Positions 1-64,000 of a stretch of 64,000 nucleotides of DNA are shown piece by piece (the first letter of the stretch is position 1; every line of letters starts with the position of its first letter). Origin of the DNA: Lachnospiraceae bacterium. GTDB taxonomy: Bacteria > Bacillota > Clostridia > Lachnospirales > Lachnospiraceae. The notes under the pieces are model-generated. The model was not told the DNA's origin. It did not search any database and saw nothing but the letters and a program-made list of their open reading frames with translations. The DNA is taken from positions 186,001 to 250,000 of the forward strand of contig JAETOL010000003.1 of assembly GCA_021771755.1 (NCBI GenBank). The letters run 5' to 3'. Both the position numbers and the translations under genes were made by a program.

Positions 1-2
1 GA

Positions 3-254
3 ATCCGGACGGGTTATGATTTTGACGATATTATTTTGGATAACCGTGGGGAAGCGGAGGATGTTCTGGCAAGAATGGACGAGTTGATTGATACCTATGG
101 TTTGGTCAGCGTGGCAGATTTTTATGATCTTGTTGGTGTCAGCGGAAATTACACAGATAATAAATACGGATGGTCGAATATTCGAAGTGCTTCCGTAATT
201 CGGGTCAGAGATGGCTATATGATTAAACTTCCGAAGGCTTTACCGCTGAATTAG
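3..254 (+). CDS. conserved phage protein, C-terminal part (5' end outside window)
   Basis: The reading frame is open from the first bases of the window, so the start lies upstream and only the last 83 residues are visible. No function is recognised. The segment has a conserved phage look: an acidic helix, then a short domain containing SVADFYDLVGV and YTDNKYGW, then a basic end. A TTG at 36 could be read as a start but has no convincing Shine-Dalgarno sequence, and the upstream residues continue in frame. The gene ends 13 bases before the DUF3310 gene and is probably co-transcribed with it. Confidence 0.6.
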   Translation: MRTGYDFDDIILDNRGEAEDVLARMDELIDTYGLVSVADFYDLVGVSGNYTDNKYGWSNIRSASVIRVRDGYMIKLPKALPLN

Positions 255-267
255 ATGGGGGATAACA

Positions 268-519
268 ATGTACGAATCAAAAGATAAATTAGTATCGCAT
301 CCGGCTCATTATCAGTCAGAAACCGGGTTAGAAGTTATCGATGTCATCGAAGCGTTTACGTTCGATTTAAAAGGTATTGAGGCGACGGATACCGGAAACA
401 TCATTAAGTATGCCTGCCGTTGGAAGAACAAAAACGGTATACAGGATTTAGAGAAGATTATGTGGTATACACAGCATCTGATTGATCATTTGAGAAAACT
501 TGAAAAGGAGAATAATTGA
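268..519 (+). CDS. DUF3310 family phage protein
   Basis: This 83-residue protein matches the DUF3310 pattern (SaV-like phage proteins): HPAHY near residue 12, LEVIDVIEAF, NIIKYACRWK, and a C-terminal helix around WYTQHLIDHL. Proteins of this family are common in early regions of Firmicutes phages. Some have been described as nucleotide-kinase-like, but no kinase motif is visible here. The start has a GGGG-type Shine-Dalgarno sequence about 8 bases upstream. It overlaps the next gene's region closely and belongs to the same early operon. Confidence 0.8.
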   Translation: MYESKDKLVSHPAHYQSETGLEVIDVIEAFTFDLKGIEATDTGNIIKYACRWKNKNGIQDLEKIMWYTQHLIDHLRKLEKENN

Positions 520-521
520 TT

Positions 522-1481
522 ATGAAAAAAACAGAGATTATGAAAAAGGTAAGCACGACCTTTGGTAAGGTTGGTTTTCAGATGAAAAAACACAGCCCGG
601 AGATTCTTATTGTGGCTGGCGTCATCGGTACAGTGGCGAGTGCGGTAATGGCTTGTAAAGCTACAACCAAAGTAGGAGAAATCGTAGAAAAGACGAAGGA
701 TGACTTAGACGAGATCCACAAAGCGGCCGAGGCCGGTGTCACCAATGCCGGCGAAACGTATAACGAGGATGATTCAAAAAAAGATTTGGCTATTGTATAT
801 GCTCGTACCGGCTTTGAATTTGTAAAGCTTTATGCACCGTCTGTTATTATGGGTACGCTTTCACTTACGAGTATTATTGCGTCAGATAATATTCTCCGTA
901 AAAGAAATGCCGCACTGGCAGCAGCATATGCGACTGTAGACAAAGGTTTTAAGGATTATCGGGGACGAGTGATTGAACGCTTTGGCGAGGGCGTTGACCG
1001 GGAATTGAAAAACGGTGTGAAAGCAAAAAAGGTTGATGCGATTGAAACTGATCCGGAAACCGGAAAAGAGAAAAAAGTTAAAAAACAGAAATTAGTAGCG
1101 AATCCGTCTGATATCAGCGGATATGCCCGTTTCTTTGAGCAGTACACAACCGACGAAGATGGGACAACCATTTTAAATCGGAACTGGGAAAGCAACAATG
1201 ATTACAATCTGATGTTTCTTAAAGCTCAGGAAAAATTTGCCAACGATCTTTTGATAGCTAAAAAACGTGTATTTCTGAATGAGGTTTATGAAGCACTTGG
1301 CTTCCCTCGTACGAAAGCAGGACAGATTGTCGGTTGGGTATATGACGAAGAAAATCCAATCGGGGACAATTATATTGATTTTGGTCTTCATGAGGATAAT
1401 CCGGTATATTCCGATACTGAAGATAATTCCGCGATTTTGCTTGACTTCAACGTTGACGGAAACATCTGGGATCTGATGTAG
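522..1481 (+). CDS. DUF6353-like phage membrane protein
   Basis: A 319-residue protein with one hydrophobic segment near residues 28-45 (IVAGVIGTVASAVMA) and a second around residues 105-125 (SVIMGTLSLTSIIAS). Between them is a charged, probably helical stretch, and the rest is soluble. The architecture fits the DUF6353 family found in Clostridia phages; the function is unknown. I chose ATG 522 because AAGGAG lies about 10 bases before it; a TTG at 516 in the same frame is possible. It follows the DUF3310 stop by two bases. Confidence 0.65.
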   Translation: MKKTEIMKKVSTTFGKVGFQMKKHSPEILIVAGVIGTVASAVMACKATTKVGEIVEKTKDDLDEIHKAAEAGVTNAGETYNEDDSKKDLAIVYARTGFEFVKLYAPSVIMGTLSLTSIIASDNILRKRNAALAAAYATVDKGFKDYRGRVIERFGEGVDRELKNGVKAKKVDAIETDPETGKEKKVKKQKLVANPSDISGYARFFEQYTTDEDGTTILNRNWESNNDYNLMFLKAQEKFANDLLIAKKRVFLNEVYEALGFPRTKAGQIVGWVYDEENPIGDNYIDFGLHEDNPVYSDTEDNSAILLDFNVDGNIWDLM

Positions 1482-1512
1482 TTGTAAAATTTGGAACAGG
1501 AGGATTTACATT

Positions 1513-1614
1513 ATGAATAGTATTTTATCATTTGTATCTTATACGTTAGCGGCTATGGCTGGGATCTGTTTTGTAGGTGGCATCGCCGTGTTATCGGGTG
1601 GGAAGGAGAATTGA
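1513..1614 (+). CDS. small membrane protein (33 aa)
   Basis: A very short gene preceded by ACAGGAGG about 9 bases before the ATG. The product is almost entirely one membrane segment (SFVSYTLAAMAGICFVGGIA) with a short polar tail ending GGKEN. No function is recognised. The strong Shine-Dalgarno sequence and tight packing in the operon argue that it is translated; it could be a phage-specific membrane peptide. Confidence 0.5.
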   Translation: MNSILSFVSYTLAAMAGICFVGGIAVLSGGKEN

Positions 1615-1617
1615 GCT

Positions 1618-1779
1618 ATGGATGGAATCGGAAACCTTATATCCATGCTTGATTATGTGCTGGATACAAAACGGAAAAGGCATATCACGGGGGGTATTCT
1701 TTTGAGTGCCTCTCTTCTTTTTGGTGGGTTGGCGCTCACGGTTATGACAATAAACGACGAGGAGGAAGAGGATGAATAA
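1618..1779 (+). CDS. small membrane protein (53 aa)
   Basis: The product has a basic amphipathic N-terminal part (DTKRKRH), one membrane helix (GGILLSASLLFGGLALTV) and an acidic tail (NDEEEEDE). The ATG follows GGAAGGAG by about 8 bases, and the 3' end overlaps the next gene's start by 8 bases, as in translationally coupled phage genes. Function unknown. Confidence 0.5.
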   Translation: MDGIGNLISMLDYVLDTKRKRHITGGILLSASLLFGGLALTVMTINDEEEEDE

Positions 1780-2392
1780 TAAAGCAGTAACTTTTCTGGC
1801 ATTTGTTCTTGGTGCAGCCGCCGGTTCATTCATAACCTGGCGTCATGTCAAAGATATTTATGAACAGATTGCGCAGGAAGAAATCGATTCTGTAAAAGAA
1901 GTGTTTTTGAAACGGGAAGCGGAAATGAATCCAAAAACAGATGATGAACCGAGCTTATATCCTAAGATTGCAGCTTGTTACGAAAATGGTGAAAGTAAAA
2001 CAAGCGAAAAAGATATTGCTGAGTATACGGCAAGACTGGAAAAAGAGGGATATAGACAGTATTTTAGCAATGATTCTGAAAAGAAGGATGCTAAAACAGA
2101 GAAAAACGTCCCCTATGTTATTTCGCCGGAAGAGTTCGGGGAGTTTGACGAATATGAAAAAATCAGCCTGACGTACTATAGCAATCACGTTCTGGCTGAT
2201 GAAAATGATGAAGTGATAGAAGATGTGGAGGAAACTGTTGGAGTTGAATCGCTGACTCACTTTGGAGAATATGAGGACGATTCCGTATTTGTCAGAAATG
2301 ATGCGCGGAGGTGTGATTATGAGATTCTTCTGGATCAGAGATCGTATTCCGAAGTTGTCAGTAAAATACCGCATCGGATGGAGGAAGAATGA
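1772..2392 (+). CDS. membrane-anchored phage protein of unknown function (206 aa)
   Basis: The N-terminal membrane anchor (residues 5-22, TFLAFVLGAAAGSFITW) is followed by a long acidic, charged cytoplasmic region. The C-terminal part (from PYVISPEEFGEF to DYEILLDQRSY) looks like a conserved globular domain that recurs in Clostridia prophages. No enzymatic motif is visible. A GAGGAGGAAGAGG Shine-Dalgarno region precedes the ATG, and the gene overlaps its neighbours on both sides, so it is part of the early operon. Confidence 0.6.
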   Translation: MNNKAVTFLAFVLGAAAGSFITWRHVKDIYEQIAQEEIDSVKEVFLKREAEMNPKTDDEPSLYPKIAACYENGESKTSEKDIAEYTARLEKEGYRQYFSNDSEKKDAKTEKNVPYVISPEEFGEFDEYEKISLTYYSNHVLADENDEVIEDVEETVGVESLTHFGEYEDDSVFVRNDARRCDYEILLDQRSYSEVVSKIPHRMEEE

Positions 2393-2937
2393 CAAGAGAC
2401 GAGTTGAATAATGCATATTTTGAGTGGATGTATCAACTTGTATGCGGTGAACAGCATTCTAAGAGACTGTTTTATCGAAAACTTTTATATTTACTTCATG
2501 ATATGGAATTCACTTATACGATTCCGATGGATGGAAATCGAGCGGAGGATGGAACAGATCTCAGATATAGATTTGGCTATGAGAATGCATATGAGAGTTC
2601 CATGATTGCAACTTATTTGGATGACCAGCCATGCAGCGTACTGGAGATGATGGTAGCGCTTGCTATTCGTTGTGAAGAACATATTATGGACGATCCGGAT
2701 ATTGGCGATAGAACAGGACAGTGGTTTTGGAATATGATTGTCAACTTAGGACTTGGCTCTATGAGTGATACGAACTTTGACATAGACCAAGTGGAGAAGA
2801 TCATTCATAAGTTTTTAAATCACGAATATAAGCGGAATGGTGAAGGCGGTCTGTTTACTGTAAAACACATCCGAATTGATATGCGGTCGGTTGAAATCTG
2901 GTATCAGATGTGTTGGTATTTGGATGAAAATTTGTAG
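2389..2937 (+). CDS. conserved phage protein of unknown function (182 aa)
   Basis: A soluble 182-residue protein without a signal peptide or recognised motif. It is rich in aromatic residues and His/Trp/Met (FEWMYQLVCGEQHS near the start, SVEIWYQMCWYLDENL at the end). Its start overlaps the preceding stop by 4 bases (ATGA), which indicates translational coupling. I cannot assign a role; its place just before the replication gene suggests an early function. Confidence 0.55.
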   Translation: MTRDELNNAYFEWMYQLVCGEQHSKRLFYRKLLYLLHDMEFTYTIPMDGNRAEDGTDLRYRFGYENAYESSMIATYLDDQPCSVLEMMVALAIRCEEHIMDDPDIGDRTGQWFWNMIVNLGLGSMSDTNFDIDQVEKIIHKFLNHEYKRNGEGGLFTVKHIRIDMRSVEIWYQMCWYLDENL

Positions 2938-2950
2938 GAGGAAAAACTAT

Positions 2951-3184
2951 ATGGGCGAGATACTGAACTATATTTTCGGCAGCATGAAAAGTACAGAGAT
3001 GGCATTGAAAAACATCAATAAAGTTCTCCGAAATCAGTCAAAACTGAATAATGAGGTGATGATATTTTCTGTTGCCATGACAACCTATGCGGTTCTGTCA
3101 GAACGGGATCGCCGCAGACAGGAAAAAGAAATAAAAAGGCTGAGCAAAGAAATTGAGGAACTGAAGCGCTCGGAAGGGGAGTAA
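2951..3184 (+). CDS. small coiled-coil phage protein (77 aa)
   Basis: The start at 2951 is set by GGAGGAAAA about 8 bases upstream. The N-terminal half contains a hydrophobic helix (NEVMIFSVAMTTYAVL) and the C-terminal half is a highly charged coiled coil (RDRRRQEKEIKRLSKEIEEL). This resembles small phage membrane-associated proteins but no family is recognised. It ends 8 bases before the replication protein gene. Confidence 0.55.
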   Translation: MGEILNYIFGSMKSTEMALKNINKVLRNQSKLNNEVMIFSVAMTTYAVLSERDRRRQEKEIKRLSKEIEELKRSEGE

Positions 3185-3192
3185 AAAATGCA

Positions 3193-6100
3193 ATGATCGA
3201 CTTTATGGTGATTTCAACACGTAGTACGAAGCGTGGCATAATAGAAATCTATCCAAAGTTCATTATAAAAAAAAGTTCTGATCTGATGATTCGAGGTGGT
3301 GATTTCTATGCTATCTGGATTGAAGAACGTGGTTTATGGTCTACGGACGAACAGGATGCTTTGCAGCTTATTGACTATGAACTGGATAGATACGCAAAGG
3401 AAAACCGCCAGCGTTTTGACTCTGATATAAAAGTCCTGCATATGTGGGATGCTGAATCCGGGATGATCGATTCCTGGCATAAATATTGTCAGAAACAAAT
3501 GAGAGATAATTTTCATACGTTGGATGACAAACTTATATTTTCCAATACAGAAACCAATAAAAAAGACTACGCCAGTAAAAAGCTGAATTATCCGCTTGAA
3601 GCTGGTGATTTGTCTGCCTATGACAAGTTGATGTCCACCTTATATTCCGAAGAAGAACGACACAAACTTGAATGGGCGATTGGCGCTATTGTATCTGGAG
3701 AATCTACAAAGCTGCAAAAATTTATGGTTCTGTATGGCGCTGCCGGAACAGGAAAATCCACGGTGCTTAATATTATTCAGCAGCTTTTTGAAGGATATTA
3801 TTCCGTATTTGATGCGAAAGCTCTTGGTTCGTCAACAAATTCTTTTGCCTTGGAGGCGTTTAAGAATAATCCATTGGTAGCCATTCAACATGATGGGGAT
3901 TTATCCAGGATCGAGGACAACACAAGACTGAATAGTCTGGTTTCGCACGAATTGATGACTGTGAATGAGAAGTTTAAATCAACCTATTCCAATCGCTTTA
4001 AATGTTTTCTTTTTATGGGTACCAATAAACCAGTAAAGATTACGGATGCTAAATCAGGCTTGATCCGAAGGCTGATTGATGTATCTCCATCTGGAAATAA
4101 ACTGAATCCGAGAGAATACAAGGATACAGTAAAGCAGGTTGGATTTGAATTGGGAGCGATTGCGTATCATTGCCAGGAAGTATATTTGGATAACCCTGGA
4201 AAATATGACGACTATATTCCGCTAACCATGCTTGGGGCATCGAATGATTTCTACAATTTTATTATTGATTCGTACCATGTGTTTAAGAAAGAAGACGGAA
4301 CAACGTTAAAGGCTGCGTGGGAAATGTACAAAACCTATTGTGAAGAAGCGAAGGTCGCGTTTCCATTTTCGCAGCGGGTATTTAAAGAAGAATTAAGGAA
4401 CTATTTTCGTGATTTCCAGGAACGCTTTAATCTTGATGACGGTTCAAGAGTTCGTAGTTATTATATCGGATTTAGAACTGAAAAATTTGAAGATCAGACA
4501 ATAGATGTGCAGGCAAAGCATCATACCGATGTCAGGAAGATTAAATTTGAGGAAGGTGTGCCATCTATATTTGATCAGATGTGTTCTGATTGTTTTGCTC
4601 AATATGCTACAGCGAAGGAAACACCAGCAAAAAAATGGGAGAACGTAAAAACAAAATTATCAGATCTTGACACATCAAAAACTCATTATGTAAAAGTTCC
4701 AGAGAATCATATTGTAATTGATTTCGATATTCCAGATGAGAATGGAAATAAATCATTTGAAAAGAATGTCGAAGAAGCCAGTAAATGGCCGCCTACATAT
4801 GCAGAGCTTAGTAAAAGCGGATGCGGAGTACATCTTCATTATATTTATACAGGAGATCCCGCACAACTGAGCCGTATATATGACGACCATATTGAAGTTA
4901 AAGTGTTCACAGGTAAAAGTTCATTACGGCGGAAGCTGTCACAGTGCAACGATTTGCCCATCGCGACAATTAGCTCTGGTTTACCACTGAAAGGAGAAAG
5001 CAAAATGGTAAATTTTGAAGCGGTTCAAAGCGAAAAAGGGCTTAGGACACTGATTAAGCGGAATCTTAATAAAGAGATTCACCCAGGTACTAAGCCGAGC
5101 GTAGACTTTATTTACAAGATACTCGAAGACGCATATGCCAGTGATCTAAACTATGATGTGACAGACATGCGAAACAATGTGTTGGCATTTGCAGCAAACA
5201 GCACGCATCAATCTGATTATTGTATTAAACTGGTAAATAAAATGCAGTTTAAGTCGGAAGATGCGTCCACAGCAACGAAGAACGATGGGGCGAAGCTTGT
5301 ATTTTACGATATTGAGGTTTTTCCTAACCTGTTCCTTGTGAATTGGAAGATTGAAGGGAAGGAAAAGCCCGTTGTAAGAATGATTAACCCGTCTCCAGGC
5401 GAAATTGAAGATTTGATGCGATTTCGTCTTGTAGGGTTTAACTGCCGGAGATACGACAATCATATTTTGTATGCGAGACTTATGGGCTATACGAATGAGC
5501 AGTTGTATCGTCTGTCGCAGAAAATTATCAATGGTGAACCGAACTGTTTTTTTGGGGAAGCTTATAATGTTTCCTATACGGATGTATATGACTTTGCATC
5601 TGCTGAAAATAAGAAGAGCCTGAAGAAGCTTGAAATTGAGATGGGAATCCATCATCAGGAGTTAGGACTGCCATGGGATCAGCCTGTGCCAGAAGAATTA
5701 TGGACGAAAGTTGCTGAGTATTGTGATAACGATGTAATTGCAACAGAGGCAGCATTCCATTATCTGAAAGCAGATTGGACGGCAAGACAGATTCTGGCGG
5801 ATTTAGCTGGCATGACAGTGAACGATACTACCAATACTCTTACACAGAGAATTATATTTGGGAATAATCGTAAGCCGCAGAGTGAGTTCCATTATCGAAA
5901 TCTGGCGGATCCCGTTTATGATATGGATGAGGAAACATATGCATTCTTAGCTGAAGCATGCCCCGAAATGATGGAGAAAACGCATGGCGAGGATGGAAGC
6001 CTTCTTCCATATTTTCCTGGATACACGTTCGATCATGGAAAATCAATGTATCGAGGAGAAGAAGTTGGAGAAGGTGGATATGTATATTCCGAGCCTGGTA

Positions 6101-7389
6101 TGTACGTTGATGTGGCGTTGCTTGATATTGCATCTATGCATCCGCACAGTGCAATCGCAGAAGTTCTCTTTGGAGTAAGATTCACAACCGCATTCCGGGA
6201 GATTGTGGAAGGACGTGTCAGCATTAAACATGAGGCATGGGACATTGTAAATACAATGCTGGATGGAAAACTGACACCTTATATTCAGAAAGTAATTGAC
6301 GGCGAATTGACATCTAAAGATTTAGCAAATGCTTTGAAAACGGCAATCAATTCTGTTTATGGTCTGACATCTGCATCCTTCGATAATCCGTTCCGTGATC
6401 CGAGAAATAAAGATAATATTGTTGCTAAGCGTGGAGCTCTGTTTATGATTGACCTTAAAAACGAGGTACAGAAACGGGGCTTTACTGTTGCACATATTAA
6501 GACAGACTCGATCAAGATTCCGAATGCTACACCGGAGATTATTCAGTTTGTTATGGATTTCGGAAAAAGATATGGCTATACCTTTGAACATGAGGCTACA
6601 TACGAGCGGATGTGCCTGGTAAACGATGCAGTTTATATTGCGAAGTATAAGGACAGCGGCGAGTGGACGGCTACCGGTACTCAGTTCCAGATTCCTTATG
6701 TGTTCAAGAAGCTGTTTAGCAGAGAAGAAATCGTATTTGAGGATATGTGTGAAACAAAATCTGTGAGCAGCGCTTTATATTTGGACATGAATGAGGGACT
6801 GCCGGATGTATCCGAGTATGAAAAGAAATTGTCAAAAGCAGAGAGCGATTACAAAAAAGGATTGCTTTCTGATACGACTTTTGAGTCAACTTGTACAGAA
6901 CTGTCAGAGCCCATTTCAAAAGGACATAACTATCGTTTCATCGGAAAAGTAGGACAATTCTGCCCGATTAAGGACGGTGCCGGAGGCGGTTTGCTGACGC
7001 GTGAAAAAGATGGAAAGTATTATGCTGCAACAGGATCAAAGGGATATCGCTGGTTAGAATCAGAGATGGTAAAAGAACTCGGTAAGGAAAACGATATTGA
7101 CCGGAAGTATTATGACAATCTTGTTGACGAGGCAGTAAAGACCATTTCACAATACGGTGATTTTGAGTGGTTTGTTTCTGATGATCCTTATATAAAAGAA
7201 CTGGGAGCAAACGATGCAGATGTAGATTGCGGTCCTCCATGGGCAATGCCTTGCGGGGAGGAAAAATATGCAACCTGTTATGATTGCCCGTGTTTCAGTG
7301 ATGACCAGAGCCATATGACATGCGGGCTTGGATACGATATTTCAAGTATTATTATGAGACGGGTTATGAACCCGCCGGAAAACAACTAA
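3193..7389 (+). CDS. SF3 helicase - AEP primase-like - family B DNA polymerase fusion
   Basis: This 1398-residue protein appears to carry three replication activities. Residues about 130-420: D5/P4-type superfamily 3 helicase with Walker A GAAGTGKST at 182-190, a Walker B-like acidic stretch (VAIQHDGD) and a C-terminal winged-helix-like part. Residues about 430-640: a primase-polymerase (AEP)-like domain with DFD (D510, D512), a SGCGVHLHY box (H547) and an IEVK strand (E568). Residues about 700-1330: family B polymerase with exonuclease motif DIEVFPN (D706, E708), motif A DIASMHP (D978), motif B K-x4-NSVYG near 1049 and motif C KTDS (D1105). The last 55 residues hold six cysteines (1346-1377), a possible metal site. 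ATG 3193 follows GGGGAG. An SSB-like gene follows by 18 bases. Confidence 0.85.
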   Translation: MIDFMVISTRSTKRGIIEIYPKFIIKKSSDLMIRGGDFYAIWIEERGLWSTDEQDALQLIDYELDRYAKENRQRFDSDIKVLHMWDAESGMIDSWHKYCQKQMRDNFHTLDDKLIFSNTETNKKDYASKKLNYPLEAGDLSAYDKLMSTLYSEEERHKLEWAIGAIVSGESTKLQKFMVLYGAAGTGKSTVLNIIQQLFEGYYSVFDAKALGSSTNSFALEAFKNNPLVAIQHDGDLSRIEDNTRLNSLVSHELMTVNEKFKSTYSNRFKCFLFMGTNKPVKITDAKSGLIRRLIDVSPSGNKLNPREYKDTVKQVGFELGAIAYHCQEVYLDNPGKYDDYIPLTMLGASNDFYNFIIDSYHVFKKEDGTTLKAAWEMYKTYCEEAKVAFPFSQRVFKEELRNYFRDFQERFNLDDGSRVRSYYIGFRTEKFEDQTIDVQAKHHTDVRKIKFEEGVPSIFDQMCSDCFAQYATAKETPAKKWENVKTKLSDLDTSKTHYVKVPENHIVIDFDIPDENGNKSFEKNVEEASKWPPTYAELSKSGCGVHLHYIYTGDPAQLSRIYDDHIEVKVFTGKSSLRRKLSQCNDLPIATISSGLPLKGESKMVNFEAVQSEKGLRTLIKRNLNKEIHPGTKPSVDFIYKILEDAYASDLNYDVTDMRNNVLAFAANSTHQSDYCIKLVNKMQFKSEDASTATKNDGAKLVFYDIEVFPNLFLVNWKIEGKEKPVVRMINPSPGEIEDLMRFRLVGFNCRRYDNHILYARLMGYTNEQLYRLSQKIINGEPNCFFGEAYNVSYTDVYDFASAENKKSLKKLEIEMGIHHQELGLPWDQPVPEELWTKVAEYCDNDVIATEAAFHYLKADWTARQILADLAGMTVNDTTNTLTQRIIFGNNRKPQSEFHYRNLADPVYDMDEETYAFLAEACPEMMEKTHGEDGSLLPYFPGYTFDHGKSMYRGEEVGEGGYVYSEPGMYVDVALLDIASMHPHSAIAEVLFGVRFTTAFREIVEGRVSIKHEAWDIVNTMLDGKLTPYIQKVIDGELTSKDLANALKTAINSVYGLTSASFDNPFRDPRNKDNIVAKRGALFMIDLKNEVQKRGFTVAHIKTDSIKIPNATPEIIQFVMDFGKRYGYTFEHEATYERMCLVNDAVYIAKYKDSGEWTATGTQFQIPYVFKKLFSREEIVFEDMCETKSVSSALYLDMNEGLPDVSEYEKKLSKAESDYKKGLLSDTTFESTCTELSEPISKGHNYRFIGKVGQFCPIKDGAGGGLLTREKDGKYYAATGSKGYRWLESEMVKELGKENDIDRKYYDNLVDEAVKTISQYGDFEWFVSDDPYIKELGANDADVDCGPPWAMPCGEEKYATCYDCPCFSDDQSHMTCGLGYDISSIIMRRVMNPPENN

Positions 7390-7407
7390 AAGCAAAGGAG
7401 AATTACT

Positions 7408-7893
7408 ATGTCATACAAAAATGTTGATAACATTATTATTGAGAACGCTCGTATTATCTTCCGTAATTTCAGAGGTGAAGAGGACAAGTATAATCGGGCA
7501 GGCAACAGAAATTTCTGCGTTATTATCGAAGACCCTGAGCAGGCGCAGCAGTTGGCTGAGGATGGATGGAATGTGCGGATTCTGACTCCGAGGGATGCAG
7601 ATGATGAGCCGAGACATTATATTCAGGTTGCCGTAAGCTTTAAAAACATTCCGCCGAAGGTGTTCATGATCACAAGGAAGGTGAAGACGCCTTTAGACGA
7701 GGAGTCCATTGATACGCTTGACTTTGCAGAGATCCGTAATGTTGATTTGACGATCAGACCGTATAATTGGGAAGTAAATGGTAAGACCGGAGTCAAGGCA
7801 TATTTGAAAACCATGTATGTCACAATTGAGGAAGACGAGTTCGCTGATAAATACGCTGAAAACGAAGGGCCAGATGAAGTCCCATTTTATTAA
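7408..7893 (+). CDS. single-stranded DNA-binding-like protein
   Basis: A 161-residue protein that begins with a beta-rich domain fitting an OB fold and ends in an acidic tail ([21 protein letters not shown]). The final EVPFY resembles the SSB C-terminal tip (DDIPF) that docks partner replication proteins. Its place 18 bases after the helicase-primase-polymerase gene supports a role in coating single-stranded DNA at the phage fork. The sequence is not close to canonical bacterial Ssb, so the assignment rests on the tail, size and context. Confidence 0.65.
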
Positions 7894-8016
7894 AGATTAT
7901 ATTTTAAGGTGCTGACTTATTACATGTCAGGTTAAATGTCCAGTAAGGTCTTGATTGAAGATGCATATTCGTGACGATAAGAGGAAACAGCCTTATATTC
8001 TGAAAGGAGAAAGTGT

Positions 8017-8952
8017 ATGGCATTTTGGAAGAAAAAACGAAAGCGGCAGACCACAGCCAGAAAGAAAACAAATGTCGCTTCTATGAAACCAAAATTGGAA
8101 TATAAACCGCCAACATGGCTGACTACGATTCCCATGCCAGATAAAAAACCAGATGATGTTTCGATAAAATCGCCGGATGAGAAAATTCCAGAAACAAAGC
8201 CGATTGAAAAGTGTTCAGATTATCGTAAAGAATTTCTGAATGTATTTCAGAAACTTACATATCAGCATAGGGCGTGGGATATTTGGCGAGATTTCATCAT
8301 TATGTTTGCGTGTTCTTTATCTAATTCAATGGATAAAGCGCACTACGATGAACGTGAAAAAAGATATTTGCGCAATATCAAAAAATACAACAAACAGGAA
8401 CAAACATTATTTCCCGAATTAGCTGCTCATACAGTCATGGCTTTGGAGAATAATCCGGAACAAGACTTTCTGGGCAGCATTTTTATGGAATTAAAACTTG
8501 GAAATGAATCGGGAGGTCAATTCTTCACCCCGTATCATGTATGTCAGTTAATGGCGGATATTACAATGGACGATGTTGCTGCACAAGTGGCAAAGAACGG
8601 ATATGTAACGATACACGATTCATGCTGTGGAGCAGGCGCTACGTTAATTGCCGGAGTCCATAATGCGAAAAGACAATTAGAAAAGGTTGGCTTGAATTTT
8701 CAGAACCATGTACTTGTGGCGGCTCAGGATATTGACGAGATTGTTGCGCTGATGTGTTATATCCAGCTTTTCCTTCTCGGCGTTGCAACGTATGTCAAAG
8801 TTGGTGATACCTTGACCGATCCGATGGCGGAAAATGATACTCTGGATAACTACTGGTTCACCATGATGTATTATTCCGACGTTTGGACAATGCGTAGGAT
8901 ATTTCATAGAGTGAATGATTTGACGAAAGGAGAAAACGATGATAAACATTAA
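8017..8952 (+). CDS. N6-adenine DNA methylase-like protein lacking a visible NPPY motif
   Basis: A 311-residue protein. The first ~75 residues are basic and proline-rich (KKKRKRQTTARKK). The core resembles HsdM-type N-6 DNA methylases: GGQFFTP near residue 167 and SAM-binding motif I HDSCCGAGATL near 201-211. The usual catalytic motif IV ([N/D]PP[Y/F]) is not found; the corresponding stretch reads VGDTLTDPM, followed by a short end. The protein may bind SAM or DNA without methylating, or use a divergent catalytic loop. AAAGGAG precedes ATG 8017. The end overlaps the next start by 14 bases. Confidence 0.65.
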   Translation: MAFWKKKRKRQTTARKKTNVASMKPKLEYKPPTWLTTIPMPDKKPDDVSIKSPDEKIPETKPIEKCSDYRKEFLNVFQKLTYQHRAWDIWRDFIIMFACSLSNSMDKAHYDEREKRYLRNIKKYNKQEQTLFPELAAHTVMALENNPEQDFLGSIFMELKLGNESGGQFFTPYHVCQLMADITMDDVAAQVAKNGYVTIHDSCCGAGATLIAGVHNAKRQLEKVGLNFQNHVLVAAQDIDEIVALMCYIQLFLLGVATYVKVGDTLTDPMAENDTLDNYWFTMMYYSDVWTMRRIFHRVNDLTKGENDDKH

Positions 8953-9211
8953 AGGATTAAATAAAGCAAAAGTTCTTGCAGAATTATATAATTCTTCAAA
9001 ACCTTTGGGCATGGGGATTCTTCAATACGTTCCTGGAAATATGTCAGAAAGTGAAGCGGCAGAATTATTAAAGAAGAGTACCTATTTTGATTACTTAAAA
9101 GGTCGTGTAATGAAAGTAGATCTTTCTTCTGACGAAGGATTTGAAGAATACCTATATGATCGCGATAACGGCATTGGTGCTGCACAAAGAGCTATTGATA
9201 GGATTCGTTAA
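8939..9211 (+). CDS. conserved phage protein of unknown function (90 aa)
   Basis: A 90-residue soluble protein with a recognisable phage signature: KPLGMGILQY, then TYFDYLKGRVMKV, then LYDRDNGIGAAQRAI. It lies between the methylase-like and SF2 helicase genes and overlaps the former by 14 bases. Proteins like it recur next to methylases in Clostridia prophages, which suggests a shared role in DNA metabolism, but no activity is known to me. Confidence 0.6.
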   Translation: MINIKGLNKAKVLAELYNSSKPLGMGILQYVPGNMSESEAAELLKKSTYFDYLKGRVMKVDLSSDEGFEEYLYDRDNGIGAAQRAIDRIR

Positions 9212-9213
9212 TC

Positions 9214-10449
9214 ATGGCTGGAGTAGAGTTATATGACTACCAACTTGCTGCGGTTGAAAAAATGAAGAATGGTTGTATCCTTTGCGGCGGGGTTGGAAGT
9301 GGAAAATCTCGAACTGCTTTAGCTTACTATTACCTGCAAAATGGCGGTGCGGTAGCATCTCTAAAGGGGCTTGAGAATTATATTCCCATGGATGATCCAC
9401 CAAAAGATTTATACATTATTACAACTGCAAGAAAAAGAGATACGTTGGAATGGGAGGGTGAACTCTCTCCCTTCCTTCTTTCTACTCACGATTATCTTAA
9501 CCTTTACTTTGAACATATAGTAGTGGTTGATTCGTGGAACAATATAAAAAAATATGCAGAGGTAAAAGATGCTTTTTTTATATTTGACGAGCAAAGAGTA
9601 ATAGGTTCTGGAGCGTGGGTAAAAGCATTTCTGAAAATTGCAAAGAGTAATGATTGGATTCTGTTGTCTGCGACACCGGGCGATACGTGGGAAGATTATA
9701 TTCCCGTATTTGTTGCTAATGGCTTCTATAAGAATCGGACGGAATTCATACGAGAGCACGTTGTTTACAATCGAGCTGCGAAGTATCCGAAGATTGATAA
9801 ATATATCAATACTGGGAAATTGATTCGGTTTCGCAATAGTATCCTTGTTAATATGGATTTCAGGCGGCAGACAGTATCGCATCACGAGGACGTGTTCGTT
9901 AAGTATGATATTTCAAAGTATAAGGACACCGGGAGGACAAGGTGGGATCCTTTTAAAAATGAGCCGATTGTGAATGCGGCAGGTCTTTGTTATGTATGGA
10001 GAAAGCTTGTAAATATGGACGAATCCCGTCAGGTAGCACTGTTGCAGATATTGGAGAAACATCCAAAAGCAATCATATTTTACAACTTTGATTACGAGTT
10101 GGAGATTTTGAAGGAGGTATGCGCTGAAAATGGTTACGAGGTTGCTGAATGGAACGGACATAAACATCAGCCTGTGCCTGATAACGGCAAGAGGTGGGCA
10201 TACCTGGTACAGTATAATGCTGGAGCGGAAGGATGGAACTGTATTAAGACGGATACCATTATCTTCTTTTCTCAGAATTACTCCTACAAAATCATGCAGC
10301 AGTCAGCCGGACGGATTGACCGATTAAATACGCCGTATAAGGATTTGTATTATTATCACTTGAAATCGCGTTCAGGTATTGATTTAGCAATCAGTCGGGC
10401 TCTGAAGGATAAGAAGGATTTTAATGAATCAAGGTATGTGAAATGGTGA
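9214..10449 (+). CDS. SF2 DNA/RNA helicase (SNF2/DEAD-like)
   Basis: A 411-residue superfamily 2 helicase. It starts with a Q-motif-like YDYQLAAV, then Walker A GGVGSGKSRTA (about residues 25-35), Walker B FIFDEQRV, motif III LSATPGDTW and motif VI QQSAGRIDRL near the C-terminus. The second RecA domain begins around AIIFYNFDYELE. SNF2-like helicases of this size are common in siphophage replication modules. The DEQR box in place of DEAD/DEAH is a variant of motif II. It starts 2 bases after the previous stop. Confidence 0.85.
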   Translation: MAGVELYDYQLAAVEKMKNGCILCGGVGSGKSRTALAYYYLQNGGAVASLKGLENYIPMDDPPKDLYIITTARKRDTLEWEGELSPFLLSTHDYLNLYFEHIVVVDSWNNIKKYAEVKDAFFIFDEQRVIGSGAWVKAFLKIAKSNDWILLSATPGDTWEDYIPVFVANGFYKNRTEFIREHVVYNRAAKYPKIDKYINTGKLIRFRNSILVNMDFRRQTVSHHEDVFVKYDISKYKDTGRTRWDPFKNEPIVNAAGLCYVWRKLVNMDESRQVALLQILEKHPKAIIFYNFDYELEILKEVCAENGYEVAEWNGHKHQPVPDNGKRWAYLVQYNAGAEGWNCIKTDTIIFFSQNYSYKIMQQSAGRIDRLNTPYKDLYYYHLKSRSGIDLAISRALKDKKDFNESRYVKW

Positions 10450-10466
10450 AAGGGGCGTGATATTTT

Positions 10467-10625
10467 ATGGATGAAAATTATAAGGAAGTATATTTCGACA
10501 AGTATTGTAAAACCTGTAAACATGAAAAATTGGAAGAAAAATTTGATCCATGTAATGAATGCTTAAGCGAGCCGGTGAATACTGGTTCTCATGTGCCTAT
10601 AAATTGGGAGGAAAAAGAAAAATGA
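10467..10625 (+). CDS. small zinc-ribbon-like protein (52 aa)
   Basis: A 52-residue protein with two CxxC pairs (CKTC and CNEC) separated by 12 residues, consistent with a small zinc ribbon. Its end overlaps the next gene's ATG by 4 bases. A GGGGCGTG stretch about 10 bases before the ATG can serve as ribosome binding site. Function unknown; small zinc proteins in phage early regions often bind host enzymes or DNA, but nothing here says which. Confidence 0.55.
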   Translation: MDENYKEVYFDKYCKTCKHEKLEEKFDPCNECLSEPVNTGSHVPINWEEKEK

Positions 10626-10816
10626 AATCTGTAGGTAGCGTAATTGTGAGCTGGGATTTCTCACACGGAAAAGATGTAGGCGTTTTGCTTGTTGGGAAGC
10701 AGGTGAATGGAAAAGTAGAAGTTATCAATGCTTACCAGGGTGAGGAGGCATACGAACTATATTGTAGACTCACAGTTAAGAAGAAAAATCAGCCGGGCAG
10801 TTTTGTGGAGGTGTAA
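10622..10816 (+). CDS. conserved phage protein of unknown function (64 aa)
   Basis: ATG 10622 is preceded by GGGAGGAAAAAG, a strong Shine-Dalgarno sequence. The protein begins MKSVGSVIVSWDFSHGKD and contains GVLLVGKQVNGKVEVINA and EEAYELYCRLT. This short beta-rich domain is repeatedly seen in Clostridia phages and has no known role. It sits between the zinc-ribbon protein and the toxin-domain fusion gene. Confidence 0.55.
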   Translation: MKSVGSVIVSWDFSHGKDVGVLLVGKQVNGKVEVINAYQGEEAYELYCRLTVKKKNQPGSFVEV

Positions 10817-10820
10817 AGGA

Positions 10821-11768
10821 ATGAGTTTTCAGTATGATCAGTATTTAACACAACACCGCTCCAATGTAAAAAGAGGATTTGACTGGATTGCTGATAATCT
10901 GCCGGAATTACTGGTCGATGGATTTGACTATGGTTGGCAGATCGAGTTTGCACATGATAAATCTAAAGATGGGTCGGACGAGTACGAGGCTTACGACGCG
11001 TATTTTTATGGCGGAAACCGCTCTTATGCGGTTGTGCAGAATTATCGAAAGGCGTGGTTGCTGCATTTACATAGAAATCCTCATCACTGGCAGCACTGGA
11101 TTCTGATTAACGACGATCCCGAAGAAGGAGAAATTATTCTGGGGATGCCATACAACTATGTCATCGAGATGATTTGTGATTGGTGGGCATTCAGTTGGCA
11201 GAAAGGAAAGTTGGATGAGATATTCAGTTGGTACGATGAACATTCCAAGTATATGAAGCTGCATCCAAAGACCCGGAAAAACGTTGAAGAGATTCTGGCG
11301 AGGATGAAAAATAAGTTGGATGAAATAGCTCTAACAGCTAACGAGTCGATACTGGAGCATCACGGAATTAAAGGACAGAAGTGGGGCGTAAAAAACGGTC
11401 CGCCGTATCCTATTGATAAATCATCCGGACGTGGTACAATAGTGAAAAATGCTATTGAGTCGGGCGAAGTTTCTAAGAAAATCAACCGTGAGAAACAGAT
11501 GCGTCATACGAAAAGCGGTCATACTCCAGGGAGAAGTTATCTGGATGGAGACCTTGAGTATGCTCAGGAGTTGGTAGATAAATACAGCGGAAAAGGCGAA
11601 GCAATCATGGATAGACATGGAAATTGGACTAATAAAGAAAAATTTGATGATTCCGAGATAATAGGGACTCATGTGGATACTGACGGATCAGAAACCAGAA
11701 CAAACAAGGGCATTATTTCCTATTCGAAAACTGGAACACATGTTTATCCGAGAAAGGAGAGAAAATAA
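10821..11768 (+). CDS. DUF5662 - HHGIKGQKWGV motif - Ntox50 toxin-domain fusion
   Basis: A 315-residue composite. Residues 1-165 match DUF5662 (AHDKSKDGSDEYEAYDAYF, several His/Trp). Residues 180-190 are HHGIKGQKWGV, a tag-like motif also present in variant form in the head-region gene at 24916. Residues about 229-315 resemble polymorphic toxin type 50 (Ntox50): HTPGRSYL, a YSGKGEAI stretch, NKEKFDDSEIIG, then SYSKTGTHVYP at the end. Ntox50 domains are predicted nucleases. GGAGGTG precedes ATG 10821. The gene at 11770 follows one base after its stop and is a candidate partner. That the motif directs the toxin anywhere is inference. Confidence 0.7.
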   Translation: MSFQYDQYLTQHRSNVKRGFDWIADNLPELLVDGFDYGWQIEFAHDKSKDGSDEYEAYDAYFYGGNRSYAVVQNYRKAWLLHLHRNPHHWQHWILINDDPEEGEIILGMPYNYVIEMICDWWAFSWQKGKLDEIFSWYDEHSKYMKLHPKTRKNVEEILARMKNKLDEIALTANESILEHHGIKGQKWGVKNGPPYPIDKSSGRGTIVKNAIESGEVSKKINREKQMRHTKSGHTPGRSYLDGDLEYAQELVDKYSGKGEAIMDRHGNWTNKEKFDDSEIIGTHVDTDGSETRTNKGIISYSKTGTHVYPRKERK

Positions 11769-11769
11769 T

Positions 11770-11994
11770 ATGAATTTAAGAACTTATGAGGGAAAAAATG
11801 TAAGATTAACCGATACAGATGGAGAAATCTTTGAAGGTTATGCAGCCGATTATATATTTGCAGAAGACAATGTTCCCGAAGAGATAGAGGCGATTGTGCT
11901 TGATTATCCGACCAGAAAATCAGATGGGTATAAATATAGAAACCCAGTGGAATTCACCGCACCAGAAATTAAATCAATCGAAGTTATAGAATAG
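11770..11994 (+). CDS. small LSM-like protein, possible partner of the toxin-domain protein
   Basis: A 74-residue protein beginning MNLRTYEGKNVRLTDTDGE and ending IKSIEVIE, a short beta-barrel-like pattern seen in many small Firmicutes proteins of unknown function. The ATG lies one base after the stop of the Ntox50 fusion gene, behind AAAGGAGAG, so the two must be made together. That pairing is what one expects of a toxin and its immunity protein, but I do not recognise it as a named immunity family. Confidence 0.5.
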   Translation: MNLRTYEGKNVRLTDTDGEIFEGYAADYIFAEDNVPEEIEAIVLDYPTRKSDGYKYRNPVEFTAPEIKSIEVIE

Positions 11995-12004
11995 GAGAAA
12001 ATCA

Positions 12005-12394
12005 ATGAATGGTGGTACATCTGCGAGGAAAGTAATTGACATTATCGATTCGCAGTCTTATGAGGCCGGTTACGCTGCTGGATATTCAGAGGCAGAGGCT
12101 ATAAGTTTTGACGAGGGTTATCAGGCTTGCAGACTTGACTATAAAAAAAGAGCGAGAGAACGAAAACAACTGAAAATACGTAAAAAGAGACGTCTATTAT
12201 ATTTTCTTAAACAGAAAGTAATAGGCGTTTTTCTTTTGGTTCTGACAATCTTTGTGTTGAAATTGTTGGAAGGGGATGCGACTGTTGCACTATTTACCGT
12301 TCCGCTTGGATTGACGCTGATATTCAGTAGGGAAAAATGGTGGATGGATAGCTATTATTTTGAAACTCGGAGGGAAGAAAGGAGAAAAGAATGA
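12005..12394 (+). CDS. phage membrane protein (129 aa)
   Basis: The N-terminal 40 residues are soluble with a GYAAGYSEAEA repeat-like stretch. A strongly basic helix follows (KKRARERKQLKIRKKRRLL), then two membrane segments (VIGVFLLVLTIFVLKLL and ATVALFTVPLGLTLIF) and a charged tail. Function unknown. The 3' end overlaps the next start by 4 bases. Confidence 0.5.
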   Translation: MNGGTSARKVIDIIDSQSYEAGYAAGYSEAEAISFDEGYQACRLDYKKRARERKQLKIRKKRRLLYFLKQKVIGVFLLVLTIFVLKLLEGDATVALFTVPLGLTLIFSREKWWMDSYYFETRREERRKE

Positions 12395-12561
12395 AGCAGC
12401 CGAAAAGACTTACCAGAGAACAGAAACGGTGTGTCTCTGCACATTATTTAAACGTTAAAGATTGGATGCTGGTTGAGGAAACTGAGTTTTATTACAAGAT
12501 AATTCATAAGAAAACCGGCACAATGAAGAGTATAGACAAGTTCAGAAGGAGGTTGAGATGA
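12391..12561 (+). CDS. DUF6906-like small protein
   Basis: A 56-residue protein starting MKQPKRLTREQKRCVSAHYL, then LNVKDWMLVEETEFYYKIIHKKTG. This fits the DUF6906 pattern of small phage proteins (basic N-terminus, LNPxxW-like core, HKxTG end). A GGAG sequence lies 6 bases before the ATG. Function unknown. It overlaps both neighbours by 4 bases. Confidence 0.6.
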   Translation: MKQPKRLTREQKRCVSAHYLNVKDWMLVEETEFYYKIIHKKTGTMKSIDKFRRRLR

Positions 12562-12812
12562 AAATATGTAAAGTAAGACCGAATCACAATCAGTGTTGCG
12601 CTTGTTTGGATATTCAAATTTCAAACAATTCGGTTCTGGATTGTGAAAAATGTGGTTTGGGTAATAAGACTTATGAGCTTCTGCAAATTGGAACTGGATT
12701 TTGGAGTGGTGATTATGCCATGGTACAAAATGATGGGAAAATTGAAAAAGTGGCTTTAAGTAGAATCTATGACGTGAAAGAAACGAAAGGAGAAAGTTAT
12801 CATGAAAAATAG
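12558..12812 (+). CDS. cysteine-rich phage protein (84 aa)
   Basis: An 84-residue protein with several cysteines in the first 35 residues (CCACLD, then CEKCG), suggesting a small metal-binding domain, followed by a beta-rich half. No family is recognised. The start overlaps the previous gene by 4 bases and the end overlaps the LemA-like gene by 11 bases. Confidence 0.5.
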   Translation: MKICKVRPNHNQCCACLDIQISNNSVLDCEKCGLGNKTYELLQIGTGFWSGDYAMVQNDGKIEKVALSRIYDVKETKGESYHEK

Positions 12813-13347
12813 TTGGAAAGTAGTTTTGATCGTAGCAGCCGGTATCATAGCTGTTATTTTATTATGTGTGTTAGGAGTACAGAACTCTCAGAATAGAGCA
12901 TTTTCTCTGGAAGAGCAGGTTAATACTGCTGATTCGGACATTAAAGTCCAGGAAAAACGGCGTGTAGATTTGGTTTATAATCTTGCCGATTGTGTTAAAC
13001 AGTACGACAAACATGAAGCCGAAACATTGACTGCAATTGTTGAAGGCAGAGGCTCCACTGGTGACATTGAAAATGTTACTACAGCTATTGCGGCCGTGTC
13101 AGAAGCATATCCCGAATTAAAATCCAATGAAAATTATAGGGAATTGATGAACGAACTTTCGATTACAGAAAATCTGATCGCTGAATATAGGAGTAATTAT
13201 AATAAGCAGGTCAAAGAATACAACCGATATGTACGAAAATTTCCAACAAGAGCTTTTCTGGATATTCTTGGATATGAGGTTCAGACCTATTCCTATCTCA
13301 ACTATGATGCGCCAGTTGACGCTCCACAAAATTTGTTTGGGGAGTAG
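12802..13347 (+). CDS. LemA family membrane protein
   Basis: A 181-residue LemA-type protein: N-terminal membrane helix (VVLIVAAGIIAVILLCVLG), then a helical bundle with LVYNLADCVKQYDKHEAETL, SEAYPELKSNENYREL and YNKQVKEYNRYVRKFPT, which are the standard LemA landmarks. LemA proteins are cell-envelope proteins of unclear function; a copy in a phage is unusual but recurs in Clostridia prophages. It is followed 5 bases later by another membrane protein, probably its partner. AAAGGAGAAAG precedes the ATG. Confidence 0.85.
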   Translation: MKNSWKVVLIVAAGIIAVILLCVLGVQNSQNRAFSLEEQVNTADSDIKVQEKRRVDLVYNLADCVKQYDKHEAETLTAIVEGRGSTGDIENVTTAIAAVSEAYPELKSNENYRELMNELSITENLIAEYRSNYNKQVKEYNRYVRKFPTRAFLDILGYEVQTYSYLNYDAPVDAPQNLFGE

Positions 13348-13352
13348 AACTT

Positions 13353-14096
13353 ATGGGAAAATACGGAAATTTCGAGATCACAAAACGTGAAATATTAGCA
13401 AGCATATCAATCATTGCTATTATGCTGCTGATTGGGATTCTTATTGCCGGGAAAATTTCAGATTATCAATTAGATAAGAACGAAGAATACAACAAAGCAG
13501 TAAAAATAGAAAAGCAGGAATTGTTTGAGTATGGTATGCGAACGGATGCAGGAAATGCTTTTGTATACGGCGATCTTGAGGCTGTTGATGCGGTCACATA
13601 TCCGGAAATTGGCGGAGCGTATATGTATATTGAGAAGGTTAAAGAAAAATATACAATGCATACTCGTCAGGTTGCGCATACAACAACGGTGAACGGTAAA
13701 ACTCATACTTACTATACTACAGAGACATATTGGACATGGGATTATGCTGGCAGTGAAGATCAAACATGTAATGAGGTGCTGTTTTTGGAACATATTTTTC
13801 CAGTTAGTAAAATTGATTTACCTGGAGAAGAGTATATTGACACAATTAAAGAATCAAGTCATGTCCGCTATAAGTATTATGGAGTAGGTTTGAAATATAC
13901 CGGAACTATATTTACAGAGCTGTCCGACAAAACGATAACTGATAATTCGCCATTTTATGAAAACATGACGATTGATGAAACTGTAGAACATTTGGAATCC
14001 GATTTTGCTATTTGGTTGTTTTGGATTATTTGGGTAGTTTTAATCGGAGCCTGTGTCTACGGTTTTTATTATATTGATAATGAGTGGCTTGAGTAA
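13353..14096 (+). CDS. two-helix membrane protein paired with LemA-like gene
   Basis: A 247-residue protein with one membrane segment near the N-terminus (ILASISIIAIMLLIGILIAG) and one near the C-terminus (FAIWLFWIIWVVLIGACVYG). Between them is a roughly 180-residue domain with many Tyr/Thr residues that would lie outside the membrane. No family is recognised. The close spacing to the LemA-like gene suggests a two-protein membrane complex (inference). Confidence 0.55.
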   Translation: MGKYGNFEITKREILASISIIAIMLLIGILIAGKISDYQLDKNEEYNKAVKIEKQELFEYGMRTDAGNAFVYGDLEAVDAVTYPEIGGAYMYIEKVKEKYTMHTRQVAHTTTVNGKTHTYYTTETYWTWDYAGSEDQTCNEVLFLEHIFPVSKIDLPGEEYIDTIKESSHVRYKYYGVGLKYTGTIFTELSDKTITDNSPFYENMTIDETVEHLESDFAIWLFWIIWVVLIGACVYGFYYIDNEWLE

Positions 14097-14114
14097 AAAA
14101 AGGAGAAGAAAGAG

Positions 14115-15194
14115 ATGGAGAACAAAATTATTGCAGTGGATTTTGATGGAACTTTATGTGAGAACAACTGGCCTGAGATCGGGGAACCAAAGTTTGGGAC
14201 GATTACTTATCTTCTGAAAGAGAAGGAGCAGGGAGCCAAACTCATTCTTTGGACATGCCGTGTTGGAGAAATGCTTGAAAAAGCGGTGACATGGTGCGCT
14301 GAACATGGACTTGGGTTTGATGCGGTCAATGAGAATCTTCCGGAAATCATTGAGTCTTTCGGCTCCGATGCTCGAAAGATATTTGCAAATGAGTATCTGG
14401 ATGACAGGAATGTTTCATTATCAGTTTGTCGGGAAAAGTCCAATATGCAATTATGGGCGGAACGAGAAATTGAGATTGCCTGCGAACATGAGAATCCGGA
14501 TAGAAAGTCCGGAGAATGGGATTATGGCTGCGCCTGCTATGATAGTGCACTGAAAGCTTTTAGCAGCCTTTTAGAAGATGGACACTCTGGATTCAGTATC
14601 GGAATGACAAAGCATATTCTGAACCGGCTGATTGAAGGTAAGCCACTTACGCCTATTGAGGATACTGAGGATGTTTGGACCGACCGCTCTTATCGTAAAA
14701 TGATTGATTCATATCAGTGCAAACGGATGTCTTCATTGTTTAAAGACGTTTATCCTGACGGAAACGTAAAGTATCATGATAACGATCGTATCTGTTGCAT
14801 AAATGTGGATAATCCAAATGTGTCTTATCACAGCGGGCTGGTTAGTAACCTCATCAATGAGATGTATCCGATCACTATGCCATATTTCCCGGAAAGTAAA
14901 CCTTTTATGGTACATTGTGAAGAATTTCTTACAGATCCGAAAAATGGAGATTTTGATACTGTTGGAATTCTGTATGTGATCAAGCCGGATGGAGAACGTG
15001 TAGAGATTAACCGATTCTTCAAAGAGGGTGAGGACGATTTCATCGAAATTGCTTCCTGCGAATATGAAATGCGTCGGAAAATGCATGAGGAACGTTTAGA
15101 AAAATTAACAAACAATTTGAAAAAGGATTGTCACGGCTGCTTTGGAGCTTCGGATGATAGTTGTCAACGCTGCGAGGAGGAAAGACCGGTATGA
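14115..15194 (+). CDS. HAD-family hydrolase fused to a phage-specific domain
   Basis: Residues 1-115 form a HAD-like phosphatase domain with catalytic motif I DFDGTLC (residues 9-15), motif II LWTCR and a late acidic motif (YLDDRN). Residues 120-340 form a second domain (ACEHENPDRKSGEWDYG, SALKAFSSLLEDGHSGFS, LNRLIEGKPLTPIEDT) that recurs in gut phages and has no known function. The tail has CHGC and CQRC pairs, a possible zinc knuckle. The fusion could be a nucleotide phosphatase tied to phage DNA metabolism. It overlaps the MazG-like gene by 4 bases. Confidence 0.7.
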   Translation: MENKIIAVDFDGTLCENNWPEIGEPKFGTITYLLKEKEQGAKLILWTCRVGEMLEKAVTWCAEHGLGFDAVNENLPEIIESFGSDARKIFANEYLDDRNVSLSVCREKSNMQLWAEREIEIACEHENPDRKSGEWDYGCACYDSALKAFSSLLEDGHSGFSIGMTKHILNRLIEGKPLTPIEDTEDVWTDRSYRKMIDSYQCKRMSSLFKDVYPDGNVKYHDNDRICCINVDNPNVSYHSGLVSNLINEMYPITMPYFPESKPFMVHCEEFLTDPKNGDFDTVGILYVIKPDGERVEINRFFKEGEDDFIEIASCEYEMRRKMHEERLEKLTNNLKKDCHGCFGASDDSCQRCEEERPV

Positions 15195-15520
15195 ATCGGA
15201 GTAGATTTATTCAAGGACTAAAGAGCGACACACAGCTCTCTGATAAAGAGAGGCGACGTATCATTCGAAAAAGCCTTCAGAAGTATCCGTGGAAACTGAA
15301 ATGTACTGTAGCGATGGAAGAATTTGCAGAGTTGCAGCAGCAAATCAGTAAGCAGATCCGTGGATACGGCGACAGAATTGGACTCTTGGAAGAGATGGCA
15401 GATGCTTATATTTGTCTTCGATTTCTAGAGTCTATTTTTGATGTCAAAGAAGAAGATTTGCAGAAGGCGATTGATGTAAAGCTGGATCGAGAAAGGAGAA
15501 ATTTGAATGGCGGAAATTAA
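15191..15520 (+). CDS. MazG-like nucleotide pyrophosphohydrolase
   Basis: A 109-residue all-helical protein with the MazG/NTP-PPase pattern: MEEFAELQQQI (ExxE) and about 25 residues later LLEEMADAYICL (ExxxD). Such enzymes hydrolyse (d)NTPs to monophosphates with divalent metals. ATG 15191 follows GGAGGAAAG; an earlier in-frame ATG at 15161 lies inside the HAD fusion gene and has no better signal. Together with the HAD fusion it suggests phage control of the nucleotide pool. Confidence 0.65.
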   Translation: MNRSRFIQGLKSDTQLSDKERRRIIRKSLQKYPWKLKCTVAMEEFAELQQQISKQIRGYGDRIGLLEEMADAYICLRFLESIFDVKEEDLQKAIDVKLDRERRNLNGGN

Positions 15521-15845
15521 ACAGTGTGAATTTCCAGAGTGGATTTATGGACCAGTAAACGATCCATTATGGGATAGTCTATTCGAACGCATCGAAGAGG
15601 CTCTTGGCTTTAAACTCTTTATTTGGCAGAAATCATATATTATGGGGTTAGGATATAGACGCTCTGGATATACAACTGCCGACATGCTTAGAAAATTGGT
15701 AGGAGAGCGCATATCAGCGCCAATATATTTGGAACGACCTAGAAATTACATGGAGGACTTTTGTCAGCATGAACTTATTGATATAAAAAGAAAATTGGAT
15801 GATAAAGGCATAATTTCAAGAAGCGTAGTGAGGAGAGAACGATAA
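15507..15845 (+). CDS. phage protein of unknown function (112 aa)
   Basis: A soluble 112-residue protein with aromatic-rich N-terminus (FPEWIYGPVNDPLWDSLF) and a basic C-terminal half (HELIDIKRKLDDKG). No family is recognised. It overlaps the preceding gene by 14 bases, and its stop overlaps the next start by one base. Confidence 0.5.
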   Translation: MAEIKQCEFPEWIYGPVNDPLWDSLFERIEEALGFKLFIWQKSYIMGLGYRRSGYTTADMLRKLVGERISAPIYLERPRNYMEDFCQHELIDIKRKLDDKGIISRSVVRRER

Positions 15846-16459
15846 TGATTAAAGTTGAAAATGTTGAAGTTATGGGGTGGGAGCATGTGATCAGAGGTAT
15901 GCGGAATCCGATGAACAGTTGGGATAAGTCCGACAGCGGTATATGCAAGGGCGGCGATGATGGTATTGGCTGTAAAAATTGTGCCGGATATGACTGCGAG
16001 CATACATACGACTACTCTTTTCAGCTTGGTAAAGCAGATCACGAATTGATGATGAAGCTGGCAGCAGGCGGTCCGGTTCATGCGAAGTATCGGAGAATGA
16101 TTACGGTATATCTGGATATCACTGCTCCGTTGTACTGGTGGAAAGAGTTCGATACTTATAAGGTAGGTACAGTGGCTAACTCCTGCTCTACGATGCATAA
16201 GATTGCGGAGAAGGAGTTTACACTGGAAGATTTCAGTGTAGAGCATCTTCTTTGGTCTGATAATAATATGTCCGCAGAAGATGTTCCGGTTCGGGCTATG
16301 GAAAATCTAATTTATATCTTAAATCATTATCGGGAATCCTTTCTGGCAACAAAAAACAAAAGCGATTGGTGGCAGATGATTCAGCTTCTCCCAACCTCTT
16401 ACAACCAGAAACGGACGATTATGTTGAATTATGAAGTGCTTACCGGATCTATCGGATGA
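15845..16459 (+). CDS. ThyX-like phage protein, truncated by frameshift
   Basis: The visible product is 204 residues. The middle (ITAPLYWWKEFDTYKVG, then TVANSCSTMHKI) resembles the core helix region of flavin-dependent thymidylate synthase (ThyX), although the RHR signature is not intact, so the enzyme assignment is weak. CxxC and CEH residues near 35-52 are possible metal ligands. The frame ends early at TGA 16457. The natural ending continues in another frame (see the remnant at 16447), so the gene has lost its C-terminal ~45 residues. It lies in a nucleotide-metabolism cluster with the MazG-like and HAD genes. Confidence 0.55.
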   Translation: MIKVENVEVMGWEHVIRGMRNPMNSWDKSDSGICKGGDDGIGCKNCAGYDCEHTYDYSFQLGKADHELMMKLAAGGPVHAKYRRMITVYLDITAPLYWWKEFDTYKVGTVANSCSTMHKIAEKEFTLEDFSVEHLLWSDNNMSAEDVPVRAMENLIYILNHYRESFLATKNKSDWWQMIQLLPTSYNQKRTIMLNYEVLTGSIG

Positions 16460-16590
16460 GAAAAAATCATAAGTTGGACGAGTGGCGTGAGTTCTGCCAG
16501 TGGATTGAGCAGTTGCCATATTAAGAGATTATTATTGGTAAAGAAGTTGTTGAACTTTATACAGACGGAAAGAAAGGAGCAGAATTATGA
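16447..16590 (+). pseudogene. detached C-terminal remnant of the ThyX-like gene
   Basis: From 16447 a second frame reads IYRMRKNHKLDEWREF and on through QWIEQLPY to a TAA at 16522, then EIIIGKEVVELYTDG until TGA 16588. Joining it to the upstream frame needs one inserted base after about 16446. The last stop overlaps the ATG of the next gene (16587) as ATGA, the same coupling used elsewhere in this operon, which supports an original single gene of 15845-16590. Two lesions are needed to explain the present state: a one-base deletion and a stop codon. Confidence 0.65.
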
Positions 16591-16811
16591 TAGCGTTTCA
16601 ACAGGCATTACTGATCGTACTTATATTTATCTGCGTTTATACGATAATTGATCGTATTTGTAAGTGTATCGAGCATTGTGCTGCCGCAAAAGCATATGGA
16701 AAATTTAGAGAAAACGGCATCATAACATCGTTGGAAAAAGTGCAGGAGCAATTAAAAAAGTTTAAGGAGATTGGACATGAAACGAAAAACAAAGAATCAG
16801 GAATGGATTAA
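16587..16811 (+). CDS. small membrane protein (74 aa)
   Basis: An N-terminal membrane helix (QALLIVLIFICVYTIID) is followed by a cysteine-containing linker (CKCIEHC) and a charged coiled-coil-like end (LEKVQEQLKKFKEIG). AAAGGAG precedes the ATG by 6 bases. Function unknown. Its 3' end overlaps the next small gene by 35 bases in a different frame. Confidence 0.5.
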   Translation: MIAFQQALLIVLIFICVYTIIDRICKCIEHCAAAKAYGKFRENGIITSLEKVQEQLKKFKEIGHETKNKESGMD

Positions 16812-16893
16812 AGGGCTGGTTATGGCATTTACAGCTATTATATTCAGCATCGCATTGGTCGTAATAATTGTATCATGGCTTGCAGCACATTAA
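16777..16893 (+). CDS. very small membrane protein (38 aa)
   Basis: The product is a basic N-terminus (MKRKTKNQEWIKG) and one membrane helix (MAFTAIIFSIALVVIIVSW). AAGGAGA lies about 6 bases before the ATG inside the preceding gene. It overlaps that gene by 35 bases. The clear hydrophobic helix and ribosome binding site favour translation; function unknown. Confidence 0.4.
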   Translation: MKRKTKNQEWIKGLVMAFTAIIFSIALVVIIVSWLAAH

Positions 16894-16913
16894 AAATTTG
16901 AGGTGACGTACTT

Positions 16914-17291
16914 ATGGGCCGAGCAGAAAGAAGACGCGCTCAGAGGAATGAGCAAAAAGCAAAGACCGCTACATACAATTTTACTAAGGAACAACTGGAC
17001 GCAGTAGTCCGAGAGAAAATTGGAGACGAGCTTGCCAGAGTGAAACAAGAGGCTACGGAGGAGGCTGTCAACACAGCGATGGTACTGTTACTGACGCTTC
17101 CTCTGGAAGTGCTTATGGATTATTATTGGAAGAAATCTTACGCAAAGAGGATTCCAAAGTTTGTCGATCGAGTTCTTGGGTATTATGAGATGTGGCAAAA
17201 CGGCGAATTAGACATGGACAAACTGAAAGATGATCTGTGGGAGTACGGAGGTGTAAAATTGATGGAAGGGGACGAAAATGGCGAAAGATGA
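16914..17291 (+). CDS. phage protein of unknown function (125 aa)
   Basis: A helical 125-residue protein with a basic N-terminal tail (GRAERRRAQRNEQKAK) and a central hydrophobic helix (TAMVLLLTLPLEVLMDYYW). No family is assigned. A TGAGGTGA Shine-Dalgarno sequence lies about 8 bases before the ATG, and the 3' end overlaps the next gene by 14 bases. Confidence 0.5.
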   Translation: MGRAERRRAQRNEQKAKTATYNFTKEQLDAVVREKIGDELARVKQEATEEAVNTAMVLLLTLPLEVLMDYYWKKSYAKRIPKFVDRVLGYYEMWQNGELDMDKLKDDLWEYGGVKLMEGDENGER

Positions 17292-17481
17292 TTTGAGAAA
17301 AAATGCTGAAGGTTATTCTGATCCGACGGTATATATGGCTTTAAGAAATATTGAAAGGAACGACGAGGAAAGGTTTCGTAAACTTCTTGATACGATATTT
17401 GCGCTTTGTGAATTGTCGGATTTTCACATCGAAGAGCGAATTGTGATCAAGGACAAACGGACAGGAAGGATTTGGAGGTAA
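17278..17481 (+). CDS. phage protein of unknown function (67 aa)
   Basis: A short charged protein (SDPTVYMALRNIERND, then FALCELSDFHIEERIVIKDKRTGRIW). No motif is recognised. AAGGGGACG precedes the ATG within the upstream gene. It ends 6 bases before the ribbon-helix-helix gene and is probably part of the same transcript. Confidence 0.5.
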   Translation: MAKDDLRKNAEGYSDPTVYMALRNIERNDEERFRKLLDTIFALCELSDFHIEERIVIKDKRTGRIWR

Positions 17482-17487
17482 TGGGGC

Positions 17488-17667
17488 ATGAGAAATCGAG
17501 GAAGACCGCCGAAAACGGATTCTAAAACTGACCAGTTTCGGGTGCGGTTAGATGCAGAAGAACGGGCAATGATGGAGCATTTATCTGTAGAATCCGGCAT
17601 GAGTATGTCTGAAATTTTAAGAAGAGGGCTTCGGATTCAGTACAACATGGCTCGATTTTCACATTAA
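17488..17667 (+). CDS. ribbon-helix-helix DNA-binding protein
   Basis: A 59-residue protein with the RHH/CopG pattern: basic N-terminus (RNRGRPPKTDSK), a beta strand DQFRVRLD, helix EERAMMEHLSVESG and helix MSMSEILRRGLRI. TTGGAGGTAATG provides the ribosome binding site. RHH dimers bind short direct or inverted repeats in DNA. The repeat-rich noncoding region begins one base after its stop codon, so autoregulation or origin control through those repeats is plausible (inference). Confidence 0.75.
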   Translation: MRNRGRPPKTDSKTDQFRVRLDAEERAMMEHLSVESGMSMSEILRRGLRIQYNMARFSH

Positions 17668-18050
17668 ATGTGTATCCAATAAATGGTTATTTCTGCCCAC
17701 TTTTGAGTTTTGAAAAGTGACCACAGCCCACTTTTTTTGACCAATGGAGAAAAATTGGGGAGAATTTTTGAGAATTTAGGGACTTGTACGGACGATTTTG
17801 GTCAAATTTCTGGCCATTTGCCCGGTTTCTGCCCACTTTTAAAACATGGATTTGACCAAAAAATAATTTTTGTGTATCCAATAAAAAAGTCCGGAAACCC
17901 GCATAAACACTGGGTTTTTAATTATTGTGTATCCATTTAATAGCCGTTTTTGGTCAAATGCCCACTTTTTTCTTTATTTAATTGCGATAAAAAGTTTTAA
18001 TATTTATAGTAGTATGGCAATAAAAAGTGGGTTTTTGACCACGAGCTAGT
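17668..18050. repeat. iteron-like repeat region (candidate origin or operator array)
   Basis: A noncoding AT-rich stretch with three interleaved repeat families. TGTGTATCCA occurs at 17669, 17871 and 17926; the first two copies extend to an identical 15-mer ending AATAAA. GCCCACTTTT occurs at 17695, 17726, 17831 and 17960, with a near-perfect inverted copy at 18022. TTTGACCA occurs at 17736, 17851 and 18034 and inverted (TGGTCAAA) at 17799 and 17951. No open frame here looks like a gene. The arrangement is typical of iterons in replication origins or of regulator binding arrays; the adjacent RHH gene is a candidate binder. Confidence 0.65.
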
Positions 18051-18100
18051 AAAAGCATAATTATGTTCTGGAAAAATTTTCTTTTATTTTACCATAACCC

Positions 18101-18110
18101 ATGCTATACT
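18101..18110 (+). promoter_or_regulatory. extended -10 promoter for the leader RNA and 18309 gene
   Basis: TGCTATACT at 18102-18110 is a good extended -10 element (TGn plus TATACT). No convincing -35 lies 17 bases upstream (TTTTAT at 18082). It sits just ahead of the inverted-repeat leader and after the repeat region, which fits an independent promoter for the cargo gene. Confidence 0.45.
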
Positions 18111-18116
18111 AAAAGA

Positions 18117-18271
18117 GCCACACAAATGAAAAATCGCATTACGTTTAAGGGAATCATTTTGGTAAAAAGTGTATTCTCTCTTTACTTATACCCTTAAACG
18201 GAGCGAGATTGTGTGGCAACAAGTGAGAGATGCCTTTTTCGGTGCGTCTCTCGATGGGGCGCACTTTTTTT
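18117..18271 (+). ncRNA. structured leader RNA with attenuator-like end
   Basis: Two perfect nested inverted repeats define a long hairpin: GCCACACAA (18117-18125) with TTGTGTGGC (18209-18217), and inside it CGTTTAAGGG (18142-18151) with CCCTTAAACG (18191-18200). Downstream, GAGAGA (18225-18230) can pair with TCTCTC (18247-18252), while GTGCG (18242-18246) can pair with CGCAC (18260-18264) followed by seven T residues. The last two pairings exclude each other, as in a transcription attenuator. The gene at 18309 follows. I do not recognise the RNA as a named class. Confidence 0.55.
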
Positions 18272-18308
18272 GCGCTTAGTATGTTATACGGGAAGGAGCT
18301 TCACAAAG

Positions 18309-19319
18309 ATGTTCGAGGTAGAGAGTTGTGATAAGATTGTTGACATTTCTCAAAGAAGAGACTATAAAAAGCTCAATCTCTCGGTGAATCAGAAAATTCA
18401 AATAAATGGTCTCATGCAACAAATGCCAACCCTGGCGGTGACGAATACCATGAGTAATGCATATATTCTACATTTTCCAGAAGGAATAAGTGGCAGTCTG
18501 ATGCACTATAAAAATGGTGGTTATGGAGTAGCAGTGCAAGGAACTGACGGAAAAATTGTAGCACATGCCTCCTTAGAAAAAATGCAAACGCAAGCCGCGA
18601 TTATGCAAGGCTTTAATGTTATGGCGATTGCATCTGGTCAATATTTTTTATCTGAGATCAATCATGAATTAAAAGAATTAAGTAAGACCATTGATAAGAT
18701 TTTGGAATTTTTATATAGTGATAAGAAAGCGGAACTTATTGCTGAAGTCAGTTTTACGAAGTACGCCTATGAGAATTACCACTCTATCATGTCATTCGAT
18801 GAACAAAAAATGGCTACTATAGGAAGTTTACAGTCAGCGAGAAAAGTTGCGATGAAAGATATTGAGTTTTATATGTCTGATTTAAACGATACGACGACAG
18901 ATACTTCAGATTTGCCGACAAGCGTTGAAAAAGCGTTTCGGATTAAAAGTTGCCTTGAGTTGTCTATGCAGCTTCATGTTATGAGCAGTTTGCTGGAAAT
19001 TTATTATTCTCAGAATTTTGATAAGAACTATACGGAATGGATTGAGAATAATGTGGTGGAATATCTGGCAAAATGCGAAAACCGGATGCTTAGCTGTTTT
19101 AGTAAGCTAAGCGCAAGTATTCATGATTATAAAAATTCGCCTTTGAAAAAGATCAATAAAGAGGAACTCGCAGAAAAAGTCAATAAAGTAATTGATTTCC
19201 TGGGTACAGGAAAAGAATCAGATATGCGAAAACAGTTCCGTTCAACGCTGTATTCGATGGATAGAGAAATGAAGTATTACATTGATCAAGATGCGAACGT
19301 ATATTTGAAAACATCTTAA
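18309..19319 (+). CDS. accessory (cargo) protein of unknown function (336 aa)
   Basis: A soluble, largely helical protein. Residues 35-100 contain NAYILHFPEGISGSLMHYKNG and DGKIVAHASLEKM; a conserved-looking helical block follows (KILEFLYSDKKAELIAEV, FTKYAYENYHSIM, ARKVAMKDIEFYM). No enzymatic motif, signal peptide or membrane helix is visible, and I cannot name the family. ATG 18309 has AAGGAG about 10 bases upstream; longer in-frame reading into the leader has no ribosome binding site. With its own promoter, structured leader and terminator it forms a separate unit inside the prophage, typical of a lysogenic-conversion or defence gene. Confidence 0.6.
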   Translation: MFEVESCDKIVDISQRRDYKKLNLSVNQKIQINGLMQQMPTLAVTNTMSNAYILHFPEGISGSLMHYKNGGYGVAVQGTDGKIVAHASLEKMQTQAAIMQGFNVMAIASGQYFLSEINHELKELSKTIDKILEFLYSDKKAELIAEVSFTKYAYENYHSIMSFDEQKMATIGSLQSARKVAMKDIEFYMSDLNDTTTDTSDLPTSVEKAFRIKSCLELSMQLHVMSSLLEIYYSQNFDKNYTEWIENNVVEYLAKCENRMLSCFSKLSASIHDYKNSPLKKINKEELAEKVNKVIDFLGTGKESDMRKQFRSTLYSMDREMKYYIDQDANVYLKTS

Positions 19320-19347
19320 GAATATAAGATTAAAAAAAATATATTTA

Positions 19348-19381
19348 ACAGAGATACTTGGATTGGTGTCTCTGTTTTTTT
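19348..19381 (+). terminator. Rho-independent terminator after the 18309 gene
   Basis: ACAGAGATAC (19348-19357) pairs with GTGTCTCTGT (19366-19375) with one G-T pair, an 8-base loop, then a run of T residues to 19381. It closes the cargo transcription unit. Confidence 0.8.
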
Positions 19382-19491
19382 ATGCTCTTTTTTGCGCGCG
19401 AAAAATACATTCCCTTTTATGAAGAGAGAGGTAAAATAGGCATTTTAGAAATGACATCCTCTTTTTATGTTTTTGTGAAGGAGACTTATAA

Positions 19492-19782
19492 ATGTTAGAA
19501 AGTAAATTTCAGGCAAATTTAATCAAAAGATTAAAAAAGATGTTCCCTGGCTGTATGGTTATGAAAACCGATCCAACTTATATTCAGGGTATTCCTGATT
19601 TGCTAATTCTGCATAATGACAAGTGGGCCTCCCTGGAATGTAAAAAAAGCGCTGGCGCAAAAAAGCAACCCAATCAAGAATATTATGTCGGACGAATGAA
19701 CGAGATGTCGTTTTCAAGATTTATTTGTCCGGAGAACGAGGAGGAAGTATTAAATGAACTTCAACAATCATTCAAGCCTTGA
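19492..19782 (+). CDS. VRR-NUC domain nuclease
   Basis: A 96-residue stand-alone VRR-NUC domain (PD-(D/E)XK superfamily): MLESKFQANLIKRLKK (the N-terminal Glu), KTDPTYIQGIPDLLIL (catalytic Asp in IPDLL) and ASLECKKS (the ExK element). Viral VRR-NUC proteins act on branched or single-strand-containing DNA during recombination or packaging. GAAGGAGAC precedes the ATG. It overlaps the next nuclease gene by 29 bases. Confidence 0.85.
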   Translation: MLESKFQANLIKRLKKMFPGCMVMKTDPTYIQGIPDLLILHNDKWASLECKKSAGAKKQPNQEYYVGRMNEMSFSRFICPENEEEVLNELQQSFKP

Positions 19783-20308
19783 GGGGCAGCACGCTTTTCT
19801 GGGAGCCAGTAAGTATCATTGGATTAACTACGATGAAGAAAAAATCGCAGAATCGTATTCGAAATTTATGGCAACTCAAAAGGGTACGGTTCTACATGCT
19901 TTTGCAGCACAGTGTATTCTGTTGGGACAGAAATTACCTAAGTCGCAGAAAACATTGAATATGTATGTGAACGATGCAATCGGTTATAAAATGACGCCGG
20001 AACAAATTCTTTATTATTCAGATAATTGCTTTGGAACAGCGGACTCAATAGTATTTCGAAATCGATTGTTGAGAATTCACGATTTGAAGACCGGAGTGAT
20101 TCCGGCTCACATGGAGCAGCTTGAAATATACGCTGCTCTTTTTTGTTTAGAGTATGCAGTGAAACCATCAGATATTGATATTGAACTGCGGCTCTATCAA
20201 AATAATGAGATCGTTTATCACAATCCAACCACCGAAGATATTGTTCCAATTATGGACAAGATCATAACCTTCGATAAAATCATCAACAAAATTAAACAGG
20301 AGGGCTAA
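19754..20308 (+). CDS. PD-(D/E)XK nuclease (RecB/Cas4-like)
   Basis: A 184-residue protein with the pattern of RecB-type phage nucleases: GTVLHAFAAQCI with the N-terminal His, FGTADSIVF with the motif-II Asp, LRIHDLKTG (DxK catalytic element) and MEQLEIYAALF (the QxxxY helix). This is the order expected of a RecB-family exonuclease core, though shorter than most. With the VRR-NUC protein it forms a recombination/DNA-processing pair placed before the DFDGD-motif gene. Confidence 0.75.
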   Translation: MNFNNHSSLEGQHAFLGASKYHWINYDEEKIAESYSKFMATQKGTVLHAFAAQCILLGQKLPKSQKTLNMYVNDAIGYKMTPEQILYYSDNCFGTADSIVFRNRLLRIHDLKTGVIPAHMEQLEIYAALFCLEYAVKPSDIDIELRLYQNNEIVYHNPTTEDIVPIMDKIITFDKIINKIKQEG

Positions 20309-20311
20309 ACC

Positions 20312-23056
20312 ATGAATCGCATTGTCGAGGAAATTTTAATGCATTACGGAATGCCAAGGCGTTCTGGACGTTATCCATGGGGTTCTGGTGATAACCCTTA
20401 TCAGCACAGCGGAGATTTTCTGAGTCGTGTACAGGAATTAAAGAAGTCTGGACTTAGCGAAACAAAAATTGCTGAAACAATGGGATTAACGACAACCCAG
20501 CTTCGGACTCAGATGAGCCTGGCAAAAGATGAAAGACGGACGCTTCAGGTTGCGACTGCAAAAGGACTCAGAGAAAAGGGCTATAGCTTAAATGAGATTG
20601 CTGAGAAAATGGGATTTAAAAATGATTCTTCTGTAAGATCGCTTTTGAACGCTGATTCGGAAGTCCGTATGAATCAGGCAAAAACAACTGCTGAATTTTT
20701 AAAAAAGCAGATTGATGAAAAGGGCATGATTGATGTCGGAACAGGCGTAGAGCGTGAACTTGGAATTTCAAAAGAAAAATTGAATCAAGCCCTTTATATT
20801 TTGGAGATGGAAGGTTATCCAGTCTATGGCGGGCGTGTTCCGCAGGCAACAAATCCTGGGAAATTTACAACTTTAAGTGTAGTGTGTCCTCCTGGAACTG
20901 AGCACAGGGATATTTATGACTTTGAAAACATTCACTCATTACGTGATTATATTTCGTATGATGAAGGAGAGTCATTTAGAAAATCATTTGAATATCCATC
21001 AAGTATGAGTTCTGATCGATTAAAAATTCGGTATAAGGATGAAGGTGGGGACGACAAAGACGGTGTTATTGAAATTCGTCGGGGAGTTGCTGATTTGTCG
21101 CTGGGGAATTCTCATTACGCACAGGTTCGCATTATGGTGGATGGAACGCATTATTTGAAAGGAATGGCAGTTTATTCTGATAATCTTCCTGAAGGAGTGG
21201 ATGTGCTTTTCAATACAAATAAAAAATCCGGAACTCCGATGACCGATGTTCTCAAAAAAGTGGAAGACGATCCAGATAATCCATTTGGCTCTTTGATTAA
21301 AGAACATGGCGGTCAAAGTTATTATGATGATCCGAAAGGGAAGTATACCGATCTAATCACTGGAAAAAAGCAATCACTGTCTCTTATCAATAAACGGGCA
21401 GAAGAAGGCGATTGGGGAGAATGGAGCGATCATTTGCCTTCTCAGTTTCTGTCAAAGCAAAGTATGCAACTGATCAATAAACAGTTAGGTTTGGCGGCTG
21501 CGGATAAAAAGGCAGAGTTTGATGAAATTTGTTCTCTGACCAATCCAACGGTAAAGAAGGCACTGTTGAAATCATTTTCTGATGATTGTGATGCAGCAGC
21601 GGTTCATTTGCAGGCAGCGGCATTGCCGAGACAGAAATATCAGGTTATTCTCCCACTTACTTCTATAAAAGATAACGAAGTATATGCACCGAATTATAAA
21701 GATGGAGAAACAGTTGCGTTGATTCGCTATCCGCATGGAGGTACATTCGAAATTCCCATTCTGACAGTCAATAATAAACAGCCGGAAGGGCGAAGAGTTT
21801 TGGGAACTACGCCGGCAGATGCAATCGGAATCAACAAGAAGGTTGCAGACCGTCTATCTGGTGCCGACTTTGATGGCGACACGGTTATGGTTATTCCGTG
21901 TAATTCTTCCAGAAGCAAAGTGAAGATCACATCCACGCACACTTTAGATGGACTTAAAGACTTCGATCCAAAGATGTCTTATGGAACCATTAAACGAGGG
22001 GACAATTATTATAATGCCAACGGACAGAAGATCAAAGTCATGAAGAATACTCAGACGGAAATGGGAAAGATAACAAACCTCATTACCGATATGACACTCA
22101 AGGGAGCGATACAGGATGAACTCGCAAGGGCGGTTCGTCATAGCATGGTAGTTATTGATGCTGAGAAACATAAACTCGATTATAAGCAAAGTGAGATCGA
22201 TAATGGTATCTCTTCATTAAAAAAGAAATACCAGGGAACCGTTGACGCAGATGGTCGTTACCATGAAGGGGCGGCAACTTTAATTTCCCGCGCAAAATCT
22301 GAGACACCTGTTCTTAAACGGAAAGGAAGTCCCATAATCAATGAGGATGGTTCGCTTTCCTATAAGGAAGTCGTGGAGGAGTATACGGATAAAGATGGTA
22401 AAGTCAAAGTCCGTACTCAGAAGAGTACAAAAATGGCAGAAACAAAAGATGCCAGAACTTTATCATCCGGGACTCCTCAGGAGGAAGCATATGCCGATTA
22501 TGCTAATAAGATGAAATCCTTGGCTAATCAAGCCAGACGGGAGATGGTGAACAGCGGAAAGATAGCCTACTCCGCTTCTGCGAAAGCAGTATACCAGCCG
22601 GAGGTAAAGTCATTAATGGCTAAGCTTAACGTGGCATTGATGAACGCCCCTCGTGAAAGGCAGGCACAGGTAATTGCTAACGCTACCGTTGCCGCAAAGA
22701 AGAAAGATAATCCTGATATGACAAAAGCTGAGATTAAAAAAGCAAATCAGCAGGCATTGTCGGTGGCACGAGCATCCGTGGGGGCAAAGAGAAGCATGAT
22801 TGAAATTACAGATCGGGAATGGGAAGCAATCCAGGCAGGAGCAATCAGCGAGAATAAGCTTACTCAGATTTTAAATAATACGGACATCGATACTCTTAGG
22901 CAAAGAGCAACGCCTCGTGCAACCACTGCTTTAAGTACAGCCAAGGTAAATCGTATTTCAGCAATGAGAGCATCTGGATACAGCACTTCTGAGATAGCGG
23001 AAGCTCTTGGCGTATCGACGTCTACTGTCTCTAAGTATTTGAATGGAAAGGGGTGA
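20312..23056 (+). CDS. RNA-polymerase-like DFDGD double-psi-barrel protein with HTH domains
   Basis: A 914-residue protein. Residues about 45-115 carry two helix-turn-helix segments (SETKIAETMGLTTTQL, SLNEIAEKMGF), and the last 30 residues a third (TSEIAEALGVSTSTVSKYL). In the middle, RYPHGGTFEIPIL (R472) leads after 35 residues to LSGADFDGDTVMVIP with DFDGD at 519-523. That is the metal-binding motif and context of the large-subunit barrel of cellular RNA polymerase (RxP...NADFDGD), and of YonO-type phage and RNAi polymerases. A lysine-bearing stretch around 275-310 (HYLKGMAVY, NTNKKSG) could be the partner barrel. The gene directly precedes the packaging and structural module. Confidence 0.7.
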   Translation: MNRIVEEILMHYGMPRRSGRYPWGSGDNPYQHSGDFLSRVQELKKSGLSETKIAETMGLTTTQLRTQMSLAKDERRTLQVATAKGLREKGYSLNEIAEKMGFKNDSSVRSLLNADSEVRMNQAKTTAEFLKKQIDEKGMIDVGTGVERELGISKEKLNQALYILEMEGYPVYGGRVPQATNPGKFTTLSVVCPPGTEHRDIYDFENIHSLRDYISYDEGESFRKSFEYPSSMSSDRLKIRYKDEGGDDKDGVIEIRRGVADLSLGNSHYAQVRIMVDGTHYLKGMAVYSDNLPEGVDVLFNTNKKSGTPMTDVLKKVEDDPDNPFGSLIKEHGGQSYYDDPKGKYTDLITGKKQSLSLINKRAEEGDWGEWSDHLPSQFLSKQSMQLINKQLGLAAADKKAEFDEICSLTNPTVKKALLKSFSDDCDAAAVHLQAAALPRQKYQVILPLTSIKDNEVYAPNYKDGETVALIRYPHGGTFEIPILTVNNKQPEGRRVLGTTPADAIGINKKVADRLSGADFDGDTVMVIPCNSSRSKVKITSTHTLDGLKDFDPKMSYGTIKRGDNYYNANGQKIKVMKNTQTEMGKITNLITDMTLKGAIQDELARAVRHSMVVIDAEKHKLDYKQSEIDNGISSLKKKYQGTVDADGRYHEGAATLISRAKSETPVLKRKGSPIINEDGSLSYKEVVEEYTDKDGKVKVRTQKSTKMAETKDARTLSSGTPQEEAYADYANKMKSLANQARREMVNSGKIAYSASAKAVYQPEVKSLMAKLNVALMNAPRERQAQVIANATVAAKKKDNPDMTKAEIKKANQQALSVARASVGAKRSMIEITDREWEAIQAGAISENKLTQILNNTDIDTLRQRATPRATTALSTAKVNRISAMRASGYSTSEIAEALGVSTSTVSKYLNGKG

Positions 23057-23065
23057 ATTGGTTAA

Positions 23066-23311
23066 ATGGCAGCGCAATGTGCACTAACAACGTTTGATAA
23101 TCCTTTTGACCCATTTGAACAGTTTACTTCTTGGTTCCTGTTTGATGAAGAGAAAGGCTATCATTCAACGTCATACTTAGGAAGAATTGTTCGAACTTCT
23201 GATCAGTTTTCTGATGAAGAAAATGAGATTGAGATTGAACGAGCAATTGATGAAATAATTAAGTATGACTTTAGAGACATTTACAGAAAAGTAAAACGTT
23301 CAAAAGGATGA
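23066..23311 (+). CDS. conserved small phage protein (81 aa)
   Basis: An 81-residue acidic protein (TTFDNPFDPFEQFTSWFLFD, then GRIVRTSDQFSDEENE and ERAIDEIIKYDF). It follows the DFDGD gene by 9 bases and belongs to a family found next to that gene in related phages, as far as I recall. Function unknown; a role as accessory factor to the larger protein is an inference from adjacency. Confidence 0.6.
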   Translation: MAAQCALTTFDNPFDPFEQFTSWFLFDEEKGYHSTSYLGRIVRTSDQFSDEENEIEIERAIDEIIKYDFRDIYRKVKRSKG

Positions 23312-23802
23312 TTTGCAAAATCCCTAATAGAGTTTGAGGCTAAATTGTAATCCGTCTAATTTTAAAGTGACGATGAAGTTGTGCGACTTTTATTAGGATT
23401 CTCAAGTCATATGAAGAAGGAATATTGATAACTTTCTTATGATTACATATGCAGAGAAGAATTTTGTGATTGAAATCTTCCTACAAGTAGGACTGCTAAG
23501 AGATAGAGGGGGGTCTGCTGAAAATGCACCCCCTCCCTGCATCGCGGCGGTCCTAAAAAATTCCCCGGCGGATATTTTGGAGAAGTGTTTTACTTTTTCA
23601 GCAGCACTTAAACGAGCTCATAAGGTTTGATTAGGCAATTGGTTGTGGTTCTTTTTGCTCTTTTTCTCCTTTCAGTAAATGGATTGATATCTTGCTTTGT
23701 GAGCTCTTTTAAATGCTGCTAAACCTATGGAAAAGGTTAGCACATGGATTCTAAAACCGTATACAAACAAAGGAACAATTTAGTGAGAGGAGGCAGTAAG
23801 TT
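23312..23802. other. noncoding structured region, candidate cos/packaging site
   Basis: About 490 bases without a convincing gene. It contains a GC-rich island at about 23506-23572 within AT-rich DNA; its first part folds as GAGGGGGGT (23506-23514) with ACCCCCTC (23528-23535). A 21-base inverted repeat with 19 matches lies at 23600-23620 and 23700-23720. CTGCTGAAAA (23515-23524) is the exact complement of TTTTCAGCAG (23595-23604), so the arms can pair in alternative ways. The position between the early region and the HNH/terminase genes is where cos-type phages keep their packaging site. A 63-codon open frame at 23439 crosses these repeats and is not believed. Confidence 0.5.
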
Positions 23803-24141
23803 GTGAAAAAAGCTAAAACTGTAAGCCCTGCTTCTTCCAAAAAGATCCGACCGGCACTAACACCAGAGGCAAGAGAAAAACAGATGATTTCGTTAGCTGT
23901 TGATTTGGCTGAAAGACAACTGATAGAAGGAACTGCCTCTTCGCAGGTGATTACTCATTATTTGAAATTGGGTTCATCAAGAGAAAAAAAAGAACAGGAG
24001 AGATTGGAAGAAGAAAACAATTTACTGAGAGCAAAAGTGAAAGCTATTGATTCTACAGACGAAATGAAAAATCTCTATAAAGATGCGATTGAGGCTTTTC
24101 GTACTTACAGTGGGCATGGAGATGAAGATGAGTACGATTAG
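23803..24141 (+). CDS. phage protein upstream of terminase, possible small terminase subunit
   Basis: A 112-residue basic/helical protein starting at GTG 23803 behind GAGAGGAGGCAG. It contains a helix-rich core (ARQ-type LAERQLIEGTASSQVITHYL) and a coiled coil (EKKEQERLEEENNLLRAKVKAI). Position and size fit a small terminase subunit or packaging adaptor, but the sequence does not match a standard TerS family that I recognise. Confidence 0.5.
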   Translation: MKKAKTVSPASSKKIRPALTPEAREKQMISLAVDLAERQLIEGTASSQVITHYLKLGSSREKKEQERLEEENNLLRAKVKAIDSTDEMKNLYKDAIEAFRTYSGHGDEDEYD

Positions 24142-24547
24142 AACATATTCGGAACTGATTTTATTGCCAACTTTTAAAGAACGCTATGAATATTTACGTC
24201 TTAGCGGAAGGGTTGGTGAAGAAACATTTGGTTTTGACAGATACCTTAATCAAACTTTTTACAAATCTGAAGAATGGAAATCTATTCGGGATTTCGTAAT
24301 TGTTCGCGATAATGGGTGCGATTTAGGGGTCACTGGACACGAAATTTATGGAAGGATTTTAATACATCACATGAATCCAATCGTTCCAAAAGACATTCTA
24401 AGAAGAAGCGAGCTTCTGTTAAATCCGGAATATCTTATCAGTACCGTTTTAACAACGCACAATGCAATACATTATGGCGATGACAGTTTGCTGGTTTCAG
24501 AGCCAATAGAGCGGACGAAGAATGATACTTGTCCGTGGAAAAAATAA
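24128..24547 (+). CDS. HNH endonuclease-like packaging protein
   Basis: A 139-residue protein with FYKSEEWKSIRDFVIVRDNGC and IYGRILIHHMNPI, matching the HNH pattern (RDxxxC...IHHMNP) of nucleases encoded beside terminase genes, where they assist DNA cleavage at packaging. LTTHNAIHYG supplies a second His region. I chose ATG 24128 because GGAGA lies 5 bases upstream; in-frame ATGs at 24116 and 24122 are alternatives. It overlaps the preceding gene by 14 bases. Confidence 0.7.
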   Translation: MSTIRTYSELILLPTFKERYEYLRLSGRVGEETFGFDRYLNQTFYKSEEWKSIRDFVIVRDNGCDLGVTGHEIYGRILIHHMNPIVPKDILRRSELLLNPEYLISTVLTTHNAIHYGDDSLLVSEPIERTKNDTCPWKK

Positions 24548-24566
24548 CAAGATGGAGGATACCGGT

Positions 24567-24923
24567 ATGGAGAGCATATTAACATCTGTTAAGAAAATGC
24601 TCGGGATTACGGAAGAGTATGAACACTTTGATGCTGATTTGATTATGCACATTAATTCGGTGTTTTCGATAATAAACCAGCTTGGCGTCGGACCGTCAGA
24701 AGGATTTATGATAACAGATAAAAGTGCGGTTTGGAAGGAGTTTATTTCAGACGAAGCAAAGCTTCAGATTGTCAAATCTTATATGTATCTGAAAGTAAAA
24801 CTTCTGTTTGACCCGCCTCTTGGCTCTGCCGTAATTGAAGCAATGAACAGACAGATTAGTGAATTTGAATGGCGGCTCAATGCCGCTGCTGATTATAAAG
24901 AGGAGGAAAATCAAAATGAATAA
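24567..24923 (+). CDS. head-tail connector-like protein
   Basis: A 118-residue helical protein (FDADLIMHINSVFSIINQLGVG, then AKLQIVKSYMYLKVKLLFDPP and NRQISEFEWRLNAAADY), a pattern of gp6-type connector/adaptor proteins in HK97-like phages. Start 24567 is set by GGAGG 8 bases upstream. It overlaps the next gene by 8 bases. Confidence 0.65.
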   Translation: MESILTSVKKMLGITEEYEHFDADLIMHINSVFSIINQLGVGPSEGFMITDKSAVWKEFISDEAKLQIVKSYMYLKVKLLFDPPLGSAVIEAMNRQISEFEWRLNAAADYKEEENQNE

Positions 24924-25452
24924 CGAGATGCTGTATCATCATGGCGTGAAAGATATGAAGTGGGGAGTTCGGCGTTATCAGAACCGAGATGGAACTTTGA
25001 CGGCAGCCGGAAGGCAGCATAAAGCATCCGAACAGGATTCGTCGTACAAATCGGAACGGAATAAGAGAATTGCACGAGTCGGTATCACTACAGCTACTGT
25101 TGCGGCGGCAGCCATTTATGTCCATAAAAACCCGGAAGCAATCGGTAGGGTCGTTTCACACTTTCGTGGAGTGAAAATGAGTGATCTTAATCAGAAAGCG
25201 GTTAATGCTGGAAAACAGTATGTAAAGAATGCTGCAAAAGGAGTAGGAGAAGGCATTCATGAGGCAACGAAGGAGGCTCCGAAAAAAGCAGCTAAAACAG
25301 TGATTACAGGCGTTGTGCTCAACCAAACAAAAAGAGCGCTTGATTCTACTGTTGGAAAAGAAGAAAGTGCGAGAATCTTTCAGGCAAATGATAATAAGAA
25401 AATCGGAAAGTTCTGGAAAATTTCTCCGGAAGACAGGGATGACGATGATTAA
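24916..25452 (+). CDS. phage protein with N-terminal HHGxKxxKWGVRRYQN motif
   Basis: A 178-residue basic protein whose first residues hold HHGVKDMKWGVRRYQN (from residue 8), followed by a TAAGRQHK stretch, a hydrophobic helix (ITTATVAAAAIYVH) and Ala/Lys-rich helices. The same motif family occurs at the centre of the toxin-domain fusion at 10821. The motif is frequent in Clostridia phage head-region proteins; its role is unknown to me. The gene lies directly before the large terminase gene behind GAGGAGGAAAA. Confidence 0.6.
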   Translation: MNNEMLYHHGVKDMKWGVRRYQNRDGTLTAAGRQHKASEQDSSYKSERNKRIARVGITTATVAAAAIYVHKNPEAIGRVVSHFRGVKMSDLNQKAVNAGKQYVKNAAKGVGEGIHEATKEAPKKAAKTVITGVVLNQTKRALDSTVGKEESARIFQANDNKKIGKFWKISPEDRDDDD

Positions 25453-25466
25453 GGAGTGAAAAGATC

Positions 25467-27215
25467 ATGGCATTATCAAACACTGCCGTTCCAAAATACT
25501 ACGGCATGTTTCGAGATGCCGTAATGTGCGGAGAAATTCCCATCTGTAAAGAAATAGAAATGCAGATGCAGTTAATCGATGAATTGATCGATGATCCGAG
25601 ATACTATTACGATGATCAAGCTGTGGAGGGATGGATACGTTATTGCGAAAATGAACTGACATTAACGGACGGCTCCGATTTAAAACTTCTTGACTCTTTT
25701 AAGTTATGGGGTGAGGACTTATATGGTTGGTATTACTTTATTGAGCGAAGCGTGTATGTTCCGAACGAAGAAGGTTATGGGGGAAGATATGTCAATAAGA
25801 GAATAAAGAAGAGACTCCGTAATAAACAGTATCTAATCGTTGGCAGAGGTGCAGCCAAGTCTTTATATGATTCTTGCATACAGTCATTTGAAGAAAATAT
25901 TGATACATCTACCACGCATCAAATCACGACTGCGCCGACCATGAAGCAGGCGGAAGAAATCATGTCGCCCATCCGTACTGCGATTACAAGAGCGAGAGGA
26001 CCACTATTTAAGTTTTTAACGGAGGGGTCATTACAAAATACGACCGGTTCCAAAGCCAATCGAGTAAAGCTTGCCAGTACCAAAAAAGGTATCGAAAATT
26101 TTCTTACAGGTTCTTTGATCGAAGTACGTCCGATGTCAATTGCTAAACTTCAGGGGTTACGACCAAAGGTGGCTACAATCGACGAGTGGCTCTCCGGAGA
26201 TACAAGAGAAGACGTTGTTGGCGCCATTGAGCAGGGAGCTTCTAAGGTTGATGATTACATTATTGTGGCAACCAGTTCGGAAGGAACTGTTCGTAACGGA
26301 GTCGGCGATACAATCAAAATGGAACTGATGGACATTCTCAAAGGTGATTATGTCAATCCGCACGTATCTATCTGGTGGTATAAACTCGATTCCATAGATG
26401 AAGTATCAGATCCTGATATGTGGTTAAAGGCGAACCCCAATATTGGAAAAACTGTCAGTTATGAAACTTATCAGTTAGATGTGGAGAGAGCAGAGAAAGC
26501 ACCCGCAGCCCGTAATGATATTCTGGCAAAACGTTTCGGACTTCCGATGGAAGGGTATACATATTATTTCACTTATGAGGAAACGCTTCCACAAAAACGC
26601 AGACTATCCTATTGGCAAATGCCGTGTGCGTTGGGCGCCGATCTTTCACAAGGCGATGATTTCTGCGCCTTTACATTTTTGTTTCCTCTGTCAGATGGTG
26701 CTTTTGGTATAAAAACCAGAAATTACATTTCTTCATTAACTCTAATGAAACTTCCAGCAGCCATGAGAATTAAATACGATCAATTCATGAAAGAAGGCAG
26801 CCTGATTGTTTTGGAAGGAACAGTCCTTGACATGATGGATGTTTATGAAGATTTGGATAATCACATTGTTGAATGTGGTTATGACGTTCGATGTTTTGGA
26901 TATGACCCCTATAATGCAAAAGAATTTGTGGATAGATGGTCATCGGAAAACGGTCCATTCGGAATCGAAAAAGTAATTCAAGGTGCAAAGACGGAATCCG
27001 TTCCTTTAGGTGAGTTAAAGAAACTCTCTGAGGAGCGGATGCTTTTGTTTGATGAAGAACTTATGACATTCGCCATGGGGAATTGCATTGTCATGGAAGA
27101 TACAAACGGAAACCGTAAGCTTTTAAAGAAAAGATACGAAGCAAAAATCGATGCCGTTGCGGCTATGATGGATGCTTTTGTTGCTTATAAGTTAAACAGA
27201 GACGCATTCGAATAG
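25467..27215 (+). CDS. terL: terminase large subunit
   Basis: A 582-residue Terminase_1-type (HK97-like) large subunit. The ATPase part has a variant Walker A GRGAAKS near residue 132, Walker B ATIDEWLS near 237 and a coupling stretch VATSSEG. The nuclease domain starts with LGADLSQGDDF near residue 390 and ends with KIDAVAAMMDAFVAYK, whose Asp residues are the expected metal ligands. It pumps DNA into the prohead and cuts the concatemer. ATG 25467 follows AAGGAGTG. Confidence 0.95.
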   Translation: MALSNTAVPKYYGMFRDAVMCGEIPICKEIEMQMQLIDELIDDPRYYYDDQAVEGWIRYCENELTLTDGSDLKLLDSFKLWGEDLYGWYYFIERSVYVPNEEGYGGRYVNKRIKKRLRNKQYLIVGRGAAKSLYDSCIQSFEENIDTSTTHQITTAPTMKQAEEIMSPIRTAITRARGPLFKFLTEGSLQNTTGSKANRVKLASTKKGIENFLTGSLIEVRPMSIAKLQGLRPKVATIDEWLSGDTREDVVGAIEQGASKVDDYIIVATSSEGTVRNGVGDTIKMELMDILKGDYVNPHVSIWWYKLDSIDEVSDPDMWLKANPNIGKTVSYETYQLDVERAEKAPAARNDILAKRFGLPMEGYTYYFTYEETLPQKRRLSYWQMPCALGADLSQGDDFCAFTFLFPLSDGAFGIKTRNYISSLTLMKLPAAMRIKYDQFMKEGSLIVLEGTVLDMMDVYEDLDNHIVECGYDVRCFGYDPYNAKEFVDRWSSENGPFGIEKVIQGAKTESVPLGELKKLSEERMLLFDEELMTFAMGNCIVMEDTNGNRKLLKKRYEAKIDAVAAMMDAFVAYKLNRDAFE

Positions 27216-27298
27216 AAAATTTAGTTCTTTTCGGTAAGCGTAATTCTACCAAATGTTGTAGTGGAATCAAAGAGAGAACACAAGAAAGGAAATTCAAA

Positions 27299-28519
27299 AT
27301 GGGATTAACAAACAGACTCCAGCACGCCTGGAATGCTTTTCTTAATCGAGATCCGACGCGGTTTGGTTACGACATTGGTCCTGGGTATTCCTATCGCCCG
27401 GATCGTCCGAGATTGTCGAGGGGAAATGAAAGATCAATTGTCACTTCCATATTTAATCGTATTGCACTGGACGTGTCTTCAATCAATATTCAGCATGTTC
27501 AATTAGATAAAGATAATAGATTCCAGGAAGTATTGAAAACAGGACTTAACAACTGTCTTTCATTGGAAGCAAATATCGATCAAACCGGAAGGGCTTTTAT
27601 TCAGGATGTGGTTATGTCCATGCTGGATGAAGGTGTTGTTGGCATGGTTCCAACTGATACAGACCTTAACCCTGAGGATACAAGCGGTTATGACGTTCTG
27701 ACTATGAGGACTGGAAAAATACTGGATTGGTATCCACAGTATGTAAAGATACGTGTTTATAACGAAAAAACAGGTTTAAAAGAAGATATTGTACTACCGA
27801 AAAGTACAGTGGCGATTATTGAAAATCCGCTTTATGCCGTTATTAATGAACCTAATTCAACTATGCAGCGATTGATTCGTAAGCTGAATCTTTTAGATGT
27901 TGTAGATGAGCAAAGCAGTTCTGGAAAGTTGGATCTGATTATTCAGCTTCCTTATGTCATCAAAACGGAAGCGCGTCGCCGGCAAGCTGAAAATCGTCGT
28001 AAAGATATAGAACAGCAGTTATCCGGTTCAAAGTATGGTATCGCTTATACCGATGGTACAGAGCGTATCACACAGTTGAATCGTTCGGTTGAGAACAATC
28101 TAATGAAGCAGATTGAATACCTGACGAGTATGCTTTACAGCCAGTTAGGTATCACTCAAAGCATCATGGATGGTACCGCCGATGATAAGACAATGCTCAA
28201 TTACTATAACCGGACAATTGAACCTATCATTTCAGCGATTGTTGATGAAATGAAACGGAAATTTCTGACGAAAACAGCCAGGTCGCAGCGTAAATCCATT
28301 CTGTTTTTCAGAGATCCATTCAAACTGGTTCCCGTATCCGAGCTCGCAGAGATTGCTGATAAATTTACCAGGAATGAGATTGCCACTTCGAATGAAATGC
28401 GTCAGACGATTGGGTGGAAACCTTCCAAAGATCCAAAGGCAGACGAACTGAGAAACAAGAATCTGAGTGAGCCTTCTGTAAATGCAGAGAGTTCACACGA
28501 GGAGATAATCGATGAATGA
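27299..28519 (+). CDS. portal protein (HK97 family)
   Basis: A 406-residue portal protein with typical landmarks: NRIALDVSSINIQH near the N-terminus, SMLDEGVVGMVP, LYSQLGITQSIMDGTA, YYNRTIEPIISAIVDEMKRK and NEMRQTIGWKPS. It forms the dodecameric ring through which DNA passes. AAAGGAAATT precedes the ATG. The 83 bases between terminase and portal hold nothing that I recognise. Confidence 0.92.
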   Translation: MGLTNRLQHAWNAFLNRDPTRFGYDIGPGYSYRPDRPRLSRGNERSIVTSIFNRIALDVSSINIQHVQLDKDNRFQEVLKTGLNNCLSLEANIDQTGRAFIQDVVMSMLDEGVVGMVPTDTDLNPEDTSGYDVLTMRTGKILDWYPQYVKIRVYNEKTGLKEDIVLPKSTVAIIENPLYAVINEPNSTMQRLIRKLNLLDVVDEQSSSGKLDLIIQLPYVIKTEARRRQAENRRKDIEQQLSGSKYGIAYTDGTERITQLNRSVENNLMKQIEYLTSMLYSQLGITQSIMDGTADDKTMLNYYNRTIEPIISAIVDEMKRKFLTKTARSQRKSILFFRDPFKLVPVSELAEIADKFTRNEIATSNEMRQTIGWKPSKDPKADELRNKNLSEPSVNAESSHEEIIDE

Positions 28520-28550
28520 AGTGATAACGAAATAAGGAGGAAAATTCAAA

Positions 28551-30413
28551 ATGAAATGTGATTTTAGCGGATGGGCAACCCGTAATGATCTGCTTTGTGC
28601 AGACGGGCGAACCATTAAGAAAGATGCGTTTAAAAGCCAGGATGGGCAGACCGTGCCTCTGGTATGGGGACATGACCATTCTGATCCGGACCGTATTTTA
28701 GGACATGCTCTGTTGGAAAATCGGGATGAAGGAGTGTATGCATATTGTTACTTTAATGATGGAGAGTCAGCAAAAGCGGCAAAAAGGGCATTGTTGCATG
28801 GAGATATACGTTCCCTGTCAATTTGTGCCGGACAGTTGCAGCAGGTTGGCGCTGATGTAATGCATGGAATCATCTATGAACTGAGTATGGTTCTCGGTGC
28901 CGCAAATCCCGGAGCTTTTGTAGATACGATTATGGCACACGGTGACGATACAGAAGATAAACTGATTGTTGGCTATGACGAAAATATCATGATCTACCAT
29001 ACTGCCGATGGTAAAGACAGTCTGGAAGATAAGCATACCGGGGAAAAATTAGATGATAAACCAGATGAGGGAAAAGAAGAGACTGTCGAAGATGTTTTCA
29101 ATACAATGACCGAAAAGCAGAAAACAGCAGCTTACGCTTTAATTGCCGATGCGCTTAATAGCGGAGGAGCATCTGACGGCGGTGATAACCATAATTCTAA
29201 AGGAGGAAATGAAATCATGAAACATAATGTATTTGAAAATGAAAAGCAGACGAACGGCGGAATTCTTTGCCATGCTGATCAGGAGGCTATCGTGGCAATG
29301 GCAAAGACCAGTCAGGTCGGCAGCTTCCAGACCGCACTTGAAATTTATGCGGAAAATAACAAGCTGGAGCATGATGCAGTAAGCGGCGGATTTGTTCAGA
29401 CCGGCGAAGGTAATATTTACAATCTGTTCCCTGAGTACAAAGAAGTAAGACCCGGCGCACCGGAATTGATTACCAGTGATCAGGGATGGATCAGCAGGGT
29501 TATGGCTAAGGTACATAAGAGTCCGATTTCAAGAATTCGTACCAGCCAGGTAGATATCCGTAACATCGATGCCCTTAGAGCGAGAGGATATACAAAGGGC
29601 AAGCAGAAGAAGCAGGCCGGCAACTTCAAACTGGTTCGCAGAACGACCGATCCGCAGACCGTATATGTGAAGAATGCGTTACACAGAGATGATATTATCG
29701 ACATTACAGATTTCGATTATGTTCAGTATCTGTACAATATTGATCGCATGATGCTGAATGAGGAATTGGCAACGGCAATTATGCTGGGCGATGGTCGCGA
29801 TGACGGTGACGAGGGTAAGATCTCTGCGGATCACATCAGACCTATCTGGTTGGATGATGATCTGTATACACTCCATGTGGATCTGGACATTGAGGGTGCG
29901 AAGTCTGAGCTTCAGGGAACGGGCACTGGCGAGAACTTTGGAGAGAATTACATTACTGCCGAGGCAATGATCAACACAGTTCTTTATGCGAGAGAGAAGT
30001 ATAAGGGAACGGGTACTCCGGATTTCTTCTGCACTCCCCGCATGTTGAACGTAATGCTTCTCGCCCGTGATATGAATGGAAGACGTATCTACTCTTCAAA
30101 GGCTGAATTGGCATCCGCACTGAATGTCGGCGAGATCTGCACTGCCGAGCAATTCGAGGGTAAGACACGTACCACTAGCGACAGTAAGAAAAAGAAACTG
30201 GTTGGTATAATTACCAATCTGGCGGATTATTCTCTGGGTGCAACTAAGGGTGGCGAAGTAACCCATTTCACCCAGTTCGACATCGACTTCAACCAGGAGA
30301 AGTCTTTGTTGGAGACCAGAGTATCCGGTGCTCTTACCCGTGTGTATTCTGCTATTGCGGTTGAGGAGGATGTAACTCCTGCATCTTCCGGCGGCGGAAT
30401 TACGACCGATTAA
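28551..30413 (+). CDS. fused prohead protease and major capsid protein
   Basis: A 620-residue fusion. Residues 1-165 are an HK97-type (S78) prohead protease: VPLVWGHDHSDP with the catalytic His region and DIRSLSICAG with the catalytic Ser region. Residues 166-222 form a flexible acidic/Gly linker. From residue 223 the HK97-fold major capsid protein follows (GGFVQTGEGNIYNLFPEY, SPISRIRTSQVDIRN, LATAIMLGDGRDDGDE, TPDFFCTPRMLNVMLLARD). An internal ATG at codon 223 has its own strong ribosome binding site (see 29201), so free capsid protein is probably also made. GGAGGAAAA precedes ATG 28551. Confidence 0.9.
   Translation: MKCDFSGWATRNDLLCADGRTIKKDAFKSQDGQTVPLVWGHDHSDPDRILGHALLENRDEGVYAYCYFNDGESAKAAKRALLHGDIRSLSICAGQLQQVGADVMHGIIYELSMVLGAANPGAFVDTIMAHGDDTEDKLIVGYDENIMIYHTADGKDSLEDKHTGEKLDDKPDEGKEETVEDVFNTMTEKQKTAAYALIADALNSGGASDGGDNHNSKGGNEIMKHNVFENEKQTNGGILCHADQEAIVAMAKTSQVGSFQTALEIYAENNKLEHDAVSGGFVQTGEGNIYNLFPEYKEVRPGAPELITSDQGWISRVMAKVHKSPISRIRTSQVDIRNIDALRARGYTKGKQKKQAGNFKLVRRTTDPQTVYVKNALHRDDIIDITDFDYVQYLYNIDRMMLNEELATAIMLGDGRDDGDEGKISADHIRPIWLDDDLYTLHVDLDIEGAKSELQGTGTGENFGENYITAEAMINTVLYAREKYKGTGTPDFFCTPRMLNVMLLARDMNGRRIYSSKAELASALNVGEICTAEQFEGKTRTTSDSKKKKLVGIITNLADYSLGATKGGEVTHFTQFDIDFNQEKSLLETRVSGALTRVYSAIAVEEDVTPASSGGGITTD
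29201..29219 (+). promoter_or_regulatory. internal ribosome binding site and start for free capsid protein
   Basis: AGGAGG at 29201-29206 lies 10 bases before ATG 29217, which is exactly codon 223 of the protease-capsid frame. Translation from here would give a 398-residue capsid protein starting MKHNVFENEKQ. Confidence 0.65.
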
Positions 30414-30431
30414 TAAAGGAGAAAATTCAAA

Positions 30432-30767
30432 ATGGCAAAATTTTATGGAGTAATCGGCTATATTAAATCGGTGGAAGATAAGCCTGGCGTGTGGAAAGAC
30501 CAAATTACGGAACGCGAGTATTCCGGAGATTTAACAAGAAATACGAGGCAGCTTCAGACAGCAGACAAGCTCAACGACAACGTAAATGTCGCGAATGAAA
30601 TCAGTATTGTAGCCGATCCATTTGCCTATCAAAATTTTCATTCAATGCGATATGTTGAGTTTATGGGTGCAAAATGGAAAATCTCTAAAGTTGAAGTTTT
30701 GTATCCGAGATTGATACTGACAATAGGGGGTGTCTATAATGGAAAATCGAAGGCTTCAGCTTCATGA
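30432..30767 (+). CDS. head closure-like phage protein
   Basis: A 111-residue beta-rich protein (MAKFYGVIGYIKSVED, ITEREYSGDLTRNTR, EISIVADPFAYQNFHSMRYV, PRLILTIGGVYNG). Size and position right after the capsid gene match the DUF7253-type head closure proteins of siphophages. AAAGGAGAAAA precedes the ATG. It overlaps the next gene by 29 bases. Confidence 0.65.
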   Translation: MAKFYGVIGYIKSVEDKPGVWKDQITEREYSGDLTRNTRQLQTADKLNDNVNVANEISIVADPFAYQNFHSMRYVEFMGAKWKISKVEVLYPRLILTIGGVYNGKSKASAS

Positions 30768-31047
30768 AGTTCTTTGTGAACTTCTAGGAACAAGATGCGT
30801 TTATTTTCAACCTCCGGAATCAATTGAGATGGATTACCCCGCCATTGTATACGGTCTTGACGATATCGAGAATACGTATGCGGATGGTGGGGTTTATTTG
30901 TCTACAAAGAGATATGCGGTGACTGTTATTGATGCAGATCCGGATAGTCCTATTGTAGATAGAATTGCCTTATTACCATTGTGTCAGTTTAATCGGTCGT
31001 ACACAAAAGATAACTTGAACCATTATGTATTTGAACTATATTTTTAA
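30739..31047 (+). CDS. neck or tail-completion protein
   Basis: A 102-residue protein (LHEVLCELLGTRCVYFQPPE, then YPAIVYGLDDIENTYADG and KRYAVTVIDADPDSPIVD) of the size and position of neck/tail terminator proteins between head closure and tail tube genes. ATG 30739 is preceded by GGGGGTG; an in-frame GTG at 30730 is less likely. Confidence 0.6.
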   Translation: MENRRLQLHEVLCELLGTRCVYFQPPESIEMDYPAIVYGLDDIENTYADGGVYLSTKRYAVTVIDADPDSPIVDRIALLPLCQFNRSYTKDNLNHYVFELYF

Positions 31048-31061
31048 GGAGGAATGCGATA

Positions 31062-31706
31062 ATGAAACTTGCATGGGATAAAACCGGCGAGCGTCTCTAC
31101 GAAACTGGTGTGGACAGAGGCGTGCTGTATCCGTTTTTGGAGGGAGCATATGCAGCGGGGGTTGCCTGGAATGGTCTTACCGCAGTAAATGAAAGTCCCT
31201 CTGGAGCAGAACCCACTGCTTTGTGGGCTAACAATAATAAATATGTAACTTTGATGTCGGCAGAGGAACTTGGCTTGACGATTGAAGCCTATACCTATCC
31301 GGAAGAGTTTGAACCGTGTGATGGTTCAGCGGAACTTTCGGAAGGCGTTACAATCGGTCAGCAGGATCGTAAGCATTTCGGCTTCAGTTACCGTTCTTTG
31401 ATTGGTAATGATGAAAGTGGAAATAATCACGGCTACAAGATTCATCTGGTTTACGATTGCCTTGCTTCGCCAACAGAAAAGAACCGAAGCAGCGTAAACG
31501 ATTCACCGGATGTATCACCTTTCTCATGGGAAGTAAGCACAACGCCGGTGCCGGTAGAGGGTTATAAATCAACATCTATGCTGACAATTGATTCCACGAA
31601 AATCCCGGCAGTTAAATTGGCTGCGATTGAAGAAAAACTGTATGGAACAGCCGCATCGGAGCCGACACTCCCGTTACCGGATGAGATTGTTGAGCTTTTG
31701 AAATAA
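31062..31706 (+). CDS. major tail (tube) protein, copy 1
   Basis: A 214-residue tail tube-type protein (GVAWNGLTAVNESPSGAEPT, LWANNNKYVTLMSAEELG, IEAYTYPEEFEPCDG, TIGQQDRKHFGFSYR, SPFSWEVSTTPVPVEGYK). These are the standard landmarks of siphophage major tail proteins in Firmicutes. AAGGAGG precedes the ATG. The next gene is a close paralogue. The ring-forming core is present in both, so this copy is probably functional. Confidence 0.85.
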   Translation: MKLAWDKTGERLYETGVDRGVLYPFLEGAYAAGVAWNGLTAVNESPSGAEPTALWANNNKYVTLMSAEELGLTIEAYTYPEEFEPCDGSAELSEGVTIGQQDRKHFGFSYRSLIGNDESGNNHGYKIHLVYDCLASPTEKNRSSVNDSPDVSPFSWEVSTTPVPVEGYKSTSMLTIDSTKIPAVKLAAIEEKLYGTAASEPTLPLPDEIVELLK

Positions 31707-31719
31707 GGCGGTGTTGTAA

Positions 31720-32448
31720 ATGGCAAAACTTGCATGGGATAAAACCGGCGAGCGTCTCTACGAAACTGGTGTGGATCGTGTGGTTTTATACAAAAGCCGA
31801 ACAAAAGGTATTGCGTGGAATGGCGTGACTGCAATAAATGAAAATCCTTCTGGAGCAGAGCCAACATCTCTTTGGGCGAATAACGGTAAATACGTCACTT
31901 TAATGTCCGCGGAAGAACTCGGTCTGACAATTGAAGCTTATACCTATCCTGACAATTTTCTTAAGTGTCTTGGGGAAGAAGAACTTTCACCTGGCGTTAC
32001 AATCGGACAGCAGGATCGTGAGCATTTCGGTATTAGTTACCGGACTTTTATTGGTAATGATGAAAGCGGAAACAATCACGGATACAAACTTCATCTTATT
32101 TATGACTGTCTCACATCTCCTACCGAGAAAGGACATAATACGGTAAACGATTCTCCGGATGTTTCTCCGTTCTCATGGGAAGTAAGCACAACACCGGTAT
32201 CAGTAGAAGGGCATAAGTCAACAGCTATGCTGACGATTGATTCAACTAAGTTTAAGAATGCTGGTCTTATGAACGCATTAAGAGGGATTGAGGAAGCTTT
32301 ATACGGAACGGAAAAAGTAAATGCGTGGCTTCCGTTGTTTTCCGAAATCGAAGAACTGATAGAATTTCATAGATACATCAGAGATTCGGCAGGCAATTTA
32401 CTTATGGATAGCATGGGCAATCCATTATTATCAAGCGTTTACGAATGA
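31720..32448 (+). CDS. major tail (tube) protein, copy 2 with C-terminal extension
   Basis: A 242-residue paralogue of the preceding protein, colinear over about 200 residues with high identity (LWANNGKYVTLMSAEELG, TIGQQDREHFGISYR, SPFSWEVSTTPVSVEGHK). It lacks about 8 residues near position 25 and has an extra end (EFHRYIRDSAGNLLMDSMGN) resembling the DSxGN turns seen in the phage's fibre and FN3 proteins. The two copies could build a mixed tube or serve alternative roles. Confidence 0.85.
   Translation: MAKLAWDKTGERLYETGVDRVVLYKSRTKGIAWNGVTAINENPSGAEPTSLWANNGKYVTLMSAEELGLTIEAYTYPDNFLKCLGEEELSPGVTIGQQDREHFGISYRTFIGNDESGNNHGYKLHLIYDCLTSPTEKGHNTVNDSPDVSPFSWEVSTTPVSVEGHKSTAMLTIDSTKFKNAGLMNALRGIEEALYGTEKVNAWLPLFSEIEELIEFHRYIRDSAGNLLMDSMGNPLLSSVYE
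31726..31775 (+). repeat. 50-bp identical repeat between tail tube paralogues
   Basis: Bases 31726-31775 are identical to 31065-31114 (both start AAACTTGCATGGGAT and end GGTGTGGA). Identity at synonymous sites is broken elsewhere in the two genes, so this stretch points to a recent duplication or gene conversion at the 5' ends. Confidence 0.9.
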
Positions 32449-32466
32449 ATTAAAAAGTATTTCAAT

Positions 32467-32499
32467 GAGCGGTATTCAGGCAAAGCTGGCCGCTCTTTT
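32467..32499 (+). terminator. terminator-like hairpin after the tail tube genes
   Basis: GAGCGG (32467-32472) pairs with CCGCTC (32490-32495) and is followed by TTTT. Such partial terminators after capsid or tail tube genes lower expression of the downstream tail genes. Confidence 0.55.
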
Positions 32500-32519
32500 G
32501 ATATTGAAAGGAGAAAAAA

Positions 32520-32948
32520 ATGTTAAAAAAGACAATTACTTATTTGGACTACAATAAAACGGAAAGAACGGAAGATTTCTATTTTAATCTTACTCAGGCG
32601 GAACTTATCGAAATGGAATATACGACGGCCGTAGGTCTTTCTGTAATGATTGATAAATTAATATCGGCAATCGATCTTCCGGAAATTATTAAAATTATGA
32701 AAGAACTGATTCTTAAGGCATATGGAGAGAAAAGTCCGGACGGAAGAAGATTTATCAAATCGCCTGAGTTGTCTGCTGCATTTTCACAGACGGAGGCTTA
32801 TTCCAAACTGTTTATGGAGCTTGCGACGAATGCGCAGGCGGCATCTGATTTTATCAATGGAATTCTGCCGACCCCGGATTCACAGCAGCAGGCGAAAATT
32901 AAAGCTATTCTTGAGGAAAAAGGATTACCGGGCGAATCGAATATTTAA
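32520..32948 (+). CDS. tail assembly chaperone
   Basis: A 142-residue protein (EDFYFNLTQAELIEMEY, then MIDKLISAIDLPEIIKIMK, LILKAYGEKSPDGRRFIK and FMELATNAQAASDFINGILP) that matches the gpG-like tail assembly chaperones located between tail tube and tape measure genes. AAAGGAGAAAAAA precedes the ATG. The following gene is in the same frame after two stops, so the classical -1 frameshift to a longer product is not evident here. Confidence 0.8.
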   Translation: MLKKTITYLDYNKTERTEDFYFNLTQAELIEMEYTTAVGLSVMIDKLISAIDLPEIIKIMKELILKAYGEKSPDGRRFIKSPELSAAFSQTEAYSKLFMELATNAQAASDFINGILPTPDSQQQAKIKAILEEKGLPGESNI

Positions 32949-32975
32949 TGAGAAAAATATATGGAGGGACGATAA

Positions 32976-33524
32976 ATGCTGCAAATAATAATACCGGCAA
33001 TTGAGGGGTGGGATGAAGCAAAAGAAGAATTTGTCATATTGGCAAAGGAACAAAAGCTTGCTTTAGAGCATTCCCTCGTCTCTCTTTCAAAATGGGAATC
33101 TAAATGGCATAAGCCGTTTCTGACGAAGGAAGCAAAGACCATTGAAGAAACCATAGATTATATAAGATGCATGACGTTGACGCAGAATGTGAAACCAGAA
33201 GTCTATAACCGTATTCAGAACGAACACATCGATCAGGTGAATCGATATATTGAAGATTCAATGACGGCTACATGGTTTCGTGAAGATGAAAAAGCAGTAA
33301 AGAACAAAGAAGTTATTACAAGCGAGGTTATTTACTATTGGATGATTGCTTTAAATATTCCGGTGAATTTTGAAAAATGGCATCTGAACAGATTACTTAC
33401 TCTCGTTCGGGTATGTAATGAGAATAATAAACCGAAGAAAAAGAAGACTGGAGGAAGAGAATTCCTTAGTCGGCGGCGGGCTTTAAACAACGCCCGAAAA
33501 AAGAAATTGAATACGAAAGGATGA
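32976..33524 (+). CDS. phage tail-region protein of unknown function (182 aa)
   Basis: A helical, charged 182-residue protein (ALEHSLVSLSKWESKWHKPFL, then EETIDYIRCMTL and VIYYWMIALNIPVNFEKWHLN) with a very basic tail (KPKKKKTGGREFLSRRRAL). It occupies the place of the second chaperone product (gpT-like). GGAGGGACG precedes the ATG. Its stop overlaps the endolysin start region. Confidence 0.6.
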   Translation: MLQIIIPAIEGWDEAKEEFVILAKEQKLALEHSLVSLSKWESKWHKPFLTKEAKTIEETIDYIRCMTLTQNVKPEVYNRIQNEHIDQVNRYIEDSMTATWFREDEKAVKNKEVITSEVIYYWMIALNIPVNFEKWHLNRLLTLVRVCNENNKPKKKKTGGREFLSRRRALNNARKKKLNTKG

Positions 33525-33529
33525 TGAGC

Positions 33530-34972
33530 ATGGATAAAGCATCATTGGCAATTCTTACAAATATTATTGGCGCTGTGGAATCTGGCGGACAGGTATATGG
33601 TAAGCGAAACTATGCTGCTTATGCAGGTAAAAATCAGAATTCTTCTAATGAGAAAACATGCACCCTCGGATGGGCTCAGAACTATGGTAACGAAGGAAGA
33701 ACCCTTTGTAAAATGATTTTGGAAAAAGATCCGGCGGCTTTTAGAAAAGCAGATACGGCAGGAATTGAAAAGAAACTTTCTGTAGATTGGGAGAAGACCG
33801 GCTGGAATCCTTCAGCGGCGGAAAAGAAATCACTGATTGCGATTATTACAACATCTGCCGGAAAGGAATGTCAGGACGAGCTTTTCAAGGAGTTGATGGC
33901 TGCTTACATAAAATCGGCAGAGGTTTTTGGCGTTACAGATGTAAAAGCACAGATGATGTGGTGTGAAATTGAGCATCTCGGCGGTTTAAAACCAGTCCAG
34001 AGAATTTTCAAAAGAGCAACGAAACCTTATACTCCCGAAACGATTTACGCATCATTGCTGTTAGATCAGAAAGACACCAGCAATAACAATCAGGTTGGCG
34101 ATAAGAAATATCAAAGCAGACATCAGTGCTGTGTAAAATGGATTAACCAATATGTTAAAACCGGAACACAAGTTCAAAATGGAACCGGAAGAACAGCGGA
34201 AGATCTTTTAAAGGTTTTGCGTTCATGGGTAGGATTTGGGAGATCGAACGGAAAACACAAGCAGATTATTGATATTTACAACAATGATGATCCGAAAAAT
34301 CTTCCTCGCAGCTATAAAGTCCAATACAACGATGCTTATTGCGATACCACAGTATCAGCCGGAGCAATTAAGGCAAAGATGAAAGACTTGATAGGCAAGG
34401 AATGCGGCGTTGAGGAGCATGTGAAGATTTTTAAGAAAATGGGCATCTGGCAGGAAGATGGTAAGGTGGTTCCGAAAGCAGGCTGGCCGATTGTATATAA
34501 CTGGGATGATGCGACACAGCCGAATGACGGTTATTCTGATCACATTGGGGTTGTGGAATCTGTGAAAGGCAACACGATCGTTGCTATCGAGGGGAATTAT
34601 GGAGGAGAAGTGAAGCGCCGTTCCCTACCTGTTGGCTGGGGCTATATCAGAGGATATGCAATGCCAAAATTCGAAACCGCCAATGGACAGGGTGAAGGAA
34701 CATCTAATAATGGCGGAACAACAAATTCCGGAACAACCACTCTTTCCAGAACCCCGAAATGGGTTGGAAAGGTTACTGCCAGTGTATTGAATGTCCGTAA
34801 ATGGGCAGGAACTGAATATGCAAATATCAAATCATGGCCAAAACTGGCAAAAGGAAATCTGGTTGATGTCTGCGATAAAATTTATGACAGCAAAAATGAG
34901 ATTTGGTATTACGTGCGTATTGACGGCAGAATTTACGGATTTGTGCATTCCGATTATATTCGGAAAAAATAA
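33530..34972 (+). CDS. endolysin: N-terminal muralytic-type domain, CHAP amidase, SH3
   Basis: A 480-residue modular peptidoglycan hydrolase. Residues 1-190 form a lysozyme- or glucosaminidase-like part (AVESGGQVYGKRNY, GWAQNYGNEG). Residues about 225-385 form a CHAP-type domain with catalytic Cys271 (NDAYCDTT) and His338 (YSDHIGVVE). A Gly/Thr/Asn linker leads to a C-terminal SH3-type wall-binding domain (VTASVLNVRKWAGTEY, then GFVHSDYIRK). It lies among tail genes rather than beside the holin, so it could also act as a tail-associated lysin during entry. Start 33530 has AAAGG at 9 bases; ATGs at 33521 and 33524 are alternatives. Confidence 0.8.
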   Translation: MDKASLAILTNIIGAVESGGQVYGKRNYAAYAGKNQNSSNEKTCTLGWAQNYGNEGRTLCKMILEKDPAAFRKADTAGIEKKLSVDWEKTGWNPSAAEKKSLIAIITTSAGKECQDELFKELMAAYIKSAEVFGVTDVKAQMMWCEIEHLGGLKPVQRIFKRATKPYTPETIYASLLLDQKDTSNNNQVGDKKYQSRHQCCVKWINQYVKTGTQVQNGTGRTAEDLLKVLRSWVGFGRSNGKHKQIIDIYNNDDPKNLPRSYKVQYNDAYCDTTVSAGAIKAKMKDLIGKECGVEEHVKIFKKMGIWQEDGKVVPKAGWPIVYNWDDATQPNDGYSDHIGVVESVKGNTIVAIEGNYGGEVKRRSLPVGWGYIRGYAMPKFETANGQGEGTSNNGGTTNSGTTTLSRTPKWVGKVTASVLNVRKWAGTEYANIKSWPKLAKGNLVDVCDKIYDSKNEIWYYVRIDGRIYGFVHSDYIRKK

Positions 34973-34983
34973 GGAGCAATAGA

Positions 34984-35361
34984 ATGATCACATTTAGACA
35001 AAAGGGCGATTTCTCCAAGACTACGCAATATTTCGAGCGTCTGAAAGAATTTATGAAGCTTGGAATCCTTGACAAGTACGGAAGGGAAGGCGTAGAAGCC
35101 CTTTCGTCTGCAACCCCGGTCGAATCCGGAGTAACGGCTGCATCCTGGTATTACGAGATAGAGCATTCCAAAGATTCAGCGGCTATAAGTTTTTCAAATT
35201 CACATGTGAATCAAGGGGTACCGATTGCGATTATTTTGCAATACGGGCATGGTACCGGAACCGGAGGTTGGGTACAGGGTCGAGATTATATCAATCCTGC
35301 TATTCAGCCTCTTTTTGACAAAATTGCAGAAGAAGCGTGGAAGGAGGTTACAAGGCTATGA
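34984..35361 (+). CDS. HK97 gp10-like tail component
   Basis: A 125-residue protein with the gp10 landmarks: LGILDKYGREGVEALSSATP, a VESGVTAASWYYEIE stretch and RDYINPAIQPLFD. These proteins help complete the head-tail joint or tail end. Its usual place is nearer the head closure genes; here it directly precedes the tape measure gene and overlaps it by 4 bases. AAGGAG precedes the ATG. Confidence 0.8.
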   Translation: MITFRQKGDFSKTTQYFERLKEFMKLGILDKYGREGVEALSSATPVESGVTAASWYYEIEHSKDSAAISFSNSHVNQGVPIAIILQYGHGTGTGGWVQGRDYINPAIQPLFDKIAEEAWKEVTRL

Positions 35362-38300
35362 GCAGGACAGTTGACGAGCGAGTCGTTGAGATGCGGTTTG
35401 ACAATAGACAGTTTGAAAGCAATGTTCAGACAAGCCTGTCTACGATTGACAAGCTGAAACAGAGTTTAAATTTGTCTGGTGCATCTAAGGGATTGGAAAA
35501 TGTCAGCGCAGCGGCGAAAAACGTGAACATGTCAGGTCTCACAGGAGCCGTTGAAACCGCACATGCGAGATTCTCTGCTTTTGAGGTAATGGCGGTTACC
35601 GCACTTGCCAATATTACAAATTCGGCAGTAAATGCCGGAAAGCAAATAGTATCAGCGTTGACGATTGAGCCAGTTAAATCTGGATTTGAAGAATACGAAA
35701 CGCAAATTAATGCGATTCAAACGATTCTGGCTAATACCGAAAGTAAAGGTAGCACATTGAGAGACGTGAGCCAGGCTCTTGATGAATTAAATCATTATGC
35801 CGATATGACCATCTATAATTTTACGGAGATGACTCGTAATATCGGAACCTTTACCGCAGCGGGTGTAGATTTGGATACATCGGTTTCAGCAATTAAAGGT
35901 ATTGCGAATCTGGCTGCTGTTTCGGGTTCTACATCCCAGCAGGCTAGCACAGCGATGTATCAGCTTTCTCAGGCGTTAGCTGCCGGTACTGTAAAATTAC
36001 AAGACTGGAACTCTGTTGTAAATGCGGGAATGGGCGGTCAGGTATTTCAGGATGCCTTGAAAGAAACAGCTCGCGTGCATGATATCGCAATCGACGATAT
36101 GATAGAGAAAGAAGGAAGCTTCCGGGAAACCTTAAGCAAAGGATGGTTGACTTCGGAAATCCTTACAGAAACTCTTTCGAAGTTTACTGGCGATTTATCA
36201 GAAGCACAATTACAGTCAATGGGGTATACGGAAGAGCAGATTGCTTCCATTATCAAAATGGGGCAGACGGCTAATGACACCGCCACCAAGGTAAAAACCC
36301 TTACTCAGTTATTTGATACGTTGAAGGAAGCGGCTCAGTCCGGTTGGACAAAGACATGGGAATTAATCGTTGGCGATTTCGGTGAAGCGAAAGAATTGTT
36401 TACGGGTATTTCAGATACTCTTAGCGAATTCATTAATGCATCTGCTGATCGAAGAAATAATTTGCTAGAAGGAGCATTGTCAAACAATTGGGACAAACTA
36501 ATTGCTAAGATCAATGAAGCTGGAATTGAGACGGTTGATTTTGAAGAAAAACTGAAAAGTATGGTTTCTTCTCACGGTCTTGATGTTGATAAGCTGATCG
36601 AAGAACATGGTTCGTTGGAAAAAGCGTTCCGAAGTGGGGCTATCTCATCAGATATTTTAAAAGAAGCAGTAAATGGACTGAAATCCGAAATGGTGGATTT
36701 GAGCACCGTAGAAAGGGAACTGCGAAGAGGAGATACTGGTGAGGATGTAAAAAAAGCGCAGGAAGCTTTAGAAAAACTTGGAATTGATATAGGAAAGACT
36801 GGAGCGGATGGAATACTTGGTCCGGCCACAGAAGAAGCAATCAAAGCTTTTCAGGAATTGAATGGTATTGAAATAACAGGAATCATTGACGAAAACACTT
36901 TGAACGCTTTAAAAGAGGCGACGACAACGACAAATACGTTGGTCGGAAACATGGATGAGTTTATTGACGGTATTACGGAGCTTGGCGGCCGAGAAAAAAT
37001 TATTGAATCTTTTAAAAATATTCTGAGTGTACTTGGCGATACGGTAAAACCGGTAAAAGAGGCGTTTAAAGAAATATTCCCTCCAATAACGGCAGATCAG
37101 GTAGGAAATGCGATTGATAAGTTTCATTCTTTTACAGAGAAGCTTAAACTTAGTGACGAAACAGCAGATAAATTGAAACGGACGTTCAAGGGTGCGTTTT
37201 CTATTCTGGATCTTTTTGGAAAAGGTATAAAAACATTAATATCCCCAATAGGGGATTTTTTAGGTTCCGGAGGCGTCAGCGGAATTGCAGACGCATTCCT
37301 TGGTATCACCGCTTCAATTGGGGATTTTTTCACATCTCTTAATGAAGGCGCTGGAACCGGAACTTTTTTTACTGCCTTATCGAACGGTATTTCCAATATC
37401 TTTAAAGAAATTGCGGAAGTGATAAATCCAGCGTCTGAAGGAATAGAGACATTCGGAGATGCTTTTTCATATGTCGGAACCGTTGTTTCTAATGCGGCGG
37501 GAAAAATTGGAGAAGGAATAAAAAGCGTATTTACATGGATATCGGACAATGTTTCTGCGGGTGATGTTTTTGCCGGATTGGCTGGAGGCGGAATATTTGT
37601 TTTGGCCAAAAAGATTTCCAGCGTTTTTGGAACTATTCAAGAAGCGTTAGATAATCTGTTCAGGAAGGGTGAAAGCGGAAAAATAAAAGAACAGTTTTCT
37701 GATATTCTGGGTTCTGTGAAAGATTCAATTACGTCTTTTACCTCCGGAATAAAAGTGGCTTCTCTTATTGGTATTGCCGCTGCGATTGGCATTTTATCAG
37801 TTGCACTTAATTCGATATCAAAACTGGAACCCGGAAAATTGACAAATTCGCTAGGTGCAATCGGTGTAATGTTCGCCATGCTGAGCCTGACGTTGAAATC
37901 AGTTACAAAAACTTTAACGAAATTTGATTCTAAAGGCTTGATAAAAGCTGGCGTTTCGTTAGTTCTTATTGCTACGGCGATAAATATATTTGCCGGAGCT
38001 TTAAAAGATTTATCCGGTATGTCGGCTGCCGATTTAGGTAAAGGTCTCGTTGCTCTCGGGGTAGGTTTGGTTGAATTGTCAGCGGCACTTAAAATCATCG
38101 ATAAGGCAAAAATTTCTCTGTCAACCAGTGTCGCAATCGTGGCGTTGGCACAAGGCTGTAAGATGCTTGCGGACGCCTTGGTAAAATTCAGTGTTCTTTC
38201 ATGGGACGAGATTGGAAGAGGACTGGGTGCGATGGGCGGCGCATTAGCCGAGCTTACTGCATCTCTTTCGGTTCTCAGTAAAGCGGGAGGATTCGGTTCG

Positions 38301-40904
38301 CTTCTTGGCGCTACGGGAATGTTAATTGCGGTTCAATCTCTCGATGAAATATCTGAAAATCTTGAAAAACTTGGAAAGATGACCTGGGATGAGATTGGAA
38401 GAGGACTGGGTGCGATGGGCGGTGCACTGGCTGAATTTACAGTTGCATTAGGCGCTCTCAGTAAAGCAGGAGGATTCGGTTCGCTTCTTGGCGGAACCAG
38501 TATATTAATAGCGACTCAATCGCTTGATCCGATTGCCGATGCTCTTTTAAATATTAGTGGGTTATCGTGGAATGAGATTGCCAGAGGGCTTACCGGTATG
38601 GGAGGAGCTTTGGCAGAATTTGGAATTGTTCTCGGAGCTATTGGAAGAATTGCGGGTTTTTCCAGTGTTTTAGGTGCTGTTTCTGTTTTAATTGCGGCGC
38701 AAACTTTGGAGCCGATTGGAAATGCTCTTGGAAGTATTGGACGTTTATCGTGGGAAGAAATCACGAAGGGTCTTGTTGGAATGGGCGGTGCACTTGCTGA
38801 ACTGGCGGTTGTTGTAGGTGTGCTTGGCTCAGTATCAGGTATTAGCGGAGTTTTAGGCGGCGGAGCTATTTTACTTGGCGTACAAGGACTTGGAGATCTT
38901 GCTGATGCGCTCAAAAAGTTTGGAGGAATGACATGGGATGAAATCGGCACTGGTCTTGTTGGAATGGGCGGTGCGCTTACCGAAGTCGGCGTTGTTACCG
39001 GTCTTCTTGGAAATCTTGGCGGGTTAGGTTCGCTTATAGGAAGTGGGTCTATTTTACTTGGCGTACAAGGGCTCGGAGATCTTGCTGATGCGCTCAAGAA
39101 ATTCGGACAAATGAATTGGGACGAAATCGGCACTGGACTTGTTGCGATGGGCGGTGCGCTTGGGGAAACGGCTCTCGGAGGATTATTGAACACATTCTCC
39201 GGATTTGGAGCCGCAGCAATTGCAGAGATGGCAGAACCTTTGGGAGCATTAGCTGATTCTGTTAAGAAATGGTCTGGAGTTACGGTGCCCGAAGGATTGT
39301 CAACACAGCTTGGATCTCTTGCGGATGGGGTAAAAGCCTTTAATTTCAGCGGATGGGGAGCAGACGCTATGGCTGCTGTGGCTGTTCCACTCGGTGACAT
39401 GGCGACTTCCATTTCAAAATGGAGCGGAGTTTCTGTTCCTGAGAACATACAAACCGGTCTTGAGGGGTTAGCAGGCGGAGTAAAAGCTTTTAATTTCAGT
39501 GGTTGGGGAGCAGATGCTATGGCCGCTGTGGCAGAACCGCTTGGGGATATGGCCGGCGCTCTTGGGAAATGGTCCAACGTAACCGTACCCGAAAATATTC
39601 AGACCAGCTTGGAAGGCTTGGCAAGCGGAGTTAGCGCATGGGCTTATGTCGATACCTATAATATAGCTGCAATTAAAGAACCGTTGGAAACGCTCGCTGG
39701 CGCCGTGGGTAAATGGAACGAAGTTACTGTACCGTCAAATATACAAACCAGTCTTGAGGGGCTAGCAAGCGGAGTAAATGCCTGTAATGATGTTTCTGCT
39801 GAAAATTTGTCAGGCGTATGTGATGGAATCCGAGCGATTGGAACTGCCGCAACGGATATCTCAGCAATCGATTTTAGTGGGATATCTTCACAATTGACAA
39901 GCTTCGCTTCGTCTATTAACAGCATCAATGTTTCTACGGATACGTTTTCAAATTTGGGAACCAATATCGTAAGCAAGTTTGCAAGTGCGATAAGCAGCGG
40001 AACGGGAACGATGTCCAGCGCCGGAGCGAAGCTGACAAATGCTGTTGCATCTGGAATGAAATCCGGAATGAGTTCCCTAACATCTACGATTACTTCTATT
40101 ATGAGTTTAGCCAGTACAAATGTTAGAAACAAAAGAAGTAACTTTGTTTCAGCAGGTACATATCTTGTTTCCGGTCTGGCTTCCGGCATCAGATCAAATT
40201 TGTCATCTGTTTCCAGTGCAGCGGGATCAGCGGCTTCTTCCGGTGCAAGCGCTTCAAGGGGATATTATGGAAGCTTCTACAGTTCAGGAGCGTATCTTGT
40301 ATCCGGATTCGTAGCCGGAATCAGGAATAACATTAGTTCGGCCGCAGCAGCGGCTGCTGCGATGGCGGCGGCAGCATCAAGCGCGGCGAGAAGTAATCTC
40401 AAAATCAAATCGCCATCAAGAGTATTTTTTCAAATCGGTGATTTTGCTGGACAAGGTTTTATCAATGCACTTGCGTATTATGGTAAAGCTTCATATGAAG
40501 CAGGAAGCAATATCGCAGTGTCAGCACGAGAGGGATTAAGAAAAGCAATCTCTAAAACAACGGACATTATTGAAAACGGTATGGACGGAGCACCGACAAT
40601 CCGTCCGGTACTCGATTTGAGTGCGGTTGAAGCCGGAGCAGGACAGATTAATGGTATTCTCGGAATGGGTCGTTCGATAGGCATAACCGGTAATATAGGA
40701 GCAATTGCTACCATGATGAGCAATCGTCAAAATGCTGCAAGTAACGATGACGTTGTATCGGCAATCGGAAAACTACAAAAAGCACTTGGAAATTATTCCG
40801 GCGATTCCTATGTTGTTAATGGCGTCACCTACGATGATGGGAGTAATGTCGCCAGCGCTGTAAAATCCCTTATCAGAGCAGCAAAAGTAGGAGGGAGGGT
40901 GTAA
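35358..40904 (+). CDS. tail tape measure protein
   Basis: A 1848-residue tape measure protein. The N-terminal domain (about 1-330) has the TMP core (INAIQTILANTESKGST, YADMTIYNFTEMTRN, AVSGSTSQQASTAMYQL). Residues about 452-522 insert a peptidoglycan-binding domain (RGDTGEDVKKAQEALEKLG, DGILGPATEEAIKAFQ). Residues about 948-1310 contain six copies of a 60-62 residue repeat built on W(D/E)EIxxGLxxMGGALxE, and about 1310-1480 four copies of a 50-residue repeat with VPxNIQTxLEGLAxGV. A Ser/Ala-rich membrane-active-like stretch follows. AAGGAGG precedes ATG 35358. It sets tail length and is ejected into the host envelope. Confidence 0.93.
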   Translation: MSRTVDERVVEMRFDNRQFESNVQTSLSTIDKLKQSLNLSGASKGLENVSAAAKNVNMSGLTGAVETAHARFSAFEVMAVTALANITNSAVNAGKQIVSALTIEPVKSGFEEYETQINAIQTILANTESKGSTLRDVSQALDELNHYADMTIYNFTEMTRNIGTFTAAGVDLDTSVSAIKGIANLAAVSGSTSQQASTAMYQLSQALAAGTVKLQDWNSVVNAGMGGQVFQDALKETARVHDIAIDDMIEKEGSFRETLSKGWLTSEILTETLSKFTGDLSEAQLQSMGYTEEQIASIIKMGQTANDTATKVKTLTQLFDTLKEAAQSGWTKTWELIVGDFGEAKELFTGISDTLSEFINASADRRNNLLEGALSNNWDKLIAKINEAGIETVDFEEKLKSMVSSHGLDVDKLIEEHGSLEKAFRSGAISSDILKEAVNGLKSEMVDLSTVERELRRGDTGEDVKKAQEALEKLGIDIGKTGADGILGPATEEAIKAFQELNGIEITGIIDENTLNALKEATTTTNTLVGNMDEFIDGITELGGREKIIESFKNILSVLGDTVKPVKEAFKEIFPPITADQVGNAIDKFHSFTEKLKLSDETADKLKRTFKGAFSILDLFGKGIKTLISPIGDFLGSGGVSGIADAFLGITASIGDFFTSLNEGAGTGTFFTALSNGISNIFKEIAEVINPASEGIETFGDAFSYVGTVVSNAAGKIGEGIKSVFTWISDNVSAGDVFAGLAGGGIFVLAKKISSVFGTIQEALDNLFRKGESGKIKEQFSDILGSVKDSITSFTSGIKVASLIGIAAAIGILSVALNSISKLEPGKLTNSLGAIGVMFAMLSLTLKSVTKTLTKFDSKGLIKAGVSLVLIATAINIFAGALKDLSGMSAADLGKGLVALGVGLVELSAALKIIDKAKISLSTSVAIVALAQGCKMLADALVKFSVLSWDEIGRGLGAMGGALAELTASLSVLSKAGGFGSLLGATGMLIAVQSLDEISENLEKLGKMTWDEIGRGLGAMGGALAEFTVALGALSKAGGFGSLLGGTSILIATQSLDPIADALLNISGLSWNEIARGLTGMGGALAEFGIVLGAIGRIAGFSSVLGAVSVLIAAQTLEPIGNALGSIGRLSWEEITKGLVGMGGALAELAVVVGVLGSVSGISGVLGGGAILLGVQGLGDLADALKKFGGMTWDEIGTGLVGMGGALTEVGVVTGLLGNLGGLGSLIGSGSILLGVQGLGDLADALKKFGQMNWDEIGTGLVAMGGALGETALGGLLNTFSGFGAAAIAEMAEPLGALADSVKKWSGVTVPEGLSTQLGSLADGVKAFNFSGWGADAMAAVAVPLGDMATSISKWSGVSVPENIQTGLEGLAGGVKAFNFSGWGADAMAAVAEPLGDMAGALGKWSNVTVPENIQTSLEGLASGVSAWAYVDTYNIAAIKEPLETLAGAVGKWNEVTVPSNIQTSLEGLASGVNACNDVSAENLSGVCDGIRAIGTAATDISAIDFSGISSQLTSFASSINSINVSTDTFSNLGTNIVSKFASAISSGTGTMSSAGAKLTNAVASGMKSGMSSLTSTITSIMSLASTNVRNKRSNFVSAGTYLVSGLASGIRSNLSSVSSAAGSAASSGASASRGYYGSFYSSGAYLVSGFVAGIRNNISSAAAAAAAMAAAASSAARSNLKIKSPSRVFFQIGDFAGQGFINALAYYGKASYEAGSNIAVSAREGLRKAISKTTDIIENGMDGAPTIRPVLDLSAVEAGAGQINGILGMGRSIGITGNIGAIATMMSNRQNAASNDDVVSAIGKLQKALGNYSGDSYVVNGVTYDDGSNVASAVKSLIRAAKVGGRV

Positions 40905-40905
40905 A

Positions 40906-43440
40906 ATGGCTTCCAAAAAGAAGAAAGCAACAAAAGTTGTCGTAAAGCTTCAGAATAATACCGACCGTACCGTTTATGCTACATGGACGTGGAATGGTAA
41001 GAATACAGATCATTATAAAGTGATTTGGAAGTATGCAACTGGAAATGGGGTTGCTTTTATCGGTAGTGAAACCACAACGACAGCGAAGCAGAGTGTGTGG
41101 ACAGCACCTTCTAATGCTACAAAAGTATCTTTTACAGTAAAACCGATATCCAAGACATATAAGAAAAATAAAAAACAGGTTTCTTATTGGACATGCGATT
41201 GGTCTACAAGTGTAAGTTATACATTCAAGATCGATACAAAGCCTGAAACCCCGTCCGTTCCCAAAGTTTCCATTGAAAAATTCAGCTTAACGGCGGAAGT
41301 TGACGTATACGATAAGAATACAACAAATGTTGAATTCTATGTTGTAAAGAATGATAAATCAAAATTTACAAGCGGGGAAGCGGCTGTAAAAACAAATCAC
41401 GCTGCTTTTTCGTGTACGGTCGCTGCGGGTGCAGAATATAAAGTTCGTGCCCGCGGTATTCGGGTTTACACGGTTACTGTAAAAGAAGCTTATAAATCCA
41501 AAGGAAAAACGAAATACAAAAACGTTAAGCAAACCAAAAAAGAATATGGAACATGGTCCGAGTATTCCGATGGGGCAGGAACAATTCCAACAGTTCCATC
41601 AAAAATTAATACGATTAAAGCTATTTCAACGACTGGAGTACAGCTCTCGTGGAGTAAAGTCTCCAATGCCACAGGGTATGATGTGGAATACACTACAAAG
41701 AAAATGTATTTTGATAGCTCTAAAGAAACGCAGACGGTTTCCGTAACTTCTGCTGTGACTCATGCGGAGATCACCGGCTTAGAATCTGGACAGGAATGGT
41801 TCTTTCGAGTTAGGGCAACGAATGCTCAGGGTGAGTCTGGATGGTGTACTCCGATTTCCATTATTTTGGGTAAGCCGCCAGCGGCACCAACTACTTGGTC
41901 TTCTACAACGACTGCCGTGGTTGGAGAAAGACTTGGGTTATATTGGGTGCATAATTCAGAGGATGGATCCAGTCAGACGTATGCACAGATTGAAATCATT
42001 GTGAACGGTGTAAAAAGAACCGAAACTATAAAAAACAGCACCAATGAAGATGAAAAAGATTTAACCAGTTCATATTTTATAGACACATCAAAATATAACG
42101 AGGGTACAGTCATTCAATGGCGTGTTCGGACGAGAGGTGTTATTGAAACATATGGGGATTGGTCAATTCAGAGAAAAGTTGATATTTATGCGCCACCAAC
42201 ATTGGAACTGGGAACCAGAGGTGTAAATAACTGGTGTTGGGATACATTCAACTTTCTTACCGATACAATTTATACGGCATATGGAATAGGAGGAAGTTTA
42301 TCGGAGGTGATAACAGCATTTCCGTATTATATTACGGCTACCTCAGGACCATCGACACAGACTCCGATTGGATATCACATTACGATCAGTGCTAACGAGG
42401 GATATGAAGCTCTTGATTACAATGGCAAAGAAAAATGGGTAAATGCCGACGAGGAAGTTTATTCGAAATATTTTGATGCCGTTACCGGCCATAGTCTGTT
42501 TGTAATGATTAATGCTTCGGATATTGATCTGGAGAACAATGTTTCTTACACAATCCATTGTACAGTTAGTATGGATTCCGGTCTCACGGCTGAAGCCTCC
42601 TCGGAATTTATTGTCGCATGGACAGATGAGGAGTATGTTCCCGATGCAGAAATTGGTATTGATGAAGAAACTCTTACAGCCTATATACGTCCTTATTGCG
42701 AGGACGAAGACGGTTATCTGATTGACGACATTGTTCTTTCTGTTTACCGACGTGAATTTGATGGAACGTATACAGAATTGGCAAGCGGAATCGAAAATCA
42801 GCATGTGGATCAAGATGAACTGCTTGATTCTAATAGCGATTTTATTCTGGATAGTTCCGGAAAAGAATTAATAGGAAGAGACGTCAACTCAAGAGCAATC
42901 TTTATTACTGATCCGCACCCTGCGTTAGATTATGCGAGATACCGGATCGTCGCAATGTCTACTATTACAGGAGCAATTAGTTACAGTGATATACCGGGTT
43001 ATCCAATCGGGGAAGAGGCCGCCGTAATTCAGTGGGATGAGGAATGGTCGGAGTTTGACACTTTTACAGATGAAGAAGGAGATGAGATGGAAGAACCGCC
43101 ATGGACGGGATCCATGCTTAAACTTCCTTATAATTTGGATGTATCGGATGAAGGAAATACAGACGTATCTTTTGCAAAGTACATTGGAAGAAGGCATCCG
43201 GTTGCATATTATGGAACTCAGGTTGGAGAAACTTCTACATGGAATCTCGATATTGTAAAGGATGATACGGAAACTTTGTATGCCCTGCGTAGATTAAAAG
43301 CGTATATGGGCGACGTGTATGTTCGTGAACCATCGGGAAGTGGTTACTGGGCAAACGTACAGGTTTCCTTCAGCCAGAAACATTGTGAAGTTACGATTCC
43401 GGTTACTTTAAAAATTACAAGAGTGGACGGGGGTGCTTAA
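40906..43440 (+). CDS. fibronectin type III tail protein
   Basis: An 844-residue protein made of beta-sandwich domains. At least one clear FN3 module lies at about residues 225-320 (SKINTIKAISTTGVQLSWSK, NATGYDVEYTT, GQEWFFRVRATN), with further Ig/FN3-like domains before and after. It occupies the distal tail (Dit) position between tape measure and hub genes. The C-terminal 130 residues (TWNLDIVKDDTETLYALRRL) resemble a distal-tail core. FN3 modules in tails probably bind surface glycans. Confidence 0.75.
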   Translation: MASKKKKATKVVVKLQNNTDRTVYATWTWNGKNTDHYKVIWKYATGNGVAFIGSETTTTAKQSVWTAPSNATKVSFTVKPISKTYKKNKKQVSYWTCDWSTSVSYTFKIDTKPETPSVPKVSIEKFSLTAEVDVYDKNTTNVEFYVVKNDKSKFTSGEAAVKTNHAAFSCTVAAGAEYKVRARGIRVYTVTVKEAYKSKGKTKYKNVKQTKKEYGTWSEYSDGAGTIPTVPSKINTIKAISTTGVQLSWSKVSNATGYDVEYTTKKMYFDSSKETQTVSVTSAVTHAEITGLESGQEWFFRVRATNAQGESGWCTPISIILGKPPAAPTTWSSTTTAVVGERLGLYWVHNSEDGSSQTYAQIEIIVNGVKRTETIKNSTNEDEKDLTSSYFIDTSKYNEGTVIQWRVRTRGVIETYGDWSIQRKVDIYAPPTLELGTRGVNNWCWDTFNFLTDTIYTAYGIGGSLSEVITAFPYYITATSGPSTQTPIGYHITISANEGYEALDYNGKEKWVNADEEVYSKYFDAVTGHSLFVMINASDIDLENNVSYTIHCTVSMDSGLTAEASSEFIVAWTDEEYVPDAEIGIDEETLTAYIRPYCEDEDGYLIDDIVLSVYRREFDGTYTELASGIENQHVDQDELLDSNSDFILDSSGKELIGRDVNSRAIFITDPHPALDYARYRIVAMSTITGAISYSDIPGYPIGEEAAVIQWDEEWSEFDTFTDEEGDEMEEPPWTGSMLKLPYNLDVSDEGNTDVSFAKYIGRRHPVAYYGTQVGETSTWNLDIVKDDTETLYALRRLKAYMGDVYVREPSGSGYWANVQVSFSQKHCEVTIPVTLKITRVDGGA

Positions 43441-44499
43441 ATGCCGGATTGGACTTCTGCTATGCAGCAAACTTTCGAATATTATATTGTCGATCCTGGA
43501 ACATGGAAAGATGTGTCTAAGCTTGATAAAATAAAATCCTCTACTATAAACCGAGATGGAGAAGAAAGTACACTCGGTTCAGCTTCTATAGACTGTACGG
43601 AATCTTTTGGAGAATGCTACGTGAGGATTTATCTCATTACAATTCAAAATGGAGTAAGAGAGAGACATCCGCTTGCAACGGTTCTGGTTCAGTCTCCAAG
43701 AATTGGATTTGACGGAAGATCACAAAACATTTCTATTGATGCATATACTCCCTTAATGGAATTAAAAGAAAAACTTCCTGAAATTGGATATTCCATAAGA
43801 AAAGATGAGGATATTATGGATATAGCGTCAAGATTAACCAGAGAAAATGTACGGGCGCCAGTAGTGCCGGGAAGCAGTGAAATAAAGCTTCATAATGATT
43901 TTGTTTCCAACTTAAATGATACTTGGTTGTCATTTTTATCTGACTTGATTGCTAATGCGAAATTCCAATTCGATCTTGACGAGATGGGGCGAATACTGTT
44001 TGCACCAGTTCAAGATATAGCGTCTTTACAGCCAGTGTGGACGTATACTGACGATAATAGTTCTATACTTTATCCGGAGATTGACATGGAACGCGATATG
44101 TACGGACTTCCGAATGTAGTAGAAATTATTTATTCAACAGATTCAGGGTATTTCTATTCCAGAGCGGTAAACGACGACGAGAACAGTCCAATATCTACAG
44201 TGAATCGTGGGAGGGAAATCATACATAGGGTTTCTGATCCGGATATGATTGGAAATCCTTCTCAGGAATTGATAGATGAATACGCAAAACAACTTTTGAG
44301 AAATCTGTCTTGTCTGGAATACAAACTGACGTATACTCATGGGTATTGTCCGGTTAGAGTTGGAGATTGTGTTCGTTTGAACTATGAACGGGCAGGAATC
44401 GTTGATATAAAAGCAAAAGTAACAAATCAGTCAATCAAATGTGAAGCCGGTTGTCCCGTTTCTGAGACGGCCGTTTTTTCTACAAAATTATGGGGGTGA
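43441..44499 (+). CDS. tail hub / baseplate protein (gp37-like)
   Basis: A 352-residue protein with the fold markers of siphophage hub proteins: INRDGEESTLGSASIDCTE, LATVLVQSPRIGFDGR, YTPLMELKEKLPEIGYSI and VRVGDCVRLNYERAGI. It resembles the ReqiPepy6 Gp37/Tal N-terminal type. The start codon directly follows the previous stop. It anchors the tail tip and fibres. Confidence 0.75.
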   Translation: MPDWTSAMQQTFEYYIVDPGTWKDVSKLDKIKSSTINRDGEESTLGSASIDCTESFGECYVRIYLITIQNGVRERHPLATVLVQSPRIGFDGRSQNISIDAYTPLMELKEKLPEIGYSIRKDEDIMDIASRLTRENVRAPVVPGSSEIKLHNDFVSNLNDTWLSFLSDLIANAKFQFDLDEMGRILFAPVQDIASLQPVWTYTDDNSSILYPEIDMERDMYGLPNVVEIIYSTDSGYFYSRAVNDDENSPISTVNRGREIIHRVSDPDMIGNPSQELIDEYAKQLLRNLSCLEYKLTYTHGYCPVRVGDCVRLNYERAGIVDIKAKVTNQSIKCEAGCPVSETAVFSTKLWG

Positions 44500-44505
44500 T
44501 CTTAT

Positions 44506-45708
44506 ATGGAATTGGATGCCAGTTTGCTAAAGCAGTTTTCAGAAGTAGCAAATGGAGGTAATAAGGACAAATTAACGGAGACCACCGCTTATGGAACAGT
44601 AGTAAAAAACGGAGAGAACACTTATGTGCGGATAGATGGAACGGATTTGCTGACACCGGTTTCTATGGCGATGGATGCAGAGCATGGGGATCGTGTCATG
44701 GTAGTAATCAAAAATCATACCGCAACGATTACGGGAAATATATCTTCACCAGCTTCTGCCAGAACAGCTACGAAATTTATGAAATTAACGGATAAAGGGC
44801 TTATGGTTGGCGAGTTGGATGAGGATGGTAATCCCACAGGTTCATATACGCTTACAGACTCGAAATCTTATAATATTGTTGACGAAAATGGAAACAAAGT
44901 TGGAGTCTTTTCTGGGACTATGATAAATCTTGGAAACGGGATGGCAGTTATGACGGTCAATGAGATAAATCTTGGAAAGGGTAAAGCTATCTTTGCGACA
45001 GATCATGCAGAATTGGCCGGTGGCGCTGCGTATCTATCACCCAAACTATTAAAACTGGGAAATAAGGACGAAACAGAAATCCAGTTATGCAACGGTAAAG
45101 GAATTATCAAAATGGATGGCGATGTCCTTATAATTAATGGCGGCAAAGCGATAGGACTTCGTAATCTTTTTACACAAAATTCTGCAAATAAATATTATGC
45201 GGAAATTGTATGTCGTGCCGATTCTACTAACCCAACAGCCGCTATTCAGGCATACAAAGCAGGGGGAGTAGCTTCTTCGGTAATTGCTGATTTGAATGGT
45301 ATTCGAGTCAATATTCCAAGTGGAAAGAAAATGAGTGTAAATGGAGCGGAGGTTTTATTATCCAATTCACTTATGGTGGTAGGATCGGTTAGCGCAACGG
45401 GAACTATAAAAAGCGGTAAGACGGCTTCTATTACCGCCACGGTTCCTGTTCCATCCGGCTATACATTGGCGGGTATCAGAGAAATAAGGACGAATCACAA
45501 TAATGCGTGTAAGATGTCGCAGTTTTATACAAATCCCAGTGCAAACCAAGTCGGAGCGTCTTTTGTAAATACCTCTGGCACAGACTTCACGAGCAATGAT
45601 ATGAGCAAAAGTAATAGAAAGCTAAAAGTAGTAATTGAGTGGTTAGCTTTCCGATGCTCAGCGCCAACTGTAACTGGAAGTAATATCGTGGAATGGACAG
45701 ATAGTTAG
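44506..45708 (+). CDS. baseplate/tail fibre protein
   Basis: A 400-residue protein. The N-terminal 90 residues form an OB-like domain (VKNGENTYVRIDGTDLLTPV, DRVMVVIKNHTATITGNI) typical of baseplate upper proteins. The middle is Gly-rich beta structure (NIVDENGNKVGVFSGTM, INLGKGKAIF), and the end a beta-sandwich (ITATVPVPSGYTLAGIREI). Probably a trimeric receptor-binding or baseplate component. GGGGGTGA precedes the ATG. Confidence 0.65.
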   Translation: MELDASLLKQFSEVANGGNKDKLTETTAYGTVVKNGENTYVRIDGTDLLTPVSMAMDAEHGDRVMVVIKNHTATITGNISSPASARTATKFMKLTDKGLMVGELDEDGNPTGSYTLTDSKSYNIVDENGNKVGVFSGTMINLGNGMAVMTVNEINLGKGKAIFATDHAELAGGAAYLSPKLLKLGNKDETEIQLCNGKGIIKMDGDVLIINGGKAIGLRNLFTQNSANKYYAEIVCRADSTNPTAAIQAYKAGGVASSVIADLNGIRVNIPSGKKMSVNGAEVLLSNSLMVVGSVSATGTIKSGKTASITATVPVPSGYTLAGIREIRTNHNNACKMSQFYTNPSANQVGASFVNTSGTDFTSNDMSKSNRKLKVVIEWLAFRCSAPTVTGSNIVEWTDS

Positions 45709-45728
45709 GACGGAGGTGAGAAAATGTA

Positions 45729-46241
45729 ATGGCGGCAATATCTACATATTTATCCCGGATTAAGTCCGCAGTATTGGGAGAAGAGGTTCGAGGATCAATT
45801 CATGATGCAATTAAAGCAATTAATGATGAAAATACTACGGTGCTTCAAAATTGTAACTCAGCACAGAGCATTGCGGAGACTGCAAGAGACGAGGCTGTAA
45901 TAGCAAAAAAAGCCGCTGAATCAGCAAAAACTGCCGCTGAATCAGCAAAGCTTGCCGCGAACATATCCGAAGGAAATGCAGCAAAATCTGCTCAGGAGGC
46001 TCAGACATCGGAAAATAATATAGATTCGAAGATAGCTGTTGTTACCGAAATGAAAGGTAATCTCATAAGCAGTTATCAAATTTCAGACGATCTTTTGGAT
46101 TCTTCCGGCGATTCGATTCAGGATAGTTCTGGCCGAAACATTATGGGAAAAGTAGTACTGGCAGAGGCGGGATATATCGAAACTCTTGCTAAAAGAATAG
46201 CTTCGTTAGAAAGCGTTATTAAATCAATAACAGCAAAATAA
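45729..46241 (+). CDS. coiled-coil tail stem protein
   Basis: A 170-residue protein with N-terminal attachment segment (YLSRIKSAVLGEEVRGSIHDAI, common to phage fibre adaptors), a long alanine-rich coiled coil (KKAAESAKTAAESAKLAA), a DSSGDSIQDSSGRN turn and a final coiled coil (LAKRIASLESVIKSI). It probably forms the trimeric stem on which the variable tip protein sits. GGAGGTGAG precedes the ATG. Confidence 0.65.
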   Translation: MAAISTYLSRIKSAVLGEEVRGSIHDAIKAINDENTTVLQNCNSAQSIAETARDEAVIAKKAAESAKTAAESAKLAANISEGNAAKSAQEAQTSENNIDSKIAVVTEMKGNLISSYQISDDLLDSSGDSIQDSSGRNIMGKVVLAEAGYIETLAKRIASLESVIKSITAK

Positions 46242-46265
46242 TACATTATTAGGAGGAAAATCAAA

Positions 46266-47090
46266 ATGGGTAAACTTACTGATTACTCGGCGGCTTCAAG
46301 ATTCGACAGCGGGGATATTTTAATTAAGGATGGTACAAACGGTACAAAGAAGATTACAGCTCAGAATGCGGCAAGAGAATTTGCAGGTCTTGTATCTTCG
46401 CAGAACCATCGGAATATTTGGGGCGGTAGAAATCTTGGAAGTTCTGTAAGCGCTGAACAGAGAGCGGCAATCAAAGACGGTACATTTGATAATTTGTTTG
46501 TTGGTGATTACTGGGTTATTAATGGTGTTACGTGGAGAATTTGGGATATGGATTATTTCTACAGATGCGGAGATACCGATTTTACCACACATCATCTGGT
46601 TGTTGTTCCGGATTCCAGTCTGTATTCTCACGTTATGAACGATACAAATATTACAGAGGGCGGTTACGTTGGATCAAAAATGTATACAGAGGGGCTGGAA
46701 CAGGCGAAAACGGCTTTTAAGTCGGCTTTTGGAGATATGGTACTTACGCACAGGGAATATTTTACCAATGCAGTTACAAATGGACATCCTTCTGCTGGAG
46801 CATGGTTCGATTCCGAAGTTGAATTGATGAATGAGATTATGGTATATGGCTGTCATGTATATGCTCCGATGAGTGATGGTTCAACAATTCCAAATAAATA
46901 TACAGTAGGAAAACAACAGTTTGCAGCAGCTATGTTGAATCCTTCGATTGTGAATAAACGTTATACATATTGGTTAAGAGATGTCGTGTCTTCGGCTTCC
47001 TTCGCCGGTGTGGGCCCCTATGGCAATGCGTACTACTACAACGCTTCGTCCTCTGGTGGGGTTCGTCCGTATTCTGTTATTGGTGGTTAG
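46266..47090 (+). CDS. DGR target: variable tail tip protein (C-type-lectin-like end)
   Basis: A 274-residue protein. Residues 1-60 form an attachment segment; the rest is a ligand-binding fold with DYWVINGVTWRIWDMD and, near the end, RYTYWLRDV. The last 35 residues, up to GGVRPYSVIGG, are encoded by the variable repeat. The pattern (WLR..., then Tyr/Ser/Gly-rich variable sites, then GVRP) is typical of C-type-lectin-fold DGR targets. Variable codons now read Ser, Gly, Gly, Pro, Tyr, Tyr, Tyr, Ser and Gly where the template has Asn. GGAGGAAAA precedes the ATG. Confidence 0.9.
   Translation: MGKLTDYSAASRFDSGDILIKDGTNGTKKITAQNAAREFAGLVSSQNHRNIWGGRNLGSSVSAEQRAAIKDGTFDNLFVGDYWVINGVTWRIWDMDYFYRCGDTDFTTHHLVVVPDSSLYSHVMNDTNITEGGYVGSKMYTEGLEQAKTAFKSAFGDMVLTHREYFTNAVTNGHPSAGAWFDSEVELMNEIMVYGCHVYAPMSDGSTIPNKYTVGKQQFAAAMLNPSIVNKRYTYWLRDVVSSASFAGVGPYGNAYYYNASSSGGVRPYSVIGG
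46985..47075 (+). repeat. DGR variable repeat (VR)
   Basis: 91 bases aligning without gaps to the template repeat at 48153-48243. There are 16 mismatches: 15 fall on template adenines, spread over nine AAC/AAT codons, and one is a G in the template read as T at 47070, near the 3' end where initiation sequences of VR and TR usually differ. The first 13 bases and the GGGGTTCGTCCG block near the 3' end are identical. Confidence 0.95.
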
Positions 47091-47099
47091 GAAAATCTA

Positions 47100-47122
47100 G
47101 GGGCCTTGTGCCCCGATTTTTT
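47100..47122 (+). terminator. hairpin just after the VR (terminator and/or DGR homing hairpin)
   Basis: GGGGC (47100-47104) pairs with GCCCC (47110-47114) around a 5-base loop and is followed by six T residues from 47117. It sits 25 bases past the VR. It reads as a terminator, and DGRs also often need a GC-rich hairpin at this place for template-primed homing; both roles may apply. Confidence 0.7.
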
Positions 47123-47188
47123 AATTTCAGTACGCGGGTGACGATGATCGTTGCTATAAAGAAAGAAACGAAAGGAAGTTATTAAAAT

Positions 47189-47497
47189 ATGGAAAACAAA
47201 ATTTATAATATTACACTTTCCGATGGAAGTGTTATTGAAAATTTAAGACTCAATGGTAATAATTTCATTTCTGAGGTTCCTGTTTCTACGGAATTGTTTA
47301 TGGATAATTGTTCCCCAATTATCATCAGTGATGGTGAAACTGCGAGAATCCACGAAAACATGGAATTGGTACAGATTACGGAGATGAAAGATGAATACTG
47401 GTTTGTTCTCCGTGATATTACTGAAGCGGAAATGGAGAAGATTAAGATGCAGTCAGATATCGAATACATTGCGATGATGGCTGGCGTAGAACTTTAA
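47189..47497 (+). CDS. phage tail-region protein of unknown function (102 aa)
   Basis: A 102-residue acidic beta-rich protein (YNITLSDGSVIENLRLNGNN, then CSPIIISDGETARIHENMEL and WFVLRDITEAEMEKIKMQ). It follows the tip protein and precedes the XkdX gene, an order seen in many Firmicutes prophages; possibly a tip-folding or assembly helper. AAAGGAAG precedes the ATG. No family is named. Confidence 0.55.
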   Translation: MENKIYNITLSDGSVIENLRLNGNNFISEVPVSTELFMDNCSPIIISDGETARIHENMELVQITEMKDEYWFVLRDITEAEMEKIKMQSDIEYIAMMAGVEL

Positions 47498-47516
47498 GAA
47501 AGGGAGGAATACCGTA

Positions 47517-47654
47517 ATGCATAGCGAGAAGTTTGAAAAGGTAAAGCGTTTCTTTATTCTGAAAGTATGGAATGAGGTTCGCGTCCGAAACGCCGTAAAG
47601 ATGAACTGGATTACTGATGAAGAATTTACAGAAATTACAGGAAAGGAATTCTGA
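47517..47654 (+). CDS. XkdX family protein
   Basis: A 45-residue protein: HSEKFEKVKRFFILKVWNE, then AVKMNWITDEEFTEITGKEF. The K-x-KxF...GWIT-x-EEF-x-EITG pattern is the XkdX signature, a tiny tail-associated protein found after tail fibre genes in Bacillus- and Clostridia-type phages. GGGAGGAAT precedes the ATG. Its stop overlaps the next start (TGATG). Confidence 0.8.
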   Translation: MHSEKFEKVKRFFILKVWNEVRVRNAVKMNWITDEEFTEITGKEF

Positions 47655-48139
47655 TGAGTGTACTTGCAGCCGAACGAAAAGAAGCAAAAGACGAAGCAAT
47701 TACTTTTTCGATAGAGCTGCACAATATGCTGATTGAACTTATGCAGCGAAGTTTTGGAATAAAAGATATCGACCATGTTGTCAGAGTGCGGTATGCATAT
47801 GGCTTAGATCCGATAGAAGATTTTGCAAAATATCGGTACCTGATGAATGAGTCAAAAACACAAATCAATCATATTGCTTCTTTATTGACTTGTAATCTTA
47901 GAGCAGCAAGATCTTTGTATCCGACTTCCATGCATGAGTATGAAAAAAGGCGAGATTATCAGAATGCCGGAATTGTGAATTGTAACCAGCTTATTGACCA
48001 ATTACAGCATGTCGTAGAGATATTCAATGTTGATTTGAATGTCTATGGCAGATATATCAAAGCTATTGACCGAGAAATCGAGTTAATAAAGAAATGGCGT
48101 CAAAGAGACAACAAGATCAAATCGTATCTTTCAGGGTAA
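47654..48139 (+). CDS. avd: Avd-like DGR accessory protein
   Basis: A 161-residue all-helical protein with basic surfaces (SIELHNMLIELMQRSFGIKD, then LLTCNLRAARSLYPTSMHEYE and CNQLIDQLQHVVEIFNVDLN). Length, helical bundle pattern and position directly before the template repeat fit the accessory variability determinant, which forms a pentameric barrel and brings template RNA to the reverse transcriptase. The gene is intact. It ends 13 bases before the template repeat. Confidence 0.7.
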   Translation: MSVLAAERKEAKDEAITFSIELHNMLIELMQRSFGIKDIDHVVRVRYAYGLDPIEDFAKYRYLMNESKTQINHIASLLTCNLRAARSLYPTSMHEYEKRRDYQNAGIVNCNQLIDQLQHVVEIFNVDLNVYGRYIKAIDREIELIKKWRQRDNKIKSYLSG

Positions 48140-48152
48140 CGTCTAATTAATG

Positions 48153-48243
48153 CGTGTCTTCGGCTAACTTCGCCAATGTGAACAACAATGGCAATGCGAA
48201 CTACAACAACGCTTCGAACTCTAATGGGGTTCGTCCGGATTCT
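48153..48243 (+). repeat. DGR template repeat (TR)
   Basis: The noncoding template lies between the Avd-like gene and the reverse transcriptase gene. It is rich in AAC/AAT codon-like triplets: 24 adenines fall in the variable part, of which 15 differ in the VR. The final part (GGGGTTCGTCCGG) is the presumed IMH* region. No start codon opens a frame that would be kept across it. Confidence 0.95.
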
Positions 48244-48348
48244 CTGCCTAACCAACAGAGAAGGAGACGTTATCCGTTCCACCAAGGGATAAATGACAAA
48301 GCCGGACGCAATTTACTACGGTAACTATTGCTATCACGGTGAATAATT

Positions 48349-49185
48349 ATGACATACGAAGAAATCCTCTGCGACGCCAACAATCTTTATACGGCCTATA
48401 AAGCCTCCGTAAAAGGCAGCAAATGGAAAGAATCGACACAGAAATTCATGTTGAATTTTCTAAGGTATATTTTTGAGATTCAGGATGATCTATCTAACAG
48501 AACTCTAAAAAACGGACCAATTGATGAGTTTGAACTACATGAACGGGGGCGAATCAGGCCAATCACAAGTATCGCGGTAAAAGACCGCGTCATCCGCCAT
48601 GTTCTTTGCGATGAAATACTACTCCCAGCAGTTAAGAACAAAATCATATATGACAATTGCGCTTCTATCAAAGGTCGTGGTATGTCCCTGCAAAGGAAAC
48701 GATTTGAAGTGCATCTCAGAAAATATTATTGTCTTCATGGAAATGACGGTTATATTTTGTTTGGTGATTTCAAGAAATTCTATGACAACATCATACATGA
48801 AATCGCAAAACGTGAATTGCTGAAATTATTCGATAATGACGAATTTATCGACTGGCTGCTTACACTTATCCTTGCTGGATTTAGAATAGATGTTTCGTAT
48901 ATGACCGAATATACACTTACTGATTCGGGGAAAATAATAAAACGAATCAACCCTAAGCGTGTGACGACAATGCGAAGAAAATTAAAGAAACTCGCCGTTA
49001 AGGTGGAAAACGGTGAAATCCCATATGAGAACGTCGAAGGGATGTTCCGTGGTTGGATGGGAGATTTCTATAAACTACTGTCAAAACAACAACGAAAAAA
49101 TTTAATAAAACTTTACGAAGACCTATTTGATAAAGAAATCATAATAGTCAGAAAAAAGATGACGATAACAGATAGAAAATCGTAA
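48349..49185 (+). CDS. DGR reverse transcriptase with internal deletion
   Basis: A 278-residue DGR-type reverse transcriptase. The N-terminal fingers (LHERGRIRPITSIAVKDRVI, VIYDNCASIKGRGMSLQRKR) and the first catalytic motif FGDFKKFYDNI (D140, D146) are present. At residues 184-188 the sequence passes directly from DVSYM to EYTLTDSGKIIKRI, a segment that normally lies after the palm. The YxDD box, the GxPxG/QxSQ region and most of the palm are absent, and the protein is about 110-120 residues short of the ~390 I expect for this DGR type. The C-terminal thumb (MRRKLKKLAVKVENGEI) is intact. It is probably catalytically dead. Confidence 0.85.
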   Translation: MTYEEILCDANNLYTAYKASVKGSKWKESTQKFMLNFLRYIFEIQDDLSNRTLKNGPIDEFELHERGRIRPITSIAVKDRVIRHVLCDEILLPAVKNKIIYDNCASIKGRGMSLQRKRFEVHLRKYYCLHGNDGYILFGDFKKFYDNIIHEIAKRELLKLFDNDEFIDWLLTLILAGFRIDVSYMTEYTLTDSGKIIKRINPKRVTTMRRKLKKLAVKVENGEIPYENVEGMFRGWMGDFYKLLSKQQRKNLIKLYEDLFDKEIIIVRKKMTITDRKS

Positions 49186-49204
49186 AAATCAGGAGGTATT
49201 ATTA

Positions 49205-49513
49205 ATGGACACTCCGATTTCACGAGCAGAACACGAAGAGTTTTGCAGGAGAATTGACGAGGAAAACAAACGTCAGGATAAACGTATTGAACTTTTGGAA
49301 GAAGCTACAAAACGTTTAGACGGACTAAATTCCTCGATAGAAAAACTGGCTCTTAATATGGAAAATATGTTGAAAGAGCAGGTGAAACAAGGGAATCGAC
49401 TCGAAGTTCTGGAATCGCGGGACGGAGAGATGTGGCGAAAAGTGATTAGCTATGCAATTACCGCTATTGTCGGTATTGTAATAGGATTTATTTTTAAACA
49501 ATTTGGAATGTAG
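49205..49513 (+). CDS. XhlA-like holin accessory protein
   Basis: A 102-residue protein with a long N-terminal coiled coil (EEFCRRIDEENKRQDKRIELL, LDGLNSSIEKLALNMEN) and a C-terminal membrane helix (VISYAITAIVGIVIGFIF). This is the haemolysin XhlA arrangement; such proteins act with holins in host lysis. GGAGGTATT precedes the ATG, and the holin gene follows after 12 bases. Confidence 0.75.
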   Translation: MDTPISRAEHEEFCRRIDEENKRQDKRIELLEEATKRLDGLNSSIEKLALNMENMLKEQVKQGNRLEVLESRDGEMWRKVISYAITAIVGIVIGFIFKQFGM

Positions 49514-49525
49514 GAGGAAAATGCT

Positions 49526-49738
49526 ATGAACATGAGTAATAAAACGTATGATATTCTTAAGTGGATTGCTATGTACTTGCTTCCAGCTCTTGGTACTTTA
49601 TACTTTGCGCTTGCTGGAATCTGGGGATTCCCTTATGGAGAGCAGATTGTTGGTACCATTACAGCGGTGGATACATTTCTTGGTGTAATTCTGGGAATCA
49701 GTTCTGCACAGTATAATGAGTCAACCGATTCAAAATGA
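49526..49738 (+). CDS. phage holin (r1t-type)
   Basis: A 70-residue protein with two membrane helices (ILKWIAMYLLPALGTLYFALAG and IVGTITAVDTFLGVILGISS), separated by WGFPYGEQ, and a short hydrophilic tail. This fits small class II holins of the phage r1t type. It forms membrane lesions that let the endolysin reach the wall. GGAGGAAAATG gives the ribosome binding site. The endolysin gene is 15 kb away, among the tail genes. Confidence 0.8.
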   Translation: MNMSNKTYDILKWIAMYLLPALGTLYFALAGIWGFPYGEQIVGTITAVDTFLGVILGISSAQYNESTDSK

Positions 49739-49893
49739 TGTTAGATCAAACGATTGTAATTGGATTGCTACTTGTATTCGTAATCGTAGCCGTACCTCTT
49801 TACATATTACTTGGGATTATGATTATAGGTAATGTTTTAGAGGATAAAGAAAACCGGGAAGAATATGAACGTAATAAATCCAAAAATAAGTAG
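49735..49893 (+). CDS. small membrane protein after holin (52 aa)
   Basis: A 52-residue protein with one membrane helix (IVIGLLLVFVIVAVPLYILLGIMI) and a charged tail (EDKENREEYERNKSKNK). It overlaps the holin stop by 4 bases. It could be a holin modulator or antiholin, judging from position only. Confidence 0.45.
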   Translation: MMLDQTIVIGLLLVFVIVAVPLYILLGIMIIGNVLEDKENREEYERNKSKNK

Positions 49894-49934
49894 ACATATG
49901 AAAAACTGTTCTGTAGATACCATGTAAATATTAT

Positions 49935-49976
49935 GGTGCGGAGTAATGTATAAAATCTATATATTATTTCCGCACC
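49935..49976. terminator. terminator at the end of the late operon
   Basis: GGTGCGGA (49935-49942) is perfectly complementary to TCCGCACC (49969-49976); a T-rich stretch follows from 49987. It separates the late operon from the excisionase/integrase genes. Confidence 0.6.
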
Positions 49977-50015
49977 TATTACATTCCATTTTATTTTTTT
50001 CGGAATTAGAATTAC

Positions 50016-50054
50016 CGTATTCAGGTTACGCTTATATAAGCTAATATGAATACG
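50016..50054. promoter_or_regulatory. inverted repeat upstream of excisionase gene
   Basis: CGTATTCA (50016-50023) and TGAATACG (50047-50054) form an 8-base inverted repeat centred about 35 bases before the excisionase start. It could be an operator or an Xis/Int arm site. Confidence 0.35.
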
Positions 50055-50071
50055 AAATGGAGGTGATTTGG

Positions 50072-50254
50072 ATGCAGGAGAAACTTTTACTTTCAATAAC
50101 AGAAGCATCTCGGTTATTTGGGATTGGACAAAACCGGTTACGTGAGATCGTACGCGATGATTACAATGGTATCTATCATCTGACTGTTGGCCGCGTGATT
50201 AAGATAAAGCGAAAGCCTTTTGAAGAATACATAAATAAAGTGCAACAGATATAA
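50072..50254 (+). CDS. xis: excisionase (Tn916 Xis-like)
   Basis: A 60-residue winged-helix protein: LLSITEASRLFGIGQNRLRE, then YHLTVGRVIKIKRKPFEEYI. This is the pattern of Tn916-type excisionases encoded directly before tyrosine integrases. ATG 50072 follows GGAGGTGATT; an in-frame start at 50057 is possible but lacks a ribosome binding site. It directs Int towards excision. Confidence 0.8.
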   Translation: MQEKLLLSITEASRLFGIGQNRLREIVRDDYNGIYHLTVGRVIKIKRKPFEEYINKVQQI

Positions 50255-50266
50255 TATCGACAAAAC

Positions 50267-50306
50267 GCCTTGAATGTGCTAGAATCGTAATGGATGCATT
50301 CGAGGC
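50267..50306 (+). terminator. terminator/attenuator between xis and int
   Basis: GCCTTGAATG (50267-50276) pairs with CATTCGAGGC (50297-50306) with one G-T pair, followed by TCTTTTGTTTTT. It would limit read-through from xis into int. Confidence 0.65.
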
Positions 50307-50331
50307 TCTTTTGTTTTTGGAGGGCTGAGAA

Positions 50332-51567
50332 ATGGCAAATAAAACAGCAAATGATAAGAATAAACCATCAAGAAAAAAATTGCGGACGAATGAATTTTAC
50401 AATCCGAAGACGAAGCGGTATGAGTATCGCTATAAGGATGTATTCGGGAAGAACCGCGTTGTGAGTTCTTACAGATTAGAACCCACGGATCAGGTTCCGA
50501 AAGGAAAGAAATCTGATCGGAGTTTACGGGAAAAGGAGGCCGAGATAAACTCTCTTCTTGTAAACAATATTGATATAGACGGCGCTAAATTGACGCTGCT
50601 AGAGGTAGTGGAAAGATACCTCGAACATCTTTATAATCGGAAAGATTTAAGCCATAACACCAAAATAGGATATAATGTAACAGTGAATACGCTGAAACAA
50701 TATAAACTGGGTTATATGGAAATAGGAAAGATTAAGCCGGAACATTGTGAAGAATGGCTTTCAGATATGAAGAAAAAATACCGCGGTTCTTCTATACAAA
50801 GCCAAATCAGTTTAATTAAGCGCACGTTTGAGTATGCTATTGATTATGATTATATCGCTAAAAATCCGTTTAGGAGAATTACAACGGATAGAAGTGACAG
50901 TAAACCCATGGAGGCTATTCCAGTTGATGAAATGAATAGGTTCCTTGATTTTTGTTCAATAGATTCCCACAGCAAGCATTGCTACGAAATGATATACATT
51001 TTGTTTTGGACTGGCTTAAGGGTATCCGAACTATGCGGATTAACATTAGATAACATCGATATGGAGAATCATCTGATCAAAGTGGAAAAGCAGTTACAGT
51101 GTATTAATCACAAACATGTCGTTATGAAACCTAAAACATCAAATGGTGTGAGATACATTCCCATGACAGACGGGGTCTACAACTGTTTTGAAGCTGTGCT
51201 TGAGAATCGGTATTTAAAAGGTGATATTGAACCCGTGTGCTATGATGAACGGGGAAACTCGTACGAAGGCTTTGTGTTTCTTGCTACCCGAAGCCGGAAA
51301 ACTATAGTGAGAGCGCATGTTGAGGAGTATTTGCAAAATTGTATTAAGAGGTATAATCTAGCAAACCCCTCAAGTCCAATCCGTAAGTTTGAACCACATA
51401 TATGCAGACACACGTTTGCAACGAATATGCAGGGTCTTCCACTGAAAACATTACAGTCTATTCTTGGACATGGTAATGTGAGGACAACGATGAATCACTA
51501 TGTAGATGTGCGGCCAACAGAGAGTCAATTAGCGGAAATCAATGCGGTGGTGAACGCAATTGGCTAA
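50332..51567 (+). CDS. int: tyrosine recombinase integrase
   Basis: A 411-residue integrase of the Tn916/phage type. The N-terminal ~85 residues form an arm-binding domain (KLRTNEFYNPKTKRYEYRYK), about 105-190 the SAM-like core-binding domain (YLEHLYNRKDLSHNTKIGYN), and the rest the catalytic domain with R230 (WTGLRVSELCGL), HICRHTFATN, LGHGNVRTT and nucleophile Y390 (MNHYVDV). All catalytic residues are present. GGAGGGCTGAG precedes the ATG. It is the last prophage gene before hisH. Confidence 0.95.
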   Translation: MANKTANDKNKPSRKKLRTNEFYNPKTKRYEYRYKDVFGKNRVVSSYRLEPTDQVPKGKKSDRSLREKEAEINSLLVNNIDIDGAKLTLLEVVERYLEHLYNRKDLSHNTKIGYNVTVNTLKQYKLGYMEIGKIKPEHCEEWLSDMKKKYRGSSIQSQISLIKRTFEYAIDYDYIAKNPFRRITTDRSDSKPMEAIPVDEMNRFLDFCSIDSHSKHCYEMIYILFWTGLRVSELCGLTLDNIDMENHLIKVEKQLQCINHKHVVMKPKTSNGVRYIPMTDGVYNCFEAVLENRYLKGDIEPVCYDERGNSYEGFVFLATRSRKTIVRAHVEEYLQNCIKRYNLANPSSPIRKFEPHICRHTFATNMQGLPLKTLQSILGHGNVRTTMNHYVDVRPTESQLAEINAVVNAIG

Positions 51568-51720
51568 TTCGTAAAAATATTTTCATACGAATTATTTACG
51601 AATTACGCTGCTTCATGAGATGTAACGAGACATGACAAAATATAACGAAACAGGCGTTAGATACATAGAAAAAATCGTTGATATTTCACAAAAACGCCTG
51701 TTTACGGGAGGTATAGATAC
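51568..51720. other. prophage-host junction: probable attR region and hisH leader
   Basis: AATTCGTAAA (51566-51575) and TTTACGAATT (51595-51604) form a 10-base inverted repeat, with a further ATACGAATTA at 51585; these overlap the int stop and look like integrase-binding sites. A separate 11-base inverted repeat, AAACAGGCGTT (51648-51658) and AACGCCTGTTT (51693-51703), lies just before the GGGAGGT ribosome binding site of hisH. The exact crossover cannot be located without the left end. Confidence 0.5.
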
Positions 51721-52341
51721 ATGATAGCAATTATAGATTATGATGCAGGCAATATCCGCAGTGTGGAAAAAGCCTTTGCCCATTTGGGCGAACAAACAGT
51801 GGTTTCACGTGATCCAAAAGTGCTGATGGATGCGGATAAGGTGGTTCTTCCGGGAGTGGGAAGCTTCGGGGACGCCATGGGAAACCTTCATAAATACGGA
51901 CTTGTCCCGGTGATCCATGATATGGTAAATTCCGGGAAACCGTTTCTTGGAATCTGTCTGGGTCTGCAGCTTCTTTTTGAAAGCAGCGAGGAAACTCCGG
52001 GAGTCGAGGGACTTGGGATCCTGAAGGGCAGAATTTTAAGGATTCCCCCTGCACCTTCTTTAAAAATTCCCCATATGGGCTGGAATTCCCTTCATCTTCA
52101 GAATAACGGAAGACTTTTTCGGGATATTCCGGAGGATACTTATGTGTATTTTGTCCATTCTTATTATCTCCATGCGGAAGAGCCGGAAATTGTAAAAGCA
52201 GTAACGGACTACAGCACGGAAATTCATGCTTCGGTAGAGAAGGATAATGTATTTGCCTGCCAGTTCCATCCGGAAAAGAGCAGCCGGTACGGACTGAAGA
52301 TTCTGGAGAATTTTGCAAAGCTTGACAGGGAGGAAAGATAG
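51721..52341 (+). CDS. hisH: imidazole glycerol phosphate synthase, glutamine amidotransferase subunit
   Basis: A 206-residue class I glutamine amidotransferase with triad C79 (GICLGLQ), H183 and E185 (FHPEKSS), and the oxyanion stretch VLPGVGSFGDAM. It supplies ammonia to HisF in histidine synthesis (fifth step). GGGAGGT lies 7 bases before the ATG. It is the first host gene after the prophage, and hisF starts right after its stop. Confidence 0.97.
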   Translation: MIAIIDYDAGNIRSVEKAFAHLGEQTVVSRDPKVLMDADKVVLPGVGSFGDAMGNLHKYGLVPVIHDMVNSGKPFLGICLGLQLLFESSEETPGVEGLGILKGRILRIPPAPSLKIPHMGWNSLHLQNNGRLFRDIPEDTYVYFVHSYYLHAEEPEIVKAVTDYSTEIHASVEKDNVFACQFHPEKSSRYGLKILENFAKLDREER

Positions 52342-53100
52342 ATGTTTACAAAAAGAATCATTCCCTGCCTTGATGTGAACAAAGGCCGGGTTGTAAAAGG
52401 GGTAAACTTTGTAGATCTGAAGGATGCGGGAGATCCGGTGGAGATTGCCAGAGCCTATGATGCGGCCGGTGCAGACGAACTGGTTTTTCTGGACATCACA
52501 GCTTCCTGCGAGGAGAGGGATACCGTGGTGGATATGGTCCGTGCTGTGGCCTCCAGCGTGTTCATTCCCTTTACGGTAGGCGGAGGAATTCGTACCGTAG
52601 ACGATTTTAAAAGACTTCTCCGGGAGGGGGCAGACAAGATTTCTGTTAATTCAGCAGCGATCGACCGGCCGGAACTGATCTCTGAGGCGGCAGAAAAATT
52701 TGGAAGCCAGTGTGTGGTGGTTGCCATTGATGCCAGAAGAAGATCGGAAGGCGGATGGAATATTTATAAGCACGGGGGCCGCCTGGATACAGGCCTGGAT
52801 GCCATAGAGTGGGCAAAAAAAGCCGAGGCTCTGGGCGCAGGAGAAATCCTTCTTACCAGTATGGACTGTGACGGTACAAAGGCAGGCTATGATATGGAAC
52901 TGACCCGTGCGGTGGCAGATGCAGTTTCCATTCCGGTGATCGCATCCGGAGGCGCCGGAACTCTGGAGCATTTTTATGAGGCGCTTTCCGAAGGAGGCGC
53001 AGATGCAGCTCTGGCTGCGTCCTTATTTCATTACAAAGAACTGGAGATCAGCCAGGTGAAGGATTATCTGGCAGAAAAAGGAATCTCCGTACGAAGATAA
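52342..53100 (+). CDS. hisF: imidazole glycerol phosphate synthase, cyclase subunit
   Basis: A 252-residue (beta/alpha)8 barrel with catalytic D11 ([15 protein letters not shown]) and D130 (VVAIDARR), and the phosphate-binding loops FTVGGGIRT and ASGGAGT. It makes IGP and AICAR from PRFAR using ammonia from HisH. The start directly follows the hisH stop. No hisA lies between the two genes. Confidence 0.97.
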
Positions 53101-53112
53101 AGAGGTGAATTT

Positions 53113-53796
53113 ATGGCTCCGTTGTCAGGAGAATGGCTGGAAGCTCTCAGGGATGAATTTCATCAGCCATATTATACAAAATTATACAAAACGGTTATGC
53201 AGGAATATCAGACAAGAAAGATCTTTCCTCCTGCAGAGGATATGTTCAATGCCTTTCATTTTACACCCTTAAGTCAGGTGAAGGTTGTGATTCTGGGACA
53301 GGATCCCTATCATAATGACGGACAGGCACACGGATTATGCTTTTCTGTAAAAAAGGATGTGGATATTCCACCGTCTCTGGTAAATATTTATCAGGAACTT
53401 CATGATGATCTGGGATGCGAGATCCCGGACAATGGTTATCTGGAAAAATGGGCCCGTCAGGGTGTGCTTCTTTTGAACACGGTGCTGACCGTACGGGCGC
53501 ATCAGGCCAATTCCCATCGGGGAATCGGCTGGGAGCAGTTTACCGATGCGGCCATTCGTATTCTCAATGAACAGGATCGTCCCATCGTCTTTCTCTTGTG
53601 GGGACGTCCGGCCCAGATGAAAAAATCCATGCTGAATAATCCGAAGCATCTGATCCTGGAAGCACCGCACCCCAGTCCGCTGTCTGCTTACAGAGGATTT
53701 TTCGGGTGCAGACATTTCAGCAGGACAAATGAATTTCTGAAAGAAAACGGTCTGGAACCAGTAGACTGGCAGATCGAAAATAAAGGAACGGAATAA
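53113..53796 (+). CDS. ung: uracil-DNA glycosylase
   Basis: A 227-residue family 1 UDG. Motif VILGQDPYHNDGQAHGL holds the water-activating Asp; HPSPLSAYRGFFGCRHF is the minor-groove/His motif. It removes uracil from DNA in base excision repair. AGAGGTG precedes the ATG. It follows hisF by 12 bases and precedes the flippase gene by 2, so these genes probably share a transcript. Confidence 0.96.
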   Translation: MAPLSGEWLEALRDEFHQPYYTKLYKTVMQEYQTRKIFPPAEDMFNAFHFTPLSQVKVVILGQDPYHNDGQAHGLCFSVKKDVDIPPSLVNIYQELHDDLGCEIPDNGYLEKWARQGVLLLNTVLTVRAHQANSHRGIGWEQFTDAAIRILNEQDRPIVFLLWGRPAQMKKSMLNNPKHLILEAPHPSPLSAYRGFFGCRHFSRTNEFLKENGLEPVDWQIENKGTE

Positions 53797-53798
53797 CC

Positions 53799-55430
53799 AT
53801 GAGTAAAAATAATGACAATACACTTGTAAGGAATGCATCCTTCCTGATGGTAGCTGCACTGATTTCCAAGATCATTGGAATGTTGTATAAAAGTCCTCTT
53901 TCCACAACGCTTGGAAATAACAGCTATGCCATGTTCCAGTTCGCTCAGAACGTATATTTTATCCTTTTGATGATCGCCTCCTTCAGTATCCCGCAGGCAG
54001 TATCGAAGATCATGGCAGAAAAGATCACCTTCCGCAGATACCGGGATGCCCAGAAGGTATTCCACTGTGCACTTCTTTATGCAGTAGTGGCAGGCGGCGT
54101 CGTCTCTCTTTTCTGTGTATTTGGTGCAAAGATACTGGTTCCGGATTCGATGGAGGGGGCAAGGCTTGCGCTTCAGATGTTGGCTCCTACGATTTTTCTT
54201 TCCGGTATCCTTGGGGTATTCCGGGGATATTTTCAGGCATATCGCAATATGATGCCTACCTCTCTTTCCCAGATCATCGAACAGATCTTTGTGGCTGTGT
54301 TTGCTCTTGTGATGTCTTCTGTGATGATCAGTCATTTCAGCGGTGAAAGCGAAGCGGTCGTTCAGAAATGGGGAGCAGCAGGTGCCACGATGGGTACAGG
54401 CGCAGGCGTGACAGCAGCGCTTCTTTTTATGCTTCTGATCTATGGACTGAATCGGAAAAATATCAGAAAAAGACTGAACAGCGACAGAAGATCTGTAAAT
54501 GAAAGCACCTCTTCCGTAATGAAAAGTATTGTTCTTATCATTATGCCGATCGTGCTCAGCGCTTTTATCTATAATGTAAATGGATATATTAACAGCTATA
54601 TGTATTCCGGGATTATGGGAATGAAAGGAATGGATCCTGATCTGATCGGCAATCTGTATGCAGAGTATGGCTATTTTATGACGATCATCAACATTCCCCT
54701 GACATTGGCAAGCACAGCGCCGACCTCTATGATACCGGAGGTATCTGCTCATTATGCGAGAAAGGATATCCGGACGGCAAATCAGAAGATCGACAGGGCA
54801 ACCTGGATCAGTATGATCATTTCCATTCCGGCGGCTGTTGGTCTGGCTGTACTGGCAGGTCCGGTGATCCGTCTTCTCTTTCCGGGAACCAATGGAGAGG
54901 GTTCAATGCTTCTGATCCTGGGAGCCATTACGATCATCCTGAACGGAAACTCCAATATTTCCAACGGAGTCCTTCAGGGAATCGGAAAGCCGAAGATCCC
55001 GATGATCCATGCAGCAATAGCGCTGGTGGCGGATGTGATCGCCATGCTGCTTCTTCTGTATTTTACAGATCTGGGAATCTATACGATTGTAATCGCAATG
55101 ATCGTCTATGCAGTTGTCATGTGCCTTCTTAATGAAGCAGCCATGCGGAAATATATGCACCATGTAAATCCATGGAAAAATGCATATCTGAATCCGCTTC
55201 TGGCTTCTGTGCCCATGGCGCTGGTGGCAGGCGGTGTTTACTACGGACTGAATCTGACCCTTCCGGAGGGACGGATCTTTCTGGCAGTGGGACTGATGCT
55301 TGCGATTGGTCTTGGAGGTATGGTGTATCTTTTTGCTTATCTGTTTATCAGCAAACCGGATGAAGAAGAGCTGTCAGCGCTTCCGGGAGGAAGGATCCTG
55401 GCAAGGATCGCAGGAAAAATCCTCAGATAA
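53799..55430 (+). CDS. MOP-superfamily flippase (MurJ/SpoVB/YtgP type)
   Basis: A 543-residue integral membrane protein with about 14 predicted helices (for example FLMVAALISKIIGMLYKSPL at the start, ALVADVIAMLLLLYF and ALVAGGVYYGLNL near the end). The N-terminal SKIIGMLYKSPL and GNNSYAMFQFAQNVYFILL are typical of the SpoVB/YtgP group of lipid-linked sugar exporters, which includes lipid II flippases. It could be the cell-wall flippase or a sporulation paralogue; the sequence alone does not decide. Confidence 0.85.
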   Translation: MSKNNDNTLVRNASFLMVAALISKIIGMLYKSPLSTTLGNNSYAMFQFAQNVYFILLMIASFSIPQAVSKIMAEKITFRRYRDAQKVFHCALLYAVVAGGVVSLFCVFGAKILVPDSMEGARLALQMLAPTIFLSGILGVFRGYFQAYRNMMPTSLSQIIEQIFVAVFALVMSSVMISHFSGESEAVVQKWGAAGATMGTGAGVTAALLFMLLIYGLNRKNIRKRLNSDRRSVNESTSSVMKSIVLIIMPIVLSAFIYNVNGYINSYMYSGIMGMKGMDPDLIGNLYAEYGYFMTIINIPLTLASTAPTSMIPEVSAHYARKDIRTANQKIDRATWISMIISIPAAVGLAVLAGPVIRLLFPGTNGEGSMLLILGAITIILNGNSNISNGVLQGIGKPKIPMIHAAIALVADVIAMLLLLYFTDLGIYTIVIAMIVYAVVMCLLNEAAMRKYMHHVNPWKNAYLNPLLASVPMALVAGGVYYGLNLTLPEGRIFLAVGLMLAIGLGGMVYLFAYLFISKPDEEELSALPGGRILARIAGKILR

Positions 55431-55920
55431 GAATGTGTTCCAGCTTCAGGAGCTCTCTTTTTTTATCCAGACCTCCGGCATAGCCGGTAAGGCTGCCGCC
55501 GGAACCAAGAACCCTGTGACAGGGAACGAGAATAGAAATTTTATTATGCCCCACAGCACCGCCCACAGCCTGAGCGGACATGTGGGGTATTCCTTTTTGC
55601 AAAGCCAGAGAACGGGCCAGATCTCCGTAGGTTACAGTCTGTCCATAGGGAATATCACAGAGAAGCTTCCATACTTCTTTTTGAAACTCTGTTCCTGAGA
55701 AATGGAGGGGAACAGAAAAATCCGGTTCTTTTCCGGAAAAATAGATCCGGAGCCATTGCTCTGCCTGCTGAAAAACAGGCAGGGCTTTTTCTTTATGATC
55801 CGGATCAAGACCGAGACCGAAATATTTCTGTCCGCAGAACCAGAGCCCGGTAAGCCCTTTTTCATTCCCTGCCATGAGCATTTCTCCAAGTGGAGAGAGA
55901 AATTGATGTGTATATATCAT
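55423..55920 (-). CDS. ogt: methylated-DNA-protein cysteine methyltransferase
   Basis: A 165-residue O6-alkylguanine repair protein with active-site C134 in LVPCHRVLGSGG, the helix-turn-helix region YGQTVTYGDLARSLA and the AQAVGGAVGHN loop. It transfers alkyl groups from DNA to its own Cys. Start 55920 has AAGGAG 8 bases upstream on the minus strand; an upstream in-frame Met has no such signal. It is convergent with the flippase gene and overlaps its end by 8 bases. Confidence 0.93.
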   Translation of the reverse strand: MIYTHQFLSPLGEMLMAGNEKGLTGLWFCGQKYFGLGLDPDHKEKALPVFQQAEQWLRIYFSGKEPDFSVPLHFSGTEFQKEVWKLLCDIPYGQTVTYGDLARSLALQKGIPHMSAQAVGGAVGHNKISILVPCHRVLGSGGSLTGYAGGLDKKRELLKLEHILI

Positions 55921-56078
55921 GAAAATTCTCCTTTTGTGAAATATATACATATTTTATCATGGAAAAATGTTTGTGCAATATTTTTGACGGGAAGATTTTT
56001 GACAATTTACCAGTACCTGATCGATATTTTTTGTGCTATACTAAAAAACGAAATCGAGGAGTTCGGGAGAGGATTATT

Positions 56079-57425
56079 ATGGAAAAAAATTTAACGTCAG
56101 GCAGTGTGTTTAAGAACATTGTGTTCTTTTCCCTGCCTTATCTGCTGTCGTATTTTTTACAGACTCTGTATGGAATGGCAGATCTGTTTATTGTAGGACA
56201 GTTTAACGGGGTAGACAGTATTACTGCAGTTTCTGTGGGAAGTCAGGTTATGCACATGCTTACCGTGATGATCGTGGGACTTGCCATGGGATCTACCGTG
56301 ATCATCGGAAGAGCCATTGGAGCGGAAAAAAAGGAACAGGCCGCAGAGGCAATCGGAAATACCGTAGTGCTGTTTATGGCAGTGGCTGTGATTCTGACAC
56401 TGGGGCTTTTGCTGTCCGTGGATCCCATTGTCCGCATCATATCCACTCCGGAGGAAGCAGTAGCCGGAACCGTAAAATATCTTACTATCTGTTTTATGGG
56501 AATCCCCTTTATCACAGCCTATAATATTATCAGTTCAATTTTCAGAGGCATGGGAGACTCCAAAAGCCCGATGTATTTTATCGCAGTGGCCTGCGGAGTA
56601 AATATCCTTTTGGATTATATTTTCATTGGCGGGCTGCAGTTAGGTCCGGCAGGCGCCGCACTGGGAACTGTGCTGTCTCAGACGGTCAGTGTGTTTGTGT
56701 CAATGGCTGTAATACGCAGAAAAAAAACAGGGATTCGGATCCGAAAAAATGATTTCCGTCCACGGAGAGGAACGATGGGTCAGATCCTGAAGGTGGGAAT
56801 TCCGGTAGCGCTTCAGGATGGGTTTATTCAGATCGCGTTTATTGTGATCACAGTGATCGCCAACCGGAGGGGACTGAACGACGCGGCTGCAGTGGGAATT
56901 GTGGAAAAACTGATTGGAATTGTTTTTCTTGTGCCTTCTACGATGCTGTCTACAGTTTCTGCCCTGTCAGCTCAGAATATCGGGGCAGGAAAATCAGAGC
57001 GTGCAGTCCGGACATTAAAATATGCGGTCTGCATCACAGTGGGCTTTGGATTTGTGGTGGCTGTGATCACACAGTTTATTTCTGTTCAGGCAGTGGGATT
57101 TTTTACAGAGGATGCTGAGGTTGCCGTGCTTGGAGGACAGTATCTCCGTTCCTATATCTGGGATTGTATGCTGGCGGGTGTGCATTTCTGTTTCAGCGGC
57201 TATTTCTGTGCGCTTGGAATGGCAGGAATTTCATTTTTACATAATTCACTTTCTATTGTGTGTGTCCGTATTCCGGGGGCCTGGCTGGCATCCAGGTTCT
57301 TTCCGGATACACTGTATCCCATGGGGCTTGCAGCTCCGGCAGGTTCTCTGCTGTCAGGAGTGATCTGCATTGCAGCATTTTTGTATTTACAGAAACGCAG
57401 GAAAGGACGTGAGTCAGATGCATAA
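56079..57425 (+). CDS. MATE family efflux transporter
   Basis: A 448-residue multidrug/toxin extrusion-type transporter: SVFKNIVFFSLPYLLSYFLQ, then GMADLFIVGQFNGVDSITAV, QAAEAIGNTVVLFM and PVALQDGFIQIAFIVI. Twelve membrane helices are expected. It exports organic cations or similar compounds by ion antiport. ATG 56079 follows GGGAGAGG; an upstream in-frame ATG at 55959 would add 40 residues without a ribosome binding site. TGCTATACT at 56034-56042 is a possible extended -10 promoter. Confidence 0.92.
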   Translation: MEKNLTSGSVFKNIVFFSLPYLLSYFLQTLYGMADLFIVGQFNGVDSITAVSVGSQVMHMLTVMIVGLAMGSTVIIGRAIGAEKKEQAAEAIGNTVVLFMAVAVILTLGLLLSVDPIVRIISTPEEAVAGTVKYLTICFMGIPFITAYNIISSIFRGMGDSKSPMYFIAVACGVNILLDYIFIGGLQLGPAGAALGTVLSQTVSVFVSMAVIRRKKTGIRIRKNDFRPRRGTMGQILKVGIPVALQDGFIQIAFIVITVIANRRGLNDAAAVGIVEKLIGIVFLVPSTMLSTVSALSAQNIGAGKSERAVRTLKYAVCITVGFGFVVAVITQFISVQAVGFFTEDAEVAVLGGQYLRSYIWDCMLAGVHFCFSGYFCALGMAGISFLHNSLSIVCVRIPGAWLASRFFPDTLYPMGLAAPAGSLLSGVICIAAFLYLQKRRKGRESDA

Positions 57426-57846
57426 GGTATTTGGCAGAAAACAGGAAGGAACTTATTATGAGAGACCGGGGGCTTATCTGCTCCCCTTTGCCGGTGATAA
57501 GATGGCTGTGGTCCGTACACACAGAGGGCTTTTTCTTCTGGGCGGAGGGATCCAGGGAACAGAGAATGAACTGGAATGTGTGCGAAGAGAGTGCCTGGAG
57601 GAATGTGGGTATACATGCCGGATCGGAGAAATGCTGGCATCGGCTGAAGCATACAGCATTCATGATAAAAAAGGTCTTTTTCATCCCATCCAGCATTATT
57701 ATCCGGGAGAACTGCTCAAAAAGGTACAGGAACCTACAGAAAAGGATCACAGCCTTTTGTGGATGACTTATGAGCAGATCAAGGGAAATATGTTTTCGGA
57801 TATGCAGAACTGGGCTGTGGAGCTTGCGTGGAAAGAGAGGAAATAA
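57418..57846 (+). CDS. NUDIX hydrolase
   Basis: A 142-residue protein with a complete Nudix box (GGIQGTENELECVRRECLEE followed by CGY). It hydrolyses a nucleoside diphosphate linked to another moiety; the substrate is not evident. ATG 57418 overlaps the end of the MATE gene by 8 bases, indicating coupling. GAAAGGACG provides the ribosome binding site. Confidence 0.9.
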   Translation: MHKVFGRKQEGTYYERPGAYLLPFAGDKMAVVRTHRGLFLLGGGIQGTENELECVRRECLEECGYTCRIGEMLASAEAYSIHDKKGLFHPIQHYYPGELLKKVQEPTEKDHSLLWMTYEQIKGNMFSDMQNWAVELAWKERK

Positions 57847-57849
57847 GAG

Positions 57850-58476
57850 ATGGATATGAAAAAAAGAAGAGATATGCAGCTTGCGTATATATCAGACGAG
57901 GCGGTGTTTCAGGAGCAGCTGGTATGCCGCAGGATACTGCAGAAACTGAATTTTATGGACCGGTCTGATTTTGACGGTATTGCGGAGGTGGTAAAGGAAC
58001 TTCTGGGAAAATCAGAAAATGCATTTATTAATCCGCCGTTTTACTGTGATTACGGTAAACATATTGAAACAGGCAAAAATTTCTTTGCCAATTATAACTG
58101 CACGATTCTGGATGTAGCCAGAGTCAGGATCGGGGATAACTGTCAGTTTGCTCCAAATGTAGCCATATATACTGCAGGTCATCCGATCCATCCGGATACG
58201 CGGAATACTCTTTATGAATATGGAAAAGAGGTCACGATCGGCGATAATGTGTGGCTGGGGGGAAATGTAGTAGTCTGCCCGGGTGTACATATTGGCAGCA
58301 ATGTTGTGGTAGGAGCCGGAAGCGTAGTGACGAAGGATATCCCTGACTGGAGTGTAGCGGCAGGGAATCCCTGCAAGGTGATCCGGAAGATCACGGAAGA
58401 GGACAGAAAAAAACTCTTTCGCAGCGAGGAAATAGATGAGGAGGCCTGGGAGGATATTCTGTCCAGACAAAAATAA
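57850..58476 (+). CDS. maltose/galactoside O-acetyltransferase family protein
   Basis: A 208-residue left-handed beta-helix acetyltransferase of the LacA/Maa type: a helical N-terminal part (KKRRDMQLAYISDEAV), PPFYCDYGKHIETGKNFFAN, then YTAGHPIHPDTRN with the catalytic His, then hexapeptide repeats (IGDNVWLGGNVVVCPGVHIG) and the SVVTKDIPDWSVAAGNPCK end. It acetylates a sugar hydroxyl using acetyl-CoA. AGAGGAAATAAG precedes the ATG, 3 bases after the NUDIX gene. Confidence 0.9.
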   Translation: MDMKKRRDMQLAYISDEAVFQEQLVCRRILQKLNFMDRSDFDGIAEVVKELLGKSENAFINPPFYCDYGKHIETGKNFFANYNCTILDVARVRIGDNCQFAPNVAIYTAGHPIHPDTRNTLYEYGKEVTIGDNVWLGGNVVVCPGVHIGSNVVVGAGSVVTKDIPDWSVAAGNPCKVIRKITEEDRKKLFRSEEIDEEAWEDILSRQK

Positions 58477-58496
58477 AAAGAACAAGGAGAAGAAAA

Positions 58497-58913
58497 ATGA
58501 GCGCCAGACAAAATCATGCGATGGAATTACATGAGAAAGGATATAACTGTGCACAGGCAGTGGCATGCAGCTTCTGCAAAGATTTTGGAGTAGAGGAAGA
58601 GGAAATGTTCCGCATTGCGGAAGGCTTTGGCTTCGGTATGGGAATGATGGAGATGTGCGGCGCCCTTTCCGGTATGATGATGATCATGGGACTTGCCGGA
58701 AGTGTGGGAAATCCGGAAAAAGGCCCTATCACAAAAGGGAGAACCTATAAGACGGTAAAAAATCATGTGCTGAAATTTAAAGAAAAAAATGGTTCTTATT
58801 TATGTCGAGAGCTGAAAGGTGTGGATACAGGAGTGGTGCTCTGCTCCTGTCCTCAGTGCATCCGGGATGCAGTGGCTCTGACAGAAGAATATCTGAAGGA
58901 ATGGAAAAAATAA
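58497..58913 (+). CDS. C_GCAxxG_C_C family protein
   Basis: A 138-residue protein of the C_GCAxxG_C_C family: GYNCAQAVACSF near residue 20, MCGALSGMMMIMGL at mid-length and a CSCPQC cluster near the end. Conserved Cys and Gly suggest a redox or metal-binding membrane-associated role; no activity is established. ACAAGGAGAAG precedes the ATG. It ends shortly before a bidirectional terminator. Confidence 0.9.
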   Translation: MSARQNHAMELHEKGYNCAQAVACSFCKDFGVEEEEMFRIAEGFGFGMGMMEMCGALSGMMMIMGLAGSVGNPEKGPITKGRTYKTVKNHVLKFKEKNGSYLCRELKGVDTGVVLCSCPQCIRDAVALTEEYLKEWKK

Positions 58914-58930
58914 GCTCTGGAAACAGAAAA

Positions 58931-58970
58931 GGCGGGGGAAATCGATAAAACGGTTTCCCCCGTCTTTTCT
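58931..58970. terminator. bidirectional terminator
   Basis: GGCGGGGGAAA (58931-58941) pairs with TTTCCCCCGTC (58954-58964), with T-rich sequence on the right and A-rich on the left. It serves the plus-strand gene ending at 58913 and the minus-strand ABC gene ending at 58971. Confidence 0.85.
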
Positions 58971-60728
58971 TTACGGAGAGGTTTGTATAAACTGGCTGTT
59001 ATAAAGGGTATGGTAAAAACCGCCTTTTTTCATCAGCTGTTCATGGGTTCCCTGTTCTATGATGCTTCCGTCTTTCATGACCAGAATCTCATCTGCATTC
59101 CGGATCGTGGACAGACGATGCGCTACAATGAAACTGGTGCGTCCCTGCATCAGACGGTCAAAGGCTTCCTGTATCAGCATTTCTGTACGGGTATCGATAC
59201 TGGAGGTTGCTTCATCAAGAATGAGCATAGGAGGCAGACAGAGCATAACGCGGGTAATGCAGAGCAGCTGCTTTTGTCCCTGGCTCAGACTGCTTTCGCT
59301 GATCTTTGTGTCAAGTCCTTCCGGAAGACGCCGGATAAATTCCCAGCTGTGAGAAAGCTTTGCTGCCTGGATCACCTCATCATCCGAAGCATCCGGTTTC
59401 CCTATGATAATGTTTTCGCGGACCGTTCCTGCCTTGATCCAGGTATCCTGAAGTACCATTCCGTAGCTTTTTCTTAAAGAATGGCGGGAGAGACTGGAAA
59501 TTTCCTTTCCATCTACAGAGATTGTACCGGAATCCACATCATAAAACCGCATCAGAAGATTGATAAAGGTTGTTTTTCCACATCCGGTAGGACCCACAAT
59601 GGCAATCCTTTTTCCTGGCGCGGCCTGCAGACAGAAGTTTTCGATCAGAGGCCTGTCGGGTACATAACGGAAGGATACCTGATCAAGCTCCACATTTCCT
59701 TTTACATCTGTGAGAAGCTCTGTTCCATCCGGGCTCTCCGGCTTCTCTTCCAAAAGTGCGAAGATCCTGGACGCGCAGGCAAGGGCATTCTGCAGCTCAG
59801 TCACAACGGAACTGATATCGTTAAAAGGTTTCATATACTGATTGGCGTATGCCAGCATGACGGAAAGTCCGCCTACAGTCAGTCCTCCGCCCGGAATCAG
59901 AAATGCACCGACAAGAGCAACGGCAGCATAAATGATATTGTTGACAAAACGGGTGCAGGGGTTGGTCAGGCTGCTGTAAAAAACTGCCTTCAGACTGGTG
60001 CTCTGCAGTTCTTCATTGATCTGGCGGAAACGCTGAGAAGCTTTGTTTTCATAACCAAAGGCCTGGACAATTTTCTGATTTCCTATCATTTCTTCAATGA
60101 GGGAAGTCTGGCGTCCCCTGGCATCACTTTGCTTTTGGAACATCTGGAAGGTGTGAGTGGAAATAAATTTTGCCACAAAAAAGCTTAACGGTGTCAGCAC
60201 AATGACCAGGACCGTGATCAGCACATTTTTGGAAAGCATAAATACCAGAGTTCCGATAATGGTGACAATGCCGGAAAACAGTTGTGTAAAGCCCAGAAGC
60301 AGTCCGTCCGAAAGAATATCTGCATCTGCGATCACACGGCTGATGATATCGCCGGTACTCTGGGTATCCAGCCAGGAAAGCGGCAGATGCTGAATATGAC
60401 GGATCGCCTTTGCGCGGATATCCCGGACGGTATAAAAGGTCATCCGGTTATTGATCAGGTTCATGATCCAGGAGGCGCATCCGGAAATGAGGACCAGGAT
60501 CAGGATCTGACGGAGATAGCCCCACATACGGGGAAAGTTCACCTGTCCGGTACCGATGATCTCGTCGATCGCGTGTCCAAACAGAACCGGAACATACAGC
60601 TGGAGCAGTACAGATGCAGAAGCCAGCAGGATGCTCAGGATCAGGAGAAAACGATACCGTCCGATAAAGCGAAGTACTTTTTTTAAGACGGTCATACTGC
60701 TTCCGGTGTTTGTTTCTGAGTTTTTCAT
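58971..60728 (-). CDS. ABC exporter half-transporter (catalytic-site subunit)
   Basis: A 585-residue half transporter: six-helix membrane domain, then an ATPase domain with Walker A GPTGCGKTT, signature LSQGQKQLL and Walker B LILDEATSSID with the catalytic Glu. The signature deviates from LSGGQ, while the partner has LSGGQ but lacks the Glu. That is the asymmetry of heterodimeric exporters such as BmrCD or TM287/288. The start overlaps the upstream partner's stop by 4 bases. Substrate unknown. Confidence 0.93.
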   Translation of the reverse strand: MKNSETNTGSSMTVLKKVLRFIGRYRFLLILSILLASASVLLQLYVPVLFGHAIDEIIGTGQVNFPRMWGYLRQILILVLISGCASWIMNLINNRMTFYTVRDIRAKAIRHIQHLPLSWLDTQSTGDIISRVIADADILSDGLLLGFTQLFSGIVTIIGTLVFMLSKNVLITVLVIVLTPLSFFVAKFISTHTFQMFQKQSDARGRQTSLIEEMIGNQKIVQAFGYENKASQRFRQINEELQSTSLKAVFYSSLTNPCTRFVNNIIYAAVALVGAFLIPGGGLTVGGLSVMLAYANQYMKPFNDISSVVTELQNALACASRIFALLEEKPESPDGTELLTDVKGNVELDQVSFRYVPDRPLIENFCLQAAPGKRIAIVGPTGCGKTTFINLLMRFYDVDSGTISVDGKEISSLSRHSLRKSYGMVLQDTWIKAGTVRENIIIGKPDASDDEVIQAAKLSHSWEFIRRLPEGLDTKISESSLSQGQKQLLCITRVMLCLPPMLILDEATSSIDTRTEMLIQEAFDRLMQGRTSFIVAHRLSTIRNADEILVMKDGSIIEQGTHEQLMKKGGFYHTLYNSQFIQTSP

Positions 60729-62509
60729 AGAGTCACCTCCTTGCTTTTTTCAGAAGCCGGTGTCCGGGAATTTGAACGCTCATATGAGATGCGTTCCTCC
60801 GGAAACTGGGAGAAAAAGATCTCACGATAGGTTTCGCAGGAGTCTACCAGCTCCTGATGCGTGCCTTTTCCTGCAAGACAGCCGTCATCCAGAACAAGGA
60901 TCAGGTCACACTGGCGGATGCTGGCTGCTCTCTGGGATACCAGAAAGGAGGTGGTTCTTCCTTTTAAAGTGGAAAGTGCTTTCCGGAGAGCGGCATCGGT
61001 TGCAAAATCAAGGGCACTGGCACTATCATCCAAAATCAGGATCTCCGGCTGCTTAACCAGTGCACGGGCAATGGTAAGACGCTGCCTCTGGCCTCCGGAA
61101 AGATTTTTGCCGTTTTGCTCTATCATATGGTCCAGCTGACCAGCTTTTTGCTCTACGACCTCTTTTGCCTGTGCCATAGAAAGTGCCTGCCAGAGTTCTC
61201 TGTCAGAAGCAGCTTCGTTTCCCCATTTCAGGTTGTCGCGGATCGTTCCCCTGAAAAGTGCCGCCTTCTGAGGCACAACCCCGACTTTTCGGCGCAGATC
61301 AGACCGGGAAAATTTCCGTATATCCTGCCCGTCGATCTGGACAGAACCGCTGGTGGCATCATAAAAACGGGCGATCAGGTTTACGAGAGTGGATTTTCCG
61401 CTTCCGGTACTTCCAATGATTCCTACAGACTGTCCCTGTCTGACTGAAAAACTGATGTCAGAAAGGCTGGGAGCTCCGGTATCCGGATAGGAAAAGGTGA
61501 CATGGTCAAAGGAGACCACACAGTCGGTTTCCGGGGATGCTTCTGTTTTTTCCTCATAATGCATGGAAGGAGCTACCTTCAGTATATCGGCTACACGGCC
61601 TGCGCAGGCGGCGGCCTTGTTCAGGGTGATGATCAGAGACGCCAGCTTGATCAGTTCAACGATCATCTGTGCCATGTAGTTATAAAGGGCAACTGCCTGT
61701 CCCTGCTGCATGCTTCCAAGATTGACCTGGATTCCTGCAGTTCCGATCAGGACCACAGTGGCGATATTGATCAGCACATAGGTGACAGGGTTAAGAAGTG
61801 CACTGAGCTTTCCAACAAATTCATTCAGGCGGGTCAGCTCCTGATTGCAGGCATCAAATTCCTCTACGGATTCCTTTTCACGACAGAAGGCCCGGATCAC
61901 ACGGACACCGGTAAGATTCTCTCTTGTAAGGGCAGTGACACGATCCAGACGACTCTGCACCTTTCGGAACAGGGGAATACTCAGGTACATGATCACAAAT
62001 ACCACAAGAAAGAGAAGCGGGATGGCCACAACAAAGATCAGGGCGCAGCGCAGGTTGATGGTAAAAGCCATCACCATGGAGCCCAGAACGATAAAAGGAC
62101 TTCGAAGGAGAAGACGAAGACCCATATTCAGGCCGTTCTGTACCTGATTGATGTCATTGGTCAGTCTGGTGATCAGAGTAGGAGTACCAACCTGATCAAG
62201 TTCTGTGTAGGAAAAGCTTTGTACATGGTCAAAAACAGCCTGACGGAGCTGTGCGGCAAATCCCACACTTGCCTTTGCGGCAAAATACTGGGCTGTAATG
62301 CTTACGGTAAGACCTGCGGCAGCCATAAGGATCAGCAGAAAGAAATTTCGCAGGATAAAGCTGCGGTTATTTCCGGCGATACCGATATCAATGATCCGGG
62401 CAATCACAACAGGAACCAGCAGGTCAAATATCACTTCGAGAAACTTGAAAAAAGGAGCAAGGATGCTTTCTTTTTTATAGTTTTTCAGATAGACAGCGAG
62501 AGATCGCAT
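60725..62509 (-). CDS. ABC exporter half-transporter (degenerate-site subunit)
   Basis: A 594-residue half transporter with Walker A GSTGSGKST, canonical signature LSGGQRQRL and Walker B LILDDSASALD, where the catalytic Glu is replaced by Asp. It pairs with the downstream gene to form one degenerate and one active ATP site. GGAGGAAACAT precedes the ATG on the minus strand. The pair forms a two-gene operon transcribed towards the terminator at 58931. Confidence 0.93.
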   Translation of the reverse strand: MRSLAVYLKNYKKESILAPFFKFLEVIFDLLVPVVIARIIDIGIAGNNRSFILRNFFLLILMAAAGLTVSITAQYFAAKASVGFAAQLRQAVFDHVQSFSYTELDQVGTPTLITRLTNDINQVQNGLNMGLRLLLRSPFIVLGSMVMAFTINLRCALIFVVAIPLLFLVVFVIMYLSIPLFRKVQSRLDRVTALTRENLTGVRVIRAFCREKESVEEFDACNQELTRLNEFVGKLSALLNPVTYVLINIATVVLIGTAGIQVNLGSMQQGQAVALYNYMAQMIVELIKLASLIITLNKAAACAGRVADILKVAPSMHYEEKTEASPETDCVVSFDHVTFSYPDTGAPSLSDISFSVRQGQSVGIIGSTGSGKSTLVNLIARFYDATSGSVQIDGQDIRKFSRSDLRRKVGVVPQKAALFRGTIRDNLKWGNEAASDRELWQALSMAQAKEVVEQKAGQLDHMIEQNGKNLSGGQRQRLTIARALVKQPEILILDDSASALDFATDAALRKALSTLKGRTTSFLVSQRAASIRQCDLILVLDDGCLAGKGTHQELVDSCETYREIFFSQFPEERISYERSNSRTPASEKSKEVTL

Positions 62510-62611
62510 GGTATGTTTCCTCCATTTTTATAGTATAGGTATCAGGATGTTACCTGATTGACAATCAACATTATACTCCTGTACAATGAGATAGAAAAGG
62601 AGAAAAAACAA

Positions 62612-63109
62612 ATGAAAATAAGAAAAGCAGAGAAAAAAGATCTTGCAGATATTTTGAGGATTTACGATCATGCCAGAAAATTTATGGCTCAGAATGGAAA
62701 TCCGGATCAGTGGGCGGATAAATATCCCTCCGGAGAGAGGATCGTCCGCGATATAGAAGAACAGATCAGCTATGTGTGTACGGAAGACCGGCAGATCCGG
62801 GGAGTTTTTGTGTTTTTTAAAGGAGAGGATCCCACTTACCAGGTGATAGAAAACGGCAGCTGGCGACGGGAGCAGTCTTATGGAGTGATCCACCGGGTGG
62901 CTTCTGACGGAACGGTCCGGGGTGTGGCAGAAGCCTGCTTTACATACTGCAAAAATCAGACCGGCTATCTGAGGATCGACACTCATAAGGATAACATTCC
63001 CATGCAGAAGGTTCTGGAAAAAAACGGATTCTGCCAGTGTGGGATCATATATACAGAGGACGGTTCCAAAAGGATCGCTTATGACTGGATGGAGGAAAGG
63101 AACAAATGA
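62612..63109 (+). CDS. GNAT family N-acetyltransferase
   Basis: A 165-residue GNAT protein: MKIRKAEKKDLADILRIYDHA, the acetyl-CoA-binding core in GVIHRVASDGTVRGVAE, and YLRIDTHKDNIPMQKVLEKN with the last GNAT helix. ATG 62612 has AAAAGGAG 10 bases upstream; an in-frame start at 62558 has none. The substrate is not predictable. It overlaps the next gene by 4 bases. Confidence 0.85.
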   Translation: MKIRKAEKKDLADILRIYDHARKFMAQNGNPDQWADKYPSGERIVRDIEEQISYVCTEDRQIRGVFVFFKGEDPTYQVIENGSWRREQSYGVIHRVASDGTVRGVAEACFTYCKNQTGYLRIDTHKDNIPMQKVLEKNGFCQCGIIYTEDGSKRIAYDWMEERNK

Positions 63110-63777
63110 GAAGAGAGGTAACACTGGAGGAAATCTCCGACGGCAATTTATATGAAGCAAATGATATGGTAAAGGCAGACTGCCAGGATTGTCAGGGCTG
63201 CTGCGACTGCTGTCAGGGTATGGGGGATACGGTGATTCTGGATCCTTATGATGTGCACAGGCTCTGTCAGGGACTTGGAAAAGCACCGGAAGAGCTTATG
63301 AGTACGGTATTGGAGCTGGGAGTGACCGATGGAAACATTCTGCCGCATCTGGCTATGAAGGGGCCGCAGGAGCGCTGTGTATTTCTGAATGAGGAAGGCC
63401 GATGCTCTATCCATCCGATACGACCGGGATTCTGCAGGCTGTTTCCTCTGGGACGATATTATACAGAAGGTGGATTTAAATATATTCTTCAGATCCATGA
63501 ATGTAAAAAGAAAAACCGGTCCAAGATCAAGGTAAAAAAATGGCTGGACACACCGGATCTGAAGCAGTATGAAAAATTTGTCCTGGACTGGCATGATTTT
63601 CTGATTGATGTGCAGGAGGTTTTTTATCAGACGGAAGATGAAACACTTATAAAAAACCTGAATATGTATGTGCTCAGTCGTTTTTACTACACGCCGTTTG
63701 ATGAAAAAGAAGCTTTTTATCCGCAGTTTTATCAGCGGCTGGAGGCGGCAAAGGAGCTTCTGAAGCTTGAAATCTGA
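63106..63777 (+). CDS. YkgJ-type cysteine-cluster protein
   Basis: A 223-residue protein with the YkgJ/Fe-S-like Cys pattern: CQDCQGCCDCCQGMG near residue 26, CVFLNEEGRCSIHPIRPGFC at about 97-116, and a later HECKKK. Such proteins probably bind a metal or Fe-S cluster; function unknown. The start overlaps the acetyltransferase stop by 4 bases (ATGA). Confidence 0.85.
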   Translation: MRREVTLEEISDGNLYEANDMVKADCQDCQGCCDCCQGMGDTVILDPYDVHRLCQGLGKAPEELMSTVLELGVTDGNILPHLAMKGPQERCVFLNEEGRCSIHPIRPGFCRLFPLGRYYTEGGFKYILQIHECKKKNRSKIKVKKWLDTPDLKQYEKFVLDWHDFLIDVQEVFYQTEDETLIKNLNMYVLSRFYYTPFDEKEAFYPQFYQRLEAAKELLKLEI

Positions 63778-63803
63778 CCACAGGGAAAATCTGTAAAAAC
63801 ATA

Positions 63804-63854
63804 TTGACATTAAAAATTCTTCTTTGTATAATGTGAAAAGTTAGGACGCTAACT
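63804..63854 (+). promoter_or_regulatory. promoter and palindromic operator for MarR-type gene
   Basis: TTGACA (63804-63809) and TATAAT (63827-63832) are consensus elements 17 bases apart. AGTTAG-GACG-CTAACT at 63839-63854 is a perfect 6-base palindrome at the expected transcription start, a likely autoregulatory operator for the following regulator. Confidence 0.8.
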
Positions 63855-63873
63855 AAAAGGAAAGAGGTAAAAA

Positions 63874-64000
63874 ATGCAGGATATTGACCAGAAAATCCGG
63901 GATATGCACACAGGAAGGCTGATACGTATTTTATCACATCAGCTGAAACGCAGTCAGAAGCCGGTGAAAGCAATGGAGGAAAATGAACTTACTCCCATGC
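63874..64000 (+). CDS. MarR family regulator, N-terminal part (cut by window end)
   Basis: The first 42 residues are visible (MQDIDQKIRDMHTGRLIRIL, then SHQLKR and ENELTPM). The LxRxLSHQLKR helix followed by ELTPMQ-like sequence is the usual start of Lachnospiraceae MarR proteins. AAAGAGGT precedes the ATG. The palindrome at 63839 fits autorepression. The remainder lies outside the window. Confidence 0.6.
   Translation, partial: MQDIDQKIRDMHTGRLIRILSHQLKRSQKPVKAMEENELTPM

Follow-up and report, generated by a model that had tools for sequence, protein, structure and literature searches.

A predicted single-chain RNA polymerase of a Lachnospiraceae prophage and the promoter-like motif that accompanies it

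The polymerase locus and its protein family

The window, by which we mean the whole 64,000-nt stretch of Lachnospiraceae DNA analysed here, contains a prophage gene for a protein of 914 residues that is predicted to be a two-barrel RNA polymerase consisting of one chain (Table 1). It shares an operon with genes for an endonuclease and an exonuclease and is followed by a small conserved gene. This nuclease operon was found with the polymerase in all six relatives that we inspected (Mudcat, Oengus, P092, 1706, OhMyWard and Poco6), as was the small gene after it. The endonuclease is annotated at the equivalent place in five of them and is 'hypothetical' in Oengus, where the equivalent of the exonuclease is annotated as 'cas4 family nuclease'. 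The phage relatives also carry a DNA polymerase gene of their own. A first-pass annotation of this DNA had placed the polymerase gene just upstream of the packaging module, in agreement with the HNH-like open reading frame and the TerL gene that lie downstream. Two further proteins carry a DUF7211 tag, one encoded beside the terminase and the other combining the tag with DUF5662 and Ntox50 domains; the DUF7211 match in the latter (E 6.3e-5) falls under its cut-off. Most of the prophage's early region lies to the left of the window.

Table 1. Features of the polymerase locus and its surroundings, in window coordinates
Feature	Position	Strand	Basis or remark
DUF5662 + tag + Ntox50 protein	10728..11768	+	tag at 11358-11387; DUF5662 E 1.6e-36, Ntox50 E 8.2e-22
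Promoter-like motif copy CGCGAAAAATACATTCCCTTTTATG	19397..19421	+	2 mismatches to CGCANNNNNTACANNNNCTATNATG; opens the endonuclease-exonuclease-polymerase operon, 915 nt before polymerase start
VRR-NUC-like endonuclease, operon partner	19492..19782	+	phrog_93 E 8.2e-16
Cas4/RecB-like exonuclease, operon partner	19754..20308	+	phrog_3953 E 7e-84
Single-chain two-barrel RNA polymerase (predicted), PHROG 4291, 914 aa	20312..23056	+	ATG start; phrog_4291, AlphaFold, Foldseek
N-terminal linear motif LMHYGMPRRSGRYPWGSG, residues 9-26, candidate virion tag	20336..20389	+	predicted disordered; conserved
HTH-like segment 1, residues 36-66	20417..20509	+	predicted helices 36-45, 50-56, 61-88; weak profile match 37-65
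HTH-like segment 2, residues 93-120	20588..20671	+	predicted helices 93-100, 105-111, 114-120; phrog_11457
Candidate partner barrel (DPBB-B-like), residues 237-365, with K283 and K304	21020..21406	+	strand-rich in model
Catalytic barrel (DPBB-A-like), residues 442-530, with R472-x-P474	21635..21901	+	conservation, AlphaFold model
DFDGD, residues 519-523	21866..21880	+	invariant in both alignments
C-terminal HTH, residues 873-913	22928..23050	+	HTH_38 E 3.3e-10, Sigma70_r4_2 E 7.7e-8
Small conserved protein after polymerase	23066..23311	+	phrog_4303 E 2.1e-34
HNH-like ORF	24083		by eye
Small DUF7211-tagged protein beside terminase	24859..25452	+	PF23847 E 1.5e-7; tag at 24937-24966
TerL	25467-27215		TerL_nuclease E 2e-32

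The polymerase family is already catalogued, as PHROG 4291, 'RNA-dependent RNA polymerase', and RefSeq names it likewise. The phrog_4291 profile covers residues 3-913 of the window protein (1352.8 bits), a full-length match. The family is present in 251 phage records, with GenBank and RefSeq copies counted apart, several of them from phages with cultivable hosts; its members include proteins of the Faecalibacterium phage Oengus ('putative RNA polymerase') and the Lactococcus phage 1706 (orf75). The profile also matched one of 14 control genomes, that of Sulfolobus acidocaldarius. In the literature that we found on PHROG 4291, the family appears by name only, with no promoter, virion tag or role described. 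What seems to be new is not the family itself, but how the polymerase works, as indicated by the promoter-like motif, the N-terminal tag and the virion label described below.

Conserved residues, predicted fold and terminal segments

Conservation was assessed in two alignments, A1, which contains 56 sequences, the others being 44-84% identical to the window protein, and A2, which contains 30 homologues with identity down to 42%. The first-pass annotation had singled out R472 in RYPHGGTFE and DFDGD at residues 519-523 in SGADFDGDTV. Both were located as described in the 914-residue frame, and R472, P474, D519, D521 and D523 showed no variation in A1 (56/56) or A2 (30/30), which indicates that the RxP and DFDGD motifs did not arise by chance. 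Non-conservation of the three aspartates, which the same annotation had named as evidence against a polymerase, was therefore not seen. K283, G284, A286 and K304, in what may be the partner barrel, were also invariant in both alignments (56/56 and 30/30).

The AlphaFold model of the protein had a mean pLDDT of 80.7 and a pTM of 0.65. When it was compared with the PDB using Foldseek, all nine matches with E ≤ 0.001 were to QDE-1 or RDR2, led by QDE-1 (E 1.1e-7 and 1.2e-7) with RDR2 next. These nine best matches were 9-12% identical to the query, and their TM-scores by query length were low (0.22-0.31), leaving the domain arrangement uncertain. Distant structural matches in BFVD (E 4e-4 to 1.1e-2) were to models from phages cr118_1, cr50_1 and cr4_1, which we take to be crAss-like. 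At the sequence level, PF05183 (RdRP) matched 20 of the 30 A2 members at E ≤ 0.01 (best 3e-5). A PDB search with the single protein returned one repressor (E 0.79), and a search with the A1 profile returned 16 chains. Most of these were HTH or designed helical proteins; the others included a synthetase-like enzyme, 7u7h (E 0.29), and P23-45 gp96, whose tape-measure RNAP chain (8h2n_A) paired with about 33 positions of the profile (490-522) at an E of only 0.61. Comparison with YonO of Bacillus phage SP-beta by hhalign joined 74 columns in the catalytic-barrel region (E 0.025, probability 2%). The predicted fold class, together with conservation of the catalytic residues, supports the earlier proposal that the protein is a two-barrel RNA polymerase, and we infer that it synthesizes RNA. 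A predicted structure lacking two double-psi barrels, which the first-pass annotation had also named as refuting evidence, did not emerge, since the model matches two-barrel polymerases.

That annotation had also described HTH segments at both ends of the protein. The C-terminal one is clear, with HTH_23 and Sigma70_r4_2 matching all 30 A2 members at E ≤ 0.01. The two N-terminal segments are weaker by profile: phrog_11457 matches residues 74-105 (E 1.2e-7), and DNA_pol3_delta_C matches residues 37-65 at an E of 6.4e-4, under its cut-off. They are supported by predicted helices (36-45, 50-56 and 61-88, then 93-100 and 105-111), which would fit two HTH units.

Ahead of these segments, residues 1-34 have a pLDDT below 50 in the AlphaFold model and include a linear motif in which H11, G13, S18, G19, R20, Y21, P22, G24, S25 and G26 are invariant in A2 (30/30). 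This N-terminus appears to resemble the DUF7211 tag of head-region proteins, with weak statistics. A home-made HMM of the tag matched 80 of 85 polymerase ORFs within their first 36 residues, weakly (best 8.7 bits, E 0.66, in 10,687 ORFs). The N-terminus of the window protein, searched alone against Pfam, gave no match at E ≤ 10, and so none to PF23847 above its cut-off. Of five polymerase N-termini searched in this way, four had no match, and that of Poco6 matched DUF7211 only (E 0.014, 15.2 bits, far under the 27-bit cut-off). Among contigs selected by the tag, all 13 longer than 50 kb matched PHROG 4291, 12 clearly and one weakly; 14 shorter ones lacked the polymerase and are uninformative, as they may be fragments.

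A virion association is suggested in one relative, phage 1706, by database label only. The depositors of EU081845.1 label its homologue, orf75, 'structural protein', and we assume that this label has its basis in virion mass spectrometry. The same label was given to orf7, which has two tags and is the only other tag-bearing protein found in 1706. The ReqiPoco6 record carries the orf75 label over, as 'similar to Lactococcus phage 1706_gp75 structural protein'. Such virion signs had not been foreseen in the first-pass annotation.

A promoter-like motif ahead of early genes

A 25-nt motif, CGCA-N5-WACA-N4-CTATNATG, recurs ahead of early genes in the window's prophage. It was discovered as repeats in phage 1706, then in P092, Mudcat and OhMyWard, and then in Poco6 and the window's prophage. 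By word count, the commonest words in 1706 and the top words in P092 are T-rich tracts rather than the motif. An early search limited to the window and part of Oengus gave at most one count above the control. The 3.7-Mb host genome holds three exact copies, all in the early region of the prophage, versus none for the backwards control. The structural genes of the window and of ReqiPoco6 1-26000 contained no credible copy; two prophage sites that differ from the motif at 3 positions (C24 200775 and 235971) were judged not to be credible.

We examined 24 polymerase-bearing viral records, made up of 8 of the 13 polymerase-positive tag-selected contigs and 16 other polymerase loci. The motif was present at ≤ 2 mismatches in 23 of them, with 133 copies versus 2 in the backwards control, and 130 of the 133 copies were on the polymerase's strand, as was the motif in 21 of the records. 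One record, of 46.9 kb, lacked the motif, and two others had their sole copy on the opposite strand. At 65 of 74 loci, the motif (up to 3 mismatches) lay within 1.3 kb before the polymerase, ahead of the endonuclease-exonuclease-polymerase operon; none of the 74 had a copy there on the other strand, or on going 1.3 kb into the polymerase gene itself. Individual phages varied: P092 had 13 copies at ≤ 2 mismatches, not far above shuffles (3-9), nine of them exact, Oengus lacked the motif at ≤ 2 mismatches but had six copies with 3 (shuffles 0-1), and the Lactococcus versions lack the CGCA element. In the stretch of SP-beta that was examined, the motif was not above chance. A possible tRNA beside one copy was not confirmed.

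Among 200 genomes of the family, the host's own included, an exact motif was found in four of five genomes with the polymerase versus five of 195 without it (p 9.5e-6), and the backwards control was found in one of the 200. For this count, seven of the 12 genomes that matched PHROG 4291 were set aside (E 1e-4 to 1e-3): five match in the C-terminal HTH only, and two only in residues 454-582, in frames of about 940 aa. One more weak match, in G000, was also left out. In the polymerase-bearing genome without an exact motif (G163), the early region is out of view because the polymerase lies close to one end of its 32-kb contig. The five polymerase-less genomes, with one exact copy each, count against the pairing of motif and polymerase. 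In three of these that were checked, the motif stood alone, and the 20-40 kb examined held no relatives of the window's phage except one integrase-like ORF. Co-occurrence of motif and polymerase may also reflect descent alone, since the phage lineage shares many genes.

Possible roles of the polymerase and comparison with known systems

Several phages are known to inject an RNA polymerase, among them N4, phiKZ-like, crAss-like and P23-45 phages. We favor, at a probability of roughly 55%, the reading that the window protein is a virion-carried, single-chain DNA-dependent RNA polymerase of the two-barrel superfamily, which transcribes early genes from its own promoters. The disordered motif at the N-terminus of the polymerase (HYG..RxSGRYPWGSG) would direct it into the phage particle, and it would enter the cell together with the phage DNA. 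Its own HTH domains would find promoters without a host sigma factor, and transcription would start at the motif ahead of early genes and ahead of the polymerase's own operon. Both the packaging role of the N-terminus and recognition of the motif by this polymerase are putative. Against this reading, early transcription in a lysogen of a temperate member must begin without injected polymerase.

The first-pass annotation had instead suggested a late-gene polymerase, and a non-virion enzyme, made during infection or induction and transcribing the downstream packaging and structural genes, would suit the position of the gene directly upstream of the packaging module. YonO transcribes the late genes of SP-beta (PMC5467207), and the operon opened by the motif copy at 19397 runs towards the late genes, which could be reached by read-through from it. 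However, the candidate promoters precede early genes and the polymerase's own operon rather than the structural genes of the window or of ReqiPoco6 1-26000, the 1706 homologue bears a virion label, and the profile comparison with YonO joins few columns, so that we consider a late-gene role unlikely. It also appears improbable that host RNA polymerase reads the motif, with TATAAT as the -10 element and a phage activator at CGCA/WACA, while the two-barrel protein acts elsewhere, for example by working with the nucleases of its operon in priming or repair. The motif does include TATAAT or TATTAT (TATNAT), which host sigma-A could read, and both the conserved operon with nucleases and the DNA polymerase gene of these phages are in line with such a role. 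However, the motif is not a standard sigma-70 layout: among 41 copies, three had a TTGACA-like hexamer at 16-18 nt versus 5.7 expected from shifted positions, and one had TGn before the -10. Furthermore, many copies in the clade of the window's prophage carry CTTTTATG, a poor -10, no exact copy occurs elsewhere in the host genome, and the motif is maintained in phages of Lactococcus, an AT-rich host genus, and of the GC-rich hosts Arthrobacter and Gordonia (GC content given as 63.4% and 67.8%).

Two other explanations have very low probability in our view. The PHROG and RefSeq names, as well as QDE-1 and RDR2 as the nearest solved folds, would suit a true RNA-dependent RNA polymerase, but the protein is associated with a DNA motif, and we know of no RNA stage in these DNA phages. 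For the related enzyme YonO, a DNA template is reported (PMC5467207), and DNA is the probable template here as well. Still more remote is a catalytically dead relic retained as a DNA-binding structural protein; this would account for the label of the 1706 homologue, but invariance of D519, D521, D523, R472, K283 and K304 in 30 of 30 diverse members is hardly expected of a relic.

If the polymerase is indeed carried in the virion and reads early genes, a wider proposal may be put forward, more tentatively. The 1706-like dsDNA phages of Bacillota and Actinomycetota, the lineage to which the window's temperate prophage would belong, might run their own early transcription with a free polymerase that is packed into the head via a DUF7211-related address, is injected and fires from the motif, which would also drive the polymerase's own operon. 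The tag would then be a general packaging address, placed by these phages on other cargo as well (2H phosphoesterase, acetyltransferase and Ntox50 toxin), and it would flag other injected phage proteins, including candidate counter-defence enzymes and toxins. A free enzyme of ~100 kDa whose promoter can be read from the sequence alone would rank among the simplest self-contained polymerases of the two-barrel class and would be useful for asking how a sigma-less polymerase locates promoters.

Among known systems, YonO is alike in being a prophage-encoded single chain (839 aa versus 914 here) with the two-barrel motif DxDGD, whose gene lies upstream of terminase and portal genes on its own strand. 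It differs in that its alignment with the window protein is limited to the R-x-P-H...DxDGD segment, in which YonO has DNDGD; kinship along the protein was not found. YonO reads late genes, and its authors left its promoter sequence open (PMC5467207). QDE-1 and plant RDR2, the best structural matches in the PDB, are eukaryotic RNA-interference enzymes without a virion context. The gp66 protein of crAss-like phage phi14:2 is reportedly carried in the virion. It is likewise a single-chain two-barrel RNAP (PMC10770324), but belongs to another phage lineage, and no sequence match to it was found. Phage P23-45 encodes two single-chain two-barrel RNAPs, the virion-carried gp96, which transcribes pre-early genes, and the non-virion enzyme gp64 (PMC10770324). 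In contrast to gp96, which forms a fusion with the tape measure protein, the window enzyme is free and has a short N-terminal motif.

Fold, family and surroundings of the polymerase

The polymerase ORF matched the PHROG 4291 'RNA-dependent RNA polymerase' profile with 1352.8 bits across residues 3-913, and R472-x-P474 and DFDGD (519-523) lie where the first-pass annotation had placed them. A tblastn search of 50,697 phage records found relatives in 251, with GenBank and RefSeq entries tallied separately, every one at <60% identity; their hosts were Arthrobacter (95), Gordonia (55), Streptomyces (54), Lactococcus (13) and others. The genes are variously annotated ('helix-turn-helix DNA-binding domain protein', 'RNA-dependent RNA polymerase', 'hypothetical protein', and 'putative RNA polymerase' in phage Oengus of Faecalibacterium); the family is thus already catalogued but poorly named. 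Two ~940-aa frames in family genomes, whose PHROG 4291 match is confined to residues 454-582 of the catalytic barrel (G206, E 1.1e-4; G040, E 9.4e-4), are possibly distant two-barrel polymerases.

An AlphaFold model built from an alignment of 56 homologues had a mean pLDDT of 80.7 and a pTM of 0.65. When it was compared with the PDB, all nine matches at E ≤ 0.001 were two-barrel polymerases of the RNA-interference type, namely QDE-1 (E 1.1e-7 and 1.2e-7) and maize and Arabidopsis RDR2, followed by cellular RNA polymerase large subunits at E about 0.03 or worse. Because TM-scores for these nine were low (0.22-0.31, by query length), the predicted structure supports a polymerase at the level of fold class only. 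The best BFVD match was a further phage 'RNA dependent RNA polymerase' (E 8.5e-8). D519, D521 and D523, previously assigned to the catalytic barrel, are invariant in a wider alignment of 30 sequences that takes in 1706, P092, Oengus, ReqiPoco6 and OhMyWard, as are R472, P474, K283 and K304; 20 of the 30 match Pfam RdRP (PF05183) at E ≤ 0.01 (best 3e-5).

The order endonuclease, Cas4/RecB-like exonuclease, polymerase, small protein is shared by the window and phages Mudcat, P092, 1706, OhMyWard and ReqiPoco6, with extra genes interspersed in P092 and 1706 (Lactococcus phages). Oengus keeps the order, its first gene carrying only a 'hypothetical' annotation. In Mudcat, OhMyWard, ReqiPoco6, P092 and 1706 the cluster is the rightmost one as the linear sequence was deposited, and joining the two ends puts it beside the packaging genes.

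Elsewhere in the window, an ORF resembling by eye a primase/helicase-DNA polymerase fusion occupies the position of the 'DNA polymerase' gene in the relatives inspected. Two tandem, similar tail-region genes, with stretches 77-100% identical, are probably duplicated tail proteins, and a variable repeat, a template-like copy and a reverse-transcriptase-like ORF (46985-47075, 48153-48243 and 48349-49185) together look like a diversity-generating retroelement.

Positions of the features described (window coordinates unless a genome or locus is named)
Feature	Position	Remark
Polymerase ORF	20312..23056 (+)	914 aa
Credible prophage motif copies (n=10)	G000:C24 (host contig) 177256, 178106, 178688, 179221, 180019, 180254, 180565, 181845, 185042; window 19397-19421	179221 has 3 mismatches
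Primase/helicase-DNA polymerase-like ORF	3193-7389	1398 aa
DUF5662 protein	10728-11768	DUF7211-like tag, C-terminal Ntox50
Similar tail-region gene	31062-31706
Similar tail-region gene	31720-32448
Variable repeat	46985-47075	in the terminal part of ORF 46266-47090
Template-like copy	48153-48243	adenine-rich, 82% identical to variable repeat
Reverse-transcriptase-like ORF	48349-49185	278 aa, by eye
~940-aa frame	G206:C13:318397-318792	position of the PHROG 4291 match
~940-aa frame	G040:C8:19001-19393	position of the PHROG 4291 match
Tagged multidomain ORF	L096:14111-15724
Tagged multidomain ORF	L097:8557-10275
Tagged multidomain ORF	L097:12070-13629

A promoter-like motif accompanying the polymerase

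A repeat search in 1706 returned a ten-copy family, a 28-nt sequence with TTTTACATAYACTATAGTAGA, ahead of small early genes, and word counts over the early intergenic gaps of P092, Mudcat and OhMyWard gave the same architecture. The same count in 1706 placed T-rich tracts on top and did not recover the motif; such tracts recur ahead of motif copies in the early-gene gaps of the two Lactococcus phages (L101 and L226) and are possibly terminators separating early transcription units. The pattern TTACANNNNCTATAATG matched P092 13 times at ≤ 2 mismatches (9 exact; shuffles 3-9 at ≤ 2), Mudcat 9 times (7 at ≤ 1 mismatch; shuffles 0-2), OhMyWard 12 times (11 at ≤ 1; shuffles 0-1) and 1706 17 times at ≤ 2 (shuffles 2-7), and 50 of these 51 matches lie on the coding strand. 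In ReqiPoco6, ten copies fall within 40932-50280, upstream of its DNA polymerase gene. Lactococcus versions lack the CGCA element. When sk1 and GTE2, which have no annotated polymerase homologue, were scanned, the motif was not above chance. For the window's own prophage, a fuller pattern, CGCANNNNNTACANNNNCTATNATG, gave 12 matches at ≤ 3 mismatches (shuffles 1-4), 9 of these being at ≤ 2; the motif lies mostly just left of the window, and ten matches were judged credible. Oengus has six, all at 3 mismatches (shuffles 0-1).

Within the 3.70-Mb host genome, the exact motif occurs three times, all on one strand of the prophage early region, and the backwards pattern 0 times. Twenty-three of 24 polymerase-bearing viral records, picked by hand from available loci (47-74 kb), carry it at ≤ 2 mismatches, with 133 copies versus 2 for the backwards control; by our tally 130 copies share the polymerase's strand, and 21 records have such a copy. 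Of 74 loci, 65 have it at ≤ 3 mismatches, and 26 at ≤ 2, in the 1.3 kb that precede the polymerase gene, these loci including many near-duplicates and the 26 copies being 18 distinct sequences; the opposite strand and the gene's first 1.3 kb each gave 0, and the backwards pattern 0 and 1 on the two strands. Among 200 family genomes, the host's included, the exact motif was present in 4 of the 5 that have a full polymerase and in 5 of the 195 that lack one (p 9.5e-6); the backwards pattern occurred in 1 of the 200. In the fifth polymerase-bearing genome, the gene is close to a contig end. Three of the five polymerase-less motif genomes were inspected, and each held a single copy with no relatives of this phage nearby bar one integrase-like ORF.

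A tag-like N-terminus and a structural label

Residues 1-34 of the polymerase are predicted to be disordered and hold ten positions invariant among the 30 sequences. With weak statistics, this segment resembles the tag HHG[IVL][KL]G[MQ]KWG (Pfam DUF7211), which occurs in 75 ORFs of the loci examined (duplicates included), usually ≤ 30 aa from the N-terminus; in the named phages inspected, tagged ORFs lie mostly close to terminase and portal. By eye, the tag variant KRNGPPYPLGGGD is close to the polymerase's KRHSGRYPWGSGD. An HMM of 71 tags matched 80 of 85 polymerase ORFs, always starting within residues 1-36 (best 8.7 bits, E 0.66); seven outscored the best untagged non-polymerase ORF (4.8 bits), and 81 such ORFs in the 10,687-ORF set had some match. 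Of five isolated polymerase N-termini scanned with Pfam, four had no match, and the sole match of ReqiPoco6 was DUF7211, under cut-off (E 0.014). Nine of ten tagged proteins scanned matched DUF7211, two of them under cut-off. Selection by tag alone gave, among the matches listed, 27 contigs >24.8 kb out of 80 loci; PHROG 4291 was present in 13, namely all 13 >50 kb, one match being weak (E 7.9e-6) and one contig OhMyWard itself.

Domains on tagged proteins comprise 2H phosphoesterase, acetyltransferase, and DUF5662 with Ntox50. The last pair occurs in the window, in a toxin-like phage protein that hints at injected effectors, and the first two are joined to the tag in Rhodococcus and Gordonia phages (L096, L097). 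The 2H-phosphoesterase fold is shared with some anti-CBASS proteins. Of the six tagged ORFs in one viral contig (L067), five lie downstream of the polymerase.

The polymerase homologue of 1706, orf75, is a 'structural protein' in the depositors' record (EU081845.1), a label that we assume came from virion mass spectrometry; both tag-bearing proteins found in 1706, orf7 and orf75, carry a 'structural' label. RefSeq (NC_010576.1) names orf75 'RNA-dependent RNA polymerase', and this relabelling obscures a clue to the protein's location. The ReqiPoco6 record retains the note 'similar to Lactococcus phage 1706_gp75 structural protein'.

Proposed early transcription and comparison with known polymerases

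We favour a reading in which the polymerase is carried in the virion and would transcribe the early genes from its own promoter; the motif copy ahead of its operon would make its expression autocatalytic. The chief doubt is whether the motif is read by the two-barrel protein or by the host's RNA polymerase, helped by an activator from the phage. Across 41 copies from the prophage, OhMyWard, ReqiPoco6 and Mudcat, a sigma-70 layout was not evident: a TTGACA-like hexamer stood at 16-18 nt in 3 (shifted positions expect 5.7), and TGn preceded the -10 in 1. Further doubts about a virion-carried early polymerase concern the basis of the 1706 label and, after that, the start of prophage induction.

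The words 'promoter' and 'RNA polymerase' are absent from the available main text of the Arthrobacter and Gordonia phage surveys (PMC5513430, PMC5559632), and, among the papers listed for such phages and their polymerases or promoter motifs, none describes this system in its title or abstract opening. A partial collection likewise yielded no paper on the tag letters or DUF7211. Because the collection is partial, we claim no priority.

The P23-45 polymerases are described in PMC10770324. The suggested kinship with YonO came down to 74 columns round the catalytic motif (E 0.025, probability 2%), and the polymerase is therefore left out of the YonO family on present alignments. YonO itself, according to PMC5467207, is a DNA-dependent polymerase for late genes.
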